DNA of 64,000 nt. It comes from Tetraselmis striata. Its lineage: Eukaryota; Chlorophyta; Chlorodendrophyceae; Chlorodendrales; Chlorodendraceae. Shown one piece after another: positions 1 through 64,000 of this stretch. Below the pieces are notes generated by a model, which worked only from the letters and a program-made list of their open reading frames with translations, was not told the origin of the DNA and made no database searches. The position numbers and the translations under genes were made by a program. The stretch is taken from NCBI GenBank assembly GCA_006384855.1, contig VCJN01000543.1, positions 124,001-188,000 on the forward strand, written 5' to 3'. How positions within the stretch are numbered: the first letter of the stretch is position 1; each line of letters opens with the position of its first letter.

Positions 1-193
1 CAAAGCTACAAGGTAAAAGCCCATCGCGACCTATTGTACCTCTCCGGATCAAATATGTAGACAAATCTAAATCCATACACAATGCAACTTACTGACAGCC
101 CTTTTTTTTGCATTTGTTATTTAGAGGAATCCTTCCCTTCCCACTCCGGTGTACGGAGTGTCCTCAAGAGAGTATGAGCCCCTCGCTCCGACA

Positions 194-3100
194 ATGGCCA
201 ACTTCAAGGAGCAAGTTGCAGCATTCGAAGGCGGGGAGAAGCCGAGGTTGGTGGATTCAAGTTCCTACAAGCCAGAGATCGACGTCATCATAAAGTTTCT
301 ACACTCCTAGGGCGCGCGGCAAGCCAACATCGACGGCAACCACAGACGGGAGGCGAAGCGCATGGTGAAAGAAAACTACCCGGAAATCTACAAAGCCAAC
401 AAAGGCATCCACCTCACGTCGGACAAGATGTACATCGGCCTCTCGCCGGAAGTCTGCCGCTACATGTCTATGAAGCTCAACGAGGCGGGTCACGCCGTCG
501 TGGGAGACACGTCCATGCACAAACTCCTGGTGAGTGAGCCATTCTCCCAAATTATTATTAAGCTGACCGTGGGAGCAAATAGGCGTAAAGTGTGACAAAA
601 GTCGTTCTGTCGTCAACGGGTTAAAAATATGTCTGTCAGTGGGACGAAACGGTCTGTCATCAATGGGACGAATCGGTCTGTCATCAGTGGGACGAAACGG
701 TTTGTCATCAGTGGGACGAAACGATCTGTCATCAGCGGGACGAACGAAACGGTTTGTCATCAGTGGGACGAAACGGTTTGTCATCAGTGGGACGAAACGG
801 TTTGTCATCAGTGGGACGAAACGGTCTGTCAGCAGAGGTACAATCGTTCGGAAATTTGAAATCGGTGCAATTGTTTCTGCAGAACCTTCGCAGATGTTTC
901 GAGAGCTGGTATGCAGATCAGGATGCAACTCGCCCCGGCTTTAGGGCACTTCCGCAAATCAGAGTCGTGAAGGAATTCAAGAAGTCTAAAGTTCTTCAAG
1001 TTGAACTTGAGAAGATCGGAATCAAAGATGAGAAGAGCATCGAGTTCTCAAATTTGATTGACCTTTGATTGACCCACAACGGTAAGCTGTGTACATGATG
1101 AAAAATTATCATGTTGTTAATGCTGCTAGATTCTGACAAATGATTTGCGCAGTGTTTTTGAGCCCCTTGAGCAGATTTCTGAAGCCTACCGGCATGTGGA
1201 CCTCGGGGTTCGAGGATGGGACGAAGCCGGAACCAAACTCGGAGACCTATTTGTGTACTACCAGCAAGAACTCGATAGAGTCGAGCGTCTCAATTACGGC
1301 AGGCAACTCACCCAGAAGGAAGTGAGGAAGGTTTACGAAGCAATTCGGAAGCCTATCAATGCAATCCTCGATAACAAGAAGTACGGCTTCGGCAAAGACA
1401 GAGCTCACTTCCGAGTCGCCCTCATGGAGGTAAGTTGTGACCTACCCCACTTAATCACATGGAATACTATCATTCCTTTCTCCGTACTGAAGTTTGTTTT
1501 TCGACCCAGGATGTTGGCTTTGGACACCATGCGCCCCGGCTAGACGAGCCGTCTCTTGCCAAGCAGAGCGATAGCGCGGATCTCCCTCTGGGCCAAATGT
1601 ACCTTGTGGTTGGACTGCTCATCCAAGGCGAGCACAGTGTGACCCCGAGCCTCTACGAACTGGTGGATGACATAAAGCATGCCGGCGACAATGGCCCCAT
1701 GGCTGTTACGCACACCAACGCGGAGTGGCTCGCGATGATTGAGACGTGGAGGTTTCGCGATCTCTTGCGTCGAGCAAGCATCAAGATCATGAATGCGATT
1801 GACACGGCCAAGGGCAGGGAGGCAATCCAACTGCTGACGCCGGACGAACCGGCCAGGAACTGGGGGAAATATCTCTCGGACCACATCATCGATTGGGATG
1901 TGCAAGACAAAGTGTCGGATGAGCAAGCGGCCGCTCGCCTTGACGCCATCACCAAGTTCCGAGCCAAGGTTGATGACCTCGGCCCAACAGGCTTCCCCAG
2001 AAAGTTCCAGGATTTGCTCAAAGGTGCTCATCGCTCCGGTCCTTTGATGGTCTTGCTGACCCCTCCTGCGAGATGGGGGGACATGAAATTCGCCGATTGT
2101 CTCACACCACTACCGGTTCGAGAGCATATCGCGGCCACCAACACCACCATTAGGAGTGAGGCGTATCGCATCAAGAATCAAATGCCGGACTTGGTCATCT
2201 CCTTCTTCACAGAGTTTGCTCTTCTGGCCTGTGCGCCGGAGCTTATTATCGCGGCTTCCGCTCCGAATGTTTCTAATGAGCTGTGGATATCGATGAAGGT
2301 AGCTAAGATCTTGTGCAACCACAAATGCTCTTCTGAATTTTCGTTGTGAGCTATTAACCCGAATCTGTTTTCTAATACACACAGGCCGAGGCACTTCCGG
2401 TGATGCCCAAGGGCTTTTAGGTCGACAAGGATGACAAGGTCTGGTTGAACACGGAGCTTTGCAAGACTTGCATTGTGGAGGGCGACTTCAAGGCTCCCGC
2501 GACAAAACAAGCCGTCGAGTACGCCATGTCGGTAGTTCGTGCAAGAAAGGCAACAATCTTCATTGCCGACGCATTTTTCGGAGCTGGTTCGCACACATGG
2601 GACTCGAAGGATGCTGCGTGGGGTACGGACGACTTCAACGACGTGTTTGCTTTCGCCAGGCAAGACACCCCCCACAACCCGGGTGCGTAGATGACTGCTT
2701 TCATTTATCTCATTCCCGATTTTCCCCGCGCAGGCAGTTGAATATCCTTACTGGATCTTCTGACGTCCACACTGCTCTCGATGGGTGCCATTTCTTCATT
2801 CACCTCTCGGACCAGCAACTTGAATCCGCAATCACAACCGTTCAAAAACGAGCTGAGGACCTCATCTATCACGTCCTGACTTGGGCAAAGCATTGCGGGA
2901 TGCAGATGGGCAGCTCTCTGCGTCACGACGCTGAGTACTACCTCCACGTCAGGAAGCCCCCGCCAAGCTGACAACATCCGTTTCGATGATCCCCGAAGGT
3001 GAGATTTGATCCGTGGAAAATAGCCAGCTTGTATTTATTTACTCGCTAAGCCGGTTGTGCCTTTCCAGGTTCTCTACATCCATCATGTTGGGTCACTTCA

Positions 3101-3653
3101 AAGACAGTTCGAAATTGAAGGACGAGAACAGATTGACGGTGAACAAGTACCAAAAGCCTATCGCTCTCTTCGCCAAGCACTTAAAGATGGCGGCAATAGA
3201 CGGGACAACAATCGTCGACGTCACAGCCGGAACCGGGACAACCGCGGTGCGTGAGGGGTGCAACCCGGGTGAGTGTCTTAATGGGATCAACATAAAAAAA
3301 TTAACGCCTTGTGCGGTTTGCCACGCCTTTTCCAGGTCGCTGCGGCCTTTTCCGTGTGGTGGGACCATATGCATCCGAGCTACTCGTTCACACACAGGAA
3401 CTTGAAGACGATCCTCATTGACAACCAGAAGACGCAAATCGCTGGGATGAAGTCCAGGATGACCTCATGGTTCAAAGAGAAGCCATGGGACGAGACTCAA
3501 AGACTGCGTCCAGATGACTTCGAGAAGTGGCCGGGTCTACCCCTTCCAATGACCCTGGGAGAGGTGTACGCAGAGCGTGCAACGGCGGAGAAGAGGAGGC
3601 AAGAGGCGGCAGACCGCCGAGGGGATTATGTGATCGAAGATGATGATATGTAG
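194..3653 (+). pseudogene. DNA N4/N6-methyltransferase-like multi-exon gene, inactivated
   Basis: Eight exons can be joined with GT-AG introns: about 194-529, 883-1081, 1153-1430, 1509-2298, 2385-2680, ~2734-2970, ~3070-3270 and ~3336-3653. Phases agree across the first three junctions checked (0, then 2 after removing the duplication below, then 0). Exon 7 encodes KPIALF followed by DVTAGTGTTAV, the layout of the SAM-binding motif I of the N4/N6 DNA methylase family (pfam01555-like). Exon 5 has IADAFFGAG followed by W-D, where active enzymes have a DPPY catalytic motif, so catalysis looks lost or altered. Three lesions are visible: in-frame TAG at 308-310, an 11-bp tandem duplication in exon 2 (1053-1074) that shifts the frame to a stop at 1066, and in-frame TAG at 2418-2420. 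Exon 6 probably carries a further small indel near 2955. Family placement is by motif only; a degenerate member of a repeated methylase-like family is most likely. Confidence 0.6.
631..838 (+). repeat. 24-bp minisatellite, 8 units, inside intron 1
   Basis: The unit GTCTGTCATCAGTGGGACGA plus AACG recurs with GGG landmarks at 641, 665, 689, 713, 737, 765, 789 and 813. Spacing is exactly 24 bp except one 28-bp step caused by a CGAA duplication. It lies in intron 1 of the methylase-like pseudogene. Because 24 is a multiple of three, all frames stay open and produce spurious ORFs on both strands. Confidence 0.9.
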
Positions 3654-3675
3654 TACAATTCCGCAAAATTAGCCG

Positions 3676-3900
3676 CGCATATGTTTTGTCCCGGCTTTGA
3701 CAGAGTTTCAGCCCCGGACGGCACAAACTACTTGTAGCCATCACGGCCCCCGCACTTTTTTTTGTCCCAGTTTGGACAGAGTTTCAGCCTCCGATGGCGC
3801 AAACTTCTTGTAACCATCCCGTTTCCTTCACTCTTTTGATTTGTCCCTGTTTGGACGGAATTGGTTTCCCCGACTTGGCACAAAATGAACCAACTGTCAT
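3676..3900 (+). repeat. three diverged ~85-bp direct repeats
   Basis: Downstream of the pseudogene, a module with TTTTGTCCC, GACAGAGTTTCAGCC, GGCRCAAACT and CTTGTARCCATC occurs at about 3681 and 3766, with a more diverged third copy from about 3837 (TTTGTCCCTGTTTGGACGG). No coding potential is seen. The rest of 3654-4340 holds no recognisable gene. Confidence 0.6.
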
Positions 3901-4135
3901 TCATATTAGCTTTCAATCCCGCTGCTGCCCCCAAACCCTAATTTAGACCTAACCACAATGCACCGCGTGCCTCTGTGCAAAACAGGTTGCAGTACTGTTA
4001 TATCTACGAACATGGTACCGGGGGCATTTTTGAGGTAAAGCGGTCATGAGTTTGGACTCAAAAATGTGCCTCCCACGTGATCGCTTAGGCTGGGATATAT
4101 ATGTACCCACTTTTCGGGCACGTGCAATGCAATAC

Positions 4136-4143
4136 TATATAAG
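4136..4143 (+). promoter_or_regulatory. TATA-box-like element
   Basis: TATATAAG lies about 200 bp upstream of the first ATG of the locus at 4341, in otherwise GC-rich DNA. A second AT patch (GGATATATATGTACCC) is at about 4092-4107. Promoter function is inferred from sequence and position only. Confidence 0.35.
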
Positions 4144-4340
4144 AGTACTAAAATGACAAATCGGCGTGTCCTCTTCACGCCCTCAGTCCCGTAAAGTACT
4201 ATCCGCCTCACCTAGGTAGCGGCGCTACTTCGCGCCATTTGCGCGCCCCAGTGGCCCACTCTGTTGGAGATTTCACTCCTCGCCCCACTCCACACCACTG
4301 CACTGCACTCCACTCTCCTTGACGTCCTTCTGCAGCCGTC

Positions 4341-5370
4341 ATGGCCGACCCTTCGTCTGCCCCGCAGGCCAGCGAAGCCTCTCGCCAGGCCCAAGAGCAA
4401 ATTCAGCCTTACTTATCCTTCCTAGACAGTTTGTCCCTTCAACCGGATCACAGCGACAAGCTTTTTAAAGAGGGTGTGAATGCCGTTGTTGGACAGCTGC
4501 CACATGGGCTCGCCCCTCCTCCGTGTCTGCCTTCGGAGGTTGGCGAACCTTTATTTGTACATCGCGCCCTCATGCGCTATGGGTCCGGAACGTGCCGGTA
4601 CCGGCCCGCGGAGCCGGCAAAGCAAGCACCCATTACCCTCGCCAAGCTCCTGCCAGCATGGAGCGCTTCTGCGCAAGGGGCGGAAAAGTGGTTGAGATTC
4701 GACTGGAGGAAGGTTGGCGATGCAACCTTTCTCACGAGGCAAGCCGCAGTGCATGAGTTGATCTGGATGATGGACGAATAGAAGGCTCAATATGTCAGCA
4801 AGGGCGCGTATGTGAGTGCTCCTCACGCGTGATGTGTCTGAAAGGGAGCATCTTGTACCCGAATCTCGGCATATTCCACGAGTTTGTCCACTAACAAGCG
4901 TTGGGTATTGGCAGGTGTACAACTGCGCCTGCCACGTTAATAGCCCCGCGCATCTCCGCATCTGTCGTGATCCGGTGAGAAAGCGTTGGGAGATGCAGCG
5001 CGGCCACCGCCTCCACACGGCGCATGAGGTTGACGTCGTCGTGGACGGCAAAGTTCGCGTTCCTCAGCGAGTAAAAGCCCAAATGAAGGAGCACGTCGAC
5101 GACGCGCCAATGCGACTTGTTGAGAAACTGGGGCGCAAGGACGACAAAAAGATTGCGGACGTGAGGGTGTGGCGACTGGCGGTTAAAGCCTGGAAAAGAG
5201 CCTCACTCGCGAAGGGGCCCCGGGCCTATGAGTCTATCGCCGACCTCAGAGATCGGGTTCGTCGCAACGAGATGCTACCTCTGAACTCTGCTGACAACGA
5301 CGCGGCGTTGGGGCGAGATGTCGGCGCAGGCGGCGGTGCGGGCTTCACGTGGCTTCGCGTTTCGGCTTAG
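4341..5370 (+). pseudogene. unknown two-exon gene with in-frame TAG
   Basis: Exon 1 starts at ATG 4341 and reads open to a TAG at 4779-4781. The same frame then continues for ten codons to a GTGAGT donor at 4811. The acceptor TTGGCAG ends at 4914, and exon 2 (4915-5370) continues in phase with a basic, alpha-helical-looking sequence rich in R, K, D and V. If TAG were a sense codon the protein would be about 308 residues. I recognise no domain. The locus converges on the minus-strand locus at 5345-6379, the 3' ends overlapping by 26 bp. The two may be remnants of one unclassified repeat element, or a decayed host gene. Confidence 0.4.
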
Positions 5371-6379
5371 GCGCATGGAAGGGATCGTCGTCCTCGAACT
5401 CTTTCGCCATCGTTAAAGGAGAACTCGGCTCGCGCTTCTTGGAATGCTTCCTACAAAGCTTCATGGGCGACAAGGTGCTCTTGCCTCCCGTGCTCAACGC
5501 ACCGTGCGGGCGCTTCGTCGCACTCAAAGGCTGAGGCTCACTCGGCGGCTTGGCTGCCGCCGAGGGACCAAGCCTGCGCGGGGAGGGGGCGGAGCTGCTC
5601 GAAGCTCCAAGAGACCTGCTGCAACGCCGTTTTGGGAGCCATCTCCGCCGGACCCCGCTGGCGGTGGTTGAGATGCGGGCTTGGACGACCCGCCGGCATG
5701 ACGCGGCGCCGCTACGACCTGGTAGTAGCAGTCGTCGGCCAAGACGCTGGGGGGTAGAGAGCCGGCTCGGCAGGGCTGCCAGGTGTTGGTGCAGTTCGTG
5801 AAGCGTTGGTTCTTGATGTGTTGAATGCCGCGCCGCATCTCGTTGTCGTTGTGCCATTCGCACACGCTGCGAATCGAGTAGCCAGAGTTTTTCACAGTTT
5901 TGCGCGGACTCTACGGCATGTTGCCAAGATGCCTCCGGCCAGGCTCCGTGGCTGCCATTGGAGTCTTGGATGGCGCGCTTGCGGTCGGCGTACGCGTGCT
6001 CGTTGACAGGGCCAGGGAGCGCACGCACCCACAGCTTCCGAAGTCCACTAACCTTGCAACAATGTCCGAGAACACTTTTGTCGGCACCATGTCGAGAGCC
6101 GACGCAATCTTGTTCGTGGCTGTCTCGGAGAAGCCAGAGTGCCTCACAGTTTGCGCCAAGTTGCCCACCATGAAGCAAGCAAACTTTGTGGTAAAAGGGA
6201 AGAACTCGATGGGGAATCTCATGAGCTTCGTGGGCCAGTCTGTGCAATCTGTGGGCAATCGTGACTGTGCAATCTTCCGGAGGCGGAGAAAGTTGTCCTT
6301 GTGGATGAAGACCCATGCTTTCTTGCACACCTGCGGGATGCCATTCGACGTTCAAAAATTGATTGCTACAGCGATGCAT
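5345..6379 (-). CDS. unknown minus-strand locus spread over three frames
   Basis: Convincing coding sequence moves between frames going right to left. About 6330-5950 has an aromatic/basic stretch (KAWVFIHKDNFLRLRKIAQS); about 5895-5700 has SIRSVCEWHNDNEMRRG; about 5650-5345 has a Pro/Ser/Ala-rich, nuclear-type basic tail ending HAPKPKREAT. Either two introns or two frameshifts are needed. The continuous 344-residue ORF through the region is therefore probably not the real protein, except its C-terminal third. No family is recognised. It converges with the locus at 4341-5370. Confidence 0.35.
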   Translation of the reverse strand: MHRCSNQFLNVEWHPAGVQESMGLHPQGQLSPPPEDCTVTIAHRLHRLAHEAHEIPHRVLPFYHKVCLLHGGQLGANCEALWLLRDSHEQDCVGSRHGADKSVLGHCCKVSGLRKLWVRALPGPVNEHAYADRKRAIQDSNGSHGAWPEASWQHAVESAQNCEKLWLLDSQRVRMAQRQRDAARHSTHQEPTLHELHQHLAALPSRLSTPQRLGRRLLLPGRSGAASCRRVVQARISTTASGVRRRWLPKRRCSRSLGASSSSAPSPRRLGPSAAAKPPSEPQPLSATKRPHGALSTGGKSTLSPMKLCRKHSKKREPSSPLTMAKEFEDDDPFHAPKPKREAT

Positions 6380-6396
6380 CGCATATTGCTGCCTTT

Positions 6397-7245
6397 AGGC
6401 AGGCTATAACGGCCTAATAGATGGCTGTCAACCTTTCAGTATGCGGATTTAAATGACAAAAAGGAAATTTAATTGCGCATATGCTTTGCAATACTGTACA
6501 GATTGCACAGCAGTTAGTACCGCTAATACCTGATGATATTTGTTGGCGGCACGCCGCAGATTGCTGCAACGCTGCACCGCAGATGCTGCCTCTTTTAGGC
6601 ATGCTTTGATTGCCTAGATGGCTGCAAACCTTTCAGTATGCGGGATTGCATGGCATAGAAGGGATATGAACACGCACCGGCTTGACGATACTATAGTGAT
6701 TGCAAGGCAATACCGCTAATACTTGATATTTGTTAATATATGTTGTTCACATATTGATTGCAAGGCAATGCCGTAGATTGCTGCAGCGCTGCACCGTAGA
6801 TGCTGCCTTTAGGCATGCTTTGATTGCCTAGATGGCTGCAAACCATTTAGTATGCGGGGTTGCATGATTGGCATAGAAAGGCTATGAACACGCATCGGCT
6901 TCACGGCACTATACGGATTGCAAGGCAGCAATACCGCAGTACCGCTTATACCTGATATTTGCTGACGGCACGCCGCAGATTGCTGCTGCGCTGCACCGCA
7001 GATGCTACCTTTAGGCATGCTTTGATTGCCTAGATGGCTGCAAATCATTTAGTATGCGGGGTTGCATGGCATAGAAGGGATATGAACACGCACCGGCTTG
7101 ACGATACTATACTGATTGCAAGGCAATGCCGCTAATACCTGATATTTGTTGGCGGCACGCCGCAGATTGCTGCAGCGCTGCACCGCAGATGCTGCCTTTA
7201 GGCATGCTTTGATTGCCTAGACGGCTGCAAACCATTTAGTATGCG
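6397..7245. repeat. tandem ~200-bp satellite array, about 4.5 units
   Basis: The landmark GGCATGCTTTGATTGCCTAG occurs at 6598, 6812, 7014 and (with GACGG following) 7201, and a diverged copy lies near 6397, so units are 214, 202 and 187 bp long. Each unit carries a GCTGCAGCGCTGC-like palindromic core, a CACGCACCGGCTTGACG-like block and a GATATTTGTTGGCGG block. Length differs through small indels. There is no coding potential. Confidence 0.85.
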
Positions 7246-7372
7246 GATTTGATGGCGCCACAAGGTGAGTGGGCGTAGCGTGCATATCTGTGTATAGCGA
7301 CTATAGTCTGAGATATACGGGTTGGCTACAATCTGGCTAAGAATTAACTTAGAGGGCAGACGGCGACATTTA

Positions 7373-7878
7373 TTACCGCAGTCGGGCGACATGATGGGAC
7401 ATGATAAGTATACGACCCGCTGTCAACAGATTGTCGAGGTAGTCCATTCGCGGGAGGCGCCCTTGCGTCAAGTAGGTGCTCGGAATCTGCACGCAAGAGA
7501 TTTCCGCCTTGGAGGCGGCAAGCAGCGGTAGAAGCAAATCCAGGTTAGTGAACCAACGCGACGTGACAACGACAAAGGGTTGCTTGCACAGGGCAGCGGC
7601 CTTGTCGTGCGTTTCCCGCGACAAGGCGTCCGCGACGAAGTGGGACACGCGAGACGGGTCGACGTCGCTCAATAACACCCTCCTGGCCCTCACGAAGAGA
7701 GCGTGTGCCGTGCTGGCGAAGCCGCGTCAGGGATCCCACACGCAGACATGTCGCCAGGTCTTTACGCACGCCGTCAAGCAGTGATACTCCCACGGAGATG
7801 TGTAGATGCAGGATGGGTTGTTGCCCAACATCTTGCGGTAAAAGAGCGTGCCCGCGTTTCAGGGTGTGGTCCGACCAC
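7373..7878 (-). pseudogene. 3' half of the gene split by CACTA copy B; methyltransferase-like
   Basis: Minus-strand sequence running away from the transposon edge encodes, across at least two frames, a segment ending VCVWDP, then VLLSDVDPSR, then VVVTSRWFTNLDLLL and a C-terminal ILIMSHH region. The order DP, then SD-D, then VTxxxF resembles motifs I, II and IV of SAM-dependent DNA methyltransferases, with SRWF in place of NPPF/Y. This is a weak, motif-only assignment. The 5' half of the gene lies at 17,100-18,525, beyond the transposon. A frameshift is needed near 7690. The element inserted at the CAC at 7876-7878. Confidence 0.4.
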
Positions 7879-7900
7879 CATTGTGAGATTCAGATGTGAC
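7879..7900 (+). repeat. CACTA copy B terminal inverted repeat (low-coordinate end)
   Basis: CATTGTGAGATTCAGATGTG begins directly after the CAC target duplication. The canonical family start appears to be CACTGTGAGATT, so this end carries a C-to-T change in its terminal pentamer. Confidence 0.85.
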
Positions 7901-8395
7901 ATACGGGTGACGAAGCACTACTACTAGCGACTATTATTTATCCGTGAAGGCTGCTGCTGGTGGCGGCACGTCCATCCAGTTACGTGCGAGTACATCCGGC
8001 GTTATTGCCGGCGGGCGATAAACCTTTTTTGTAATCATTGTGGTAGTCGTACTAGCGCGGTGACGCGTTACATGGCACTGACGTATAAGGTACGAGGCTG
8101 TCCGTGTAGTACCGGGTAGTATGCGATATATTTATTAAGCCGGTACCGGGTACCTAGTACGAACCCGGGCGCAATGACGAATCGTCCTGTGGATAACTAC
8201 GACTATATATTAGTTCATGGGAGCGCGAATCTCAGCCGTACTATTCGGCCAAAGTGGGGAATTTTGTGTACATTATAGCTAGTACTGCTGAACGGGCATG
8301 CCCGCCGTCCGATCAAAGGTCATCAGACGGGCGGTTTGGCTGCCATGTTTTGTCAAAGAGTGATCACGTTACATAAATATTTGCGAGGGGGAGGA

Positions 8396-8418
8396 GGGGG
8401 GGGGGGGGGGGGGGGGGG
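8396..8418 (+). repeat. G23 homopolymer tract
   Basis: An uninterrupted 23-nt G run in CACTA copy B, followed 107 bp on by a C21 run at 8525-8545. The two are complementary, so the segment could fold or form G-quadruplex/i-motif structures. It generates misleading Gly/Pro-rich ORFs in both strands. Confidence 0.9.
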
Positions 8419-8735
8419 CGCAGGCAGCGGCTGCCGAAGAATGTTTGAATTACTATATTCGCGACAACTGCCGTCGGGGCATGTGGCGGGCGGCGGGCGG
8501 GCGTGGTCCCCCCGCCTCCCCTCTCCCCCCCCCCCCCCCCCCCCCGCCGCCCGCCGCTCCCGCCGGGGGAGTGAGGGGACGGGGGTAAGGGGGCGGGGGC
8601 TACTGCTTGTTCTTGTTCTTGCGTGCCTGGGGGACCCTCCGCTTCGACGATCTCGCTGCCTCCGCCTCCGCCTCCGACTCCGCGACCGTCAGTTTCTTAC
8701 CTCGGGGCTTCTTCACTGGCCTCTTCCGCTTCTTG

Positions 8736-9155
8736 TCATCCGTCAGTGTCTTGCTTCACCACCCCGGAAGGCTGTGCCGTCGACGACGCCGCCATGAGCT
8801 TCCTTGCCTTGGCGTCGGGATGCCCCATGTGCCAAGACGGCCACAACAAGCCACAATCGTTTCGCCTCCAAGCGGCTGAGGATGCGGCCTCCTCGGCCAC
8901 CGCGAGTTGCGCCGATGGCACTGTGGAAGCCTTGGCGTTGAGGTGGGCCTTACGGCGCTCCCGGACGAACCTGCGCGCGGCACAAGTTAGCCACGAGTGG
9001 GTGCGTGCTAATGTGGAGGGTGGAGTGTTTTGTTGCGCGCCCACCTTGTCACGCGTTTCCTCATGTCTTTCTAGTCCTCCTCGATGCCGGCGGCGCGGAC
9101 ACGCGAGACAACAAGGCTCGCCGCCCACTTTTGCCTGGTAGACGAGGTCTGCCAT
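8736..9155 (-). CDS. possible accessory exon inside CACTA copy B
   Basis: An open minus-strand frame of 139 codons includes RRFVRERRKAHLNAKAS and LLWPSWHMGHPDAKARKLMA, which have normal protein-like composition. The plus-strand frame over the same bases is also open (GCPMCQDGHNK), so strand choice is uncertain. No homologous segment of copy A is inside the window for comparison. No domain is recognised. Confidence 0.25.
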   Translation of the reverse strand: MADLVYQAKVGGEPCCLACPRRRHRGGLERHEETRDKVGAQQNTPPSTLARTHSWLTCAARRFVRERRKAHLNAKASTVPSAQLAVAEEAASSAAWRRNDCGLLWPSWHMGHPDAKARKLMAASSTAQPSGVVKQDTDG

Positions 9156-9621
9156 TGCGCTGTGAGCGGTGAAGGGGGGGGGGGGGCGGCCGAGGTGGAG
9201 AAACTAACACCCAGTCGACGACCGCCTTCCGCAGCAGTCAACGACACAGCGGAGGCGAGGAGCAGCGCGCCACTGCTATTTATATGCACGTATTGTCAAG
9301 AGCTAGTCGGTGCGGCATTGTGTCTGCGTAATTTCGCAATGTTTATTGTTGAAGTAGCACGGCGTAATGAATACGTGGTTTCACCGAGTGAATCCGGGAT
9401 AATATATGCGGTAGGGCGCACGTATATGTGCGCGACGAATGTGCGCGGATGTGCGCAGCGTTGTGCAGCAGCGTTATGCGGCGTTGTGCGGCGGTGTGCA
9501 CCGATGTGCACGAAGATGTGCACGACATGTAGGGGTGGAGCGGGTGAGTGTCCGCCGCTCCACCCAGCGCCGCAAATCCCCGTGCGTGGGCACCCCCCCC
9601 CCCCCCATTAAACCTGCCGCC

Positions 9622-11167
9622 ATGTCAAACAATGTTAAATCCCCGAGCTCCTCGCTGAGGAAGATGCGGCGACGAGGTTGCAAGCCTAACTCGAGCGGTG
9701 GCTACACGGTGGTGGTACCTATGACCCCGTACACCTGGAGCTATGGAGGCTTCTCGGACAAGACGCCGCGCATGCCTTGCTGAGAAGGTTCCCTAATGAG
9801 GTCCCGACGCCATACCCGGATCTGAACGCTCCCGGGCTGCTAGAGGTGGGTTTGTTGTCGCACATCGCACAAGACCTGGTTGGTTTCAGCGAATGACGCG
9901 GCGGAGCGGAAGGGAGTACAAACGCCGTGGTTATGAGCATGGTGTTGAGCATGGTGTGTGTGCCCCTGACACCAACAGGTCATCCTGCCCCCGGAAGACC
10001 TGGACGTTGCATACCACACGCAGGTGAAGCCGTATGACGGAAGAAAGGAGGGCAAAGTCGACCCGTGAAAGCTGTAGCATTGGGCAAGGAGTGCGCCGGA
10101 GACCTGGGTCGGCAAAAAGCAAAGGCAGATGAAGAGGTGCCCCCCCCCCCCCCCCCCCCCCGGGGCCCCTTCAACCCCTGACTCGAGCATCGCTTATTCT
10201 GAGCGTGTGCCTTGCAGGAAGGCCTTGTTTGCCGCCTTGCTGGAATTGCGGCGCGCTTTTGTGGCTGGTGCCGAGAAGGCCGGTGAGCTAGCACCAAGGT
10301 TTTGGTCGTGGCCGGTGATCGCGTTGCTGTTCACCCCGGCGGATGCCTCCGCTCAGATCACCCACGTTGATGGGCATGCCCCAAATCTGCAGGCCATCAT
10401 TGCATGCACGTGCCACTGCCGCCCCACTGAGGTGTACCGCGGGCCAGAAGTGAGCTTCAGAGATGCCGTGAAGCACATTCGGTACCCGGTGCGCCCCCCC
10501 CCCCCCTTCCCCCCCCAAGGCCGGTGGCGGGAGCGGGGGCGGGGGCGGGGACTGAGAGCCATCCATGTGTTGACATGAAAAGGGCCACGAGAATCACCGC
10601 CTCAAGGAGAGGACGCTGGTGGAGACAGATCCGGGAGCTGCCGACTTCAACATGAGCCACAAGAACTTGATGCAGCCCCTGGAGGACTTGGAGCGTGGCA
10701 TGGGTGTCCCCGAGGAGGACAGGCCCTACACGAAACAATACCATGGGTACATGTTTGGGTCGGACACGACGCACCCCGGGCCCTTGGGCGCCCTAGTTGA
10801 GCTGCCCAGCGGCAACCCCTGTCCCAAGTGTCACAGGCGTGGCAATGTCCGCTTGTACGGGCAGGGGCACCTTCTGGAACTGCCTGGCTACGGCCGTGCG
10901 GACGACCCTACCCAGTACACGCCGTTTTTGGCAGCCTACAACGAGGCACTCTACCCACACATCACCCCCCGCAGTGATGCGGCGGAGAAACGCAATCACG
11001 AGTTGGCGGCGCAGTATGTGGCCCACTTTGGGGATCATGCTGTGTTGCCAAAGCATTTGTACAGTGACGAGGACTACGCCAGCATCCATGCCAGCGTAAA
11101 GGACCTGCCGCTTGCTGCTAAGGCTCCGGCTCATGTTGCTGCCGCTGCCGCCTCCATCCCGCCGTAG
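9622..11167 (+). CDS. accessory gene of CACTA copy B, multi-exon, function unknown
   Basis: Exons with plausible junctions: about 9721-9844, ending LNAPGLLE before GTGGGT; about 9979-10136, with one frame break near 10067; about 10217-10490, ending DAVKHIRYP before GTGCGC; and about 10586-11167, ending at TAG. The last exon contains a C-x2-C pair (NPCPKCHRRGNV) and ends in an Ala-rich tail. Poly-C runs (10140-10161 and 10494 on) sit in the introns. It is transcribed opposite to the transposase of this copy. The equivalent part of copy A lies past the window end, so conservation cannot be tested here. No family is recognised; a regulatory or DNA-binding transposon protein is possible. Confidence 0.4.
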
Positions 11168-11595
11168 ACGGGCGGGTCTGGCAGCATCGCCCGTGCTTGT
11201 AAATAAGCGACAATGGATCACGTCATGCTCCGGTTGTACTCTTACACTTCCTCCACTTTGCGGGGGGGGGGGGGGGGTCCTGTCCTTATTACTTGCATCG
11301 GTGGACGTGCTGGATATGGAGGTCACCGGGCACATTGCGTGGTTCCGGAGTAGTACATGCGCGCCTCCTCGTCTTGGTTGCGATCGTCGCCCTAATCCAA
11401 TGCAGGGTGAGTAGAGGGACGCTGTGAACCCCCCCCCCCCCCCCCCCGGGGGGGGTATATGTAAACAAATATCCAGCCGTGCATGCGCCGCAATCGGTAC
11501 CCCATGAGCGGGGTATGTGACAGTGGTTTCGGAGCAGTGCAAGCATTCCGTGCGTGCACAAGCACGTACGACTGAAAATGAGGCGGGGGTTGCGG

Positions 11596-12390
11596 ATGGA
11601 GTGCATTGGCGGTGCATAGAATAGCGTGTTGCTGGGATTTTGGCTGCATCGGACGCCGTATTCCCATCCATCCGGCACGGAATGTCCGGTTTTGATTCAC
11701 ACATTTGTGTGTGAATACAGTGTGAATATTACGCGTCTTTTACGCCGGGTAGATGGGCATCCGGCGTCCGATGCATCCCAATTATTTGCAGCACGCTAGT
11801 CTATGCACTGCCAATGCACTCCGCCAGCCCCGCCTCCATCCGCGTGGGAACCGGTAGTAAGTGTTGTTGTGTGCGCACATCGTGACAACATTACACGACG
11901 GGAATTGCAATCCGCGGTGGATCATGTGAAGGCATTTTCGAAATCGACGGAGAATGAGGCGGTGCTGGCGGAGTGCATTGGCGGTGCATAGAATAGCGCG
12001 TTGCTGGGGTTTTGGCTGCATCGGACGCCGTATTCCCATCCATCCGGCCCGGAATGTCCGGTTTTCACACATTTGTGTGTGAATAGTGTGAATATTACGT
12101 ACACGGCTTTTACGCCGGGTGGATGGGCATCCGGCGTCCGATGCACCCCGAATCTCACCAACACGCTACTCTACGCACCGCCAATGCACTCCGCCAGCCC
12201 CGCCTCTTTCCGCGCGCGTCCTACGTTGCATTGTCTATATATACATACGTACATGTACTGCTCCGAAACCAGCCCACATGTCTTTTACGCCGGGTGGATG
12301 GGCATCCGGCGTCCGATGCACCCCAAGTATTTGCAGCACGCTACTCTATGCACCGCCAATGCACTCCGCAAGCCCCGCCTCTTTCCGCGC
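11596..12390. repeat. five ~95-bp modules in alternating orientation (large palindromes)
   Basis: A module with GGCGGTGCATAGAATAGCG, then GCTGCATCGGACGCCGTATT, then CCCATCCATCCGGC occurs at about 11,600-11,690 and 11,962-12,055 in one orientation. It occurs at about 11,742-11,838, 12,112-12,205 and 12,290-12,385 in the other. Adjacent opposite copies flank short AT-richer spacers with ACACATTTGTGTGTGAAT, giving two imperfect palindromes of about 240 bp. A further direct repeat, TACATACGTACATGTACTGC, follows at 12,240 and 12,417. Confidence 0.8.
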
Positions 12391-12478
12391 AAGTCATACG
12401 TTCCATTGTATGTATATACATACGTACATGTACTGCTCCGAAACCAGCCCAAACTTAATGAGTGCACAAGTGTAAATG

Positions 12479-12479
<1 letters not shown>

Positions 12480-12516
<37 letters not shown>
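12480..12516 (+). repeat. G37 homopolymer tract, longest in the window
   Basis: Thirty-seven consecutive G residues, followed at 12,598-12,615 by G18 and 12,617-12,624 by G8. It lies in CACTA copy B next to the palindromic module block and is not part of any credible coding exon. Confidence 0.9.
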
Positions 12517-12517
<1 letters not shown>

Positions 12518-13101
12518 GGCGGGGCATACACTCACACATACCCCGGTCATGCATGACAGATATTGCAAGCCGCGCCGGGTCGGCGGGCCGACCCGGCGGG
12601 GGGGGGGGGGGGGGGCGGGGGGGGTCTATTCAACTACACGTGCGACAGTGTCGTTTCGTGGAGCAGTATATGTGCCCGGCCTCATTTATACCGCCCCCTA
12701 CCTGCGCTGCATGGTCCACCCCTACGAATTACTTAGCACAAACCGCCATTACTTAATAGGAACCTAGCACGGCCAGGCTTATATGCCCGCTTTGCCGATC
12801 AACTTCTACGCACTTCCCGTCCCTCAGCCGCCGGACATGGGGGTTAAGCCGACAGCCTCGGCAGTTGCTTAGCCAGACTTGGCATCCCGTACCGTGTCCA
12901 TGGCTTCGCAGCTCTGCCGCCGGCACACGCCGAGTCCGGCGCTTGCTGCCGCGGGGTTGCGCACGCATGCACGCACGGTAATACGCCGCCGAAGCCGCCA
13001 CGCTTACTTCCACCACCGTCGCCAGCCGCAGCTTCGCACGCCGTTCCGCCGACATACGATACGCACGAATCCCCCCCCCCCCCCCCCCCCGTCCCCGCGT
13101 C

Positions 13102-14022
13102 ATGTATAATATATTCGAGGCGACTATGCGGGGCGCAGCACACGCCGCGGCGTGGGTCGGCGGAGCGGCGGGCGGCGGGAGCCCTAATGGCCGGGCAGTA
13201 TCCACACCCACACCGGCACCGCCGCTCACCTCCGACGCGGATGAACCGCTTCCCAATGGAAACATGCCGGTTGGTGGTAAGCGCAGCAGGCGTGGGGTGC
13301 CGGTGCCGGTACCTGTGCGATGAAGCTGTCGCGTCAGGAACCGCACCGCAACCGCAACCGCACCGCGTGTGGAGCAACACATGGCGGTGCCGGCCCCACC
13401 TATGTCTAGGGCCACCTCCTCACAGCACCCCGCCACGACGGCGTCGGCCACCGCCGACGGCGCCGTTGCGGGGGGGGGGGGGGGGGGGGACGCCCTGCCA
13501 GGCGACGATGATGCGCCTGATGCGCCGCGTCAGGAGGCGGGGGAGGCCGTGGTTGAGGCGACTGATAGGGCTGAGGGGGTTGTCGAGGCGAGCGAGGCTG
13601 CGCTCGCGCCACCCGCCCCGCAGCCACCTGCGAGACATGCCGACTTGCTCGTCGCCATGTTGACCGGAGCACTACGAGCAGTGGCGGGAGGCGGCCACAT
13701 GCACTATCATGTGCGTGTCCTGGCCGGACGCCCGTCATGCGTGTACTGCGGCCAACGGACGGACTGGGAGTGTTGTTGCGACGGGACCCCGGCTTTGTGC
13801 GGCCCCAAGTACCCATGCATGGCGACCCATCAGCGGGCAGTCCCCTGCCCGACCACGGCCGTGGTGCGGGCGGAGTTCCGCCATGTCAGGGACGTGTTCC
13901 ACGACGCGACTCGCGCCACCGTGTGTGAGGCTTCCGAGAAGGCACGCGCGGCTGGTAGGGTGCGCAGGGTGAGGCGGCGGACGGCCTGGGAGATAATGGA
14001 GAGCGAGACATGCCGTCAGTGA
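13102..14022 (+). pseudogene. cysteine-rich ORF of CACTA copy B, interrupted
   Basis: This is the counterpart of the intact 298-residue ORF at 63,589-62,693 in copy A. The frame is open except for a TGA at 13,321-13,323, where copy A reads CGG (Arg). The Gly run is four codons longer than in A because the G tract at 13,470-13,489 is 20 nt here and 8 nt in A. The C-terminal domain has CVYCG, a Cys triplet, ALCGPKYPC and a following His, resembling the zinc-binding tail of piggyBac-type transposases. That resemblance is inferred from Cys spacing only. It converges on the transposase remnant of this copy. Confidence 0.55.
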
Positions 14023-14065
14023 AGTCGGGCGCAATGATATTGGGTGGGGCACACGGGCGTGTAAC

Positions 14066-14400
14066 ACTTGCACTTTGCGCGTACGGCTGGGTTACATCCA
14101 GGCGGCGTCACACTATGCAACCGGAAAGGCTGCGTTGCTACTGCAAACGATGCTACGCCTCACTCGGTAGCAACCGTTGCTCCGCTTATCCCAAAGCCGC
14201 TGCCCCCCCCCCCGCCCCCCCCCCCGGCCCCCGCGGGATCCCCGCCACCAGCATCTTGCACTTGCACTTTGCGCGTACTGCTGGGTTACATCCAGGCGGC
14301 GTCACACTATGCAACCGGAAAGGCAGCGTTGCTACTGCAAACGATGCTACGCCTCACTCGGTAGCAACCGCTGCCCCGCCTATCCCACAGCCGCTGCCCG
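14066..14400 (+). repeat. direct duplication of a ~140-bp segment in copy B
   Basis: The block starting TTGCACTTTGCGCGTAC and ending near TATCCCA with GCCGCTGCC occurs at about 14,067-14,205 and again at about 14,263-14,400, differing by a few bases. Copy A has this block once (about 62,545-62,650, opposite strand). The duplication is therefore specific to B. Both copies end in C-rich runs. Confidence 0.75.
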
Positions 14401-14431
14401 CCCCCCCCCCCCCCCCCCTCCCCCTCGCGCA

Positions 14432-14789
14432 TTGTAAGTACTCGTGGCAGTACTTAGTGAAACATGGCTCTTACACGTAGCGTTTGGCGAATTGAGTTGG
14501 TTGCAGAATGTAATCTCTTACAAGTTGCTGGTGGCATTCGATATTTATCCTATAGCGGTCCGACTCGGCACCGCGGACAGGCAGCTAGTATCATGATGAT
14601 TAAGGAGTTGTAGCGCGTACTGTATGTTACAAGGAATATTACTGGCGTTTGGTTGTGGAAGTACCAGTAAATAATACGCGTGCTGAAATATCAGTACGGC
14701 AGTACATGCGCGTGCTGAATACTTGGCCATAATCTCGGCGTCACTGGTTTATGGTGGTATTAGGGTAGTCGCTAGGCGCAACCCAAACA
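14432..14789. mobile_element. ~358-bp insertion in copy B, solo-LTR-like
   Basis: Comparing copy B with copy A (around 62,495) shows an extra segment here, flanked by CGCA at 14,428-14,431 and 14,790-14,793; copy A has the site once as TGCG on the opposite strand. From 14,433 the insert begins TG and ends CA (TGTAAGTACTCG to CCCAAACA), as a solo LTR would. The flanks would then be CGCAT and CGCAC, an imperfect 5-bp duplication. No coding sequence is present. Solo LTR is the best guess; an unclassified short element is also possible. Confidence 0.5.
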
Positions 14790-16440
14790 CGCACCGTCCT
14801 GCGACCTCGCGTGGATCCCCGCCACCAGCAGCTCGGGGGCGTACCCGCCCAAGTCGGCAGCATTCGCGGAGGACATGTGGGCAGGGGCCATGAGAACAAC
14901 CACCTTGCGGATGCCCGGACCGTCTAGGAGGACAAGGGCCTCCTCCCCGCCGGAACTACCGCCACCTCCCGGCACTCTCCACAAGTCGAAGCCCGGGGCA
15001 GTGTGGGCTCGTTCCAGCGTCCACACCGTACACAATGCAGCCCTATGGGCCGCGCGCTGGCATGGCTGTCGTCCGAGTCAGCCCCCGGCGGGGGCGGCGG
15101 CGTGGCAAGGTAGAAGTGTTGAGCTCGCGCGACCATGGTGGTGTACTTGGCGTCTTCGCGCTCCGCCAGCGGGCATGCGGATAAACCTGTCGGCATTGCA
15201 CTCCGGGCAATGCTGGTCGGGGAGGTTCGCCAATCCGCCAGCCTTCCCGGCCCCCCCCGCTGAACGCCACGCACCCCTTGGGGCACATGTGCCGGACATA
15301 TCTGGATGTATCGGGCACCTGCATGCATCGGGAGGCGAGGAGCGTGAGGGGCCTGACACCCCAAGACGTGCCGCGTCAAGCACGCACCCAGGCAGACATC
15401 CCGGCCGTACCCGCAGGAACTTCCGCATCGCCTTGTGGCTGCGTGGCACGACCATCCCACCCAAGGTGAAGCCGGTGGGCATGATGTCATGCAGCAGCTG
15501 CCAGTCGCTGTCAGCGGAGTTGTTGGAGTTCTTGCTCTTCACATGGGCCGAGCACTTCATGACTGCAAACGTGAGGGCATTCGTGTCGGACCCCGGCACA
15601 ACAGCAGACTCCCACGCCCGGAGGTGCGCCGCTTCCTCCTCCTCCTCCTCTTCGCTCGTCCACCCGGCGCCAGCCGCGTCCCCCCCCTTCCCAGCCCTCC
15701 TCTTCGGATTCACTGGACTGGTCATCGCCTTCATGGACGGTTGCCAAGCGAGCCTCCCCGTCCGCATCCACAGGGGGGTGCTCCTGGGCAGCCGCCATAG
15801 CCTACACAACCTGCCACGCCGACCGGGCGGGTGCGTGTGATTCCATACAACCGCAGGTGAGTGGTGCCACCAGCACACAGGCCGGGCCCACTCACCTCTG
15901 AACGCAGAAGATCCACAGTGTCACCGTCCTCAAAAACAGCGCGCCACTGGGTCGCCCCGCCGTAGATCTCCAACATTCACTCGGTAACGACGCCGGTTGT
16001 CACGCCGTAGTGCCATACTCCCCGGAACTTCTTGGCGATGACCTTCATGTAGAAGTCACCGGGATCGCCTTCCCGTATCACGCCCTCGTCGGCGGCTTCC
16101 ACGCCCGCCGGCGGCCACGCAGGCGCGTCGATGTCCATACCGTCTTCGCCAACGGGGTCCTCGCCCACGCCCATCACATCGTCCTCCTTCGAGCCGCCGT
16201 CGTCCGACACCGGCGCCGGCGGGCCGTTTCCGACGGCTGCAGCTACTCCTGCTCCCGCCCATGTTGCTGCCGCCCCTGCTGCTGCTGCTTGTGATAAGGC
16301 GGCCTTGCGGCGCAACTTAGCCGCACGCTTCAACGAGTGGCTACAGTTCGGGTGTTTTAGGAAGTGCCGCTCTCGCACCGTCTTATCACTACTGCCAGTC
16401 ACCCAGCCCTGGCAGTGCTTGCATGTGTACACGCCATCCT
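14772..16440 (-). pseudogene. Tnp2-type transposase remnant in CACTA copy B (core deleted)
   Basis: The N-terminal zinc-finger exon (about 16,440-15,977) aligns with copy A, including CKHC and HFLKHPNCSH. A TGA at 15,979-15,977 replaces the Trp codon TGG of copy A. The second exon, including an acidic Glu run near 15,640, follows to about 15,430, and then the CPKGC-region sequence. At about 15,178 the sequence jumps from the equivalent of 59,735 in copy A to the equivalent of 62,113, with a short ATGCCCG filler. This removes about 2.4 kb that encodes nearly all of the catalytic domain. The C-terminal segment resumes and ends near 14,790. This copy cannot make a functional transposase. Confidence 0.75.
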
Positions 16441-16764
16441 GCGACACACTCGATATCCATCCCTTTCCCGGCATGCTTGCTGCTGCGCGCGCGGGGGGGG
16501 GGGGGGGGGGGGGGCTGAGAGTTGGGGGTGGATGTAACCCACCACCGGCAGGCAGCAGAGATGCGAGTGCGCGGCTGTCCGCGCTTGGTTCAGCGCTGAT
16601 CGGCGGTGACCGTGAGGCGACCCCGTACTTCATGCGCGTGCTGGGGCGTTACACAATCATCAGCAGTAGTTCATCATCAGCAGTTAAGGCGGCTGCATTT
16701 TAACGCGCACCTACGAACACCACCTGCCGCCTACCACTTACCGTACCACCTACATCCGCCCACA

Positions 16765-16860
16765 CATCCGCCCGTCGTGCCGCACAACGCCGCACAACGT
16801 GCCGCACATCGCCTCACACCGCGGGGTCACCGATGTGCAGCGATGTGCAACGAGTACGTG
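16765..16860. repeat. CACTA copy B subterminal repeats
   Basis: Repeated GTGCCGCACAACG / GATGTGC-type 10- to 14-bp units lie about 240-330 bp inside the 17,099 end. The same motif array occurs at 58,040-58,140 and 56,540-56,580 in copy A, and near 9,440-9,540 close to the other end of B. CACTA elements typically carry subterminal binding sites for their regulatory protein, so these are candidates for that role. Confidence 0.55.
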
Positions 16861-17077
16861 CAGCCGCCTGTACTTAGCCCGGGTGCTCCGCGTCGGCGCG
16901 CGACACGCGAGCCCGCGTGCGCATATCAATTTGATGAAATTATCGAAACGAGAAATTCATATAGTACTTTACAGGTCGCGCAAGATAGTCGTCGCTACTC
17001 GGTATGAAATCCACGTCCCTCGTCCGTCCCGCATCGTCCCTGTATGTCGTCGTTCGTCACCAGTAGGGCACATTTAC

Positions 17078-17099
17078 GTCACATCCCAATCTCACAGTG
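17078..17099 (-). repeat. CACTA copy B terminal inverted repeat (high-coordinate end)
   Basis: Read on the minus strand this is CACTGTGAGATTGGGATGTG. It is followed inward by GACGTAAATGTGCCC, which copy A shares at 56,293 with one base fewer. The CAC target duplication is at 17,100-17,102. Confidence 0.85.
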
Positions 17100-18525
17100 C
17101 ACGCGCCAGGCATCCCCGCAGTCAAGCGAGCTGCGTACGTCGACAACGTACCACCAATCTCTTGAAAAGTCCGGCGCAACAGCATGTAAGACAAGGTTCC
17201 ACCACGCACGGGAGTCGGGTATAGAAAAGCGCCTCGTCGTTACAAGAGCTACAAGCGACATCACATGGTGTTTTACGCGAGAGATGCGGGCGTTCACCTG
17301 GCCCCACTGCGAAGATGCGGGTAATGCCACCCCTCACGGTTAATTCTCTCCACCCTCCGCATCTCTTACTCGCCAGTCTTGCCAGCCTTGTTGCTTTGAC
17401 GTCCGCGAGGATGCTGTACTCGTCGTCCCCAATGTGGGCCTCCGGGTTCCAGTGCCGCATCTCTTTTGCCGCCGCCATGGTTCTCGCTGTCTCGTGCTTG
17501 CGACGGCGGGCCTCGTCCTCGATGTCGACTTCAAGCAGGACTGCAGGCATGCCGGGGACATGATAGGATAGAATTTGCCACTTCGGTCCCCGCGTCATCG
17601 CGCATGTGTTGGGGTTCAGGCTCTCGAAGATGCGGAAGCAAGGGGTGACACCGGCGAGGTCCTTGTATCTCGGGCATCCTAATGCGAACGCAGGGTTGAC
17701 GCCTCCCTTGCGCGAGCTGGCGTGGACATCTTGTGCATGCAAGAGGAAAGCAAGGCCAGGACGCGAGTATGTCGCAGCGTCCTCGTTTCCTTGGCAGACG
17801 TCCGTGCGGTAGCGGTCGTCCGCGACGCCGAGGGGGACGAGAGATTTGCTTTGCGCAAGGCGCCCAGTGCAGAGATTCCGGACCTTCCGGAGCTCGGCAA
17901 GGACCTCCGGCCGCTTCTGCTCCAGCCACCGCACGACGCCAAGCGGCGACGCTGCTGCGACTTCCCACTGGGCGGAGATGCAGGGAGAGACAGGCGCGAG
18001 GATGAGATTCTACCCCGACTAGCGTCTATAACATAATGGCACTGTGGAAGGCGAAGAGGGGGGGGGCGACTCACGATTCGAGGTGCAGCCCACTTCAAGG
18101 CGTCGACAATTGCCACATCTCGCCCCCTCCGGACGGCAGTGAGTGGCGCGCAGCAATTGAGAAAGATTATGAGGAGCAGCCCCCTCGCCACGCCGTCGAC
18201 ATGGGCAGGACCCGAGCCGCAGTCCTGGTCTGCCATGACGAGGGCGTTGTGCCGGGCAATGTAACCAGGAGACGAGATTCGCATTTGCTAGTGAGCTTCT
18301 TGGACATACTCGTTGCAAATAAATGCCCCGCAGCTCGTTGTACACAAGCCGGTGGTCTTCGGAGACCAGGTGCATTTGCGGAGAACCTTGCGCCATGGGG
18401 GTCACTAGCAGTGTGTCGAGAGCCCTCGTTGGTTCAAAACCAAGTGCAATTGCATATGCCCCCGCCACATGATTCTGCAATAAGCGGGCATAGGTGCGTT
18501 TTGCTCTGCGAGGACGGTTTGCCAT
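17100..18525 (-). pseudogene. 5' half of unknown gene split by CACTA copy B
   Basis: Minus-strand coding begins plausibly at ATG 18,525 (MANRPRRAKRTYARLL) and changes frame near 18,290. It runs to a donor at about 18,078 (GTGAGT). It resumes after TTATAG at about 18,030 with a long open exon to about 17,310, which includes GPKWQILSYHVPGMP and an Ala/Lys/Glu-rich helix (RRRKHETARTMAAAKEMRHW). After a possible intron or frame change, the frame with FSRDWWYVVDVRSSLDCGD runs to the transposon edge at 17,100. The rest of the gene is at 7,878-7,373. I recognise no domain in this half. Frame changes suggest it was already decaying, or has unmodelled introns. Confidence 0.4.
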
Positions 18526-18864
18526 GCTTTTGTGCACCGAGAAGCGTGAAGATACCTCGAAGAATACAAGCGCGAGGGTGCATGCGAGTGGTAGATGAGT
18601 GAAAAGCACAGTGGCGGAGTAGCATTCGAGGCAAAAACGGTTAGCATGGAAGGGTAGCGACGCATCTCAAATGGCCACAAATCAAAGGGCGGTGGACAGA
18701 TGTGTAGTGCATAGTGCATGTTCATTTCACTAGCTAGGTGAATAGTACCTCGTACAGTGTTGGCAAGAAGAGGAATGTGTCAAAGCTCAGTTTCACAGTA
18801 CATTCGTATAGTATTAGGCGTAACTCAAATTTGCAACCCCCAAAAGGGGTACAAGTTTGAGTTA

Positions 18865-18944
18865 GGGGGGGGGGGGGGGGATTTTGAGTCCAAAAATGTG
18901 CCCATTTTGACTCAAATATTGCCCCCCCCCCCCCCCCCCCCCCC
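18865..18944. repeat. G16 ... C23 inverted homopolymers around a small hairpin
   Basis: G16 (18,865-18,880) and C23 (18,922-18,944) flank 41 bp that itself contains GAGTCCAAAA and TTTTGACTC. The whole could form a cruciform or mixed G4/i-motif structure. A related GACTCAAAAATGTGCC sequence occurs at about 4,056. Confidence 0.8.
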
Positions 18945-18984
18945 GCGCCGCCGGCACATCCTGGAGCTCACACAGCCTTCGCAA

Positions 18985-19215
18985 GGGAGCAGCATGCCAA
19001 CATCTGCCGCTAACGCCATCGGACCTCCACTGTCCCACATTCGCTACCAAGGCGGTTGGGCCTCTAACTCCGACGTCGTTCTTGACTACATCGACTCCAA
19101 CGCCCTTCCTTCGCCTTACGCTTGGTTCTTCTTCGGCCCTATCGCACCCCTCCGCCACTTCCAAGGCACAAGACTCCGCAGCGGTAGCCTCCCCGATGCC
19201 CCCTTCATGACCTAG
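18985..19215 (+). pseudogene. tyrosine-recombinase C-terminal fragment (DIRS/Crypton-like?)
   Basis: The frame IRYQGGWASNSDVVLDYIDS has the layout around the catalytic tyrosine of tyrosine recombinases: G-G-W-x-S followed by ten residues and Y-I-D. A hydrophobic FFFGPIAPL tail and a TAG at 19,213 follow. Upstream Arg-His boxes are absent, because a C23 run begins just before. This looks like a 5'-truncated relic of a DIRS- or Crypton-type element. The assignment rests on one motif and could be fortuitous. Confidence 0.35.
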
Positions 19216-20380
19216 CGCTACCCCTTCTCCGTCAATCTACCGCTCTCTCCGTTCGCTCATCACTGGCAAAACCAGACTCAACTTTGAAATGTTCTAAACT
19301 TGTGTATGGGGTTTCCTCCTTTCCCTAACCGCTTTTCCGGCTACTGTGCTGCCCAGTTGTATGGGTTACTAGGCAAATGGCGTTGCGCCTTTTTTGGGTG
19401 CAGCACGAATAGACATAAAAGCAGCCATAACAACTGAATATGCCAATTTTCTAGTTTCGTTGCGTTACACGCAGCGCCCCCTCTGACTCCGTTTTCCCTC
19501 CACGCTTTCATTGAACCTTCCTTCCAAGTTCGGCTCTTGTCCGTGTAAAACAGCATGCACGACCGTTTGGCAAAACCAGACTCAACTTTAAAATCCGCTG
19601 ATTTATCAGCCGCGGGACCGTGCACCGATCTGCATGTCATCATCATACGGGTGCCGTACGACGTGGCAACGCTTGTGATGGTCTCGCATCAAGACCTGGC
19701 GCCACCATGCCGGCCTTGGCGCCCTCCGACGGCTTAGACCACGACCGGACCAGGCTGTCGTGCACCATCGACGGCTCCGACTCTAGCAGCCGCGCCGCTA
19801 GCACGCGCAGGGCGGCGTGAAGAAGGTGGCCAGCCGCAGCGGCATCGTCAGGCCGGGAGACCGGCTCCGTATATAACACAGTACATGTATCAAACTGGCA
19901 TACACGTACTTACGGCTGTACTGCTTAACACCGTGATGATGCCCCCGGAAACCCTACTCACAATACATAACGCTTGATATGTATCAAACTTCGATAAATG
20001 ACAGAACTACAAGGAAATACATAGTACATCATGTTTTATGCCCGCCCCCCGGGCAGTTTTTTAAATTGCAGATTTATGACCCATGTCGCGCTACCGTTGA
20101 TAGTAGGTCGTGCTGCCCTACTGGTACATGTCTGGGCGTCGGCTTACTCGAGTAATGCGAGTTGGGGCAAGCCCCATCATGCGGAGCAAAGCATTCCGGG
20201 AGAGCGATACATGTGCAACAAAAAAGGCGCAATGTGAGAGGGGAAACGAGGGGAGGGGGAGGGGGCGTCGACGGCCTAGCTAACTGGAATTTTTTTCCAT
20301 TTCCAGCAAAATCCAGGCGCCGTGAAGTCAGGGACCCCGCCCACAGTGTTTTGAATGAAGGCAATTAAATCCTCGGGAGT
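19216..20380. other. spacer without recognisable gene
   Basis: Only short low-confidence frames are present. The sentence GGCAAAACCAGACTCAACTT is present at about 19,265 and 19,568, so part of this spacer is duplicated. A purine-rich G/A tract (GAGGGGAAACGAGGGGAGGG) lies at about 20,238-20,270. Confidence 0.5.
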
Positions 20381-20384
20381 TGAC

Positions 20385-20612
20385 GGCGCAATAACCTTAC
20401 TACTACCCATAAGAGCCCTAAACTCCGGAACTAACAACCCCAAACTATGACGGTGATGATACCCCCACTGCGCGCACAGTCCACCAACATATTTTCGATA
20501 TTCTCAGATTCGCTTCCGCCACAAGCATGGCAGTGTTCAGGGACAAACCGCTCAAGCATGGCATGAATCCGGGACAATCGGCGGGCATCAATGGGAAAAT
20601 AATACTCGGGTG
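20385..20612 (-). pseudogene. LINE-type reverse transcriptase C-terminal fragment
   Basis: The minus frame from 20,608 reads YYFPIDARRLSRIHAML, then CHACGGSESENIENMLVDC. This has the form of the cysteine-rich segment downstream of the RT domain in many non-LTR elements (C-x2-C-G, then a glutamate, then a final C; the usual His is Asn here). An in-frame TAG follows near 20,436. The fragment lies just left of the TRIM element and is unrelated in orientation to the LINE at 23-27 kb. Confidence 0.4.
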
Positions 20613-20664
20613 CGTAATTGTTGTATCATAATGTCATGCACCGGCGCCCGCCGCCATGTAGCGG

Positions 20665-20945
20665 TGTTGACACCAGTGCTGCTGCCACTCATGTACACCA
20701 GACAATGTAGCTAGGGTATGCGTATTAGTACTTTAGCACATATCTGAGTTGTACGAGCACCGCGCTACGCACGCGCCGCGGGCACCGCATCGCGCCCGCC
20801 ATATAGGCGTTCGGCGCACCGGGCCTGCTCACTTCTCTATAACCAGACACTCTCCCGGCTATGGCCTTCCGCCTCCCAACCCCGGGTCATGCCGGGACGT
20901 GCGACATGGACCAGCACGTCGGTTGCGGGGAGGTTGCGCATGACA
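20665..20945 (+). repeat. TRIM left LTR
   Basis: A 281-bp TG...CA repeat preceded by AGCGG. It is about 97% identical to the right LTR when the 17-bp duplication in the latter is ignored. Confidence 0.85.
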
Positions 20946-21492
20946 GGTTATGGGCCCTCTACATCGTATGTCTGGCACTAGTGAGAATGATCTGACGCTA
21001 GACCTCGCATGAAGTCCGTCTGTGCGGGAAGCCCGGACGTAAAACCGATACTACCGCAGCCAGAAAGGGGCCTCGACACTCGACAGGTTGTTTGCGCACC
21101 TATATCTAAAGCGCACACCCGGATGCTGGCTACCATGACGCCAGTGACTGCCATGTACGGGCTCCCTCGTCGCCAACTACCACGACGCCAACGAATGCCG
21201 CGTATACCGCAGTTCCCGCCCGAGGAGATTCTCGCCTCGGTCGACTGGAAAATTCGGGCAACGCTCGTCGACTAGTATGAAGTCGCATGCGAGGCTCGGC
21301 ACACCAGCCCCAAGGAGAAGTGGCCACCCGCGGTTTTTGTCCGCTTGACAGCCGGCGCCGTCAGACTCCCTAGAGGACTTGCTTCGATCCATACCGAGGT
21401 CAGGGCATGGCGGGCTGCCTCTCTAGGCTAGCGACTAGCGTTAGCAGCCGAAACCCGTGCTTGGCGCATCCCATTGCGACATTGGGAGGGGA

Positions 21493-21790
21493 TGTTGACA
21501 CCAGTCCTGCTGCCACTGCTGTACACCAGACAATGTAGCTAGGGTATGCGTATTAGTACTTTAGCACATATCTGAGTGGTACGAGCACCGCGCTACGCAC
21601 GCGCCGCGGGCACAGCATCGCGCCCGCCATATGGGCGTTCGGCGCACCGGGCCTGCTCACTTCTCTGTAACCAGACACTCTCCCGGCTATGGCCTTCCGC
21701 CTCCCAACCCCGGCTCATGCCGAACCCCGGGTCATGCCGGGACGTGCGACATGGACCAGCACGTCGGTTGCGGGGAGGTTGCGCATGACA
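21493..21790 (+). repeat. TRIM right LTR
   Basis: A 298-bp TG...CA repeat followed by AGCGG. The extra 17 bp come from a tandem duplication around ACCCCGGCTCATGCCG (about 21,710-21,743). Confidence 0.85.
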
Positions 21791-21795
21791 AGCGG

Positions 21796-23380
21796 CCCAT
21801 CGAGGGCAGAGGATCATGGGTGCGGCATGCCCGGCAGCACCTGCCACCCCTAGCTCAACTCCACGTGGTGGCGCTAGTAACCCTAAAGACCTGTGCCCGG
21901 TCGGGTGTCACAGGGGCAAAGGGCTGAGCGGGGTGGCCGGTTGTGGCGGGTCATCGGATCTTGCGACGACAGGGGAGCTCTACGGCGGGCTTTTCAAATT
22001 ATACTCGAAGTCCCGGTAACGCATGCTGGTGCCGCCGGGCAGCAAACAGTAAGTCGATTTATATTATAGGTCGGTCCAACCTGCGATGTGGTAATTGTGG
22101 AACGGAGGTGGCCGGTGGTTGTCGACACTCTCACTGCACGGCGTGCCGGTACCGGGATATCGCGCGCGAACTATAAATTTATGTACGATAATCTTTTATA
22201 CGGGCCGCGCGCGGCGCGTCTTGCACACAGCAAACTCCCTCTCACCCACCCCGACCTGCACATAGCGCGCGCGTTCGCCGCCAGTGCGCGCGGCCATTGC
22301 GCATGACCCCCCCCCCCTCCCCCCGGAGCGCGAACCCTTTCCCCTGGGTACACATAACTGGCGATGGTCGGGCAGGTGGTGCCCACATTGGTCAACACCA
22401 GCTGCGCACTCGACCGCGTGAAATGAGGATGCCGCCCTTTTGCCCCACTCACTCACTGCCGCCCACCCATGCTAAACAGCATCGGAGACATGTCGGCACC
22501 GATCCCATGCAACCGACACAAACCCGATATCGCTAGAGGGAGGGGAAGCTGAGGTCGTTACCGTGGCGGATTTTTGAGTTCCTCCGATGTTCTCTCGCAT
22601 CGTCCGTTGATGTCGCAGGGGGTTGGGGGCTGAAAACCGGTCGCGCCGACGCAACGCCCCAATGATATGGCGCGGCGCGAGAACTGCGCTCGGTGCGTTC
22701 TGGCCGTTTCGGCCAACTAGCCCGCCGCCTCCGAATTCTGCCGGCAGTGTGGCAAGTCCACCACAGTAGAAGGACTGGCAATGGTAGGCGAGGAGACGCT
22801 GGTCTCGGCGGTGACCAAGGCGATGTACGACCGCTTGAACAACTACCATATGCATGGAGGCGTGAAGCCCGCGACGGCGACCTTTGGCGGCGTACCATGT
22901 GCTAGGGTTGCCACCAAAACCTACCCGCATACTCATACCTATACCCGTACTACTCACATGCTTATTGTACTCGTACATGTTACACGATAGCCCGTACATA
23001 TATGTACGAGGCCGCATCATATCATCCCAAGCCGCATAAGTAATGCCGCAGTAATACCGCAATGCCGCATCAATACCGTAGCAATGCTGCGGCAATGGCC
23101 GATGACCTAAGACTAGATTGCACTTCCAAAGCTTAGCTCCTCAGCGCAACAGATTGTCAAGCCGCTAGCCAATCTGCATGAAGCCGCGTACGCCCCGGTA
23201 CACTGTAACAATTCCTTTGATGCAAGCCTTTTCCTTGCCTGCGCTAAAGCCCCTCGCCTAAAGCTTCCATTGGTTTCGTTCGAGCTCTGGTTAAAGATCC
23301 CCGCCGCGCTTCCACCGCGTATGCCGGTCATCCCCTGCTGCCATCGTGGACGACCACCCTGCCGGTGGCGCCGCCGCTGC
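21796..23380. other. spacer with weak coding traces
   Basis: No complete gene is seen. One frame at about 22,727-22,900 (+) has SEFCRQCGKSTTVEGLAMVG followed by a helical stretch, a possible zinc-knuckle-bearing relic. Short ATGCCGCA/AATACCGCA repeats occur at about 23,040-23,095. Confidence 0.3.
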
Positions 23381-23389
23381 TAGCACCGC

Positions 23390-26300
23390 ATGGACCGTGG
23401 AGATCGACATCCGGTGGCATTTGTCATCATAGTCGAGCTGGCCAAGCCCGCGACCCGCACCATAACCCCGGACGTCATCCACGCATCGTCAACGGACATA
23501 CCCCCCCCCCCCCCCCCTCATTCGCGCCCCCTCCCGCTGCCACGCATGCCAAAGCCAAACCCCGACCCTCGGCCTATGACCGCTATGACGGGCATGTGCG
23601 ATGGTTGTGGCCGCATGAGCCACTCATCAGAAAATGCTCGTCGACGAGCGAGGCCCGGTGCCTGACAGTGGCAGCTGACAAGGCAGCTAAGGGCATTACC
23701 AAGCTGCACGTGCACCGCCATGCCGGTTAACGACGGTTTGGGGCCAGCCTAGAGTCGATTTCGAATATAATTAATCGACAATCTTTCTTCCTGGCCGAGT
23801 TTATCCCCCATCCCCGAGACTATGCCTGTTGATCTGCACCCAGAGAGCGAGCTCGCTCCTGAGAGCGCGGCCGAGCCCCTCGTGCCGGTGTCTGCGCATG
23901 ATGGGGCCTCCTCGTCAGGCCCGTTGCCTATCAAGTCGGCGCACTCGTTGCCTTCGCGCGAGCTGCGTCGGTTCCTGCTAGCATCTGCCTGCGTTGCCAT
24001 CCCAACTGGCACGGTTGCTGCCACATGTTATCCGCAATCGCGAAACGTGCTGCTATCCAAAAATACTACCGACGCCGCCGCGGCACTACTGGCAAAAAAT
24101 CAAGCTTGGCCGCCTGCCTGGCGGGGCGGTGCCACTCGCGCACAGCGGCTTTCTTGGCGAGTGGCACCGTCTTTGCGCTCCACAAGGACGACCCCGCCGC
24201 GCGCGAGGAGCGGGCGAAGACCGGCGAGCCGCTGCGAGCAAGCCCGCTTGGCGTCGGCTCCGTGCTAGTGCGCCTGACCTCTGCCCACGCTCTCGTGCAT
24301 GTGGGTGCGGATGCGCGGGGGGCCATGGTCCCGGTACATCGCAGTTTTCAGTCGGGAGCTGGCTGTGAGGCGGCGTATATGAGCATGCGGGTGGCGCTGC
24401 AGCTTTTCGGCGGGCGTGATACTGGCGGGAAAGGGTTGCTATTCCTGGATATTCGGAATGCCTTCAATGAGGTATCCCGGGGTGCGATACTTTACGGCTC
24501 GCTTCAGCACCCGCGTCTACATGGCCCGATGCTGTACGATCGTCCTAGCGACATGTACTACTACGCGCCGGATGATCCCGGTACTTTGCACGCCATCCTA
24601 CAGTCTCGTACGGGTGTGCGCAAGGGTGATTGCGGCTGATACTATACTTCTGCCTCGCTATCGCGGGCGCGGTGCAAGCGGTTGTGGCTCACACCGCCGC
24701 TGATACTTTCTGCCAGAGTTTCGCGGATGATTGCGGCGCGGCTAACGCCGCGGCCCACGTTCCGCGTGTTTTCGACGAGTATTGTACGGAGCTTTCCAAA
24801 GTCGGACTGGTGGTACATGAAAGTAAGACGCGGTACGTTCGTCACCCCGGTGACAGCAAGGCCGAGCTGCGGGCAGGGCGGGCGAAGTTGGCCCCGGGAG
24901 GGTTTCGTACCCCTGCTGACGACCCTGTCCAGGATGGCGCCGTGTACCTCGGTGCTCCTATTAGCCATTACCCCCGGTGGATGACCAGTGCGTTGGGGCG
25001 GCGCCGGGAGGCCCACGCCGCATTGTGGGAGCGCATCGCCTCCTTTGGCACGTCGGGGTACGGCTGCCACCATGGGGCCATGCGGCTGCTGGTCGTATGC
25101 GCGGTGCGGTAGACCGGCTTCCTCAGCCGCATGATGCCGCCGTCGGAGCGGGACCCTTTCTTGGAGGCCGTGGACGCCGCCAACATGGACTGGGTCGCAT
25201 TTCGGCTGCGTTTTCGTTGCTTGGTTTGGACGCTTGCGATTAGGCTACACCGCTCATGGAGGCTGCAATCGTCCAGATGAGTATGCCCGCGGATTGTGGC
25301 GGTTTGAATATGGCCTTGCTGCCATCTGAGCCCCCCGCGGCGTTTTATTCCGCGCAATCGGTTGTCCTGCCAACGCTGGTACGGGAGTACGGGCCCGCCC
25401 TCGGCCCCTTGTACGAGGCGGTTCGCGCCGAGATGTCCGTGGCTACGAGTGCTTTGCCATGGGCGCGCGAGACGCGCCGCGTATGTATACGAGACTGTAC
25501 GGGCCCTTACCACGTTTCCGCAAGCAGGTGTGCAGCGCGCACGCGCCGCGTACAGGCACGCCCACGAGATCTTCGAGTTACTTACCGTCGGTATTGCTAC
25601 GACCACCGCTGCACCGGATCCGTCAGCTGGTAATACTACGGCCCGTACGGGTACGAGCACTAGCGGAGGACTGCGCGTCACCACATCTCCTTTTACGGCC
25701 ACTCCCCATGAAGTTAGTACTGATGAGGCTGCCTCTGCTGCCCAGCAATCGCTTCCTATCGGTAGTACGAGTTCTGCTAATACCGTTACTACATGCGCTT
25801 CTATAGCTCTCAAGATACCATCGCCCCGCGAAATAGTGCCCCCCCCCTCCGTCAGTGGCATCTCCTTCCCTACTAGAACCTCAGCCAGGCGGTACTACAT
25901 CTCCGCCCTCGGGTACGGGTACGGGTGCGGCCTCCGATGATCAACCCACGACGACCATGGTTGTCCAACGCCACCTCAGCCGTGCGATTCGCTTGCGTGA
26001 CTTCGTGGCCCTCGCTGCTTCCATCGTACGGGTGCCGCGGCCTCGCGCGTTGATACCCTCCGCTTGTACAGCGCATGCGGCCTGGGCTCCCTATCGCTTT
26101 TCCAGTCGGATCACGAGTCAGCCCGCAAGATATTCCATTGATGCTGCTTATTCAGCTGCCGCTGCGCGGGTGCTGGGCCGTCGCCCGCGCGGAGGTTCTG
26201 CGCTTGTCACATGTCATGGCCCCACGTGTGGGATTGACCCCTTATGGCTTCGCTCTACGGATGGCTCGAACCGGAATGCCACGGATTTCGTTGTGGATCA

Positions 26301-27110
26301 TCTGCCCATCTGCCCCGTTGCGAACTACAAGCACCGCATGCATACCGCTTTGAAAAATCTGTTGGCTTACGTGGCGATCGAAGCGGGGGCGGTGCTCGAC
26401 CGGGACCGCTCGGGAGTCGGCGACTCGACCCTTGAGACGAGTGGGCTGCGCCCAGCGGACCGCTCGCGACCGTCATATTTGACGCTGCCGGGGTGGGGGG
26501 GGGGGGGGGGGGGGGGGGCGTGCGATAACATGACTGATTTCGCGTGCATGTCCTCCACGACCCCCACTTGGGGCAACGACCCCCGCTAGCTGGTGCACCC
26601 GGGGGATCGCGTCGACCGAGGCGGAGCGCAACAAGCTAGGCTAGCGGCAGACCGGGCGTCTTCCACCCCGGTGCATGGTGTTCGCCGGTACTACCCTTTT
26701 GTGGTTGAAGACCGCGGCCGCCTCGGAAAATCCGCTTTAACGGTGGTCTACATCTTCGCGGTGTTACTTGTTGTGCGCAACTTCCCTTGCAGTCCTACCT
26801 TCCGCCCCGACTTCATGCTTCCTTCGTGGTAAGTCCGTCCAGGCTCTTCGAAACTTTGTTGCCAGCCAGCCCGCTGAGTTCCGCCATCACCTGTAGTCGC
26901 GCACGCGGCGGGGGTTGTTGCAGCGAGTCTCTGCTTGCGTGCATGTACCTTGGGCGGCATTCTCTTTGCCGGAGTGCAGACGGCCAAGTCTGATGCGTTT
27001 GCCCGTGCTCATTCCGCACCCTCTTCTGGTGCTGCTTCCACCTCGCAACTGATGTAGTGGACTTTTCCTGATCGCCTTTTGCAGCTAGCTCATGTAACTA
27101 TATATTCTTA
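23390..27110 (+). mobile_element. degenerate LINE-type (non-LTR) retroelement
   Basis: Order along the plus strand: a CCHC-like knuckle (MCDGCGRMSHSSEN, last Cys replaced by Ala) at about 23,590; the RT domain at about 24,250-24,830; a post-RT region with CGGLNMALLPSE at about 25,300; a C-terminal region with VVDHLPICPVANYKHRMHTA at about 26,300; and a final ORF segment plus 3' region at 26,640-27,110. The last part is repeated at about 42,275-42,765. There is no LTR. The 3' sequence ends CAGCTAGCTCATGTAA then an AT-rich stretch. A G24 run (26,495-26,518) interrupts the C-terminal part. Confidence 0.6.
24025..26589 (+). pseudogene. reverse transcriptase of the LINE-type element
   Basis: The frame from about 24,250 has FLDIRNAFNEVSR, the RT box with its metal-binding Asp. 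SRTGVRKGD follows, where intact enzymes have GDPLG. A frame change at about 24,630 leads to FADDCGAANAAAHV, the FADD form of the YxDD catalytic box, in the frame starting 24,630. An in-frame TAG at 25,110-25,112 interrupts the thumb-like region, and further frame changes occur near 25,250, 25,640 and 25,850. The C-terminal 'DH...C...H' segment is in the frame 25,855-26,589. The element is clearly dead, but family and order of domains are readable. Confidence 0.6.
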
Positions 27111-27111
27111 C

Positions 27112-27512
27112 GGGTAATGCATGTATGGGACTGAGGGGCACCCGGTCCGCCGGCCATCGCGCGCCTGCTGCGCGCCTGCGTGCCTCTGCTCTTACTGTAT
27201 GCATGGGACTTAGGGCCCGCAAGCTCCGCCGGCCGGCCTCGTCTGCGCACCTGCGCGCCAATAATCCTTACAGCACCCGGGTACTGTCCAGATGAACTGG
27301 CGATGCTGGTGGATTATCCACTCCATATCCTGTCGATTCAGCACGTTGGCAATACAGTCATTTTATTACATCAGGGCTTTCACAAATGGCAATTCAGTAG
27401 CGAGCTTATTACATCAGGGCTTATTTCACAAATGGCAATACAGTAGATAAATGGCAATACAGTTTTTTAATTGACAAATGGCAATACAGTAGATAAATGG
27501 CAATACAGTAGC
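27112..27512 (+). repeat. two small tandem repeats upstream of the sulfotransferase
   Basis: A diverged ~78-bp duplication spans about 27,112-27,267 (ATGGGACT...CCGCCGGCC...GCCTCTGCTCTTAC). From about 27,383 to 27,512 the motif AAATGGCAATACAGTA recurs several times with spacers. No gene is seen between 27,110 and 27,676 apart from a C26 run at 27,605-27,630. Confidence 0.6.
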
Positions 27513-27676
27513 TAGGCGATAAGGGCTGAAAAGCGTGCCTGCTGTAGTCGCTAATTTCTTGCTGTATCGACAATTGGCCTTCCTTTCGCATACGCTTCGA
27601 GGAGCCCCCCCCCCCCCCCCCCCCCCCCCCGTGCTTCCCCAATCAGCGCGGTCACCGGTACTGGTAAGTAAGAGCG

Positions 27677-28735
27677 ATGGGAAGCAGCGATGAACAGTTG
27701 CACCGGACTGCTGGGCGGGCGGCTGTGCCGCCACCCCTCACACTCCTCCTCCTCCTGATACCCCTGCTGCTCCATGCTCCCTCACCGGGAATCGCCACGG
27801 AAGCCCGCCCCCCTCGGACTCACGGGGGGCAGGTCGGGCAAAGACCGGCACCCCTGGTGTTTTACAACCGAATCGGCAAGGCTGGCAGCACCACCATCTG
27901 GAACCTGGTGTCCTTCCTGAGAAGACGGAACAAATTCGAGCTGCTATACGACACACAGTACTGCACACGTCAGAGGAACCAGGAGACTGCCGCCAGGCTC
28001 TTCCGCAATGCGCGCAAGGCGGGTCGGCCGGCACTCTACATTTGCCACACGTTCTACCTCGACTTCCAGGCGTTGCCGCGCGGCGCAATTTCCGATGTCC
28101 TCTACATCAATGTGATACGCAACCCGATACAGCGCTACCGCTCAGCATGGAACTACATGATCGACCCCGTGGCGCGTGGCGGGGGACACGAGTGGGGGAG
28201 AAAAGCCGTGGCGCTGGAGACGCAGCGGCGGCAGGCGGATCCCTGTGGCTGCGCGAATGTTTCCTTCGACGAGTGCATGGAGCAGGCGCACATCAGCAAC
28301 TGCAGCGCCAACACCGACATCTCTAAGAGGCTTTGGAGCAACACCATGGTGTACTTCCTGAGCGAACAGGACAGCGAGGCGTACGAAGTAGTGAATTGCA
28401 ACCCCAAGGCCGCCGCACCGCTGGTGGAAAAGGCACTGGCAAATATGGACAAGTACGCCGTGATCGGGCTGACAGAGCGCATGCAGGAAACGTTGGGGCT
28501 GCTAGAGGCGCGCCTGCCGGCCGTGTTTGCGGGGGCGGTAAACGCCTATCAAAGCAGGAACAAGCCAAGGTATAACCAGGGCGGCAGCGCAAAGTCCGCT
28601 GCGGAACCAGGGTTGAGCGCAGCGGCAGAGGCCATCCTGCGTGACAACCCATGCAACGCAGGCGAGTTTGCGCTGTGGGAGCATGCAAAGCAGTTGTTCC
28701 ATACAGCTACAGGGGTGAATGTCAGCGGACTGTAG
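27677..28735 (+). CDS. Golgi-type 2-O-sulfotransferase (Sulfotransfer_2 family), intact single exon
   Basis: A 352-residue protein. A short basic N-terminus is followed by a hydrophobic signal-anchor (residues ~20-34), as in type II Golgi enzymes. FYNRIGKAGSTT (62-73) is the 5'-phosphosulfate-binding loop with its Lys, as in heparan-sulfate/uronyl 2-O-sulfotransferases. NVIRNPIQRYRSAW (145-158) is the 3'-phosphate-binding motif. His124 (YICHTFYLDF) is placed like the catalytic base of that family. Cysteines at 216-218 and several more C-terminal suggest disulfides in a lumenal domain. It probably transfers sulfate from PAPS to a uronic acid or similar sugar of an extracellular polysaccharide; the substrate is not determinable. 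The frame has no intron and ends at TAG. A C26 tract lies 46 bp upstream of the ATG. Confidence 0.85.
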   Translation: MGSSDEQLHRTAGRAAVPPPLTLLLLLIPLLLHAPSPGIATEARPPRTHGGQVGQRPAPLVFYNRIGKAGSTTIWNLVSFLRRRNKFELLYDTQYCTRQRNQETAARLFRNARKAGRPALYICHTFYLDFQALPRGAISDVLYINVIRNPIQRYRSAWNYMIDPVARGGGHEWGRKAVALETQRRQADPCGCANVSFDECMEQAHISNCSANTDISKRLWSNTMVYFLSEQDSEAYEVVNCNPKAAAPLVEKALANMDKYAVIGLTERMQETLGLLEARLPAVFAGAVNAYQSRNKPRYNQGGSAKSAAEPGLSAAAEAILRDNPCNAGEFALWEHAKQLFHTATGVNVSGL

Positions 28736-28739
28736 TGCG

Positions 28740-29470
28740 AGCAACGCACAGAGGTTCGGCATAGTTGTGCAGATTTTCCAAATCAGCTAGAATCATTTGC
28801 CAACTGTAGGCAGCTCGCAGATATGTCGGTCGGGGATCAGATCACCTGGCCAGTCATCATCACGCAATCATCATTATGTAATTTCATCATGACTTCAGCA
28901 CACCAGGCCAGCAGCAGCGGTCTTTATGTACTCGTGCGCTACTGACAACTGACAAAGCATTGGTTACTATGAGAATACATCGCAGCTTCATACTGTTCGC
29001 CACAATGGCGGCTATTTGCCATGTACATCTTGGCATATCCACCGTGCGACGTAGGATATATATATATATATATATATATAGATATATAAATATGTATATA
29101 TATAGATATATAGATATATAAATATAAATATATAAACATATGAATATATATATATAATATATATATATAAACATATAAATATAAATATAAATATATATAT
29201 ATATTTGTAAATAATCCTGCTTTAATCTACACTATGCCACCAAACTACGGAGAATACTCTAATATGGTTGTTTTGCAGCAAGCAAGGGCAGCCGATAACA
29301 GGGTCATGCAGAATGAATCGTGCAATGGAGATAGAGCTCACGGATGCCATATATCACTGCCTCAATCCAGATCCCTCAGCATCACAGTGAAACAGGCGCT
29401 GTCTCCCCGGCACGAAATGATCATACGGCCAAGGGAGGGCCGCCGAGTCCACTCAAAATAGAGACGCGCC
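28740..29470. other. AT-rich spacer with TA microsatellite
   Basis: About 29,055-29,205 is an alternating TA/GATA/AATA tract, far more AT-rich than its surroundings, between the convergent 3' ends of the sulfotransferase and S1P lyase genes. The tyrosine/isoleucine-rich minus frames here are artefacts of this tract. Confidence 0.8.
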
Positions 29471-29476
29471 CAGCGC

Positions 29477-30228
29477 TCAGTAGATCTCAAGCTGGATGTC
29501 TTGGTACGCATCTAGAATCTCCCCCACAAGCTTCCTGTCGGGTAGCGACGCGGCCATACCGTAGAGCTTCGCGCTGCCGGCCTGGTGGAGACATCACACA
29601 ATTTTCCTCAGTTGCGCAAGTACACCCAGAGGGAAGGTAGGGGGAGGGGCCAATGGTGGCAATGAGAATATACGCCTCGAGGAGACATGTGCGTGTGTGT
29701 GTGTGTGATGGCCGTGCCCGGAGAAGACTGTGAGGATGGGAACACGTCTGCTGGCTGCAAATAGGACGATCAGCGCGACATACCCCCCCTCCACAGCTGG
29801 TAGTCAGGAGCTGATGACGGCATGACTTGATGTCAGCCAGCAGCTCCTGCACCGTCTCCATGGTATGCGCTGCTGTGAAGCACATGTGCAGCGCCGGTGG
29901 CAAGTGCAGGGCGCACAGGTGCCAGCCTTTCTCTGACAGCAGATCGTTCAGCTGCACATCCATAGCAGGGGCACACTCCCAGTTCAGTGATTCGCGCTGT
30001 GATGCTGCAACTGCAAGACCCCCCCCCCCCCCCCCCCCCCCGCCCCTCCCCCCCCTGCCTTTTCTCCCCGCGCGCGCGGCCCCCTCTGCGCTTTGGGCTA
30101 GGGCGGAACCAAACACATGCTAATTGATTGGCCATGCCCCGGCGAGGTTAGCTGCGATGAGAATGGATGAACAATAATGCCTGTCACCCTGGGAGTCCAA
30201 CCATCCCACACACTGCATGTACTGACCC

Positions 30229-30259
<31 letters not shown>

Positions 30260-31331
30260 GGCGCACACGATGGTTTGCCCGTCACCAGGTTCCGACGGAC
30301 ATCGAGAATGACCAGATTATTCACCATTTTTATGTAGCCTATTAATGGACGACGCTACAATTGACGGCAGCTCGGCACCTTTCATGCAGACCCAAACCGA
30401 GGGCACACTGACACTGCCTGGACGGAAGCCCGCAGATTGGAATTTCACTTTAAACAGGCAGCTTCACGGAAATGACGCTGGCGCGACATGCTCCCACGTG
30501 ATGGAAAATCACAAGATACGCAGGCAAGTGATCCGGCAGTCACCTTGTATATGTCCAGGTTCTTGACGGTGGACTTAAATGCCACAACGGACATTGCCGG
30601 CTGCCCCAGCACCTCAAGTCCGTCGATCTTCTGCAACCCAACTTGAAAGTCCTTCGAAATGGCAAGTATCTTCTTCGTCACCTGCGGCCAATGCCAGGCT
30701 GTGCAGTGCTTATCCTGCTGAATAGGAGCTTGCATGTATATCATGCTGAGGGTGAGCATACTTCTGTGCGGGCACATAGAGGTCAACGGCGAGACCGCTA
30801 CTCACCTGGAGAAAGCCGTCCAGCCCCATGAATGCAAGACTTGTCCATGCAGTGGCGATCAACGCGCCAGAGCGGCTCCCTGCATGCCCAAGGCCATTCA
30901 GTCCGTGCGGTCTGGACACATGTATCGGCGGAGCTGTTACAACCCACAAGCACGGCGGAAACAACCTGGGAATCCGGGGCTGATGTATGGGCCGCCGCTC
31001 CACTCTGTGACGGCGGTGTACAGCGCACGCCTCAACTTCGGACCGCGGAACAGCACCACGGACGTGCCCTTGTGCGACAGCCCGAACTTCGTGAGGAGGA
31101 CAGACGGATTTGTGTCAGACCACATCTGGAAAACAGTGATGCAATCGGCGCCAGCAGGATCAATGACACGGCATGCACCCAAGGCTGGAGTACGTGCGAC
31201 CTTATGGGTGTCAGCGGACATGCTCGTGACTCCAGGCAAGCGGAAGTCAAACGGAGGGACATGATGCCTGCGGTACGGTCAGTCGGGGAATGCTGTAAGT
31301 TGGCCGCGTCACACACGTGAACGTAGCAAAT

Positions 31332-31363
<32 letters not shown>

Positions 31364-33550
31364 GCAAATGGCGCCACTGGAAAGTGACCGTGGAGGCAGA
31401 CAGCGCGGCTGGTAAGTCACCCAAGCATCCGCGCAAACGGCAGCACAAACGCTCCCAGGCAACAGTCCACATGGCAGAGTACACGGTGCTTGAAGGCCAC
31501 TTTCGTGATCCCCTGGATGTCATCCATCACGCCATGGGGGTATCCGGGCGAGCTGGCCACCACAAGGATGGTGTTCTTGTTGATCGCGGCCTCCACCGCC
31601 TTAGCTGTCAACCGGTACTGCTCGTTCACGGAGAGCTTGACGAGCTTGATGTTGAAATAGGACGCAGCCTTGATAAACGCGGGGTGCGCAGAGGCTCCCA
31701 CGATCCTGTTGCGATCACCCCGTGGCGCTGTCAGGTCAACAGCCGAGAACTTCTTGCCACGTGCACGCAGGGCGCATCCGTTCAGTGGCCATCCTTACAT
31801 TTCTGGGTTTGATTTACCGGAAAAGTCCTTCATGAATTCACGGGATGCCTGTCACAGGAGCGGGCGTTCAGATTCAGATTCGCCTTTAGACAGACAGGAC
31901 ATCACAAGGCCTCAGCAGATGGATAGGTAAGAGTGGGGCAGGGGCAAGAAAGGTGTGACTGTATGAGTTGGGGGGGGAAGGGGGGGGGGGGGGGGGGAGG
32001 AGCTGAGATACCTTGACAGCGCTGAGGATACTTTCTGTCCCTCCGCTAGTCATCAGCCCACAAACGGACGCAATCCCTTGACGACCCCCTCCCAGGATCG
32101 AAGCCGTCATGGACACCACCTCCGCCTCCATCCTGCGGTTCGACAGAGGCATGGAAGACCGGATCACCCAGCTGCTCGTTGGCAAGCACCCCGCCACGGT
32201 GCTAACCAAGGGCTGCGTACCGGCGGACTGAGGGATAGGCATCGGCGTGCAGGGGGTTGGATGTTGAGAATGCGTTGTACGAAGCCTGGAGCAGAGCCGC
32301 ATGGTCCTCGTTATCGCTGAAGTACACCGCTCCCGAGATCTTGCTCTTGCCAGGCTTTGTGCTCTCAGATGTCCGGCTGGCCTTCACGCTCAGCCACTCC
32401 AGAAGCTTCTGCTTCGGAAAGCCCTGCAAAGGCGGCAGTTGGGTGAGGACCGCCCGCAGCCACAGGCAAAACACCGGCATCGCGCCGGGAGCAATGCAGT
32501 GGCTCACCTGTTGAGGGAGAGCGTGCAGGGCGGGGTCATCCGCAGGTATGCCGTCCTTCGTGACACTGTCCCAGATCTCTTGTCCAGCCTTTTGAATCTC
32601 GCGGTCCACGATGTGCCCGGACCAGAGGAATGGACTTGATGACTTTCAGACAGTACGCCATCAAGCCTTAGAGAGGCAAGGCACACCAACCCTTTGAGTC
32701 GCAGTGCCCATACATCCATGGCGCATGCACATCAAGAATACAGCGGGCTACTGTGACGCATTCAATTTAGGGCCAGGTTACCCATGTCACATATCAGCTG
32801 GAGCCAAGCTCCTGTTGCCCGGAGCATCTTCAGTCCGACCAAAGTGAAGACACAAGACAGTGCCGCAACCTATGTATTCATGTTGCAGCGGTGCAGACGC
32901 ACGAATTCCCTTAGATGCATGGTGGAGACGCCCCCCCCCCCCCCCTCCCCCCCCCCCCTTTCCCCTGTGTCGAGGCTCTGATCCTGCGCAACATCAGCCC
33001 TCACCCAGCGCACCTGCCACGTGGTGAAGCCACTAAGAGCTTTATCAAACGAGTCCAGCGCAGGCGATATCTCATTCCAGCACTCCCTGATCTCCGGCGC
33101 GGCCGCCTGCCAGCCACGCCGCAGGCCTAGCTCGATCATGTCAGCCAGAGGGGCAAACTGCCGTGCGATCGGCTCCAGGCCTACGGGGATAACAGGCAAA
33201 CATATGCAATACCTATAGTTCTCGCCAAGCTAGCAGGCAACAGTCCAGCCGCCCACATACTCTGACACGCAAGAAACTTCCAGAGACAAGTGCACAAAGT
33301 GAAAAAGGGAATCGGCACGGGTAAGGCTCGAAGCGAGCGCACCTGCCGCCCAAAGCGGAGGCCGCAAGAGGAGGTGCGAACACATCGCCGGAAACTCTGC
33401 ACATGCGGCTCGCAGGCCGTAGTAGCCAATGGCAAGCGCAGTTAAAAAGAAGCTTATCCATCCAAACAGCACTCTACCTAGCGGCTCTGGTCGCAGCATG
33501 GCTGGGCTGTTTGCCGGCCCTCGTGGCGGGGTGGGGGGCTGCTGAGCCAT
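29477..33550 (-). CDS. DPL1: sphingosine-1-phosphate lyase, 13 or more exons
   Basis: Exons (minus strand): 33,550-33,343; 33,180-33,014; ~32,597-32,508; 32,423-32,221; 32,132-32,012; 31,848-31,799; 31,705-31,421; 31,267-31,201; 31,086-30,966; 30,879-30,806; 30,681-30,544; 29,951-~29,826; 29,581-29,477 (TGA). Phases match at almost all junctions; the end of the penultimate exon is uncertain. The protein is about 580 residues, normal for the family. A single N-terminal membrane span ([16 protein letters not shown]) fits an ER enzyme. [22 protein letters not shown] and [15 protein letters not shown] are diagnostic; the Lys of ADTHK is the pyridoxal-phosphate Schiff-base lysine. The enzyme splits long-chain base phosphates into phosphoethanolamine and a fatty aldehyde. 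Introns hold C24A10, G30, G17 and C15 runs. No disabling change is seen. Confidence 0.9.
30226..30259 (+). repeat. C24A10 composite tract in an S1P-lyase intron
   Basis: C24 (30,226-30,249) is directly followed by A10 (30,250-30,259). The same motif in the other orientation occurs at 43,705-43,734 (T12G18). Confidence 0.9.
31332..31361 (+). repeat. G30 homopolymer tract in an S1P-lyase intron
   Basis: Thirty consecutive G residues between the exons at 31,421-31,705 and 31,201-31,267. In the pre-mRNA (minus strand) it would read as C30, a strong polypyrimidine tract 65 nt upstream of the acceptor. Confidence 0.9.
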
Positions 33551-33729
33551 CGTCTTGCCAACGGAGCGAATAAGTTCAGCAGTCCGAAACTGCCGCGGGT
33601 TGAAGTTGGAAACTACGATAAGCGCCAACAGCACAGTTCTCTCAGACTCCTGACCAGAAGGAACTACTTCAGACGCTGGCCACCCCTCCGCGCTCTCTTC
33701 GTTTGCTACTGACAATACAGTAGTCGCCG

Positions 33730-34020
33730 CTATTCGTAGTCCCTGTCTGCCGTCTGGTAGTCCGTGATGAGGATCGCTGGCGGCGGTGATCCAACGAACG
33801 CGCCGCGGCCGACGATCCGCGACAGGGGACCGACGAGCGCCTGCTTGATCAGCGCAAGCGCCGCCGCGCGCAACAGCACGCGCGCTGACTCTGCGCTTGC
33901 TGCGCGGATGGCACTGCTTTTTCCCCGCCCCCGGCCGGCCCGGGATAGGACTGGGGGGGGAAAAGACTGGTGAAACCGGTGCAGGTGGCGACTGGGATTA
34001 CCTGTACATTCGTCAGCCAC
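33730..34020 (-). CDS. small ORF upstream of S1P lyase, doubtful
   Basis: A 96-codon frame (MADECTGN to TADRDYE) lies 180 bp upstream of the lyase start on the same strand, with an Ala/Leu-rich helix (RVLLRAAALALIKQALVG). A potential donor (ACAG/GTAATC) near its start suggests it could be a 5' exon or leader rather than a gene. No homology is recognised. The interval 34,021-34,670 shows nothing else; a few AT-rich stretches have no long frame. Confidence 0.25.
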   Translation of the reverse strand: MADECTGNPSRHLHRFHQSFPPPVLSRAGRGRGKSSAIRAASAESARVLLRAAALALIKQALVGPLSRIVGRGAFVGSPPPAILITDYQTADRDYE

Positions 34021-34678
34021 ATTCGGCGGCGATTCTTGCGGTGACTACGTTCTCAGCCAAGTAAAGCTAGCCTGGATATGTAATAAGGATTTAGGGATAC
34101 GTAAGGATCCGTACCAGCTGCACAAAATCTCGATTTGTATGTATACTCTATAAACTATATCTAAATATGAATTAACGGATTCGTGTGTGTAGTAGATATT
34201 TACAATATGGCGGATGATAATAAAAAGTGTACGAGTAAACAAAAATATGGGCTGTGCCCGCGCAGCACTATTAAGAAAGTAGTGTGTACGGGTACACTAG
34301 ACTTCAGGGGTCGCCGCCAGGCGCAATGCTTTCTTTTATTTTGTAAAATCGTGATGTACCCGTCTAAATAGGGACTAAGAAAGGACGGCATTTTCTCAGT
34401 GGTGGATTATTAGTGCGTGTATGTCAGAGGCACCTGTATATCAGAGGCAGGCGGCTACTGCTGATGACAAGACGATTGATGATGGATACTCTGACACTCT
34501 GGGTGTTCTCACAATCTACACAACTACACATAAACCGCCTGGTGTTTGCGTTTCCAGCAATACATGGAACAGAAGACTTGCTTTGTTGATGGCGATGTCT
34601 AAGTTACACGACAGCACATACATGCGAGCATGATGACGCTATCTGTGCGGTTGCTTGCAGGGCAGGCAGCACAGCTCT

Positions 34679-37203
34679 TTAAAACACACGAGGTATCCAG
34701 CTTGGCAGGAAACCGAGAAAGAAGTTCATCCATCCCCGCAGCATCGCAATCATCCTCTGGATCATTGAGTCACCCTGGCTCTGTCCCAAATACACAGTGT
34801 AGGATGTCAGTAGCCAATGGCATACATTAATGTGCCCCCCCCCCCCCCCCCTCTTGCCTGTGGATGGGTGACTTGCGATATACACAGTGATCAGGCAATC
34901 GTTCCACCGCAACCTAATCTCACCTGTGTGGACGTCTGAGCCCCTGATGGCGCCGCTTCTTGAGGGGCGCGAAACGCTCCACGGAACATGTGCGCAGTGG
35001 CTTTGCGCGTGGCTTTCTCCTCCCTACATAGCGCCTTGGGGACAACCACAAGCACAGTCAGCACAGGTTGCTGCGTGTGCCCTTCGCCCCATCATGACAA
35101 GAGACCAACCTGGAGGTGCTTCTTTATCGCGGAATCATTTGGCGCTCTGCATTGCATAACAAAGCCACAGTATACTCAGAATGGCGTCGCACAGAGCGGC
35201 GTTCACACACACCATGCACCAGACCAAGCCGTGGTGATGTTTGTACCTTGATGCTGCGGACTCAAGGTCCTTTCGAGCTGCTTCAGTCTGGCCGAGGGAC
35301 TGCGTAACGCAAGGTTGGGATGGGTGGGTGGGTGGGTGGGGGCGGGGGGGCATACTAGCTATACGCCTCGCTCAATCCACGCTGGATGAAGGTGTGCGAT
35401 AACAAAGTATCTAGTCTTTATTACCTGCTTTGCGCACCCTCTGCGGAACAAAGCCTTGGCATTGTCTGCGTCATGGTCGAGGGCCTCCAATTCCATGGAG
35501 ACACACCATAGGCAAGGTTAGTAAACATGCATTTGTGAAGCCATCCGGGACCTCGCCAGCTCGACAGATCATACCGGATTCACTGCAAACAGGTCGCATA
35601 CCTGGTCGCAGCATTGAATGGCATGCTCCCAGTCCTGGAGCTTGAGGTGACAGGCTGACATGTTTAACAGAATCGGAAGCTTGACATTCCAGGCAACCTA
35701 CGGGCATTGGGGAAGCGCATCAGAGCTGCCTCTGCCGGGCATCTGCGCAGCCTGCACATGGCCATGAGCGAGCGGTCAAACGGCCAACCTCTTCATGGAA
35801 TCCTTGCAGCTGCATGAGCATGTCCTCAGGGATGAATGATAGCGCCTGACTCCGCACACGGGATCGCCGTTGGCAAGAAGCAGCATCAAGTGCAGGTCAG
35901 GAACGGCATGGCAGCCGAGCAGGCAAACATGTCCTGGGCTACAGACTCTGCAGGGCGTACCATCGCGTACTTGCTGAGAGCACCTACCACGTTGCCAGCA
36001 CGGTAAAGGTCGTTACCCTAGACATGGGAGGTGGAAGGGGGTTCAAGAAGGCCGATGATGGTTGCAGCGATTGCCATCCTAAGACGCGTGCGGCAAAGCG
36101 CCGCACAGAGCTGCACACAGACCTGCTGCCTTCGCCGCTCGGCAGCCTCAACTTTATCCTCAAAGAATACCACTTCACGCGGGTCCTACGCAACATGGGA
36201 CATTCCCGCATTGTAAATGCCGGTGAGTACACATGAAGGGCAGAGGTGTGCATGGCGTAGTCTATAAGCCGCCCACTTGCAGCAAGGTATGGAGTGAAGG
36301 ATAGTAGTTGGTCAGTTTAGACGCACCTCCATGCTGTCGTCAGCTTCTTCCCAGCTGAGCAGTTCCACCTCATAAATTAAAGCTGCATTAGGGGGGACAG
36401 AGGGGAATGAGAAGTTCCCCTTCGACCCGTATCCGTACTGAGCCGAACACCGGACTCGTGCGACCTCCCCGCGTCGCATGTGCATCAGTGCCGCCGACAG
36501 TCCTGTGCCAACTTCCGATGTGACTGGCAGATGGGCACAAGCAATTTAGTGCCTAATCAATTCCCTGGATGAGCAAAGTGACGCAGCAGCAGCAGCAGCA
36601 GGCATCCATATATTGCAGGAATCCAATTGTGCAACCTCTGCCTGCAACAACAGTAGCTGGTGCCGCCGCTTCCTGACGCGTGTCCTGTACAAGTCACATA
36701 AAAGTGAGATTGCTTGCCAAAATGACGGTAGGGAGCTAATGGCAGCAGCAACAGCAGTCATCTCCATGGGGGAGGGACAATGACCAGAATGCCTTGCGAT
36801 AGGTATCATCACGACACAAAATGTTAGATATTTCGGTATGGAAGACAGCATAACTACGGTCCAGTAAGACGTCAAGGCATCTCTGAGCATGGGATGTAGG
36901 AGCAATGGCCTACCATGAACGTCTCTCCCGTATCTGCTATGACTCCTTTGTAGTGCACTGCGTGTCGGGCAGCGCACCATTAAACCCACAGCCTGAGGAA
37001 TGTCATGCATTTTGCCTGAATGCAGATAGAGGTGCCAAATGCTTTAAGCAACGGTATCTTTGCCCACCAAGACATCGCGAGTGAAGGGACGGGCAGAGAT
37101 CATCGTTGGAGCCCTGCCTAACAACAGACTTCAGGACGCCTCCGTCCGGTGTAACATGCACTTCATCCGGCAGTGTGCCCACTTCGGAACCAGCGCAATC
37201 CAT
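34679..37203 (-). CDS. FKBP42: FKBP42/TWISTED DWARF1-like membrane-anchored FKBP with TPRs, 13 exons
   Basis: Exons (minus strand): 37,203-37,068; 36,957-36,914; 36,684-36,636; 36,523-36,327; 36,185-36,123; 36,017-35,961; 35,845-35,789; 35,697-35,602; 35,484-35,425; 35,299-35,247; 35,146-35,110; 35,034-34,924; 34,780-34,679 (TAA). Every junction keeps phase, giving 353 residues; Arabidopsis TWD1 is about 365. The N-terminal PPIase-like domain includes VHYKGVIADTGETFM, GYGSKGNFSFPSVPPNA and YEVELL. The TPR domain starts AAERRRQQGNDLYRAGN, continues SFIPEDMLMQLQG and LLNMSACHLKL, and includes NAKALFRRGCAK. The last exon encodes a Trp/Phe/Leu-rich membrane anchor (GWMNFFLGFLPSWI). In plants this protein acts as a chaperone for ABC transporters; that role is inferred. 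The start ATG at 37,203 follows no better upstream Met and lies about 560 bp from the PcyA-like gene, which is transcribed the other way. Confidence 0.9.
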
Positions 37204-37759
37204 CTCCTTCCGCAGCGCCTGCGAAAGAGAGCAAGTGGGGCGAACCGTGCAGCGGCGTTGCAAGTGCGCGATAGGGACAGGTGTACACGCAATTAGGCGT
37301 TTGTGCCGACGATGCTGCTTTTTGTTCGACTTCGACGAGGCAGCGGCACGAGGGGCCAGGCACCGCCGCGAAGCGCAGTCATCGGCGCACGCGCGCCACG
37401 CGGACTATAATGGCAGCTGGTTTCGGAGCCTTTCGCGTTGGACATTTGCGGCGGCGAGACACGCCACTACAGTATGGCCGACATCATCTCAGCGGGGTGA
37501 CACATAGTTCCGCCCAGACTCGTGCAAGGCTGCCGTCTCCATACCTCGCTCAAGCTGCCAGCCAGCCTCTCCGTCACCAAAGTTCCCCGAGGAGCTGCAA
37601 GCTTCAACATTGGAAGGAGGTTGGTAGTGTGCAATGGGCAATCGAGTATTGCGCTGCTCTCGGCCGCCCAAGTTGGGAGGTGATAGGATTGGTCTCGCCT
37701 CTCTACGAGCACGTCGTCACCCATATCGGCCGAGTCTTGGGCTCTACCACAGCCTCCGC

Positions 37760-39111
37760 CAGGTATCATGCCAAGTCACCGACGAAGCAAAGTCTCGCCA
37801 CTGTGTACCTGCGGATCCGGTGATGGAGCAGCTGCGAGACCTGACTTTAGAAGCATTTGAGCGCGGCGTGCGGGACTTGCGAGAAGAGGAAGTCCCAGAG
37901 ATTTTCAGGTGCTGAGCTGTGCCGAATACCATCCTCGTGTACCTACGGGTAGCGGTACAGCGCCAGTAATGTCATAGTATGCATTCAAGTCACGCTCGAA
38001 TCCTGCGTGACTCGAAGATTTTGTGCCGCTGTCAGGGGAGAATGGACCGACGCTCCCGGCGAGCATTTGGAGCCCAGATCGCCTCGGTGCGCAGGGGCTG
38101 CGGGATCACGTCCTTTGACATATGTCACGTGCTGCAGCCGCGCTCAAAAATACGCGACAATACATACCGCCCGAGGTTAATATGCTGAACGTAGCGGCCA
38201 CGCGAGCTAGCTCGTGCGGGAACAGGCGGCGTCGTCGATTGAGAGAGCAGGTGCCTCTGCCACTGCAGGCTGGATGTGGAATGCCGTGTGTTCCGGAGCT
38301 CGGTTTTCAAACGCATACCCATGGCTCTTATCAAGGTGGAGGGCGAGTTCCAGGCCTTCATTGTGGTGGCTGAAGCTAAAGACGCCTGTGGGCTGCCTAT
38401 TTTCGGAGCAGAGGTGGTGTCCAGGAATGGCCAGGTGACAGTTGCATTCGCTGACTGCTCTCCGGTGAGCCCTTTGCCCATGACTGACTTTCCTCGCTTG
38501 TACTCCAAGCACATTCACATCATGACCATCGCTGGCGGTACAGTGCTACATTCTGCGCCCCTCCCCCCTCAAGGGACAACGTTGGATGCTTGTTGCGTGG
38601 AAATTCAGGTGACGGCGGACCGGAATCTTCCCCCGCTGTTCAAAGAAAGGATTCAACACTTGCAGAGCGCCCATGGTGTGACAAGCATGCCCGTCCGCAA
38701 GATCCCTCCAGAGTTTAAAGAAGTGTTTTCAGATCTATGTGTAGTGAACATGCCTCGAGATGGAGCCGTAAGCGCTTCCTCTTCCACTGCCACTGGTGCT
38801 TTTACGCTCCACTGGGCTGTGGTGGTACAGTAGGCTGATTCAGCGCCGTGTCCGTTTGCTGTCTTCAGATGGACGGATATCTAGGATACGTGCGAGATGC
38901 TCTAAAGGAATACCTCGCGCTGCCGCAATCACCCTTGGACAGCTTTGGCGAGACGGAGGCGAAGGACATCGCCGCAAAGCAGCGCGCATACATGTGCGAC
39001 GCGGTCCATTGCTTGCCATCCGCATCTCTACTCGTACACACCCGTTCTTCATACCTGCAAAGCGTCCTCGCAGTCCCAAATCTCAGAGCTGTGGAATACC
39101 GCAATTCGTGA
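37760..39111 (+). CDS. bilin reductase (PcyA)-like protein, partial model
   Basis: Likely exons: about 37,762-37,915 (VMEQLRDLTLEAFERGVRDL), about 38,336-38,432 or on to ~38,465 (EFQAFIVVAEAKDACGLPIFG then AEVVSRNGQVTVAFADCSPV), about 38,608-38,769 (LFKERIQHLQ...PPEFKEVFSDLCVV), and from about 38,869 (MDGYLGYVRDALKEYLALP, then AAKQRAYMC). GLPIFGA-V, G-V, the DxSP-type DCSPV, the E-FSD-C box and the later Q-x2-Y follow the order seen in phycocyanobilin:ferredoxin oxidoreductases, which reduce biliverdin for phytochrome chromophores in plastids. By my alignment from memory, the catalytic His88 and Asp105 (Synechocystis numbering) are Ile and Glu here. The 5' and 3' ends are unresolved; the region 37,424-37,760 (+) may hold a first exon (MADIISAG). 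It is divergent from FKBP42. Confidence 0.5.
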
Positions 39112-39728
39112 CACTCGCCGCGTATGGCTGCAACAGGGAGCTTGGTCTGTCCAACGCCGAGAAAAAGGTCGCGCCCACCATCCGGAGATGCGCGTCACCG
39201 GAGCGATCCGCTAGGTACCGCTCGCCCTTCCGGCTCACCGCGTCATGTAGTGGCTGTTCATATTGGGGCAGGGCAGCATCCAAGTCTGAGCTGGAATGAA
39301 TCAGTGGCCGTGTGTCGCAGGTTTCTGAAGTGGTTCTGGCTCGGTGAATTATAGCGTTTGCAAGGCAACAACGAACTCGCATGCAACGCCAATGGATTCA
39401 GAAAGCGCCGTGGATATGTTGTCATCATGAGTCTCTCAGTGACGTGTGATTAGTAATGTTGCATTTGCGTACCTGTGCTGCACAGTGTTACTGCGTTGGG
39501 CGACAGGGGAGCGCTCTGCGCCTGATGGCGGACCACACTTTACACCGCCTTTGGCTAGCAGCACTCTGAGCGGCTCACGAAGTAACACGCGCAACGCTTC
39601 AGAGGTTTAAAGTGAGATTAAATCTAACTAAAATTCTATTAAATGGCAAGTGCACCGCAGCCGTGTAGTGAAATGCAACTCAGTAGTTAGGGGCGTCTGT
39701 GTCGGACTGAGAGGCGAGTAGCTCCGCG
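39112..39728. other. ambiguous coding patch and spacer
   Basis: Between the PcyA-like gene and the ZIP gene, the minus frame at about 39,310-39,115 reads QYEQPLHDAVSRKGERYLAD, then GDAHLRMVGATFFSALDR, which looks protein-like. The plus frame over the same bases is less so. It could be an exon of an unmodelled minus-strand gene. From 39,390 to 39,728 nothing is recognised. Confidence 0.3.
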
Positions 39729-41574
39729 TCAGACGCCCATGTGCAGCGTCCACAGCATGATCACCGTCCCGAGAATGCAGCCCTCCGCCAGTTGCTTGTT
39801 GGCCTCGCATTTCAAAGCCTCGGGCCACAGTTCGCACACGCAGACAGCCAACTGATGCACCAGTAGCACAAGATCGGGTCACATCACGGCAAGGGCCACC
39901 ATCATATCGGGACCGCCACGGATTAACGCCAGGCAACCAGGCAGACCAGGGGTCCTTGAATGTCAAGCTGCTCACCATGATGCCGCCTACAAAGCCAATC
40001 ATGTAGTTGAGGAAGTTTTGGCTCAGGAAGGGGCGGATGAAGACGAGCGCTAAGAGTGCACCCAACGGCTCGGACAGCCCCTGAAGCGGATTACAACAGT
40101 CCACACATACAGTCAATTAGATGTTCTGCTGGAGGAGATCGGGTCACAAGTACACGACGACTAAGGACAACCATGGCCATTCCTACCGATACGGTTGCAA
40201 TGCCGAGCGCCATCCATCTGTTCCCAGTTGCTGCGTATACCGGCGCAGCCACGATGATACCCTATGTTGACACACCAGCACCAGATATGCGTATTCAGGA
40301 AACAGGCACACTGTGGTACGCATGAGAATGCACACCGAGCGAAAAGATCACTGATTGATACTTGTGGCCAACCTCAGGGATGTTGTGGATGGCAATCGCC
40401 ATTGCCATCATCGGGCCAAGCTCTGTGTTGGCTGCAAATGCGACCTGCGTATGCAGCGATGACAGGCGGCTCAGAGCGGAAAGTTCAGCAGCCAGTGTGC
40501 TGGATCATTCAGAATCGGAGGTGCACGCACGGCGAATCCTTCTGGGCAGTTGTGTATCGTCATGGTGACAGCCATCAGCATCCCGAGTCGCATGAGCTCA
40601 GCTGGCGGGATGACACTGCACGGCAGGCGATGACACCATTCTTAGTGACCACGGCCGAGCATGTTGGCCGTCACGCCCGTGAAGTCATGAAAGGAGCATG
40701 TGCCCACCCTCGAGAAGATGGAGAACCATCCGCGGAAACCTCTTGACGTAGTCTGCCAGGTTCACTGGACTGGCTGCGCTTGAGCCCGCGCTGCGTGGCA
40801 CTTGTGCTCCCACTTGCTGCGTTCCCTGAAAATCAGCGCGGGCAGCAGTTGGTGCACACAACCAGCTCCACTACGCACAGCATTGGGGACGCGTTGGGCG
40901 GCTGTATACGGTCAAGAGATCGATGGAAGGGAAAAGCAGGAATACACTTGGGGACCCACGAGGACACTCGTGCTCTGGTCCTGCCTCAGGGCTGCCTCGC
41001 TCCTCGTCATCGTCCTCTGTTTTGGTGCCTTTCCTGGGACTCCTAGGTACACCCGCCTGGTACGGCAAATCATACAGACTTAAAAGTGGGGAGGCTACAC
41101 ATGAGGCTATGTCCAGCATGCACATAGATAGACACTTCCCCTTACCTTGTCCCTGCTGTTAAAGCTGTCAGACATGTCGAACTCCGGGAAGTAGGGGTTT
41201 GCAAAGTAGAACGCCGCTGCGCCAGCGAGCACAGAGGCAGAGACGCCCCAGAAGCCATGCTCGATGGCGTTGTGCAGGAACATCTCCAGTACTGACAGAG
41301 ACGCCATGACGCCGATTGCGATCCCCAAAAGGAGCGCCAGCCGGCAGTTATCCGGCCGCTGCAGCACCTGCGGGTGGGGTGCGGGGGGGGGGGGGGGGGG
41401 GGGGGTTGAAGCAGGAGGTTGGGAGGGTAAAATGTAGCTCAGCTTTGCAGCTTAGAGGTATCCCTCAGTGGACGCAGGGCTTACCGCCAAGATACCGCCA
41501 AGCGTCGTGCTGAGACCTGCCAGTGTTGAGAGGGCCAACGCCCACAGGTCGTCCCGTGATAGCTCTCCAAACAT
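39729..41574 (-). CDS. ZTP29: ZIP-family zinc transporter, ZTP29/ZupT-like, 8 exons
   Basis: Exons (minus strand): 41,574-41,485; 41,367-41,146; 40,825-40,740; 40,615-40,531; 40,444-40,373; 40,261-40,193; 40,080-39,976; 39,851-39,729 (TGA). Phases are consistent throughout; the product is 283 residues, close to the ~276 of plant ZTP29. TM1 starts LSTLAGLSTTLGGILA. The two signature metal-site helices are MTIHNCPEGF and IAIHNIPE followed by G in the next exon, with His-Asn-x-Pro-Glu in both. EPLGALLALVFIRPFL and GFVGGIM, then CELWPEA, complete the pattern. The loop between TM3 and TM4 (exon 3, Ser/Ala-rich) is the least conserved. Likely role: zinc import into the cytosol from the ER or outside. 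Intron 1 contains a G23 run (41,383-41,405). Confidence 0.9.
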
Positions 41575-41589
41575 GGCTGCTGTATCAAT

Positions 41590-42270
41590 ATGGCTCTACC
41601 ACGTACGCTAGTCGCTACGCGTAGGTCTCGCTCAGCGCCGCCCCGGGCCGGACTATGAACGAATATGGTGTATCGCGGCGCCTGGTACTACTCGCACCAC
41701 GACACTGCTGCTTGTAGTGTGTTCGGTTCGAGCGAACGGCAGAACTAGGGGGCTTGCGCAGCGGGTACTTGCGCTTATGTAGTCGCTAGACGGTACGCAA
41801 CACGGACATCTCGCGGGCATGTGCTAGTCCGGTGCGTGTAGTCGCTACGGGCTTTCATGCAGGTGGTCAACCCATTATCCAAAGTGGAACTACCAGTACG
41901 GGCACCTCCTTTCATCCGGTCTGTGGTTCAGGCGCGCGCCGCAGCAGCCCAGCGCGCAGAACCGCAGCCCCGCCAGGGCCTGTGAGGGCCTGCTGAGATC
42001 CAGGATGGACCCTACCCGTGCCAGGACCAGCATTGATTTCCTGATTCTTGGGAACTGCCCTTTTTGTAATTCACACCAGGACCAGCAGCTACTGATGTCG
42101 GACCGAAAGTGATTACGACACATATGTGTTCTCTCGGATAAAAAAAGGCACCGCGTAGAGTATCTGGTACATAGAAAAGATGATAGTAGCCTACGACATT
42201 TGTCGTTACAATAGAAATATAATAGTACTATGGTCACAATCTCAATAAATGCCTTGTATGATATTATACT
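41590..42270. other. spacer with dispersed short repeats
   Basis: The motif GTAGTCGCTA occurs several times (for example at about 41,779 and 41,839) and also near the edge of the 14.4-14.8-kb insertion. The sentence CTGCCCTTTTTGTAATTCACACCAG at about 42,056 recurs at 47,036 and in variants at 46.7 and 47.2 kb. No gene is recognised. Confidence 0.5.
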
Positions 42271-42770
42271 AAGTTGGCAGCGGACCGGGCGTCTTCCGCC
42301 CCAGTGCAGGGTGTTCACCGGTACTACCCTTTTGTGGTTGAGGACCGCGGCCGACTCGGGAAGTCCGCTTTGACTGTGGTCTACATCTTCGCGGTGCTGT
42401 TGGCTGTGCGCAACTTCCCTGGCGGTCCTTCCGCCCCGACCTCTTGCTTTCTTCGTGGTCAATCCGTTCAGGCACTTCGAAACTTTGTCGCCGGCCAACC
42501 TGCTGAGTTCCGCCGTCACCTGTCGCGCACACGGCGGGGGCTGTTGCAGCGGGTCTCGGCTTGCGTGCATGGTACCCTGGGCGGCATTCTCTCTGCCGGT
42601 GTGCAGATGGCCAAGTCTGATGCGTGTGCTCGTGCCCACTCTGCGTCTTCTCATGTTACTGCTTCCACCCTCTAGTCGATGTAGAGGACCTTTCTGATTG
42701 CCTTTTATTTTGGTGATTTCCGATATCGCCTTCTGCTGCTAGCTCATGTAATTTATTTGTTCTATATTAT
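42270..42770 (+). mobile_element. 5'-truncated LINE copy (3' end only)
   Basis: This segment matches the last ORF part and 3' region of the 23-27-kb element (26,640-27,110). Both encode YYPFVVEDRGRLGKSALTVV and YIFAVLL. The copy here stays open further (LRNFVAGQPAEFRRHL to the TAG at 42,673), so it preserves the C-terminus better than the longer element. It then carries the related GCTAGCTCATGTAA 3' sequence. 5' truncation is what target-primed reverse transcription produces. Confidence 0.65.
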
Positions 42771-42779
42771 ACTGCCGAT

Positions 42780-44390
42780 CAGCACAGGAACAACTGCATT
42801 AGTCCATATTTACATGGCTTGGGCTGGACTGTATTGTTGACAGGGTTTAGTTGTTGGTGCGCTGCTCTTGCAGTGTAAGAGGGGGAAGTCTCAGGCTGTC
42901 CAGCTGGGCAGCATGCTGCTGATTGTCCTTCTCTTGCCGCTCGCCATGCTTATTGTATGTCAGCTGTGGCATAATAAAGTAGTCAAATTATGGCGACCTG
43001 TAGTGACTACTGCAGTGCTGCATGTTGAAGTAAGGAGTGGTCACTCTAGAGCGGGGCTCAAACGGCAGATTTGGGACAGCAGAGCGGTTTGATGATGTGA
43101 TTCCCAGAGCTTTTCGGTGGTGGGTCATCTGTTGTAGATAGTGACCGGTTCTAGACTGGTACTACCCCCCCCCCCCCCCTCAGCCCTTTGCAAGTTGCTG
43201 GTGACACCACAAGTACGGATATGCAGGTCATGAGGGCTAATTCACTTCGTATTCTATCCCGGGTACTACAGGACTGGCAAAATTATTACATGCTGTAACT
43301 GATTGGCGGCCTAGGCTAACCGGGACCGGCATACGCACGAAAGCCCAGGGCCCCATCATTCGATATGCGCCAAACCCTGGCCACATAACACACGCATCAT
43401 GCAAGCTAATGACAATACGGATATGATATAGCAGTGACAGAACTCCCAATATGTCATGTTCCTGACAAGAATCTAACCACCGATGACTGTACTGTACTTA
43501 AGTGTATAATGACACGAGTGACCAGAACGATTAATAAATATTCCATGCCATGGGCTGCGTGTGCAGACCCATCAGCAAGGCATTAACACAGTGGCTTCAC
43601 GGCCATCTGCGATGTATTTCATAGAGGTGTCCGTTTGCTGTGCTGAGAAATACATTTAGACAAATCCCAGTACTCGCAAATGACCGTGTGCCGCAATAAT
43701 GTAGTTTTTTTTTTTTGGGGGGGGGGGGGGGGGGTGGGGGGTGCGATATCGTCCATCAGGTAGAGTATGTGGAATTACATGCTTGACGACAGGTGTCGGA
43801 ATGCAAATCTAGGAGCCGGCAACTAAATCAAGTTTTAGGTGCATGTACCGGTTTGTCATACTCCAGAGCGAATGGCACAGCAAACTGGGAAGTTTCCGTC
43901 TCCCAGTATGCTGCTCTCCCAATACGCACGCTGGCAAGCATCTGTGGCACTTACCTTGCATGGAAGGGGAAACACGTGAATGTGGAAAACAGTGCCAGTG
44001 CACAGGACACCTTTGCACAACATGGGAAAACCGTAGCCTTGTGCGGATGATGAAAGCAGCCGCCATCTGCGCACACTTGTGCAGAGTCATGCCTCCATCA
44101 TCCACCATTCTGCACCCTGGATACAAATCCGTACGGGCTAATTCCACAGCTTCTTGGCTCCACGCGCGCCATGATCCAGTTTCCTGCCATCCTGATGAGC
44201 CCCGAAACATTAAATTGGGGCATTGCTCTGTCTGGGTGAAGCAACAAAGGCCTGTGCTCATATCCTTAGCCAGAGATGGCAAAAGCCTTTATCTGGTACC
44301 GCGCTCAACACATACTGGTCACTATATCATACAGCCAGCTAAAATGTCGCAACCCGTGGGGTTGCTGTGTGATATCATACAAATGTCCGG
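42780..44390. other. spacer; no supported gene
   Basis: The plus frame 43,843-44,418 (191 codons) is Cys/His-rich but overlaps the likely 3' end of the MPV17-like gene and has no recognisable domain. C15 (43,165-43,179) and T12G18 (43,705-43,734) tracts are present. Confidence 0.4.
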
Positions 44391-44397
44391 TTGCATC

Positions 44398-45228
44398 TCA
44401 GTTGCCGTCCCTGAATAGACAGCACATGGTCGTCCATGTCAGGCTGACCGCACTAATGTACAGTGTCCTTGCCCCAGGAGGCACAAAGCCGAAGTTCACC
44501 AGATGGGCAGCTGGCCACAGCATGTACGCGTTCCGCTGAAGCTTGGGGAACTGTTCTTTGGCTGTGTGGAGCGCCTCCTTGCAGGAGCGCCCCTCCATCA
44601 CGGGCATCAGGAAGAGAAAGCCCAGGTTGTTCACCCAGCTCCAGCCTGTCTGATCCACCAACATCTTCTCCACTACCCGCCGCGCGCTCTTGCCAGGGAG
44701 CTGGGTCTCGATGGAATGGTAAAACCAAGACATGCTGGGTCCCTTGATCAACAGACCAAAGGCTGCCAGCCGCATGACTCTGGCGATGTCCAATTCAATC
44801 AATGAAGCACCAGCCATAGTCTGCACCATGATGTCGGCCGTCATGAAGGTGGCAGCACAGAGCAGAGCATCCTTGGCTCCACACTGGAAGGCTGGGTTGG
44901 CAACCAGCGCTGCGAGGAAGTTCAGGATACCAGCCTCATGAGGTTTGTCCTCAGGCATGCCACTGCCCCCATCATCACCGCTATGCCCGCCGCCTCGGTT
45001 GCCACCTTTGCCAGAACCGCCGCCAGGACCGCCAGGCCCCCAGATGGGCAAATGTTCAACAGCTGACCACTTGCTGCGTCCCCACGTCGATGGCATGCTG
45101 GCCAAGGCGCCAATATCCACAGTCGCCTGTTGTTGTACGGCGGTCTTGGCCCTCCGACTCATAGGCTTTCTGGCGGGAAACGGAGTGCCAGACGGCGCAG
45201 AAGGAATGCCACAGATCACAGCTGCCAT
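44398..45228 (-). CDS. MPV17/PMP22-family membrane protein with plastid-type N-terminus
   Basis: An uninterrupted frame of 276 residues from ATG 45,228 (MAAVICGIPSAPSGTP) to TGA 44,398; an upstream in-frame ATG at 45,279 is possible. The first ~45 residues are rich in Ala, Ser, Pro, Arg and Lys with few acids, suggesting a chloroplast or mitochondrial transit peptide. A Gly-rich linker (GGPGGGSGKGGNRGGG) precedes the conserved region. Family marks are the D-I-M-V-Q helix, LIKGPSMSWFYHSIE, KMLVDQTGWSW, LWPAAHLVNFGFVPPGART and SLTWTTM. Four membrane helices are expected. Members form channels of inner organelle membranes; the specific function is not inferable. Confidence 0.85.
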   Translation of the reverse strand: MAAVICGIPSAPSGTPFPARKPMSRRAKTAVQQQATVDIGALASMPSTWGRSKWSAVEHLPIWGPGGPGGGSGKGGNRGGGHSGDDGGSGMPEDKPHEAGILNFLAALVANPAFQCGAKDALLCAATFMTADIMVQTMAGASLIELDIARVMRLAAFGLLIKGPSMSWFYHSIETQLPGKSARRVVEKMLVDQTGWSWVNNLGFLFLMPVMEGRSCKEALHTAKEQFPKLQRNAYMLWPAAHLVNFGFVPPGARTLYISAVSLTWTTMCCLFRDGN

Positions 45229-45229
45229 G

Positions 45230-46720
45230 GCGACCGGAGCCGTATTGTACTTTCGTTGTCTCTGGTTGCAATAGTGCACGCAGACACTTTGCTATCCGAA
45301 GTCCCGCAGCCTACAGCGGGACCACCTCAAGGGCCGGCCATAGAGGCAGCAGCCGGGAGGCTGACAGCCCGCCCAAGAGAAAATGCTTATAGAATCCGTC
45401 TCGGCGGATTGCAATTCCTGGTCTGCAGTGAGGGGGAGGGGGGCATAAGGCAAGGCAATAGGCGAGGCTGGATACTAAAAGCAGGAGGTGCGTCGCGAGG
45501 CTGTATGAAGCCCGAGTGAACACTGGGCAGGCGCATGGAAAAACTGGCTCGCCAGCTCACTCGGGCGAACGGCTCGAGCGGGCGCCGACGTTGCGTGTGA
45601 TATCCTCGACGAGAGATGTTGGTCAAAGAGCTGAGGCGAAGGATATGCACTTTGGTTTGCTTTGGAATGATTATCCCGGCGGATACTTGCTACAACGTGC
45701 CGAGTGGAGGTACCCCGTCGGTCGGCAACAACCCGCACCGGTACGGTACTACGTGGGGACGCGCGGGGCGTAGTCTTGCACACTATCGTACACCCGCGGC
45801 GTACCGGAGTAGGAGGTCAACAGTCGAATTGCTACGACCCGAGCGCGACAACAACGCGTAGCGCCTACGGCACGACAGTTTCTGACATTTCTCCGCAGGC
45901 TAACGCGGACTAAGGATTATCTCCAGCTAGGGACGGCTGACACGACACAGCCAGGGCGCGCCGGAAGCTGCCGGCAACCCTCTGCGCAGGGGAAAAAAAA
46001 CACTGCCTCGTCTTGCACTCCGCTCGCTTGATACCTAGCAGAGTGGATATCTTGGATACGTGGACACCGCAGCGTCAAGCGCAAAGTCCACCTAGCAGGC
46101 GGTATATCTAACCTCAGAGGACCAGTGGGCCGACCCTGTGAGTCTCGAGCATCGGGGGGTGGGCTACGAGTACGGTGCGGGCGGTGGGTTTCTCCTGATG
46201 CAAGGTGAAGGTGCGCTGCTGCAGTAGAAAAAGTAGATTTCACGCATCCAGCGATTTGCGACGAAGCCGGCTCACCTGATCCTCGCCCACGCCTTCGGCA
46301 GAGATCCACGCCGTGAATAAGGAGCAGCTCAGAGGAATGTTTTGGGAGAAAGTAAGGTGGGAGAGGAATGGTGTTATTTGCCGGCGCAAGAGTGGCGTGT
46401 GAAACGGGGATATGTGACTGGCGGGAACTAGTTTCCGTGATTCAGCCTTCGAGTTGGTGTGTACCAGTAAAAAAAATCCTTATCCCTTTTATTTACTACT
46501 GCTACAGTACCTGCGAAGTACAAAAGGCCATATATGGCTATCTGTACTGGTACTATATACATATGTTGAAGCACGACTGATGTAAGAAATATCTGTACTG
46601 GTACAACAGGAAGTAAAGTAAAGTTCGCCCCGGGACATCGGCCGAAGCCGCCCCCCAGCAGCACTTGACAACAGGAAGCGACTACACTGCTACGTAATGG
46701 TCGTGAATTACACAAAGGGC
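45230..46720. other. spacer without recognised gene
   Basis: Short frames on both strands lack domain signatures. The minus frame 46,309-45,917 and the plus frame 45,130-45,519 are compositionally unremarkable. A promoter for the MPV17-like gene should lie at the left edge, but no convincing TATA box was seen. Confidence 0.4.
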
Positions 46721-46724
46721 AGTT

Positions 46725-47445
46725 CCCCAGAATTAGAAAAACAACACAGCAAGCCGCCTAAAAGCGGCCCGCATCCCGCATAAGGACACTACGTACTGGT
46801 ACGGGTGTCTGTACCCTGTATACAGGTGCTGGCGGCCTGTGGCGGCCTCGCTAGTCATCACGCCGTCGCGATGGGCGGGCAGGCGTTCGTGCCAACGAGG
46901 CGCCAGATCACTGCCCGGCCGCCAGCGCATGTACATGCTGCAAGTATTACCTATGAGATAGTGGTACCAGTACTTAACTGGCGGCTTGATGTTGATTTTC
47001 TAGTACTACTTTTAGCAGTAGGTGGATTTGTTACTGCCCTTTTTGTAATTCACACCAGCACTTAAGTACTGGTTCGGGATGCCTCATGCGGGATGCGGGC
47101 CGCTTCTAGGCGGATTGCTGTGTTGATATTTTAGTCAACGTTAGTACTACTTTTCACAGCAGGTGGATTTGTTACTGCCTATCTTGTAATTCACACCAGT
47201 ACTTAAATCGCATTACGGATTGTGGGCGGGCGGATACCAGTGCCAGTGTGATACTACAGGCGTCAAAAGTAATGAGCGGGTGCTGGGTGTATTAAATCCG
47301 CTCGCATCGATTCGTCTGCACGCCACATGTCCCAAAATGGCAGTAACAAATCCACTACTGCTAAAAGTAGTAATAGAAAATCAACACATCAAGCCGCCTA
47401 TAAAAGCGGCCCGCATCCCGCAATGAGGCGGGATGGATGAGTGAT
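46725..47445. repeat. composite inverted/direct repeat cluster (foldback-like)
   Basis: A block with CAACACAGCAAGCCGCCTA then AAGCGGCCCGCATCCCGC at about 46,735-46,780 recurs inverted at about 47,073-47,135. It is direct again at about 47,380-47,432 (CAACACATCAAGCCGCC). Between them, GGTGGATTTGTTACTGCC followed by TGTAATTCACACCAG occurs at about 47,020 and 47,160, and a related inverted piece at about 47,340. A further diverged copy of the GGGCAGTTCCCC...AATTAGAAAA part lies at about 48,475. The cluster could be a foldback/MITE family. Confidence 0.65.
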
Positions 47446-47449
47446 GCGC

Positions 47450-48720
47450 ATACGGTTCAGAGTCCGGGCCACGCGTGCACGTGTGTGTGTGGGTGATCCT
47501 CGGACGTGTTGTGCAGCTTCAGCAACGGGATGGCAGACGAATCTGCGCGGTATGATGAGGCAGCGAGCGCGCTCTCGAGCGGCCACCAAGCTCAGGACCC
47601 CGAGGAAATCTCTTGCGAGCAAGGCCTCATGGTGAGCCCGGGTGGTGCACCGAGTGCCCCGCAACGAGAGGGCACCTACCCCGATCCGCAGCCAAGCATG
47701 CGATACCGCGCAATGTGCGGCGCACCCCCTCGCCCACCTCTCCCACTTTGCCGAAGACCATGCCCGTGTACTCCGACATATCTGCCGCAGCATTTGTCAT
47801 ATCCGCGTGCGCATGAAGAACGGGACAGCCAAGCCCTTCCGGGTCGGCTAGGGTTACATCTAGGGTTCCATACCCGGTTGAGACCACAGGCAGGGCACCT
47901 AATTGGTTGAGCGAGGCGCAAGGAGACATACCTACATACCGGAGATCAGAGACCCGCCCAAGCACACCTCGGCGGGACTTCTAAGGGAACTCAGATAGTA
48001 CCTCTAATCGCTCGGGACCTCTAACAGGGACCCCTAAGGTTGACTATCTGCAGAAGACGAAGTACTGTACTGCTGTTGGTACAAGGTGCAAGACTCACTG
48101 TAGTCGCGGCCGAGTAGTAATATAGCACTTAATGAGTACAATTAAACCTGGACAAGGGCAGTGCGTAATGCGTCTGGCGCGCGGTGCGCGCACGGCGCGC
48201 GTGCGATTAGCACTTAGCGTGACGTGCGGCCGCCTTGCCATGGCCGCGATCGCGTGCTTATAGAGGGCCTCCGCCTTCAGGCGGTCCCTCTTCCCCCTTG
48301 TCTTGCCTGTGTTGCATGTGTGTGCCTGTGTTTGCCTATGACATGCATAGGCAAGAGCCTGTGTACGGGACGGAGACGGTGTAAGAGACGGAGATCGGCT
48401 TGAGGAACGAGGGCCAAAGGTAATCACGGTAGCCTGCGTGCTTGTCGTCCGCTGGTGTGGATTATAAAACGGGCAGTTCCCCATAATTAGAAAATCAACA
48501 CCGTGCTTGTCGTACGGTCGCACGCGTGCTGCTCGCTGCATCGTGCGCGCGCGCTGGTGGTGGTGCTGGGTTGTCACCATTCGACCCGGTACCGACGTAA
48601 AGTACTGTAGGAACGGTTGATAGCCGCGACCAGCACTGCATAAAGTACTGCACGGCGTGGCACTGACCTGTGGTGAGAGGCTTCATTGCCACTGGCATTC
48701 ACCCCCCTGAGTACGGGCAA
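47450..48720. other. spacer; possible single exon
   Basis: A plus-strand frame at about 47,532-47,630 (MADESARYDEAASALSSGHQ) ends at ATG/GTGAGC, a plausible donor, but no following exon is recognised. Nothing else is supported in the interval. Confidence 0.25.
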
Positions 48721-49716
48721 GACCAGCTGGTCTGAACTAAAGCCCTATATATAGGCGTCTGAGAGGTGCCTATAGTGACTTAGGTTCGCGTTCAGACAAG
48801 GGGGAAGAGGTCTCGTGGGTGAGAGTGAGTGCTAGAGGTGAGGAAAGGTCTAAAAGGTGTTGGAGACAAACCTATATGGGAACTGCTCGTAAGAGTACAT
48901 AAGACTCGAAGGGTGAGGGGACAAAACCCACTAGAGGTTGGGCCAGGAAGGCCCTCGGACTAGTGAGGTGACGAGGTGTGGAGTGATTCGAGTTTCCTTT
49001 TGGGTTTGGTGACAAGCGAGAGGCAAAGGGTTTGCCACCTCTGGGGACACTTTGTGTTTGTGCCTGAGCGAGCCCTGCACAACGGGGCATTGAGTGGGCG
49101 AAGGGTGGGCGAAGGGCACTAACGCCAAGCTAAGTGTGTTGCTGAGTGGCCCTTTCACCCGGCGCGGCCTCTGAGTGAGAGCCACGGCGTGCCGACGCTC
49201 TTTCACCATCCCGCGGGAGGTGAGAGAGCGGCGTGTTCCTTTGGGTACCAATTGGCCTGCTCCGGTTCTTTTGGCCTGCTCCAGTTCAACGACCTGCTCT
49301 TGTTCTACGGTTCAACTACGGCAGGTGGTAGGAGGGAGGCAGGGCGTGAGCCCAGGAGTGGGAGGGCGCCGGCTTCACAGTCGTGTGTCAGTGCCGGAGT
49401 GCACTTGGAGGGAGCGGCATCGCCGCCCGAGGGCCCCGGCGAGGGTGACGGCTGGCGGGTGCGTGGCTCAGCTCGGTGCCAACCTCTTCGTGGCGGTGGT
49501 GTGGATCTGAGGTTCATCGGCACCGAGTTATACCGGAGATTGGAACTGTTCGTGTATCGGCTTGAGACGGGTGTGCGCCAACACCGGCGAGGCGACGCGG
49601 CGGCAACCCTCAGATTTCTGAGGCCGCGTGGACGCGGCCCCCAATTCTGAGCTTGAGGGCCCCGGCGAGGGCGACAGCCAGCGGACGCGCTGGAAAGCGC
49701 GGAGGGCGGCTTTGCC
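48720..49716 (+). other. probable LTR/leader of the gag-protease element
   Basis: About 1 kb of G/A-rich sequence precedes the gag frame with no coding signature. By position it should hold the 5' LTR and leader, but I could not define TG...CA ends, a primer-binding site or a second LTR copy in the window. Confidence 0.3.
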
Positions 49717-52567
49717 ATGGGCGACCTGTGGGCAGCACTGGACGAGCTGGAGGAAGACCAGCTGATCGAGGAGGTCGTGGAGGGGCTGCTACACGACGTA
49801 GACGCATCCAACCAGGAGGGTGAGGAGTGCGATCACGAGAACGCGCACGCATACAACAGCAGCGAAGCAGAGGACAGCGGAGACGACGAGGACGAGCTCT
49901 ACTTTTCCGCGTTGCCAACACGCAACCCTAGGCGAGACACTTTGTACGGACACGCGTACTTTGTGGACGACGCAATGAGCGACGACGAGATGGAGCCGCG
50001 GAGGGGCAAGGGCTCCAGCGGGAGGTTGTGGGCGGGTCACGAGAAGGCAACCTGAGAGCACACGTTTGAGACGTGGAAGAACTCTACGGACTGTGCCATG
50101 GAGAAGGAGCAACAACAGGCATTTGACCGCAACAGACCCTTCAACGAGATCCACGAGGTTCACGTGCTGCGGAGCCGCATTCAGCCGAAGTACTTGGAGT
50201 CGCTAGAGACCACACTCATCAGCCGGGGCATCAAGTACGAGGACTTGAGGATCGTACGGAGGCTGGAAGGCGCAAAACGGCTCGACTACTACCGCCGGTT
50301 GTTGGATGGCATGTGGGAGGAGCCCGTCAACATCACCAAGCAGATCGAGCTGCATTCGGAGCGGTACAGCAAGTGCCATCGCTCGCCTGGTGAGACTGTG
50401 CGCGACTTCCGCAATCTGTTGCTAACGCACACCAGGGTCAAGAACCTGGTCACCGAGGAGACGACACGCATTGTGGAGAGATCGCGCGTCAACGTGGAGT
50501 TCATCGCGCGGGCCTAGGGCAAGACGCGTTCCAGCCCTCGCATCAACTTCGCACGACAACAACTCGTGGACTACACGATGGACACCCAGGTGGACAGCAC
50601 CTGGGAGATGGCTGAGTGGCTCGACAAGGCAGGAGCGCGGCAGCATTCACATGCGCGCTCACTCGCGCGTCCAGAGCGGAGGTGGCGGGCGGGGTTTTGA
50701 CCACGAGGAGCACAACAGCCGCGGTGGCGGTCGCGGCAGCGACAGCCGTGGGGGTGGAGGCAGCCACGGAGAGGGTGGCAACTACCATCGACGTGGAGGT
50801 GGAGGAGGTGATCGTAGAGGCGGGCGCACGGAGAGGAGCGCTTACGCCCGTGATGGAGATGATGGTGGGCGAGGCGGCCACGTCAATGAGGCAGGTTGCT
50901 ATGGTTGTGGGTCGAAAGATCACTACAAGAGCGACTGCCCTCTGTGGAGCAAGACGTGCTCTGAGTGTGGCAAGAAGGGTCACATTGCCAAGCGGTGCTG
51001 GAAGGCCAACCCTGATCTCCGTCCGGGGACCGCCATGGCAGCAACCAATCCCCGGGAGCACATCAAAGTGCGCGAGGAGCGCAAGAAGCCGGACCGCAAG
51101 TCGTGCATGATGTGTGGCAAGGATGCGGGCCACACAATTGAGGAGTGCGGGAAGCTGCGCAAGTTCGTTGCGAACATGCAGGCGACAGACGGCCACGAAC
51201 CCAAGCACTCGCAGCTCAACGGCTATGCTCAAGTCGTCGGCGGCGAGGAGGACATGGTGGTGGGGCTGGCAGCCGCCATCCAGTTGCGCCCACATCGTAA
51301 GAGCACGGAGGCTCAACGCCATGGCGTCAACACGGTGCGCATGGAGGACGGAGAGCGTGAGGCCAGGCAGCGGAGGCTGCCTCGCGGCTTCACCAGCCCG
51401 TCGATGGAGATGGCGCAGCAAATGCACAGCCGTACAGAGCTGACGGCGAAGCTCACCAGCGCAGCTTAGAGCGTCACGGTGCATGTGTCACTGGCCAACG
51501 GCGGTGGACAGCCGCGCATGCCGCTGATGGAGATCGCCAAGCGGCTGGTCAAGCACGAGCCCGTGCAGGATGGCTGGGAGAAGCATGTTGTCATGCGTGC
51601 TCTGGAGAGCAAGCGAGTCTCCATCAGCTTGATGGAGGCTTACCAGCTCGAGCGCAGCGGCGGCGGGATGATGGAGAGCGTCATGGCAACAGCATGGGGC
51701 GGCGGTGCACTGAGTACCGAGCCGATCAGCAGCCACGCTCACTCAGCCTGGACCTCGAGTGGGGAGCGCGCCTTCGAGGCAGCGCTGATGATGGTGGAGG
51801 AGGTCGCTGACCAACAAAGCGGCGGCAAGTCTACCGCGGAGGAGAAGACCGCTGGCGGAGAGGCTGAGACTGAACGGTCTTTTGCCATTTACCGGCCGGG
51901 TCAACTCGCGAGACAACGCGAGGAGGAGGAAGATCGCAAGCGTGCAAATGCGCAGCGCAATGCCAGCACGGCGGTTGAGGAGGCATCAGTATGTCGCCGC
52001 AGCGGCAAGTGGGAACCCGCCACTGACTATCGACGCAGTGCTACTGAGGCAGACATCAGGGAGCAAGCACTACGGCTGCCCAAAGGGTCTGAGACCCGAC
52101 GCTGCCTGGTGCAGCAGGCGGAAGTCGCCAACAAGGGCATTTTTGCCCTTCAGCCCACGGGGGCTGAGGCGAAAGAGCATCCGGAGACGGCTCGGCTTGA
52201 CACCATCACGTGCGAGTTGCACGCCAACAACACCCTGCTGCAGTGCGAGACCATTTCCGACGGCGGCAGCAGCCACACCCGCATGAACGCGTCAGCGATG
52301 GAACCAAGCGCGGCGGAGGCCGTGGTGAAGGGCGCTGGCGGGTGGGTGGACGTCGACATGGTGGTGGTGCTCGCCAATGGCAAGCGCTCATGCGAGCAAC
52401 AACGACGATTGCGAGATGGCGTGGTCTTCACACTGTTGAAATATGGGCGTGAGGGAAAAGAACGACTGTCTGTTACAACTGGTCGCGCCATGCCTTCATA
52501 CTCGCGCACGCCATGGTGCGCGCGCCAGGCACTAGCGCATCCGCCACCTTGCGCCATCGCGCGCTGA
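49717..52567 (+). pseudogene. LTR-retrotransposon gag and protease-like region, interrupted
   Basis: One frame runs from ATG 49,717 through an acidic N-terminus and a Gag-like region (IVRRLEGAKRLDYYRRLL, then ERYSKCHRSPGETVRDF). It is broken by TGA 50,053-50,055 and TAG 50,515-50,517. Near 50,640 the frame shifts to a Gly/Arg-rich stretch followed by CYGCGSKDHYKSDC, CSECGKKGHIAKRC and CMMCGKDAGHTIEEC, three CCHC-type nucleocapsid knuckles (the third with one extra residue). After TAG 51,467-51,469 the same frame continues to 52,567. It includes ETISDGGSSHTRMNASAM, positioned like a retropepsin active site but with D-G-G instead of D-T/S-G. No RT or integrase follows on this strand; the minus-strand copia element begins 380 bp away. 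Gypsy-like classification is a guess. Confidence 0.55.
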
Positions 52568-52569
52568 CT

Positions 52570-52923
52570 GTATTCTCCGGTACTTAACGCATATGTGCGA
52601 GCCTGAGTATTGGCATTATCTATGTCCGTACAATACAGTATCCGCTGCTGCATCGGCCGATATCCTGCAGTATATTCTAGTACTGCATGGCGCCGACCAT
52701 TGATACTCAGCAGTACCGGAATCTTGATTGTGATCGCACGGGCGTCCTCGTACTCGTAGATGTACAGCCGCTCCGCGATGTACGTCTGCTATGGAGATGT
52801 ACTCGCGTCCTCGTACTCGTAGCCGTACGATCGCTCCGCCGTCTACAGATACTGCTGAGAGTGTGCAGGCGTCAAGGCTCCAAACAGCCGGTCAAACGCA
52901 TGCAAGACTGGTATCAAACAACA
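52570..52923 (-). repeat. copia 3' LTR (one end defined)
   Basis: On the minus strand the pol stop is followed by the purine run GAGTGGGGG (52,932-52,924), and then TGTTGTTTGATACCAG starts at 52,923. This is the normal PPT/LTR junction. The LTR end toward lower coordinates was not identified. Inside are two copies of TACGAGTACGAGGACGC about 70 bp apart. The partner LTR should lie beyond the CACTA insertion, outside the window. Confidence 0.5.
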
Positions 52924-52932
52924 CCCCCACTC
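52924..52932 (-). other. copia polypurine tract
   Basis: GAGTGGGGG on the minus strand, immediately upstream of the presumed LTR start and 12 bp past the pol stop codon. Confidence 0.5.
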
Positions 52933-52944
52933 GCCATGCAGTCA

Positions 52945-55900
52945 TCACGCGCCCAACATCTGCATGGCGAACTCCGCGTGCTTCAGCCTTCCCAGAGGCT
53001 TGGTGAGTGCATCCGCAACCATCTGTGCAGTCGGGCAGTACTCAATTGCCACCTCCCCGCTGAGCACCTTCTCCCGTGTGAAGTGGTACTTGATGGCGAT
53101 GTGCTTGCTGCGACCATGGGTCATGGGGTTGCGCGTCGGCGCAATGCAGCTCTGGTTGTCCTCGAAGATCACTGTGGCCTCGGACTGAGCACAACACAGT
53201 TCGCGCAGCAGCTCGCGCAAGAACAGCGCCTCGCACACAGCAGCACACAACGCCATGTACTCCGCCTCCGCCGTTGACAGCGCCACAGTGGCCTGCAGCT
53301 GCGACTTCCAACTCACTGCAGCTCCACAAAGCATGAAGACGAAGCCAGTGGTGGAGCGTCGTGACACCACGTCTCCAGCCCGGTCGGCGTCGCAATACCC
53401 GTGCAGTAGGCCGTCAGCCTTGCCCCCACTGAAGGTCAGCCCCAGGGTTTTGGTACCCTTCAGGTATCGCAGGACTCGCTTGGCAGCCTGCCAATGGCGC
53501 TCTTCAGGCTTAGCCATCACCCTGCACAACTTGCTCACAGCTTCGGCAATGTCGGGGCGGGTAGCCACCATCGCGTACAACAGGCTGCCCACAAGGGCTT
53601 GATATGGCATCTCAGCAGCCAACGGCTTGTTGCTACCGGGGACATCGGCACCAACCTCCGCTGGGGTGCTCACAACGTAAGCGTCAGCAAGGTTGAACTT
53701 GTGCACCATGTCATCAATGTACTTGGCATGATGCACCTTCAGCGTCGCGTTGTCCCAGTCTCGCTCCACCGCCATGCCTAGCGCCCAGGCACAGACGCCC
53801 AAGTCCTTGATGTCAAAGCGGGCGCCTAATGCCGTCTTGAAATCCGCGGCCCATACTGCGTTCTTGAAGGCAAAGATCATGTCGTCCACGTAAACCACCA
53901 GGATGCAGATCAACTGCCCACCCTGCCAGTAGACGTACGCGCCAGGGTCGGACTTCAGCTGCTGAAACCCGTAGCACACCAAGAACTTATGCAAGGTGTT
54001 GTGCCAATTTCGGGGTGATTGCTTCAGCCCGTACATGCTCTTCAACAAGCGCAAGACCATGGGCCGCCCTCTTCCATCGTACTGCTCATAGCCAGGCGGC
54101 GGCCTCATGTAGATCTCCTCCTCCACTGGAGCATACAAGAACGCCGTGTCGACATCAACATGATGGATATTCCAACCGTATTGTACTGCAATCGCAAACA
54201 GCACTCGGATAGTGGTGAACTTCACGGTCGGTGCAAAAGTCTCTGCATACTCGATGCCATGTCGTTGACGGCAGCCTTGGACAACCAGTCGGGCCTTGAA
54301 GCGCGCGATACTGCCATCAGCGTTGTATTTGACCTTGAATACCCATTTGCTGGGAATGGCTGTTCGCTCCTCTGGTAACTCGCACACCACCCACGTGCCC
54401 TGCTTCTGCAACGAGTTGAATTCAGACTCTACGGCTTGCGCCCATTGCTCCTTGAACGGTCCGGACAGGGCCTGCTTGAGCGTGATGGGCTCATCGACAC
54501 CCTGTGTCACTGCCGCGAATGCGGCGGTCATTATAGCTGCAGCGTCGCCGTTGGGGTTTTCCGGATGCACGACCCACCATTGCCCAGGAGCTCGGCGAGA
54601 ACGAGCAGGGTAGGGGTCCCTCTCAGCACGCTGGACTATAGATTCCTCTTGCCCACCATCGTCGGTTCCCTCGTTTTTCTCCAACTGGGTCAGCTCCAGC
54701 GTGGGTCGCTGCGGTCCAAGTTCTAGTTCCTCCGCAGTCAGTGGCTCCTCCTCAATCTCAAGCTCCTCCTCAACGTCGTCCGTTTCATCCACGACACGCC
54801 GGTGAGCCTCGGTTATTTCTTGCAGCCGTGATGCGTCGGACGTGCTGCCAACTCCGCCGTTATCGAGAAGTGCCTAGTATTGGGGGAACATCTCAAAGCT
54901 TGCAGCAGCATCGCCCCCACTGCTCCCCTTGCTGCTGGAAGCCGCATCACGCCAACCCTCATCGAAAATCGCATTCCGACTTGCAACCACGCGGCGAGTA
55001 GCTGGGTTCCACACCAAGTAGGTGTGAGATTCCTGCCCATAACCAACGAAGACCCCGCGAAAGGCCTTGGCGTCAAGCTTCCCCCTATTCCCGGCATCCA
55101 CGTGCACATACGCTGGACAGCCGAACACCCGCAACCCAGCCACATCTGGGGTCTTGCCAGTGTGACGCCGGTAGGGAACAGAACCGACACCCCGACTGTA
55201 GACATTGTTGCGGATGTGCATCGCGGCACAGAAGGCCAGCGCCCATAACTCACGACCCAGGCTAGCATGTAGCAGCATAGCCACCGTCATCTCGGGCAGA
55301 GTAAGCCACATACGCTCCTGCAGACCATTCTGCCATTGGCGGTATGGCGCAGAAAACTCTGGAACGAAGTGCAGGCCATCGCATGCAGATCGAAAATCCG
55401 CACTCTGGAAGACTGAGTCGTTGTCCAATCTCAGGCGAGCTGTACTCTTGTCGTATCCGAATCGGGGATGCACGCGCATGATAGCGCGCACCACCAACAG
55501 CAGAGCCCTCGGAGCCTCATCCTTGGACTTCATGAACACCACCCAGCCGTATGCCGAGTAGTAGTCAGTCATCCCAAACACGTAACGGAACCCGCCAATG
55601 GACGTCACACCCACTGGCCCCCAGATGTCAGCTCCAAACTTCTGCAGTGGCCCAGTAGGACGCTTTGATGCAATGCGCGACCGCGGCTGTTCGTGAGACT
55701 TCGCCAACGCGCAACAGTCACAAAACGGCATTATCTCATCCTTCGCGAACGTGATCCCCGAGACGCTCTCCGCAAGCAAACGATCCATGCCTGCAGCATG
55801 CAGATGGCCAAGACGTCTGTGCCACAGCAAGTTTGACAACTTCCCACAAGCTTGCAGCGCAACAACATCCGCAGGGTTGGGCGCATGCCCGCTCCGTAGT

Positions 55901-56292
55901 ATTCTGCTGCGGAAAGCGTACAAGTTGCTCCCCGGAGCGCGCCTGATAGGGACCGTCATATCACGGCCAGCAGAGTGCAAGACCATGGAGTCCCCGTTGG
56001 CCGTGTAATGAAACGAAGCGCCACGCTCCTGCGCCAACCGCTGGCTAAACAACCTGCGGTAGCCATGCTTTGTTTTGCCCGGCAAGTCCGGGACATGCAG
56101 AACCCCACGAAGCACACTGCGTACTTCGCCGCCATCGGCTCGAACAACCATCCAGACCGTCCCCCGGCCCACCGCCAGACAGCAAATACCCCCCACCTCA
56201 ACCGGTCGTGCAAACTGCTCATACTCCACGAAGCTGTCAGAGTCAGCCACCATATGCGGATACGCCCCACTATCCTTCACCCACATGTCCGG
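52945..56292 (-). pseudogene. Ty1/copia pol (protease, integrase, RT, RNase H), one TAG, 5' part cut off
   Basis: A single minus-strand frame runs from the CACTA insertion at 56,292 to TGA at 52,945. It is broken only by TAG at 54,876-54,874, between the integrase and RT halves. In order: WVKDSGAYPHM (aspartic protease), HRRLGHLHAAGM...CDCCALAKSH (integrase HHCC), ADIWGPVG...TDYYSAYGW and NGLQERM (integrase core D and E regions; the second Asp is in LRLDNDSVF, where DNG is usual), AFLYAPVEEEIYMRPPPG, VYVDDMIFAF (RT YVDD box), STAEAEYMAL and ADALTKPLG (RNase H). The order protease-integrase-RT-RNase H is diagnostic of Ty1/copia. Gag and the 5' LTR must lie on the far side of the CACTA element. 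Without the TAG the domains look nearly functional. Confidence 0.85.
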
Positions 56293-56314
56293 CACTGTGA
56301 GATTCAGATGTGAC
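56293..56314 (+). repeat. CACTA copy A left terminal inverted repeat
   Basis: CACTGTGAGATTCAGATGTG, followed by ACGTAATGTGCCCTACTGGTGACGAACG. It is identical in design to both ends of copy B. The upstream flank CCGGACATGTGG is copia coding sequence. Confidence 0.8.
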
Positions 56315-56945
56315 GTAATGTGCCCTACTGGTGACGAACGACGACATACGGGGACGATACGGGACGGACGAGGGACGTGGATTTCATACCCAGTAGCGAC
56401 GACTATCGCGCGCGACCTGTAAAGTACTATATGAATTTCTCGTTTCCATAATTTCATCAAATTGATATGCGCACGCGGGCTCGCGTGTCGCCCGCCGACG
56501 CGGAGCACCCGGGCTAAGTATAGGCGGCTGCACGTGCTCGCTGCACATCGCCGCACATCGCTGCACATCGCTGCAGACCGCGGGGTCGCTGGCGTCGCAG
56601 TGCGCCACGCTGGCGGGCCGCGCCCCCGGCCCCTGCCAAGGAGTAATCACGATAAGTACTGGCACGGCCGACTCTCGCACAGCAATGGTGCTTAGTTCGC
56701 GCGAAGCGTTGCGGCACAGCATGCATGTGCCGGCAGGGTGCCGGGAGTGCTTGGCAAACCCGGATCGCAGGCTGCCGGCATGCGATCATGGCTTGCGCGG
56801 CAGTCACGGCGGAGGTGTGGCCGGTGTCGCGGAGGCGCTTTTTTTACATTGCTGGGCATCACTTCGCCGTTGTGGGCGGTGCCCACCACAAAACAGCTCT
56901 TGCCTAATGTTCTATACATATGAAATTCAGACTTTAGGGGGGCGG

Positions 56946-57773
56946 CTAGGGCACCTTCGTGAGGTCTGCCACAGTTGGAAGCCGCGCCAAGTGTTCCCTG
57001 GAAGCTGTGAGGATACTGTGCCTCCTTGGGCTTACCGTTGGGAAATACCCCTCGCGCCACTTATGAATGGGTTCCATGTGCGCAAGCCTTGGCGGGGAAG
57101 TCGCGGTCCACGTCAAAGGGGCATAGGGGAGGAAAGACCCGACGTGATGCGTGCTCCCGGGGATTGCCGCTCTGTATGTCTCCCACTTGTGGGCTTCCTT
57201 TGTGATGTCGGACAAGAACCGGCTGAATCTGTCCGTCTGAATCCATGTGTGGGTGAGGGCTTCTTGCACCACGCATGCGGTCAGCCGCATGAGTTGGAAC
57301 AGCGAGAACTGCTCCGCGTGGGCCCCAGTGAGGAGAGGCTCCATAGCCCCGTCGTCATCGTTCTCGACGAGTACAGCGGCATGCTTCGCAGCGATCTCGA
57401 GCATATCCTCGGCGCCTTGCAGCCACACCGAATCCGAACCGCGGAGGTATTTGAGACGCGTATCAGCGTCGACGATGTCCCCGTCCAGATCGGGCTGATC
57501 AAGCAGGAAGAGCTTGTACTGGGCGAGCGCGTCCGCGCCGACATCCAGCAAAGTGTGCCAGTGCCAAGCGTGGCGCAGGGAGCGGTAGAGGGCCGGGTTG
57601 CTGGACCGGGTGGGAGTCCAGCCGCCGGGGAGATGGATGTATTCCCCTCTCATGTCCTCGTCGGTGAGTCTATTTTGTAGCGTGTTCTCCTCCACGCTCG
57701 CGTATGCTAGTTGGGTGCGTGTACAGCGCTCCACCATCCTGGCCCTTTTCTGGGGTGTCATCGATAGTGCCAT
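56946..57773 (-). CDS. 275-residue ORF near the left end of CACTA copy A, absent from copy B
   Basis: Intact frame from MALSMTPQKRARMVERC to a TAG at 56,946, divergent from the transposase gene. It is mildly acidic and helix-rich, with many Trp and His, no Cys cluster and no domain that I recognise. It sits between the terminal region and the GATGTGC subterminal repeats. CACTA elements often encode a second, DNA-binding regulatory protein (TNPA in En/Spm). Position makes that a candidate role, but nothing in the sequence proves it. Copy B has no equivalent, so it was either deleted there or gained here. Confidence 0.5.
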   Translation of the reverse strand: MALSMTPQKRARMVERCTRTQLAYASVEENTLQNRLTDEDMRGEYIHLPGGWTPTRSSNPALYRSLRHAWHWHTLLDVGADALAQYKLFLLDQPDLDGDIVDADTRLKYLRGSDSVWLQGAEDMLEIAAKHAAVLVENDDDGAMEPLLTGAHAEQFSLFQLMRLTACVVQEALTHTWIQTDRFSRFLSDITKEAHKWETYRAAIPGSTHHVGSFLPYAPLTWTATSPPRLAHMEPIHKWREGYFPTVSPRRHSILTASREHLARLPTVADLTKVP

Positions 57774-58039
57774 GGTGGGTGGTGCAACTGGTGACCCTTC
57801 GTCGCCTCTTGTGATTGATATCCTTGCGAAGCAGGCGGCGTCGCGCGTCCGTACCGTCGCGGCGCTGCTGCGCGATATACATATCGGGGAGTGGGCAAGT
57901 GCTGCCGTCGCTAGGTGTGCGTGAACATAAAGATAAGCGGCGATATACACCCGATATTAGCCCGGTGTATTGACGCTTATTTGCGTAGTCGCAGCGCGAG
58001 TAGTAGTACGATGTATCGGTGCAGTCCCGGGCGCGCGCC

Positions 58040-58140
58040 CCCACGACGTGTGCGCGCGCGATGTGCGGCACGTTGTGTGCGGCGATGTGCGGCACGTTGT
58101 GCGTCACGTTGTGTGCGGCGATGTGCGGCACGGCTGACGG
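58040..58140 (+). repeat. CACTA copy A subterminal repeats
   Basis: At least seven overlapping units of GATGTGCGGCACG / TTGTGTGCGGC. The same array is at 16,765-16,860 in copy B. CTGCACATCGC units also appear at 56,540-56,575. Confidence 0.65.
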
Positions 58141-58433
58141 AGGTGTGGGCGGATGTAGGTGGTCCGGTAGCTTAGGTGGCTAGTAGGCGGTAGGTGGTGT
58201 TCGTAGGTGCGCGTTTTAATGCAGCCGCCCTAACTGCTGATGATTGTGTAACGCCCCAGCACGCGCATGAAGTACGGGGTCGCCTCACGGTCACCGCCGC
58301 TCACCGCTGAATCAAGTAAGCGCGGACAGCCGCGCACTCGCATCTGTGCTCCCTGCCGGTGGTGGGCTACATCCACCTCAACTCTCAACCCCCCCCCCCC
58401 CCCCCCCGCCCGCGCGCGCGCGGCAGCAGGCAT

Positions 58434-61400
58434 GCCGGGAGAGGGATGGATATCGAGTGTGTCGAAGGATGGCGTGTACGCATGCAAGCACTGCGAGGGC
58501 ATCGTGGCGGGCAGTAGTGAAAGGGTGGCGCGAGACCGGCACTTCCGAAAATTCCCGAAGTGTAGCCACTCGTTGAAGCGTGCGGCTAAGTTGCGCCACG
58601 TGGCCGCCTTACAACAAGCAGCGGCAGCAGCGGCAGCAGCAGCAGCAGCAGCAGCAGCAGCGGCAGGGGCGGCACCAGGAGTAGTTGCAGCCGTCGGAAA
58701 CGCCCCGCCGGCGCCGGTCTCGGAGGACGATGTGATGGGCGTGGGGGAGGACCCCGTTGGCGAAGACGGTATGGACATCGACGCGCCTGCGTGGCCGCCG
58801 GCGGGCGTGGAAGCCGCCGATGAGGGCGCGATACGGGAAGGCGATCCCGGTGACTTCTACATGAAGGTCATCGCCAAGAAGTTCCGGGGAGTATGGCACT
58901 ACGGCGTGATAACCGGCGTTGTTACCGAGTGGGTGTTGGAGGACTACGGCGGGGCGACCCAGTGGCGCGCTGTTTTCGAGGACGGTGACACTGTGGACCT
59001 TCTGCGTTCAGAGGTGAGTGGGCCCGGCCTGTGTGCTGGTGGCACCACTCACCTGCGGTTGTATGGAATCACACGCACCCGCCCGGTCGGCGTGGCAGGT
59101 TGTGGAGGCTATGGCGGCTGCCCAGGAGCACCCCCCTGTGGATGCGGACGGGGAGGCTCGCTTGGTAACCGTCCCTGAAGGCGATGACCAGTCCAATGAA
59201 TCCGAAGAGGAGGGCTGGGAACGGGGGGGGGACGCGGCTGGCGCCGGGTGGACGAGCGATGAGGAGGAGGAGGAGGAGGAGGCGCACCTCCGGGCGTGGG
59301 AGTCTGCGGCTGTGCCGGGGTCCGAGACGAATGCCCTCACGTTTGCAGTCATGAAGTGCTCGGCCCAGGTGAAGAGCAAGAATTCCAACAACTCCGCTGA
59401 CAGCGAGTGGCAGCTGTTGCATGACATCATGCCCGCCGGCTTCACCTGGGGTGGGATGGCCGTGCCACGCAGCCACAAGGCGATGCGGAAGTTCCTGCGG
59501 GTACGGCCGGGATGTGCCTGGGTGCGTGCTTGACGCGGCGCGTCTTGGGGTGTCAGGCCCCTCACGCTCCTCGCCTCCCGATGCATGCAAGTGCCTGATA
59601 CATCCAGATATGTCCGGCACATGTGCCCCAAGGGGTGCGTGGCGTTCAGCGGGGCGCCCGGGAAGGCTGCCGAATGGGCGAACCTCCCCGACCAGCACTG
59701 CCCGGAGTGCAATGCCGACAGGTTTATCCGCACGCCGCAGTCCCTGAAGCTCACGGCTGCACGGGTTTGGTACGTCTTGAGCGTGGTGGACATCATCAAG
59801 GGCTGGTTCCGAGACCCTGTGTGGTACGCTTGCTGGAAGAAGGGGACGGACGTGTCTATCAACGCCTTCCGCGCCTCGTCGGAGGCGGAGCGCCTGAATG
59901 AAGGCGGGCACGGCACCGGCCTCGCCGCGGGAGACTTCCTCCATGCCGACAACGGGATCTACACACTCACAGATGATGGCTTCCTGTCGCACCTTCGGGC
60001 CACCCAGTCTGTCACCGGGGTTGGGATCAGGTGTGAGGACATGCCGCCCCACATGCTGACCTCCAGGAGCAACTGGCACCCAGTCGCACTCATCGGGCCC
60101 CCGGAGCCGCCCAACCTGGGCAAAATACTGTTAGAGGTGCTGGACGAGCTCGCGGTGCTTGGCGAGCATGGAGTGAGGGTCACCCCCGCAGACGGGGGGG
60201 AACAGTTCGTGCACAAGGTCTTCCTCGGTACGTGGGTGTGTGACGCCCAGGGCAGACGAAAGATCTTTATGCGGGGGGGGCCTAGCCAGCTCAGAGGTTG
60301 CCCCTGGTGCCGTCTGCGGAGCCATGTGGAGGGCCCGGACGGCACGGTGAAGGTGGCGCCTGCGGGGTATGCAAAGGACGTCATCCAGAGGGTGGATGGA
60401 GTAGAGTACCAGGCTGTGCGCACAGGCGCGAGCTGCCTCCTGCTCTCCGGCGACCAGATGCTGGAGCAGATGGGCGTCATTGGCCAGATAGAGGAGGACT
60501 TGGCCAAGTCGGCCCTTGATTGGGATGAGGTCGGCGAAGTGAGCCCCGCTGCCCGGCGTGCGTTCAACACAACCCGGCTGGAGCAGGCCAAGCAGAACAC
60601 TGGCTGCCATGGCGTGTGCCAGGTGCCTGTGGTCCTGGGCTATGTCAGCATGGTCAACCTCTTCCCCCTCGCGCCGGACCACCTGTGCTTTTTGGGCTTG
60701 GGAAAGGACTTTTGGAGGAACTTCCTCGACGTGTTGGGCCACGTTGGATTTCGGGCTATGAAGCAGGAAGACCGGCGCAAGGCTTTAGTCCTGATACCCA
60801 GCAACTTTGGACGCGGGTTGCGCCCTTCGTTTGCGGTGTCCAAGAAGTCGAAAGGTAAGCCCCCCCCCCCCCCCCCCCCCCATGGGCGTGGGCGGCGTGG
60901 GCGGGCGCGGGGGCGTGACGGCATTCCCCTTCATGACTGCAGGGTCAGGCAAGGTGACGGTGCTGTCCGGCTGGGTCATAGAGGACTGCTGGCACCACTC
61001 GGAAACGTTTTCCCTTCTTACCGCCGGTCCGCTGTTCGAGGAGGCCCGGGTGAAGGCAATCATGACCGGGAAGGAGCTCGCGTCCCCAGCGGTGATGCGT
61101 GCGGTGTCGCAGCTGGGGGTGCTTGGGCACATGTACAAGCGCCTGCAAGGAGCTGTGTGGTTCGTCACGCGGTGGGGGTTGCAGAACGTGGTGACGGAGG
61201 AGGACGGCCCTGAGCGCAAGGCGCAGGTGGACGCGCTCACCAGGGAGGGGAGGACTCGATACCTAGCGGACATCACCGTGTATGCCCGCCTGGCTGAGGG
61301 AAACGGCTTCGTGTCGCTCCTCGTCTCCAACTTGCACTCGGCGGTGTGCCGCATGATCCACCAGATGCTGGCTTGCGGGCACCCCCTTGCGGAGCTGTGG

Positions 61401-62529
61401 ATGGAGAACCTCATGGGCTTCTTGAAGGCGGGCGCCAAGCGCGTGCTGCCGAAGAATGTCTGCGAGACCATGATGAGGGACCTCCTTTTCGCGCAGCAGA
61501 TCAACCGCCTGAAGGCGCATCGCCTCTACCGGGAACCCAACCCCAACAAGAAGGTCTCTCCCCCCCCCCCCCCCCCCCCCCCCGCCTCTTGCTGCCTCCT
61601 CAGCCACGTGCACCCATACCCACCCACCCACACACACACACACACACACTCACACTCACACTCGCACTCACAGCGCCCCACCCACACACACAGGGGTACA
61701 TGGCCCCAGACGACGCAGGCCCCGGCGCCGTGGAGACGCCCATCCGGTTGGTTGGGAGCGCATCCGCTGCGTGGGAGCACGCGGTGGACTTCAAGGACCA
61801 TTTGGAGAAGCTGTTGGACGACGTCCGACGTACGGTGCAGGGCTCGCACTCGTATGCACCCATACTCGCGGGGTGGGGTGCGGTCCTGCCGGGCTGGAGC
61901 CCCAGCGGTGGCGCTGGGGGGGCTCCTGGCCTACAAGGCGGCGTCGCTTCGCAACGGCGACAAGCCCCGGCTTCACCGGGGGGGGGGAAGACGGGGAGAC
62001 GTCGAGAGACAACTCCTTCTTTGTGTACAAGATGTTGAAGCAAGTCCCCGACGCCGACCCACCCCCCTACACCACCGAGGAGCTGGAGAGCGAGGAGGAG
62101 CTGCCAAGAAACCTGCTGGCGGAGCGCGAAGACGCCAAGTACACCACCATGGTCGCGCGAGCTCAACACTTCTACCTTGCCACGCCACCGCCCCCGCCAG
62201 GGGCTGACTCGGACGACAGCCGTGGCAGCGCGCGGCCCATTCGGGCTGCATTGTGTACGGTGTGGACGCCGGAACGAGCCCACACTGCCGTGGGCTTGGA
62301 CTTGTGGAGAGTGCCGGGCGGCGGCGGTGGATCCGGCGGGGAGGAGGCCCTTGTCCTACTAGATGGTCCGGGCATCCGCAAGGTGGCTGTTCTCATGGCC
62401 CCGGCCGACATGTCCTCCGCGAAGGCTGCCGACTTGGGCGTCGACGCCGGGGAGCTGCTGGTGGCGGGGATCCACGCAAGATCGCAGGACGGTGCGCGAG
62501 GGGGGGGGGGGGCAGCGGCTGTGGGATAG
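58434..62529 (+). CDS. Tnp2-type (CACTA) transposase, multi-exon, core open
   Basis: Exons: 58,434-59,013; 59,099-59,500; about 59,590-60,854; 60,943-61,553; 61,694 on to 62,529 (last exon needs one or two frame changes near 61,915 and 62,010, next to G runs). Exon 1 has a zinc-finger-like CKHC...HFRKFPKCSH, an Ala run and FYMKVIAKKFRGVWHYG. Exon 3 has CPKGCVAFSG, PDQHCPECNADRF, NWHPVALIGPPEPPN, LRGCPWCRLRSH and PDHLCFLGLGKDFW. Exon 4 has VSNLHSAVCRMIHQML and ELWMENLMGFLK. This order matches Tnp2/Transposase_21 proteins and the region that follows them. The C-terminus includes FFVYKMLKQVPD. Introns contain C22 (60,860-60,881), C24 (61,560-61,583) and a CA-repeat. The core from 59,600 to 61,550 has no stop, so the protein may still be made. 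It converges on the cysteine-rich ORF. Confidence 0.75.
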
Positions 62530-62692
62530 GCGGCGCAGCGGTTGCTACCGAGGGAGGCTTAGCGTCGTTTGCAGTAGCAAGGCAGCCTTTCCGGTTGCAT
62601 AGTGTGACGCCGCCTGGATGTAACCCAACAGTACGCACAAAGTGCAAGTGTTACACGCCCGTGTGCCCCACCCAATAACATTGCGCCCGACC

Positions 62693-63589
62693 TCACTGAC
62701 GGCATGTCTCGCTCTCCTTCATCTCCTGGGCCGTCCGCCGCCTCACCCTGCGCACCCTACCAGCCGCGCGTGCCTTCTCGGAAGCCTCAGACACGGCGGC
62801 GCGAGTCGCGTCGTGGAACGCGTCCCTGGCATGGCGGAACTCTGCTCTCACCGCGGCCGTGGTCGGGCAGGGGACTGCCCGCTGATGGGTCGCCATGCAT
62901 GGGTACTTGGGGCCGCACAAAGCCGGGGTGCCGTCGCAGCAACACTCCCAGTCCGTCCGTCGGCCGCAGTACACGCATGACGGGCGTCCGGCCAGGACAC
63001 GCACATGATAGTGCATGTGGCCGCCTCCCGCCACTGCTCGTAGTGCTCCGGTCAACATGGCGACGAGCAAGTCCGCATGTCCCGCAGGTGGCTGCGGGGC
63101 GGGTGGCGCGAGCGCAGCCTCGCTCGCCTCGACAACCCCCTCATCCCTATCAGTCGCCTCTACCACGGCCTCCTCCGCCTCCTGATGCGGCGCATCAGGC
63201 GCATCGTCGTCGCCTGGCAGGGCGTCCCCCCCCGCAACGGCGCCGTCGGCGGTGGCCGACGCCGTCGTGGCGGGGTGCTGTGAGGAGGTGGCCCTAGACA
63301 TAGGTGGGGCCGGCACCGCCATGTGTTGCTCCACATGCGGTGCGGTTGCGGTTGCGGTGCGGTTCCTGACGCGACAGCTCCGTCGCACAGGTACCGGCAC
63401 CGGCACCCCACGCCTGCTGCGCTTACCACCAACCGGCATGTTTCCTTTGGGAGGCGGTTCATCCGCGTCGGAGGTGAGCGGCGGTGCCGGTGTGGGTGTG
63501 GATACTGCGCGGCCATTAGGGCTCCCGCCGCCCGCCGCTCCGCCGACCCACGCCGCCGCCCGCATAGTCGCCTCGAATATATTATACAT
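62693..63589 (-). CDS. 298-residue cysteine-rich ORF of CACTA copy A, intact
   Basis: Runs from MYNIFEATMRAAAWVGG to TGA 62,693. The N-terminal half is Pro/Ala/Gly-rich with basic patches (GGKRSRRGVPVPVPVRRS). A middle acidic/Ala segment follows. The C-terminal domain has CVYCGRRTDWECCCDGT, then ALCGPKYPC and MATHQ, then an Arg-rich tail (RVRRVRRRT). Cysteine/histidine spacing resembles the zinc-binding C-terminal domain of piggyBac-type transposases, which binds DNA. This is resemblance only. The ORF converges on the transposase gene with about 160 bp between stops. Being open here and nearly full-length in copy B suggests selection within the family. It may be a DNA-binding accessory protein. 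Confidence 0.6.
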   Translation of the reverse strand: MYNIFEATMRAAAWVGGAAGGGSPNGRAVSTPTPAPPLTSDADEPPPKGNMPVGGKRSRRGVPVPVPVRRSCRVRNRTATATAPHVEQHMAVPAPPMSRATSSQHPATTASATADGAVAGGDALPGDDDAPDAPHQEAEEAVVEATDRDEGVVEASEAALAPPAPQPPAGHADLLVAMLTGALRAVAGGGHMHYHVRVLAGRPSCVYCGRRTDWECCCDGTPALCGPKYPCMATHQRAVPCPTTAAVRAEFRHARDAFHDATRAAVSEASEKARAAGRVRRVRRRTAQEMKESETCRQ

Positions 63590-63600
63590 GACGCGGGGAC

Positions 63601-63624
63601 GGGGGGGGGGGGGGGGGGGGGGGG
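63601..63624 (+). repeat. G24 tract of copy A, C20 in copy B
   Basis: Twenty-four G residues directly upstream of the cysteine-rich ORF's first ATG. The orthologous tract in copy B (13,071-13,090, opposite strand) is 20 nt, so its length differs between copies. Confidence 0.9.
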
Positions 63625-64000
63625 AGTCGTGCGTTTCGTATATCGGCGGAACGGCGTGCGAAGCTGCGGCTGGCGAAGGTGGTGGAAGTAAGCGTGGCGG
63701 CGTCGGCGGCGTATTACCGTGCGTGCATGCGTGCGCAACCCGGCGGCAGCAAGCGCCGGACTCGGCGTGTGCCGGCGGCAGAGCAACGAAGCCATGGACA
63801 CGGTACGGGATGCCAAGTTTGGCTAAGCAACTGCCGAGGCTGGCGGCTTAACCCCCATGTCCGGCGGTTGAGGGACGGAAAGTGCGTAGAAGTTGATCGG
63901 CAAAGCGGGCATACAAGCCTGGCTGTGCTAGGTTCCTATTAAGTAATGGCGGTTTGTGCTAAGTAATTCGTAGGGGTGGACCATGCAGCGCAGGTAGGGG

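Follow-up and report, generated by a model that had tools for sequence, protein, structure and literature searches.

The maize element En/Spm and its derivative dSpm are a CACTA/EnSpm element with defective derivatives. A 16.5-kb Jozin CACTA element of Chenopodium carries a satellite array near its 3' end (171-bp unit, 32.5 monomers), and Peptidase_C48 is reported in some CACTA elements (PMC8978399, PMC7320549). A further account describes the CMCT group (EnSpm, Plavaka, ESTA, Transib and others) as having 5'-CA..TG-3' ends, target duplications of 2-5 bp and a C(2)C motif after the second D, and states that an H(3-4)H motif is common to the entire group (PMC12730594).

The 64,000-nucleotide stretch of Tetraselmis striata DNA analyzed here, which we call the window, contains two related elements in inverse orientation: copy A (56,293-64,000, plus strand, running on beyond the window to contig base 189,364), defined by its alignment to B and to left-end loci elsewhere in the genome, and copy B (7,879-17,099, minus strand). 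It is probable that both belong to one abundant family of large cut-and-paste DNA transposons that works in the manner of CACTA/EnSpm elements, and that the core deletion of B was a single event whose product was then multiplied in trans. Set beside maize En/Spm and dSpm, by traits rather than by sequence comparison, the family shares CAC...GTG ends, 3-bp target duplications, a transposase-bearing minority and multiplied, internally deleted derivatives. It differs in lacking the H(3-4)H motif and in having a transposase that the Pfam Transposase_21 profile does not recognize.

CACTG/CAGTG-type ends and 3-bp target duplications are traits of the family, both ends having been read in B and in C1633, a full-length relative of 12.7 kb. 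C1633 runs from CACTGTGAGA to TCTCACAGTG, so that CACTGTGAGA is found as an inverted repeat at either end in the 5'-CAC...GTG-3' arrangement; it is flanked by TAA on both sides, and its transposase reads left to right with further genes on the opposite strand. B has CACTGTGAG at one end and, with one change, CATTGTGAG at the opposite end, and lies between CAC duplications at 7,876-7,878 and 17,100-17,102. B is thus complete between its termini at 9,221 bp, extending well past the right half that the initial annotation had correctly aligned to A. Left ends were compared in the best 30 of 41 matches (40 of 1,255 loose candidates were scored). All 30 loci, A included, start with the same bases, CACTGTGAGATT (56,293-56,304 in A, plus strand, directly preceded by CGG at 56,290-56,292), and the preceding triplets are of 26 different kinds. 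We recognized no published account of the family in the open-licence PMC literature, which does not establish its absence from print.

Copy A contains several coding stretches. On the plus strand, an N-terminal ORF (58,432-59,178) has a possible zinc-binding CxxC...H...C stretch by eye and no Pfam match over cut-off. It is followed by two transposase core exons with predicted limits, exon 1 (59,534-60,856, 441 residues open) and exon 2 (60,942-61,556, 205 residues open), and by a third coding stretch (61,706-62,528). A second ORF of 384 residues, on the minus strand (62,693-63,847), is open. The core exons contain candidate residues of a D-D-C(2)C-E-like arrangement, assigned by eye: D169 (60,038), D237 (60,242) and the CPWC motif C256xxC259 (60,299-60,310) in exon 1, and the candidate catalytic E155 (61,404), within ENLMGFLK, in exon 2. 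These residues are invariant in 13/13 copies of exon 1 and 9/9 copies of exon 2, but their constancy says little, given that 309 of the 441 columns in exon 1 and 170 of the 205 in exon 2 do not vary either.

The two core exons of A are open, as the initial annotation held, but the Tnp2 identity it gave them was not matched by any profile: Transposase_21 (Tnp2) is not among their Pfam matches at E<=10, and the sole match is unrelated and far below its own cut-off. Among 17 different ORF stretches from A, B, C1633 and the copia-type host of A, only the copia ORF gave Pfam matches above cut-off. A search of the genome with the PF02992 profile gave no match; the controls were equally silent, and the result is therefore uninformative. 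The H(3-4)H pattern between the second D and the E is missing from both core exons, the nearest being H132-x7-H140 in exon 2. A single-sequence AlphaFold prediction for 419 residues of exon 1, made without an alignment, had a mean pLDDT of 30.4 and gave no usable model, and a pattern search for close relatives of exon 1 returned one match in viral_contigs and seven in genome_contigs, of which none was confirmed. Since both the Pfam and the H(3-4)H tests fail, strict EnSpm membership is unproved. Compared with the CMCT group, the family is alike in its 5'-CA..TG-3' ends, its duplication size and its candidate C(2)C following the second D, and differs in the absence of H(3-4)H.

The elements also carry a tandem array with a unit of 368-375 bp, which recurs in many family copies. 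The copies of the unit in B lie at 11,577-12,451; in A its anchor lies at 64,306, 64,681 and 65,056, counting on beyond the end of the window. One family locus (L069, 2116-3531) shows an H...D...Q-x5-C pattern. Peptidase C48 (Ulp1) has H, D, Q and C residues at a characteristic spacing, and the pattern resembles this triad by motif only; neither Pfam nor a PDB sequence search gave a match for this ORF. The family resembles Jozin as a large CACTA-like element with a satellite array, and differs in its 368-375 bp unit, found in many copies, and in a C48-like triad recognized by motif only. We tentatively raise the possibility, which we hold to be less likely than the general placement above, that the family is a deeply diverged EnSpm-like (CMCT) branch that escapes the profiles, in which the H(3-4)H zinc ligands were lost or rearranged and a 368-bp expandable satellite is a standing part of the element.

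Comparison of core exon 1 between A and other copies indicates that the core frame has recently been under purifying selection. Of the five copies nearest to A that were used, four give a dN/dS of 0.16-0.20 and the fifth, C1397, gives 0.57; few changes underlie these close comparisons. For eight more diverged copies dN/dS is 0.46-0.76, overlapping the wrong-frame control (0.55-1.76, obtained from six diverged copies only). Exon 1 is stop-free over at least 436 of 441 residues in 22 of 99 matches, A included (95 of 1,451 candidates scored), and has a frame-shifting gap in C1814. Some copies elsewhere in the genome may be active now or may have been so recently.

Copy A itself, proposed earlier as an autonomous copy, is probably a poor candidate, cut short and broken, because no right end was found and a run of G shifts its frame. 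The element interrupts a copia-type integrase ORF (54,874-56,276, minus strand) in which SH3_retrovirus, Pol_BBD and gag_pre-integrs exceed their Pfam cut-offs and rve falls slightly under (30.7 of 32.6 bits). Relatives of this ORF in the genome comprise 40 matches at 98-100% identity, the window copy counted, and two sibling copia copies read ACATGTCCGGGTAGCTTCC across the uninterrupted site. A transposase-bearing copy would have jumped into a copia element and afterwards, or in assembly, lost its right end and gained the frame shift. A breaks off at contig base 189,364, 1,364 bp beyond the window, inside a tandem array and without a right terminus. The initial annotation expected a right end and a second CGG beyond 64,000 and named the absence of a right terminus as evidence against it; only the left CGG is present, and the 18.6 kb that follow the break contain neither a right end nor the copia continuation (a complete insertion would read CAGTG-CGGGTAGC). 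The G run of A, at 61,916-61,922 in the third coding stretch, is seven bases long where 6/6 siblings have six, shifting the frame into a stop. Further stops in spliced transcripts of A, the other outcome named as adverse, are suggested by this shift, given the predicted splice sites.

The seventh G could stem from faulty sequencing and the break at 189,364 from faulty assembly, in which case A might be intact in the living genome. The break does fall within a tandem array of the kind in which two other contigs (C2339 and C1432) terminate, and the indel lies in a homopolymer, in a coding stretch where other runs of G and C vary from sibling to sibling. However, the contig, 336,406 bp long, extends 147 kb beyond the break, and the sequence that follows the break belongs to a different repeat family, with 20 of the 44 matches in its search starting at its tenth base, as a real junction would give. 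We regard an intact A as unlikely.

The inverse alignment of A and B reported previously is borne out. Its four main blocks (89-94.5% identity) pair B 12,695-14,256 with A 64,000-62,453 (cut by the window end), 14,790-15,173 with 62,496-62,112, 15,172-16,822 with 59,736-58,082, and 16,828-17,100 with 56,563-56,292. Likewise present are the two stops of B, TGA for TGG at 15,977-15,979 (minus strand) and TGA for CGG at 13,321-13,323 (plus strand), the latter in the counterpart of the 384-residue ORF. B was said to lack exactly the catalytic core. The jump from A 59,736 to A 62,112 is there, at 15,172-15,173, but B is also without A 56,564-58,081, a segment with a 336-residue minus-strand ORF (56,946-57,956). 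Decay of B was ruled out as the cause of this second gap: C1633 lacks nearly all of the segment, and 23/30 left-end loci lack it, the other 7/30 keeping it wholly or partly. Judged from these sequences, its presence or absence is a subfamily difference.

A more specific reading, in which A is intact and autonomous and B descends from it as a defective copy, draws on the open core exons of A, the low dN/dS against its four close copies and the missing core of B. Besides the absent right end and the G run, it is contradicted by the distances: A and B differ by 5.93%, B differs from another full-length copy by 5.66%, and A differs from its close copies by only 0.74-1.09%. A 200-base probe across the deletion junction has 280 loose candidates in the genome; 40 of these were scored, and 40/40, B among them, span the junction, so the core-less form has multiplied and the deletion in B is inherited. 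The TGA at 15,977 is nearly private, with exact matches genome-wide for TGA in 2 (B and one other) versus TGG in 975. On this sequence evidence B did not arise from A by decay, and descent of B from an intact A is very improbable. The pair shows no direct A-to-B decay, contrary to its proposed use for tracing it, and neither window copy is a good autonomous reference.

Core-deleted copies fall into more than the group of B. In 22/30 left-end loci the sequence departs from A at one common point; the median difference between these loci is 0.44%, the other edge of their deletion lies at A 60,550 as mapped in one locus (L016), and 0/22 have one of the 67 listed core tags nearby. Exact 21-mer counts in the genome were 975 for a left-ORF tag, 67 for a transposase-core tag and 0 for controls. 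Core-deleted copies thus keep their termini and have multiplied, both ends of a core-less copy having been read for B alone. The deletion of the B subfamily would have arisen once, and we infer that core-less copies were mobilized in trans by the transposase of relatives elsewhere in the genome. Spread chiefly by segmental or satellite-type duplication is the least credible alternative: the family has expandable arrays, and one pair among the 22 near-identical loci (L025/L030) has 242 bp of left flank in common at 97.9%, with the match ending at differing distances from the element, but over the last 300 bp of the remaining left flanks only two pairs match, weakly, at 78-80%, the terminal start base is identical in all fetched copies, and B has its 3-bp duplication. 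The En/dSpm parallel drawn for A and B therefore fits the family, with its multiplied core-less groups and its 975 versus 67 tags, and not the pair, since B does not come from A.

Across the genome, this large transposon family has been overrun by defective copies of its own making, through two separate, multiplied core deletions. Satellite arrays borne within a transposon can also be studied in it as a test case. If the family is indeed a diverged branch with the satellite as a standing part, every jump would seed a new satellite array.

Copy A, which runs from window position 56,293 past the window's end, aligns in a window self-comparison with the inversely oriented copy B (7,879–17,099, CAC on either side) in four main inverse blocks of 89–94.5% identity, reproducing the initial annotation. 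B is far longer than the half that aligns with A inside the window. Both TGA stop codons of B (15,977–15,979 and 13,321–13,323) are as first described. The alignment of B jumps from A 59,736 to A 62,112, confirming that B lacks the catalytic core, but this is not exactly all it lacks, as segment 56,564–58,081 of A is missing from B too. B also carries a tandem duplication and about 360 bp of additional sequence (14,430–14,789 and 14,065–14,429), found neither in A nor in a full-length relative on contig C1633. Elsewhere in the window, 26,636–27,080 and 42,269–42,706 form a direct dispersed repeat of 84% identity.

B had been taken for a defective partner derived from A, which the distances and the distribution of its deletion contradict. 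Mismatch over aligned bases is 5.93% between A and B, 3.03% between A and the C1633 copy and 5.66% between B and the C1633 copy; for the copies on C2608, C1814 and C900, chosen because they matched A's core best, mismatch to A is 1.00%, 0.74% and 1.09%. B thus represents a separate, older branch. A 200-base probe across B's deletion junction aligned end to end, at 94–100%, at all 40 scored places, B included (40 scored among 280 loose candidates). The codon at 15,977 is TGG in 975 exact 21-mer matches; TGA occurs twice, in B itself and at a site on C1278 whose 21-mer is slightly different. Among the matches listed, four junction-bearing copies on C19, C70, C142 and C164 carry TGG about 0.9 kb away, as expected. 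Together, the common junction, the TGG in these four copies and the nearly private TGA make it most likely that the deletion preceded the multiplication and that B's own stop arose last.

The left terminus of A is exact, because all 30 fetched left-end loci, A included, begin at the identical base; 26 different triplets precede them (the 30 are the best of 41 rows, from a search that scored 40 of 1,255 loose candidates). The ORF that A interrupts is of copia type and is recognized by Pfam. Two sibling copia copies are uninterrupted across the insertion site and read ACATGTCCGGGTAGCTTCC, which fits a CGG target. Counting the window copy itself, at least 40 rows match the copia sequence at 54,874–56,276 with 98–100% identity, which suggests that this family was recently active. 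A extends to contig base 189,364, where it stops within a three-unit tandem repeat. A right end had been expected beyond the window, and in the 18.6 kb after the break neither the element's tail (simple G/C runs were the only matches) nor the continuation of the interrupted copia was found. The sequence there (L002:1365–2164; 121 loose candidates) belongs to a different, diverged repeat family, at 73–80% identity to the window's contig copy; 20 of 44 rows of its search start at base 10 past the break, placing its edge about 10 bp away. In this assembly A lacks a right end.

The two core exons of A, 441 and 205 residues long, are open frames. Among the five closest copies compared, four (C1814, C2608, C900 and C724) give an exon 1 dN/dS of 0.16–0.20 against A, values based on few changes and with a one-base gap in C1814; the figure is 0.57 for the fifth (C1397) and 0.46–0.76 for eight more diverged, mostly damaged copies. 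For exon 2 the values are 0, 0, 0.31, 0.47 and 0.48 against the five close copies and 0.51–0.72 against four others. A wrong-frame control, two frames in six diverged copies only, gave 0.55–1.76 with 6–16 stops. Selection on the core frame is thus indicated, not proved, because the close copies differ by few changes and the control covers diverged copies only. A is not unique: exon 1 spans at least 436 of 441 residues without a stop in 22 of 99 rows, A among them (95 of 1,451 candidates scored). In the third coding stretch, a run of seven G in A corresponds to six G in six of six comparable siblings, and A's frame, open through both core exons, runs into a stop after this run. A is therefore not a good candidate for an autonomous element, as had been proposed: it lacks a right end as assembled and is probably frame-shifted. 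Translated in four siblings, this stretch is open as far as read in C2608 (its middle part in another frame), C1814 and C724 (read only to the end of the fetched piece); C900 has a stop despite six G, so the stretch is easily broken in this family.

The C1633 copy (L069, L070) has both ends, CACTGTGAGA...TCTCACAGTG, spans 12,745 bp and is flanked by TAA on both sides. Its core is broken: exon 1 has one stop as well as frame-shifting gaps, and exon 2 has one stop. Segment 56,564–58,081 of A is nearly all missing from it; among the 30 left-end loci, the segment is whole or partial in 7 and absent in 23. The C1633 tail, missing from A, contains an opposite-strand ORF of 472 residues (L069:2116–3531) with histidine, aspartate, glutamine and cysteine at a Ulp1-like spacing; neither Pfam profiles nor a PDB sequence search recognized the ORF.

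A second core-less structure is common to 22 of the 30 left-end loci, breaking from A at 59,202. In L016, the sole copy mapped further, the sequence resumes at A 60,550, and both candidate catalytic aspartates are therefore lost. Pairwise difference among the 22 has a median of 0.44% (range 0–3.5%), and none lies near any of 67 core tags. Over the last 300 bp, the left flanks of the 22 show no relationship, apart from two pairs with weak 78–80% matches and L025 and L030, which share a 242-bp match at 97.9%; this match ends at unequal distances from the element, as would follow if two insertions had entered copies of one repeat. The group looks like a recent burst. Genome-wide, a 21-mer from the left ORF was counted 975 times and one around the candidate core glutamate 67 times (control, 0 for both); the resulting ratio, about 15 to 1, gives no more than an indication, because both counts are lower bounds and the tags may differ in conservation.

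The tandem unit measures 375 bp in A and 368 bp in long arrays elsewhere (L036–L064; C2339:61,300–73,851, L071 and L072). The array at C2339:62,848–73,151 holds 28 unit lengths, and the fetched pieces on either side are still array, to the contig end, giving at least 28 in one array. Arrays on C2339 and C1432 reach contig ends; where other flanks were read, they are element sequence: the left flank in C2384 and the tail-side flank in C1432. A common tail piece occurs in 14 loci on nine contigs. This transposon-borne unit resembles the satellite array near the 3' end already known from Chenopodium quinoa CACTA elements (PMC8978399, section 10).

The family has the termini and 3-bp duplications of CACTA/EnSpm elements. 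A core pattern D...D...C(2)C...E, assigned by eye, is constant in the copies examined, as are most columns. The Tnp2 core ascribed to A stands as to its open exons, but Pfam found no Transposase_21 in it. The core also lacks the H(3-4)H motif, which PMC12730594 describes as common to the entire CMCT group; a single-sequence fold of the core gave no usable model. The family can thus be said to work like a CACTA element, with EnSpm membership not proven given the missing domain and motif and the unusable fold. The comparison with En/dSpm fits the family but fails for this pair: A belongs to the transposase-bearing class but is truncated and probably frame-shifted, and B represents a core-less form that was inherited, exists in many copies and most likely spread in trans.
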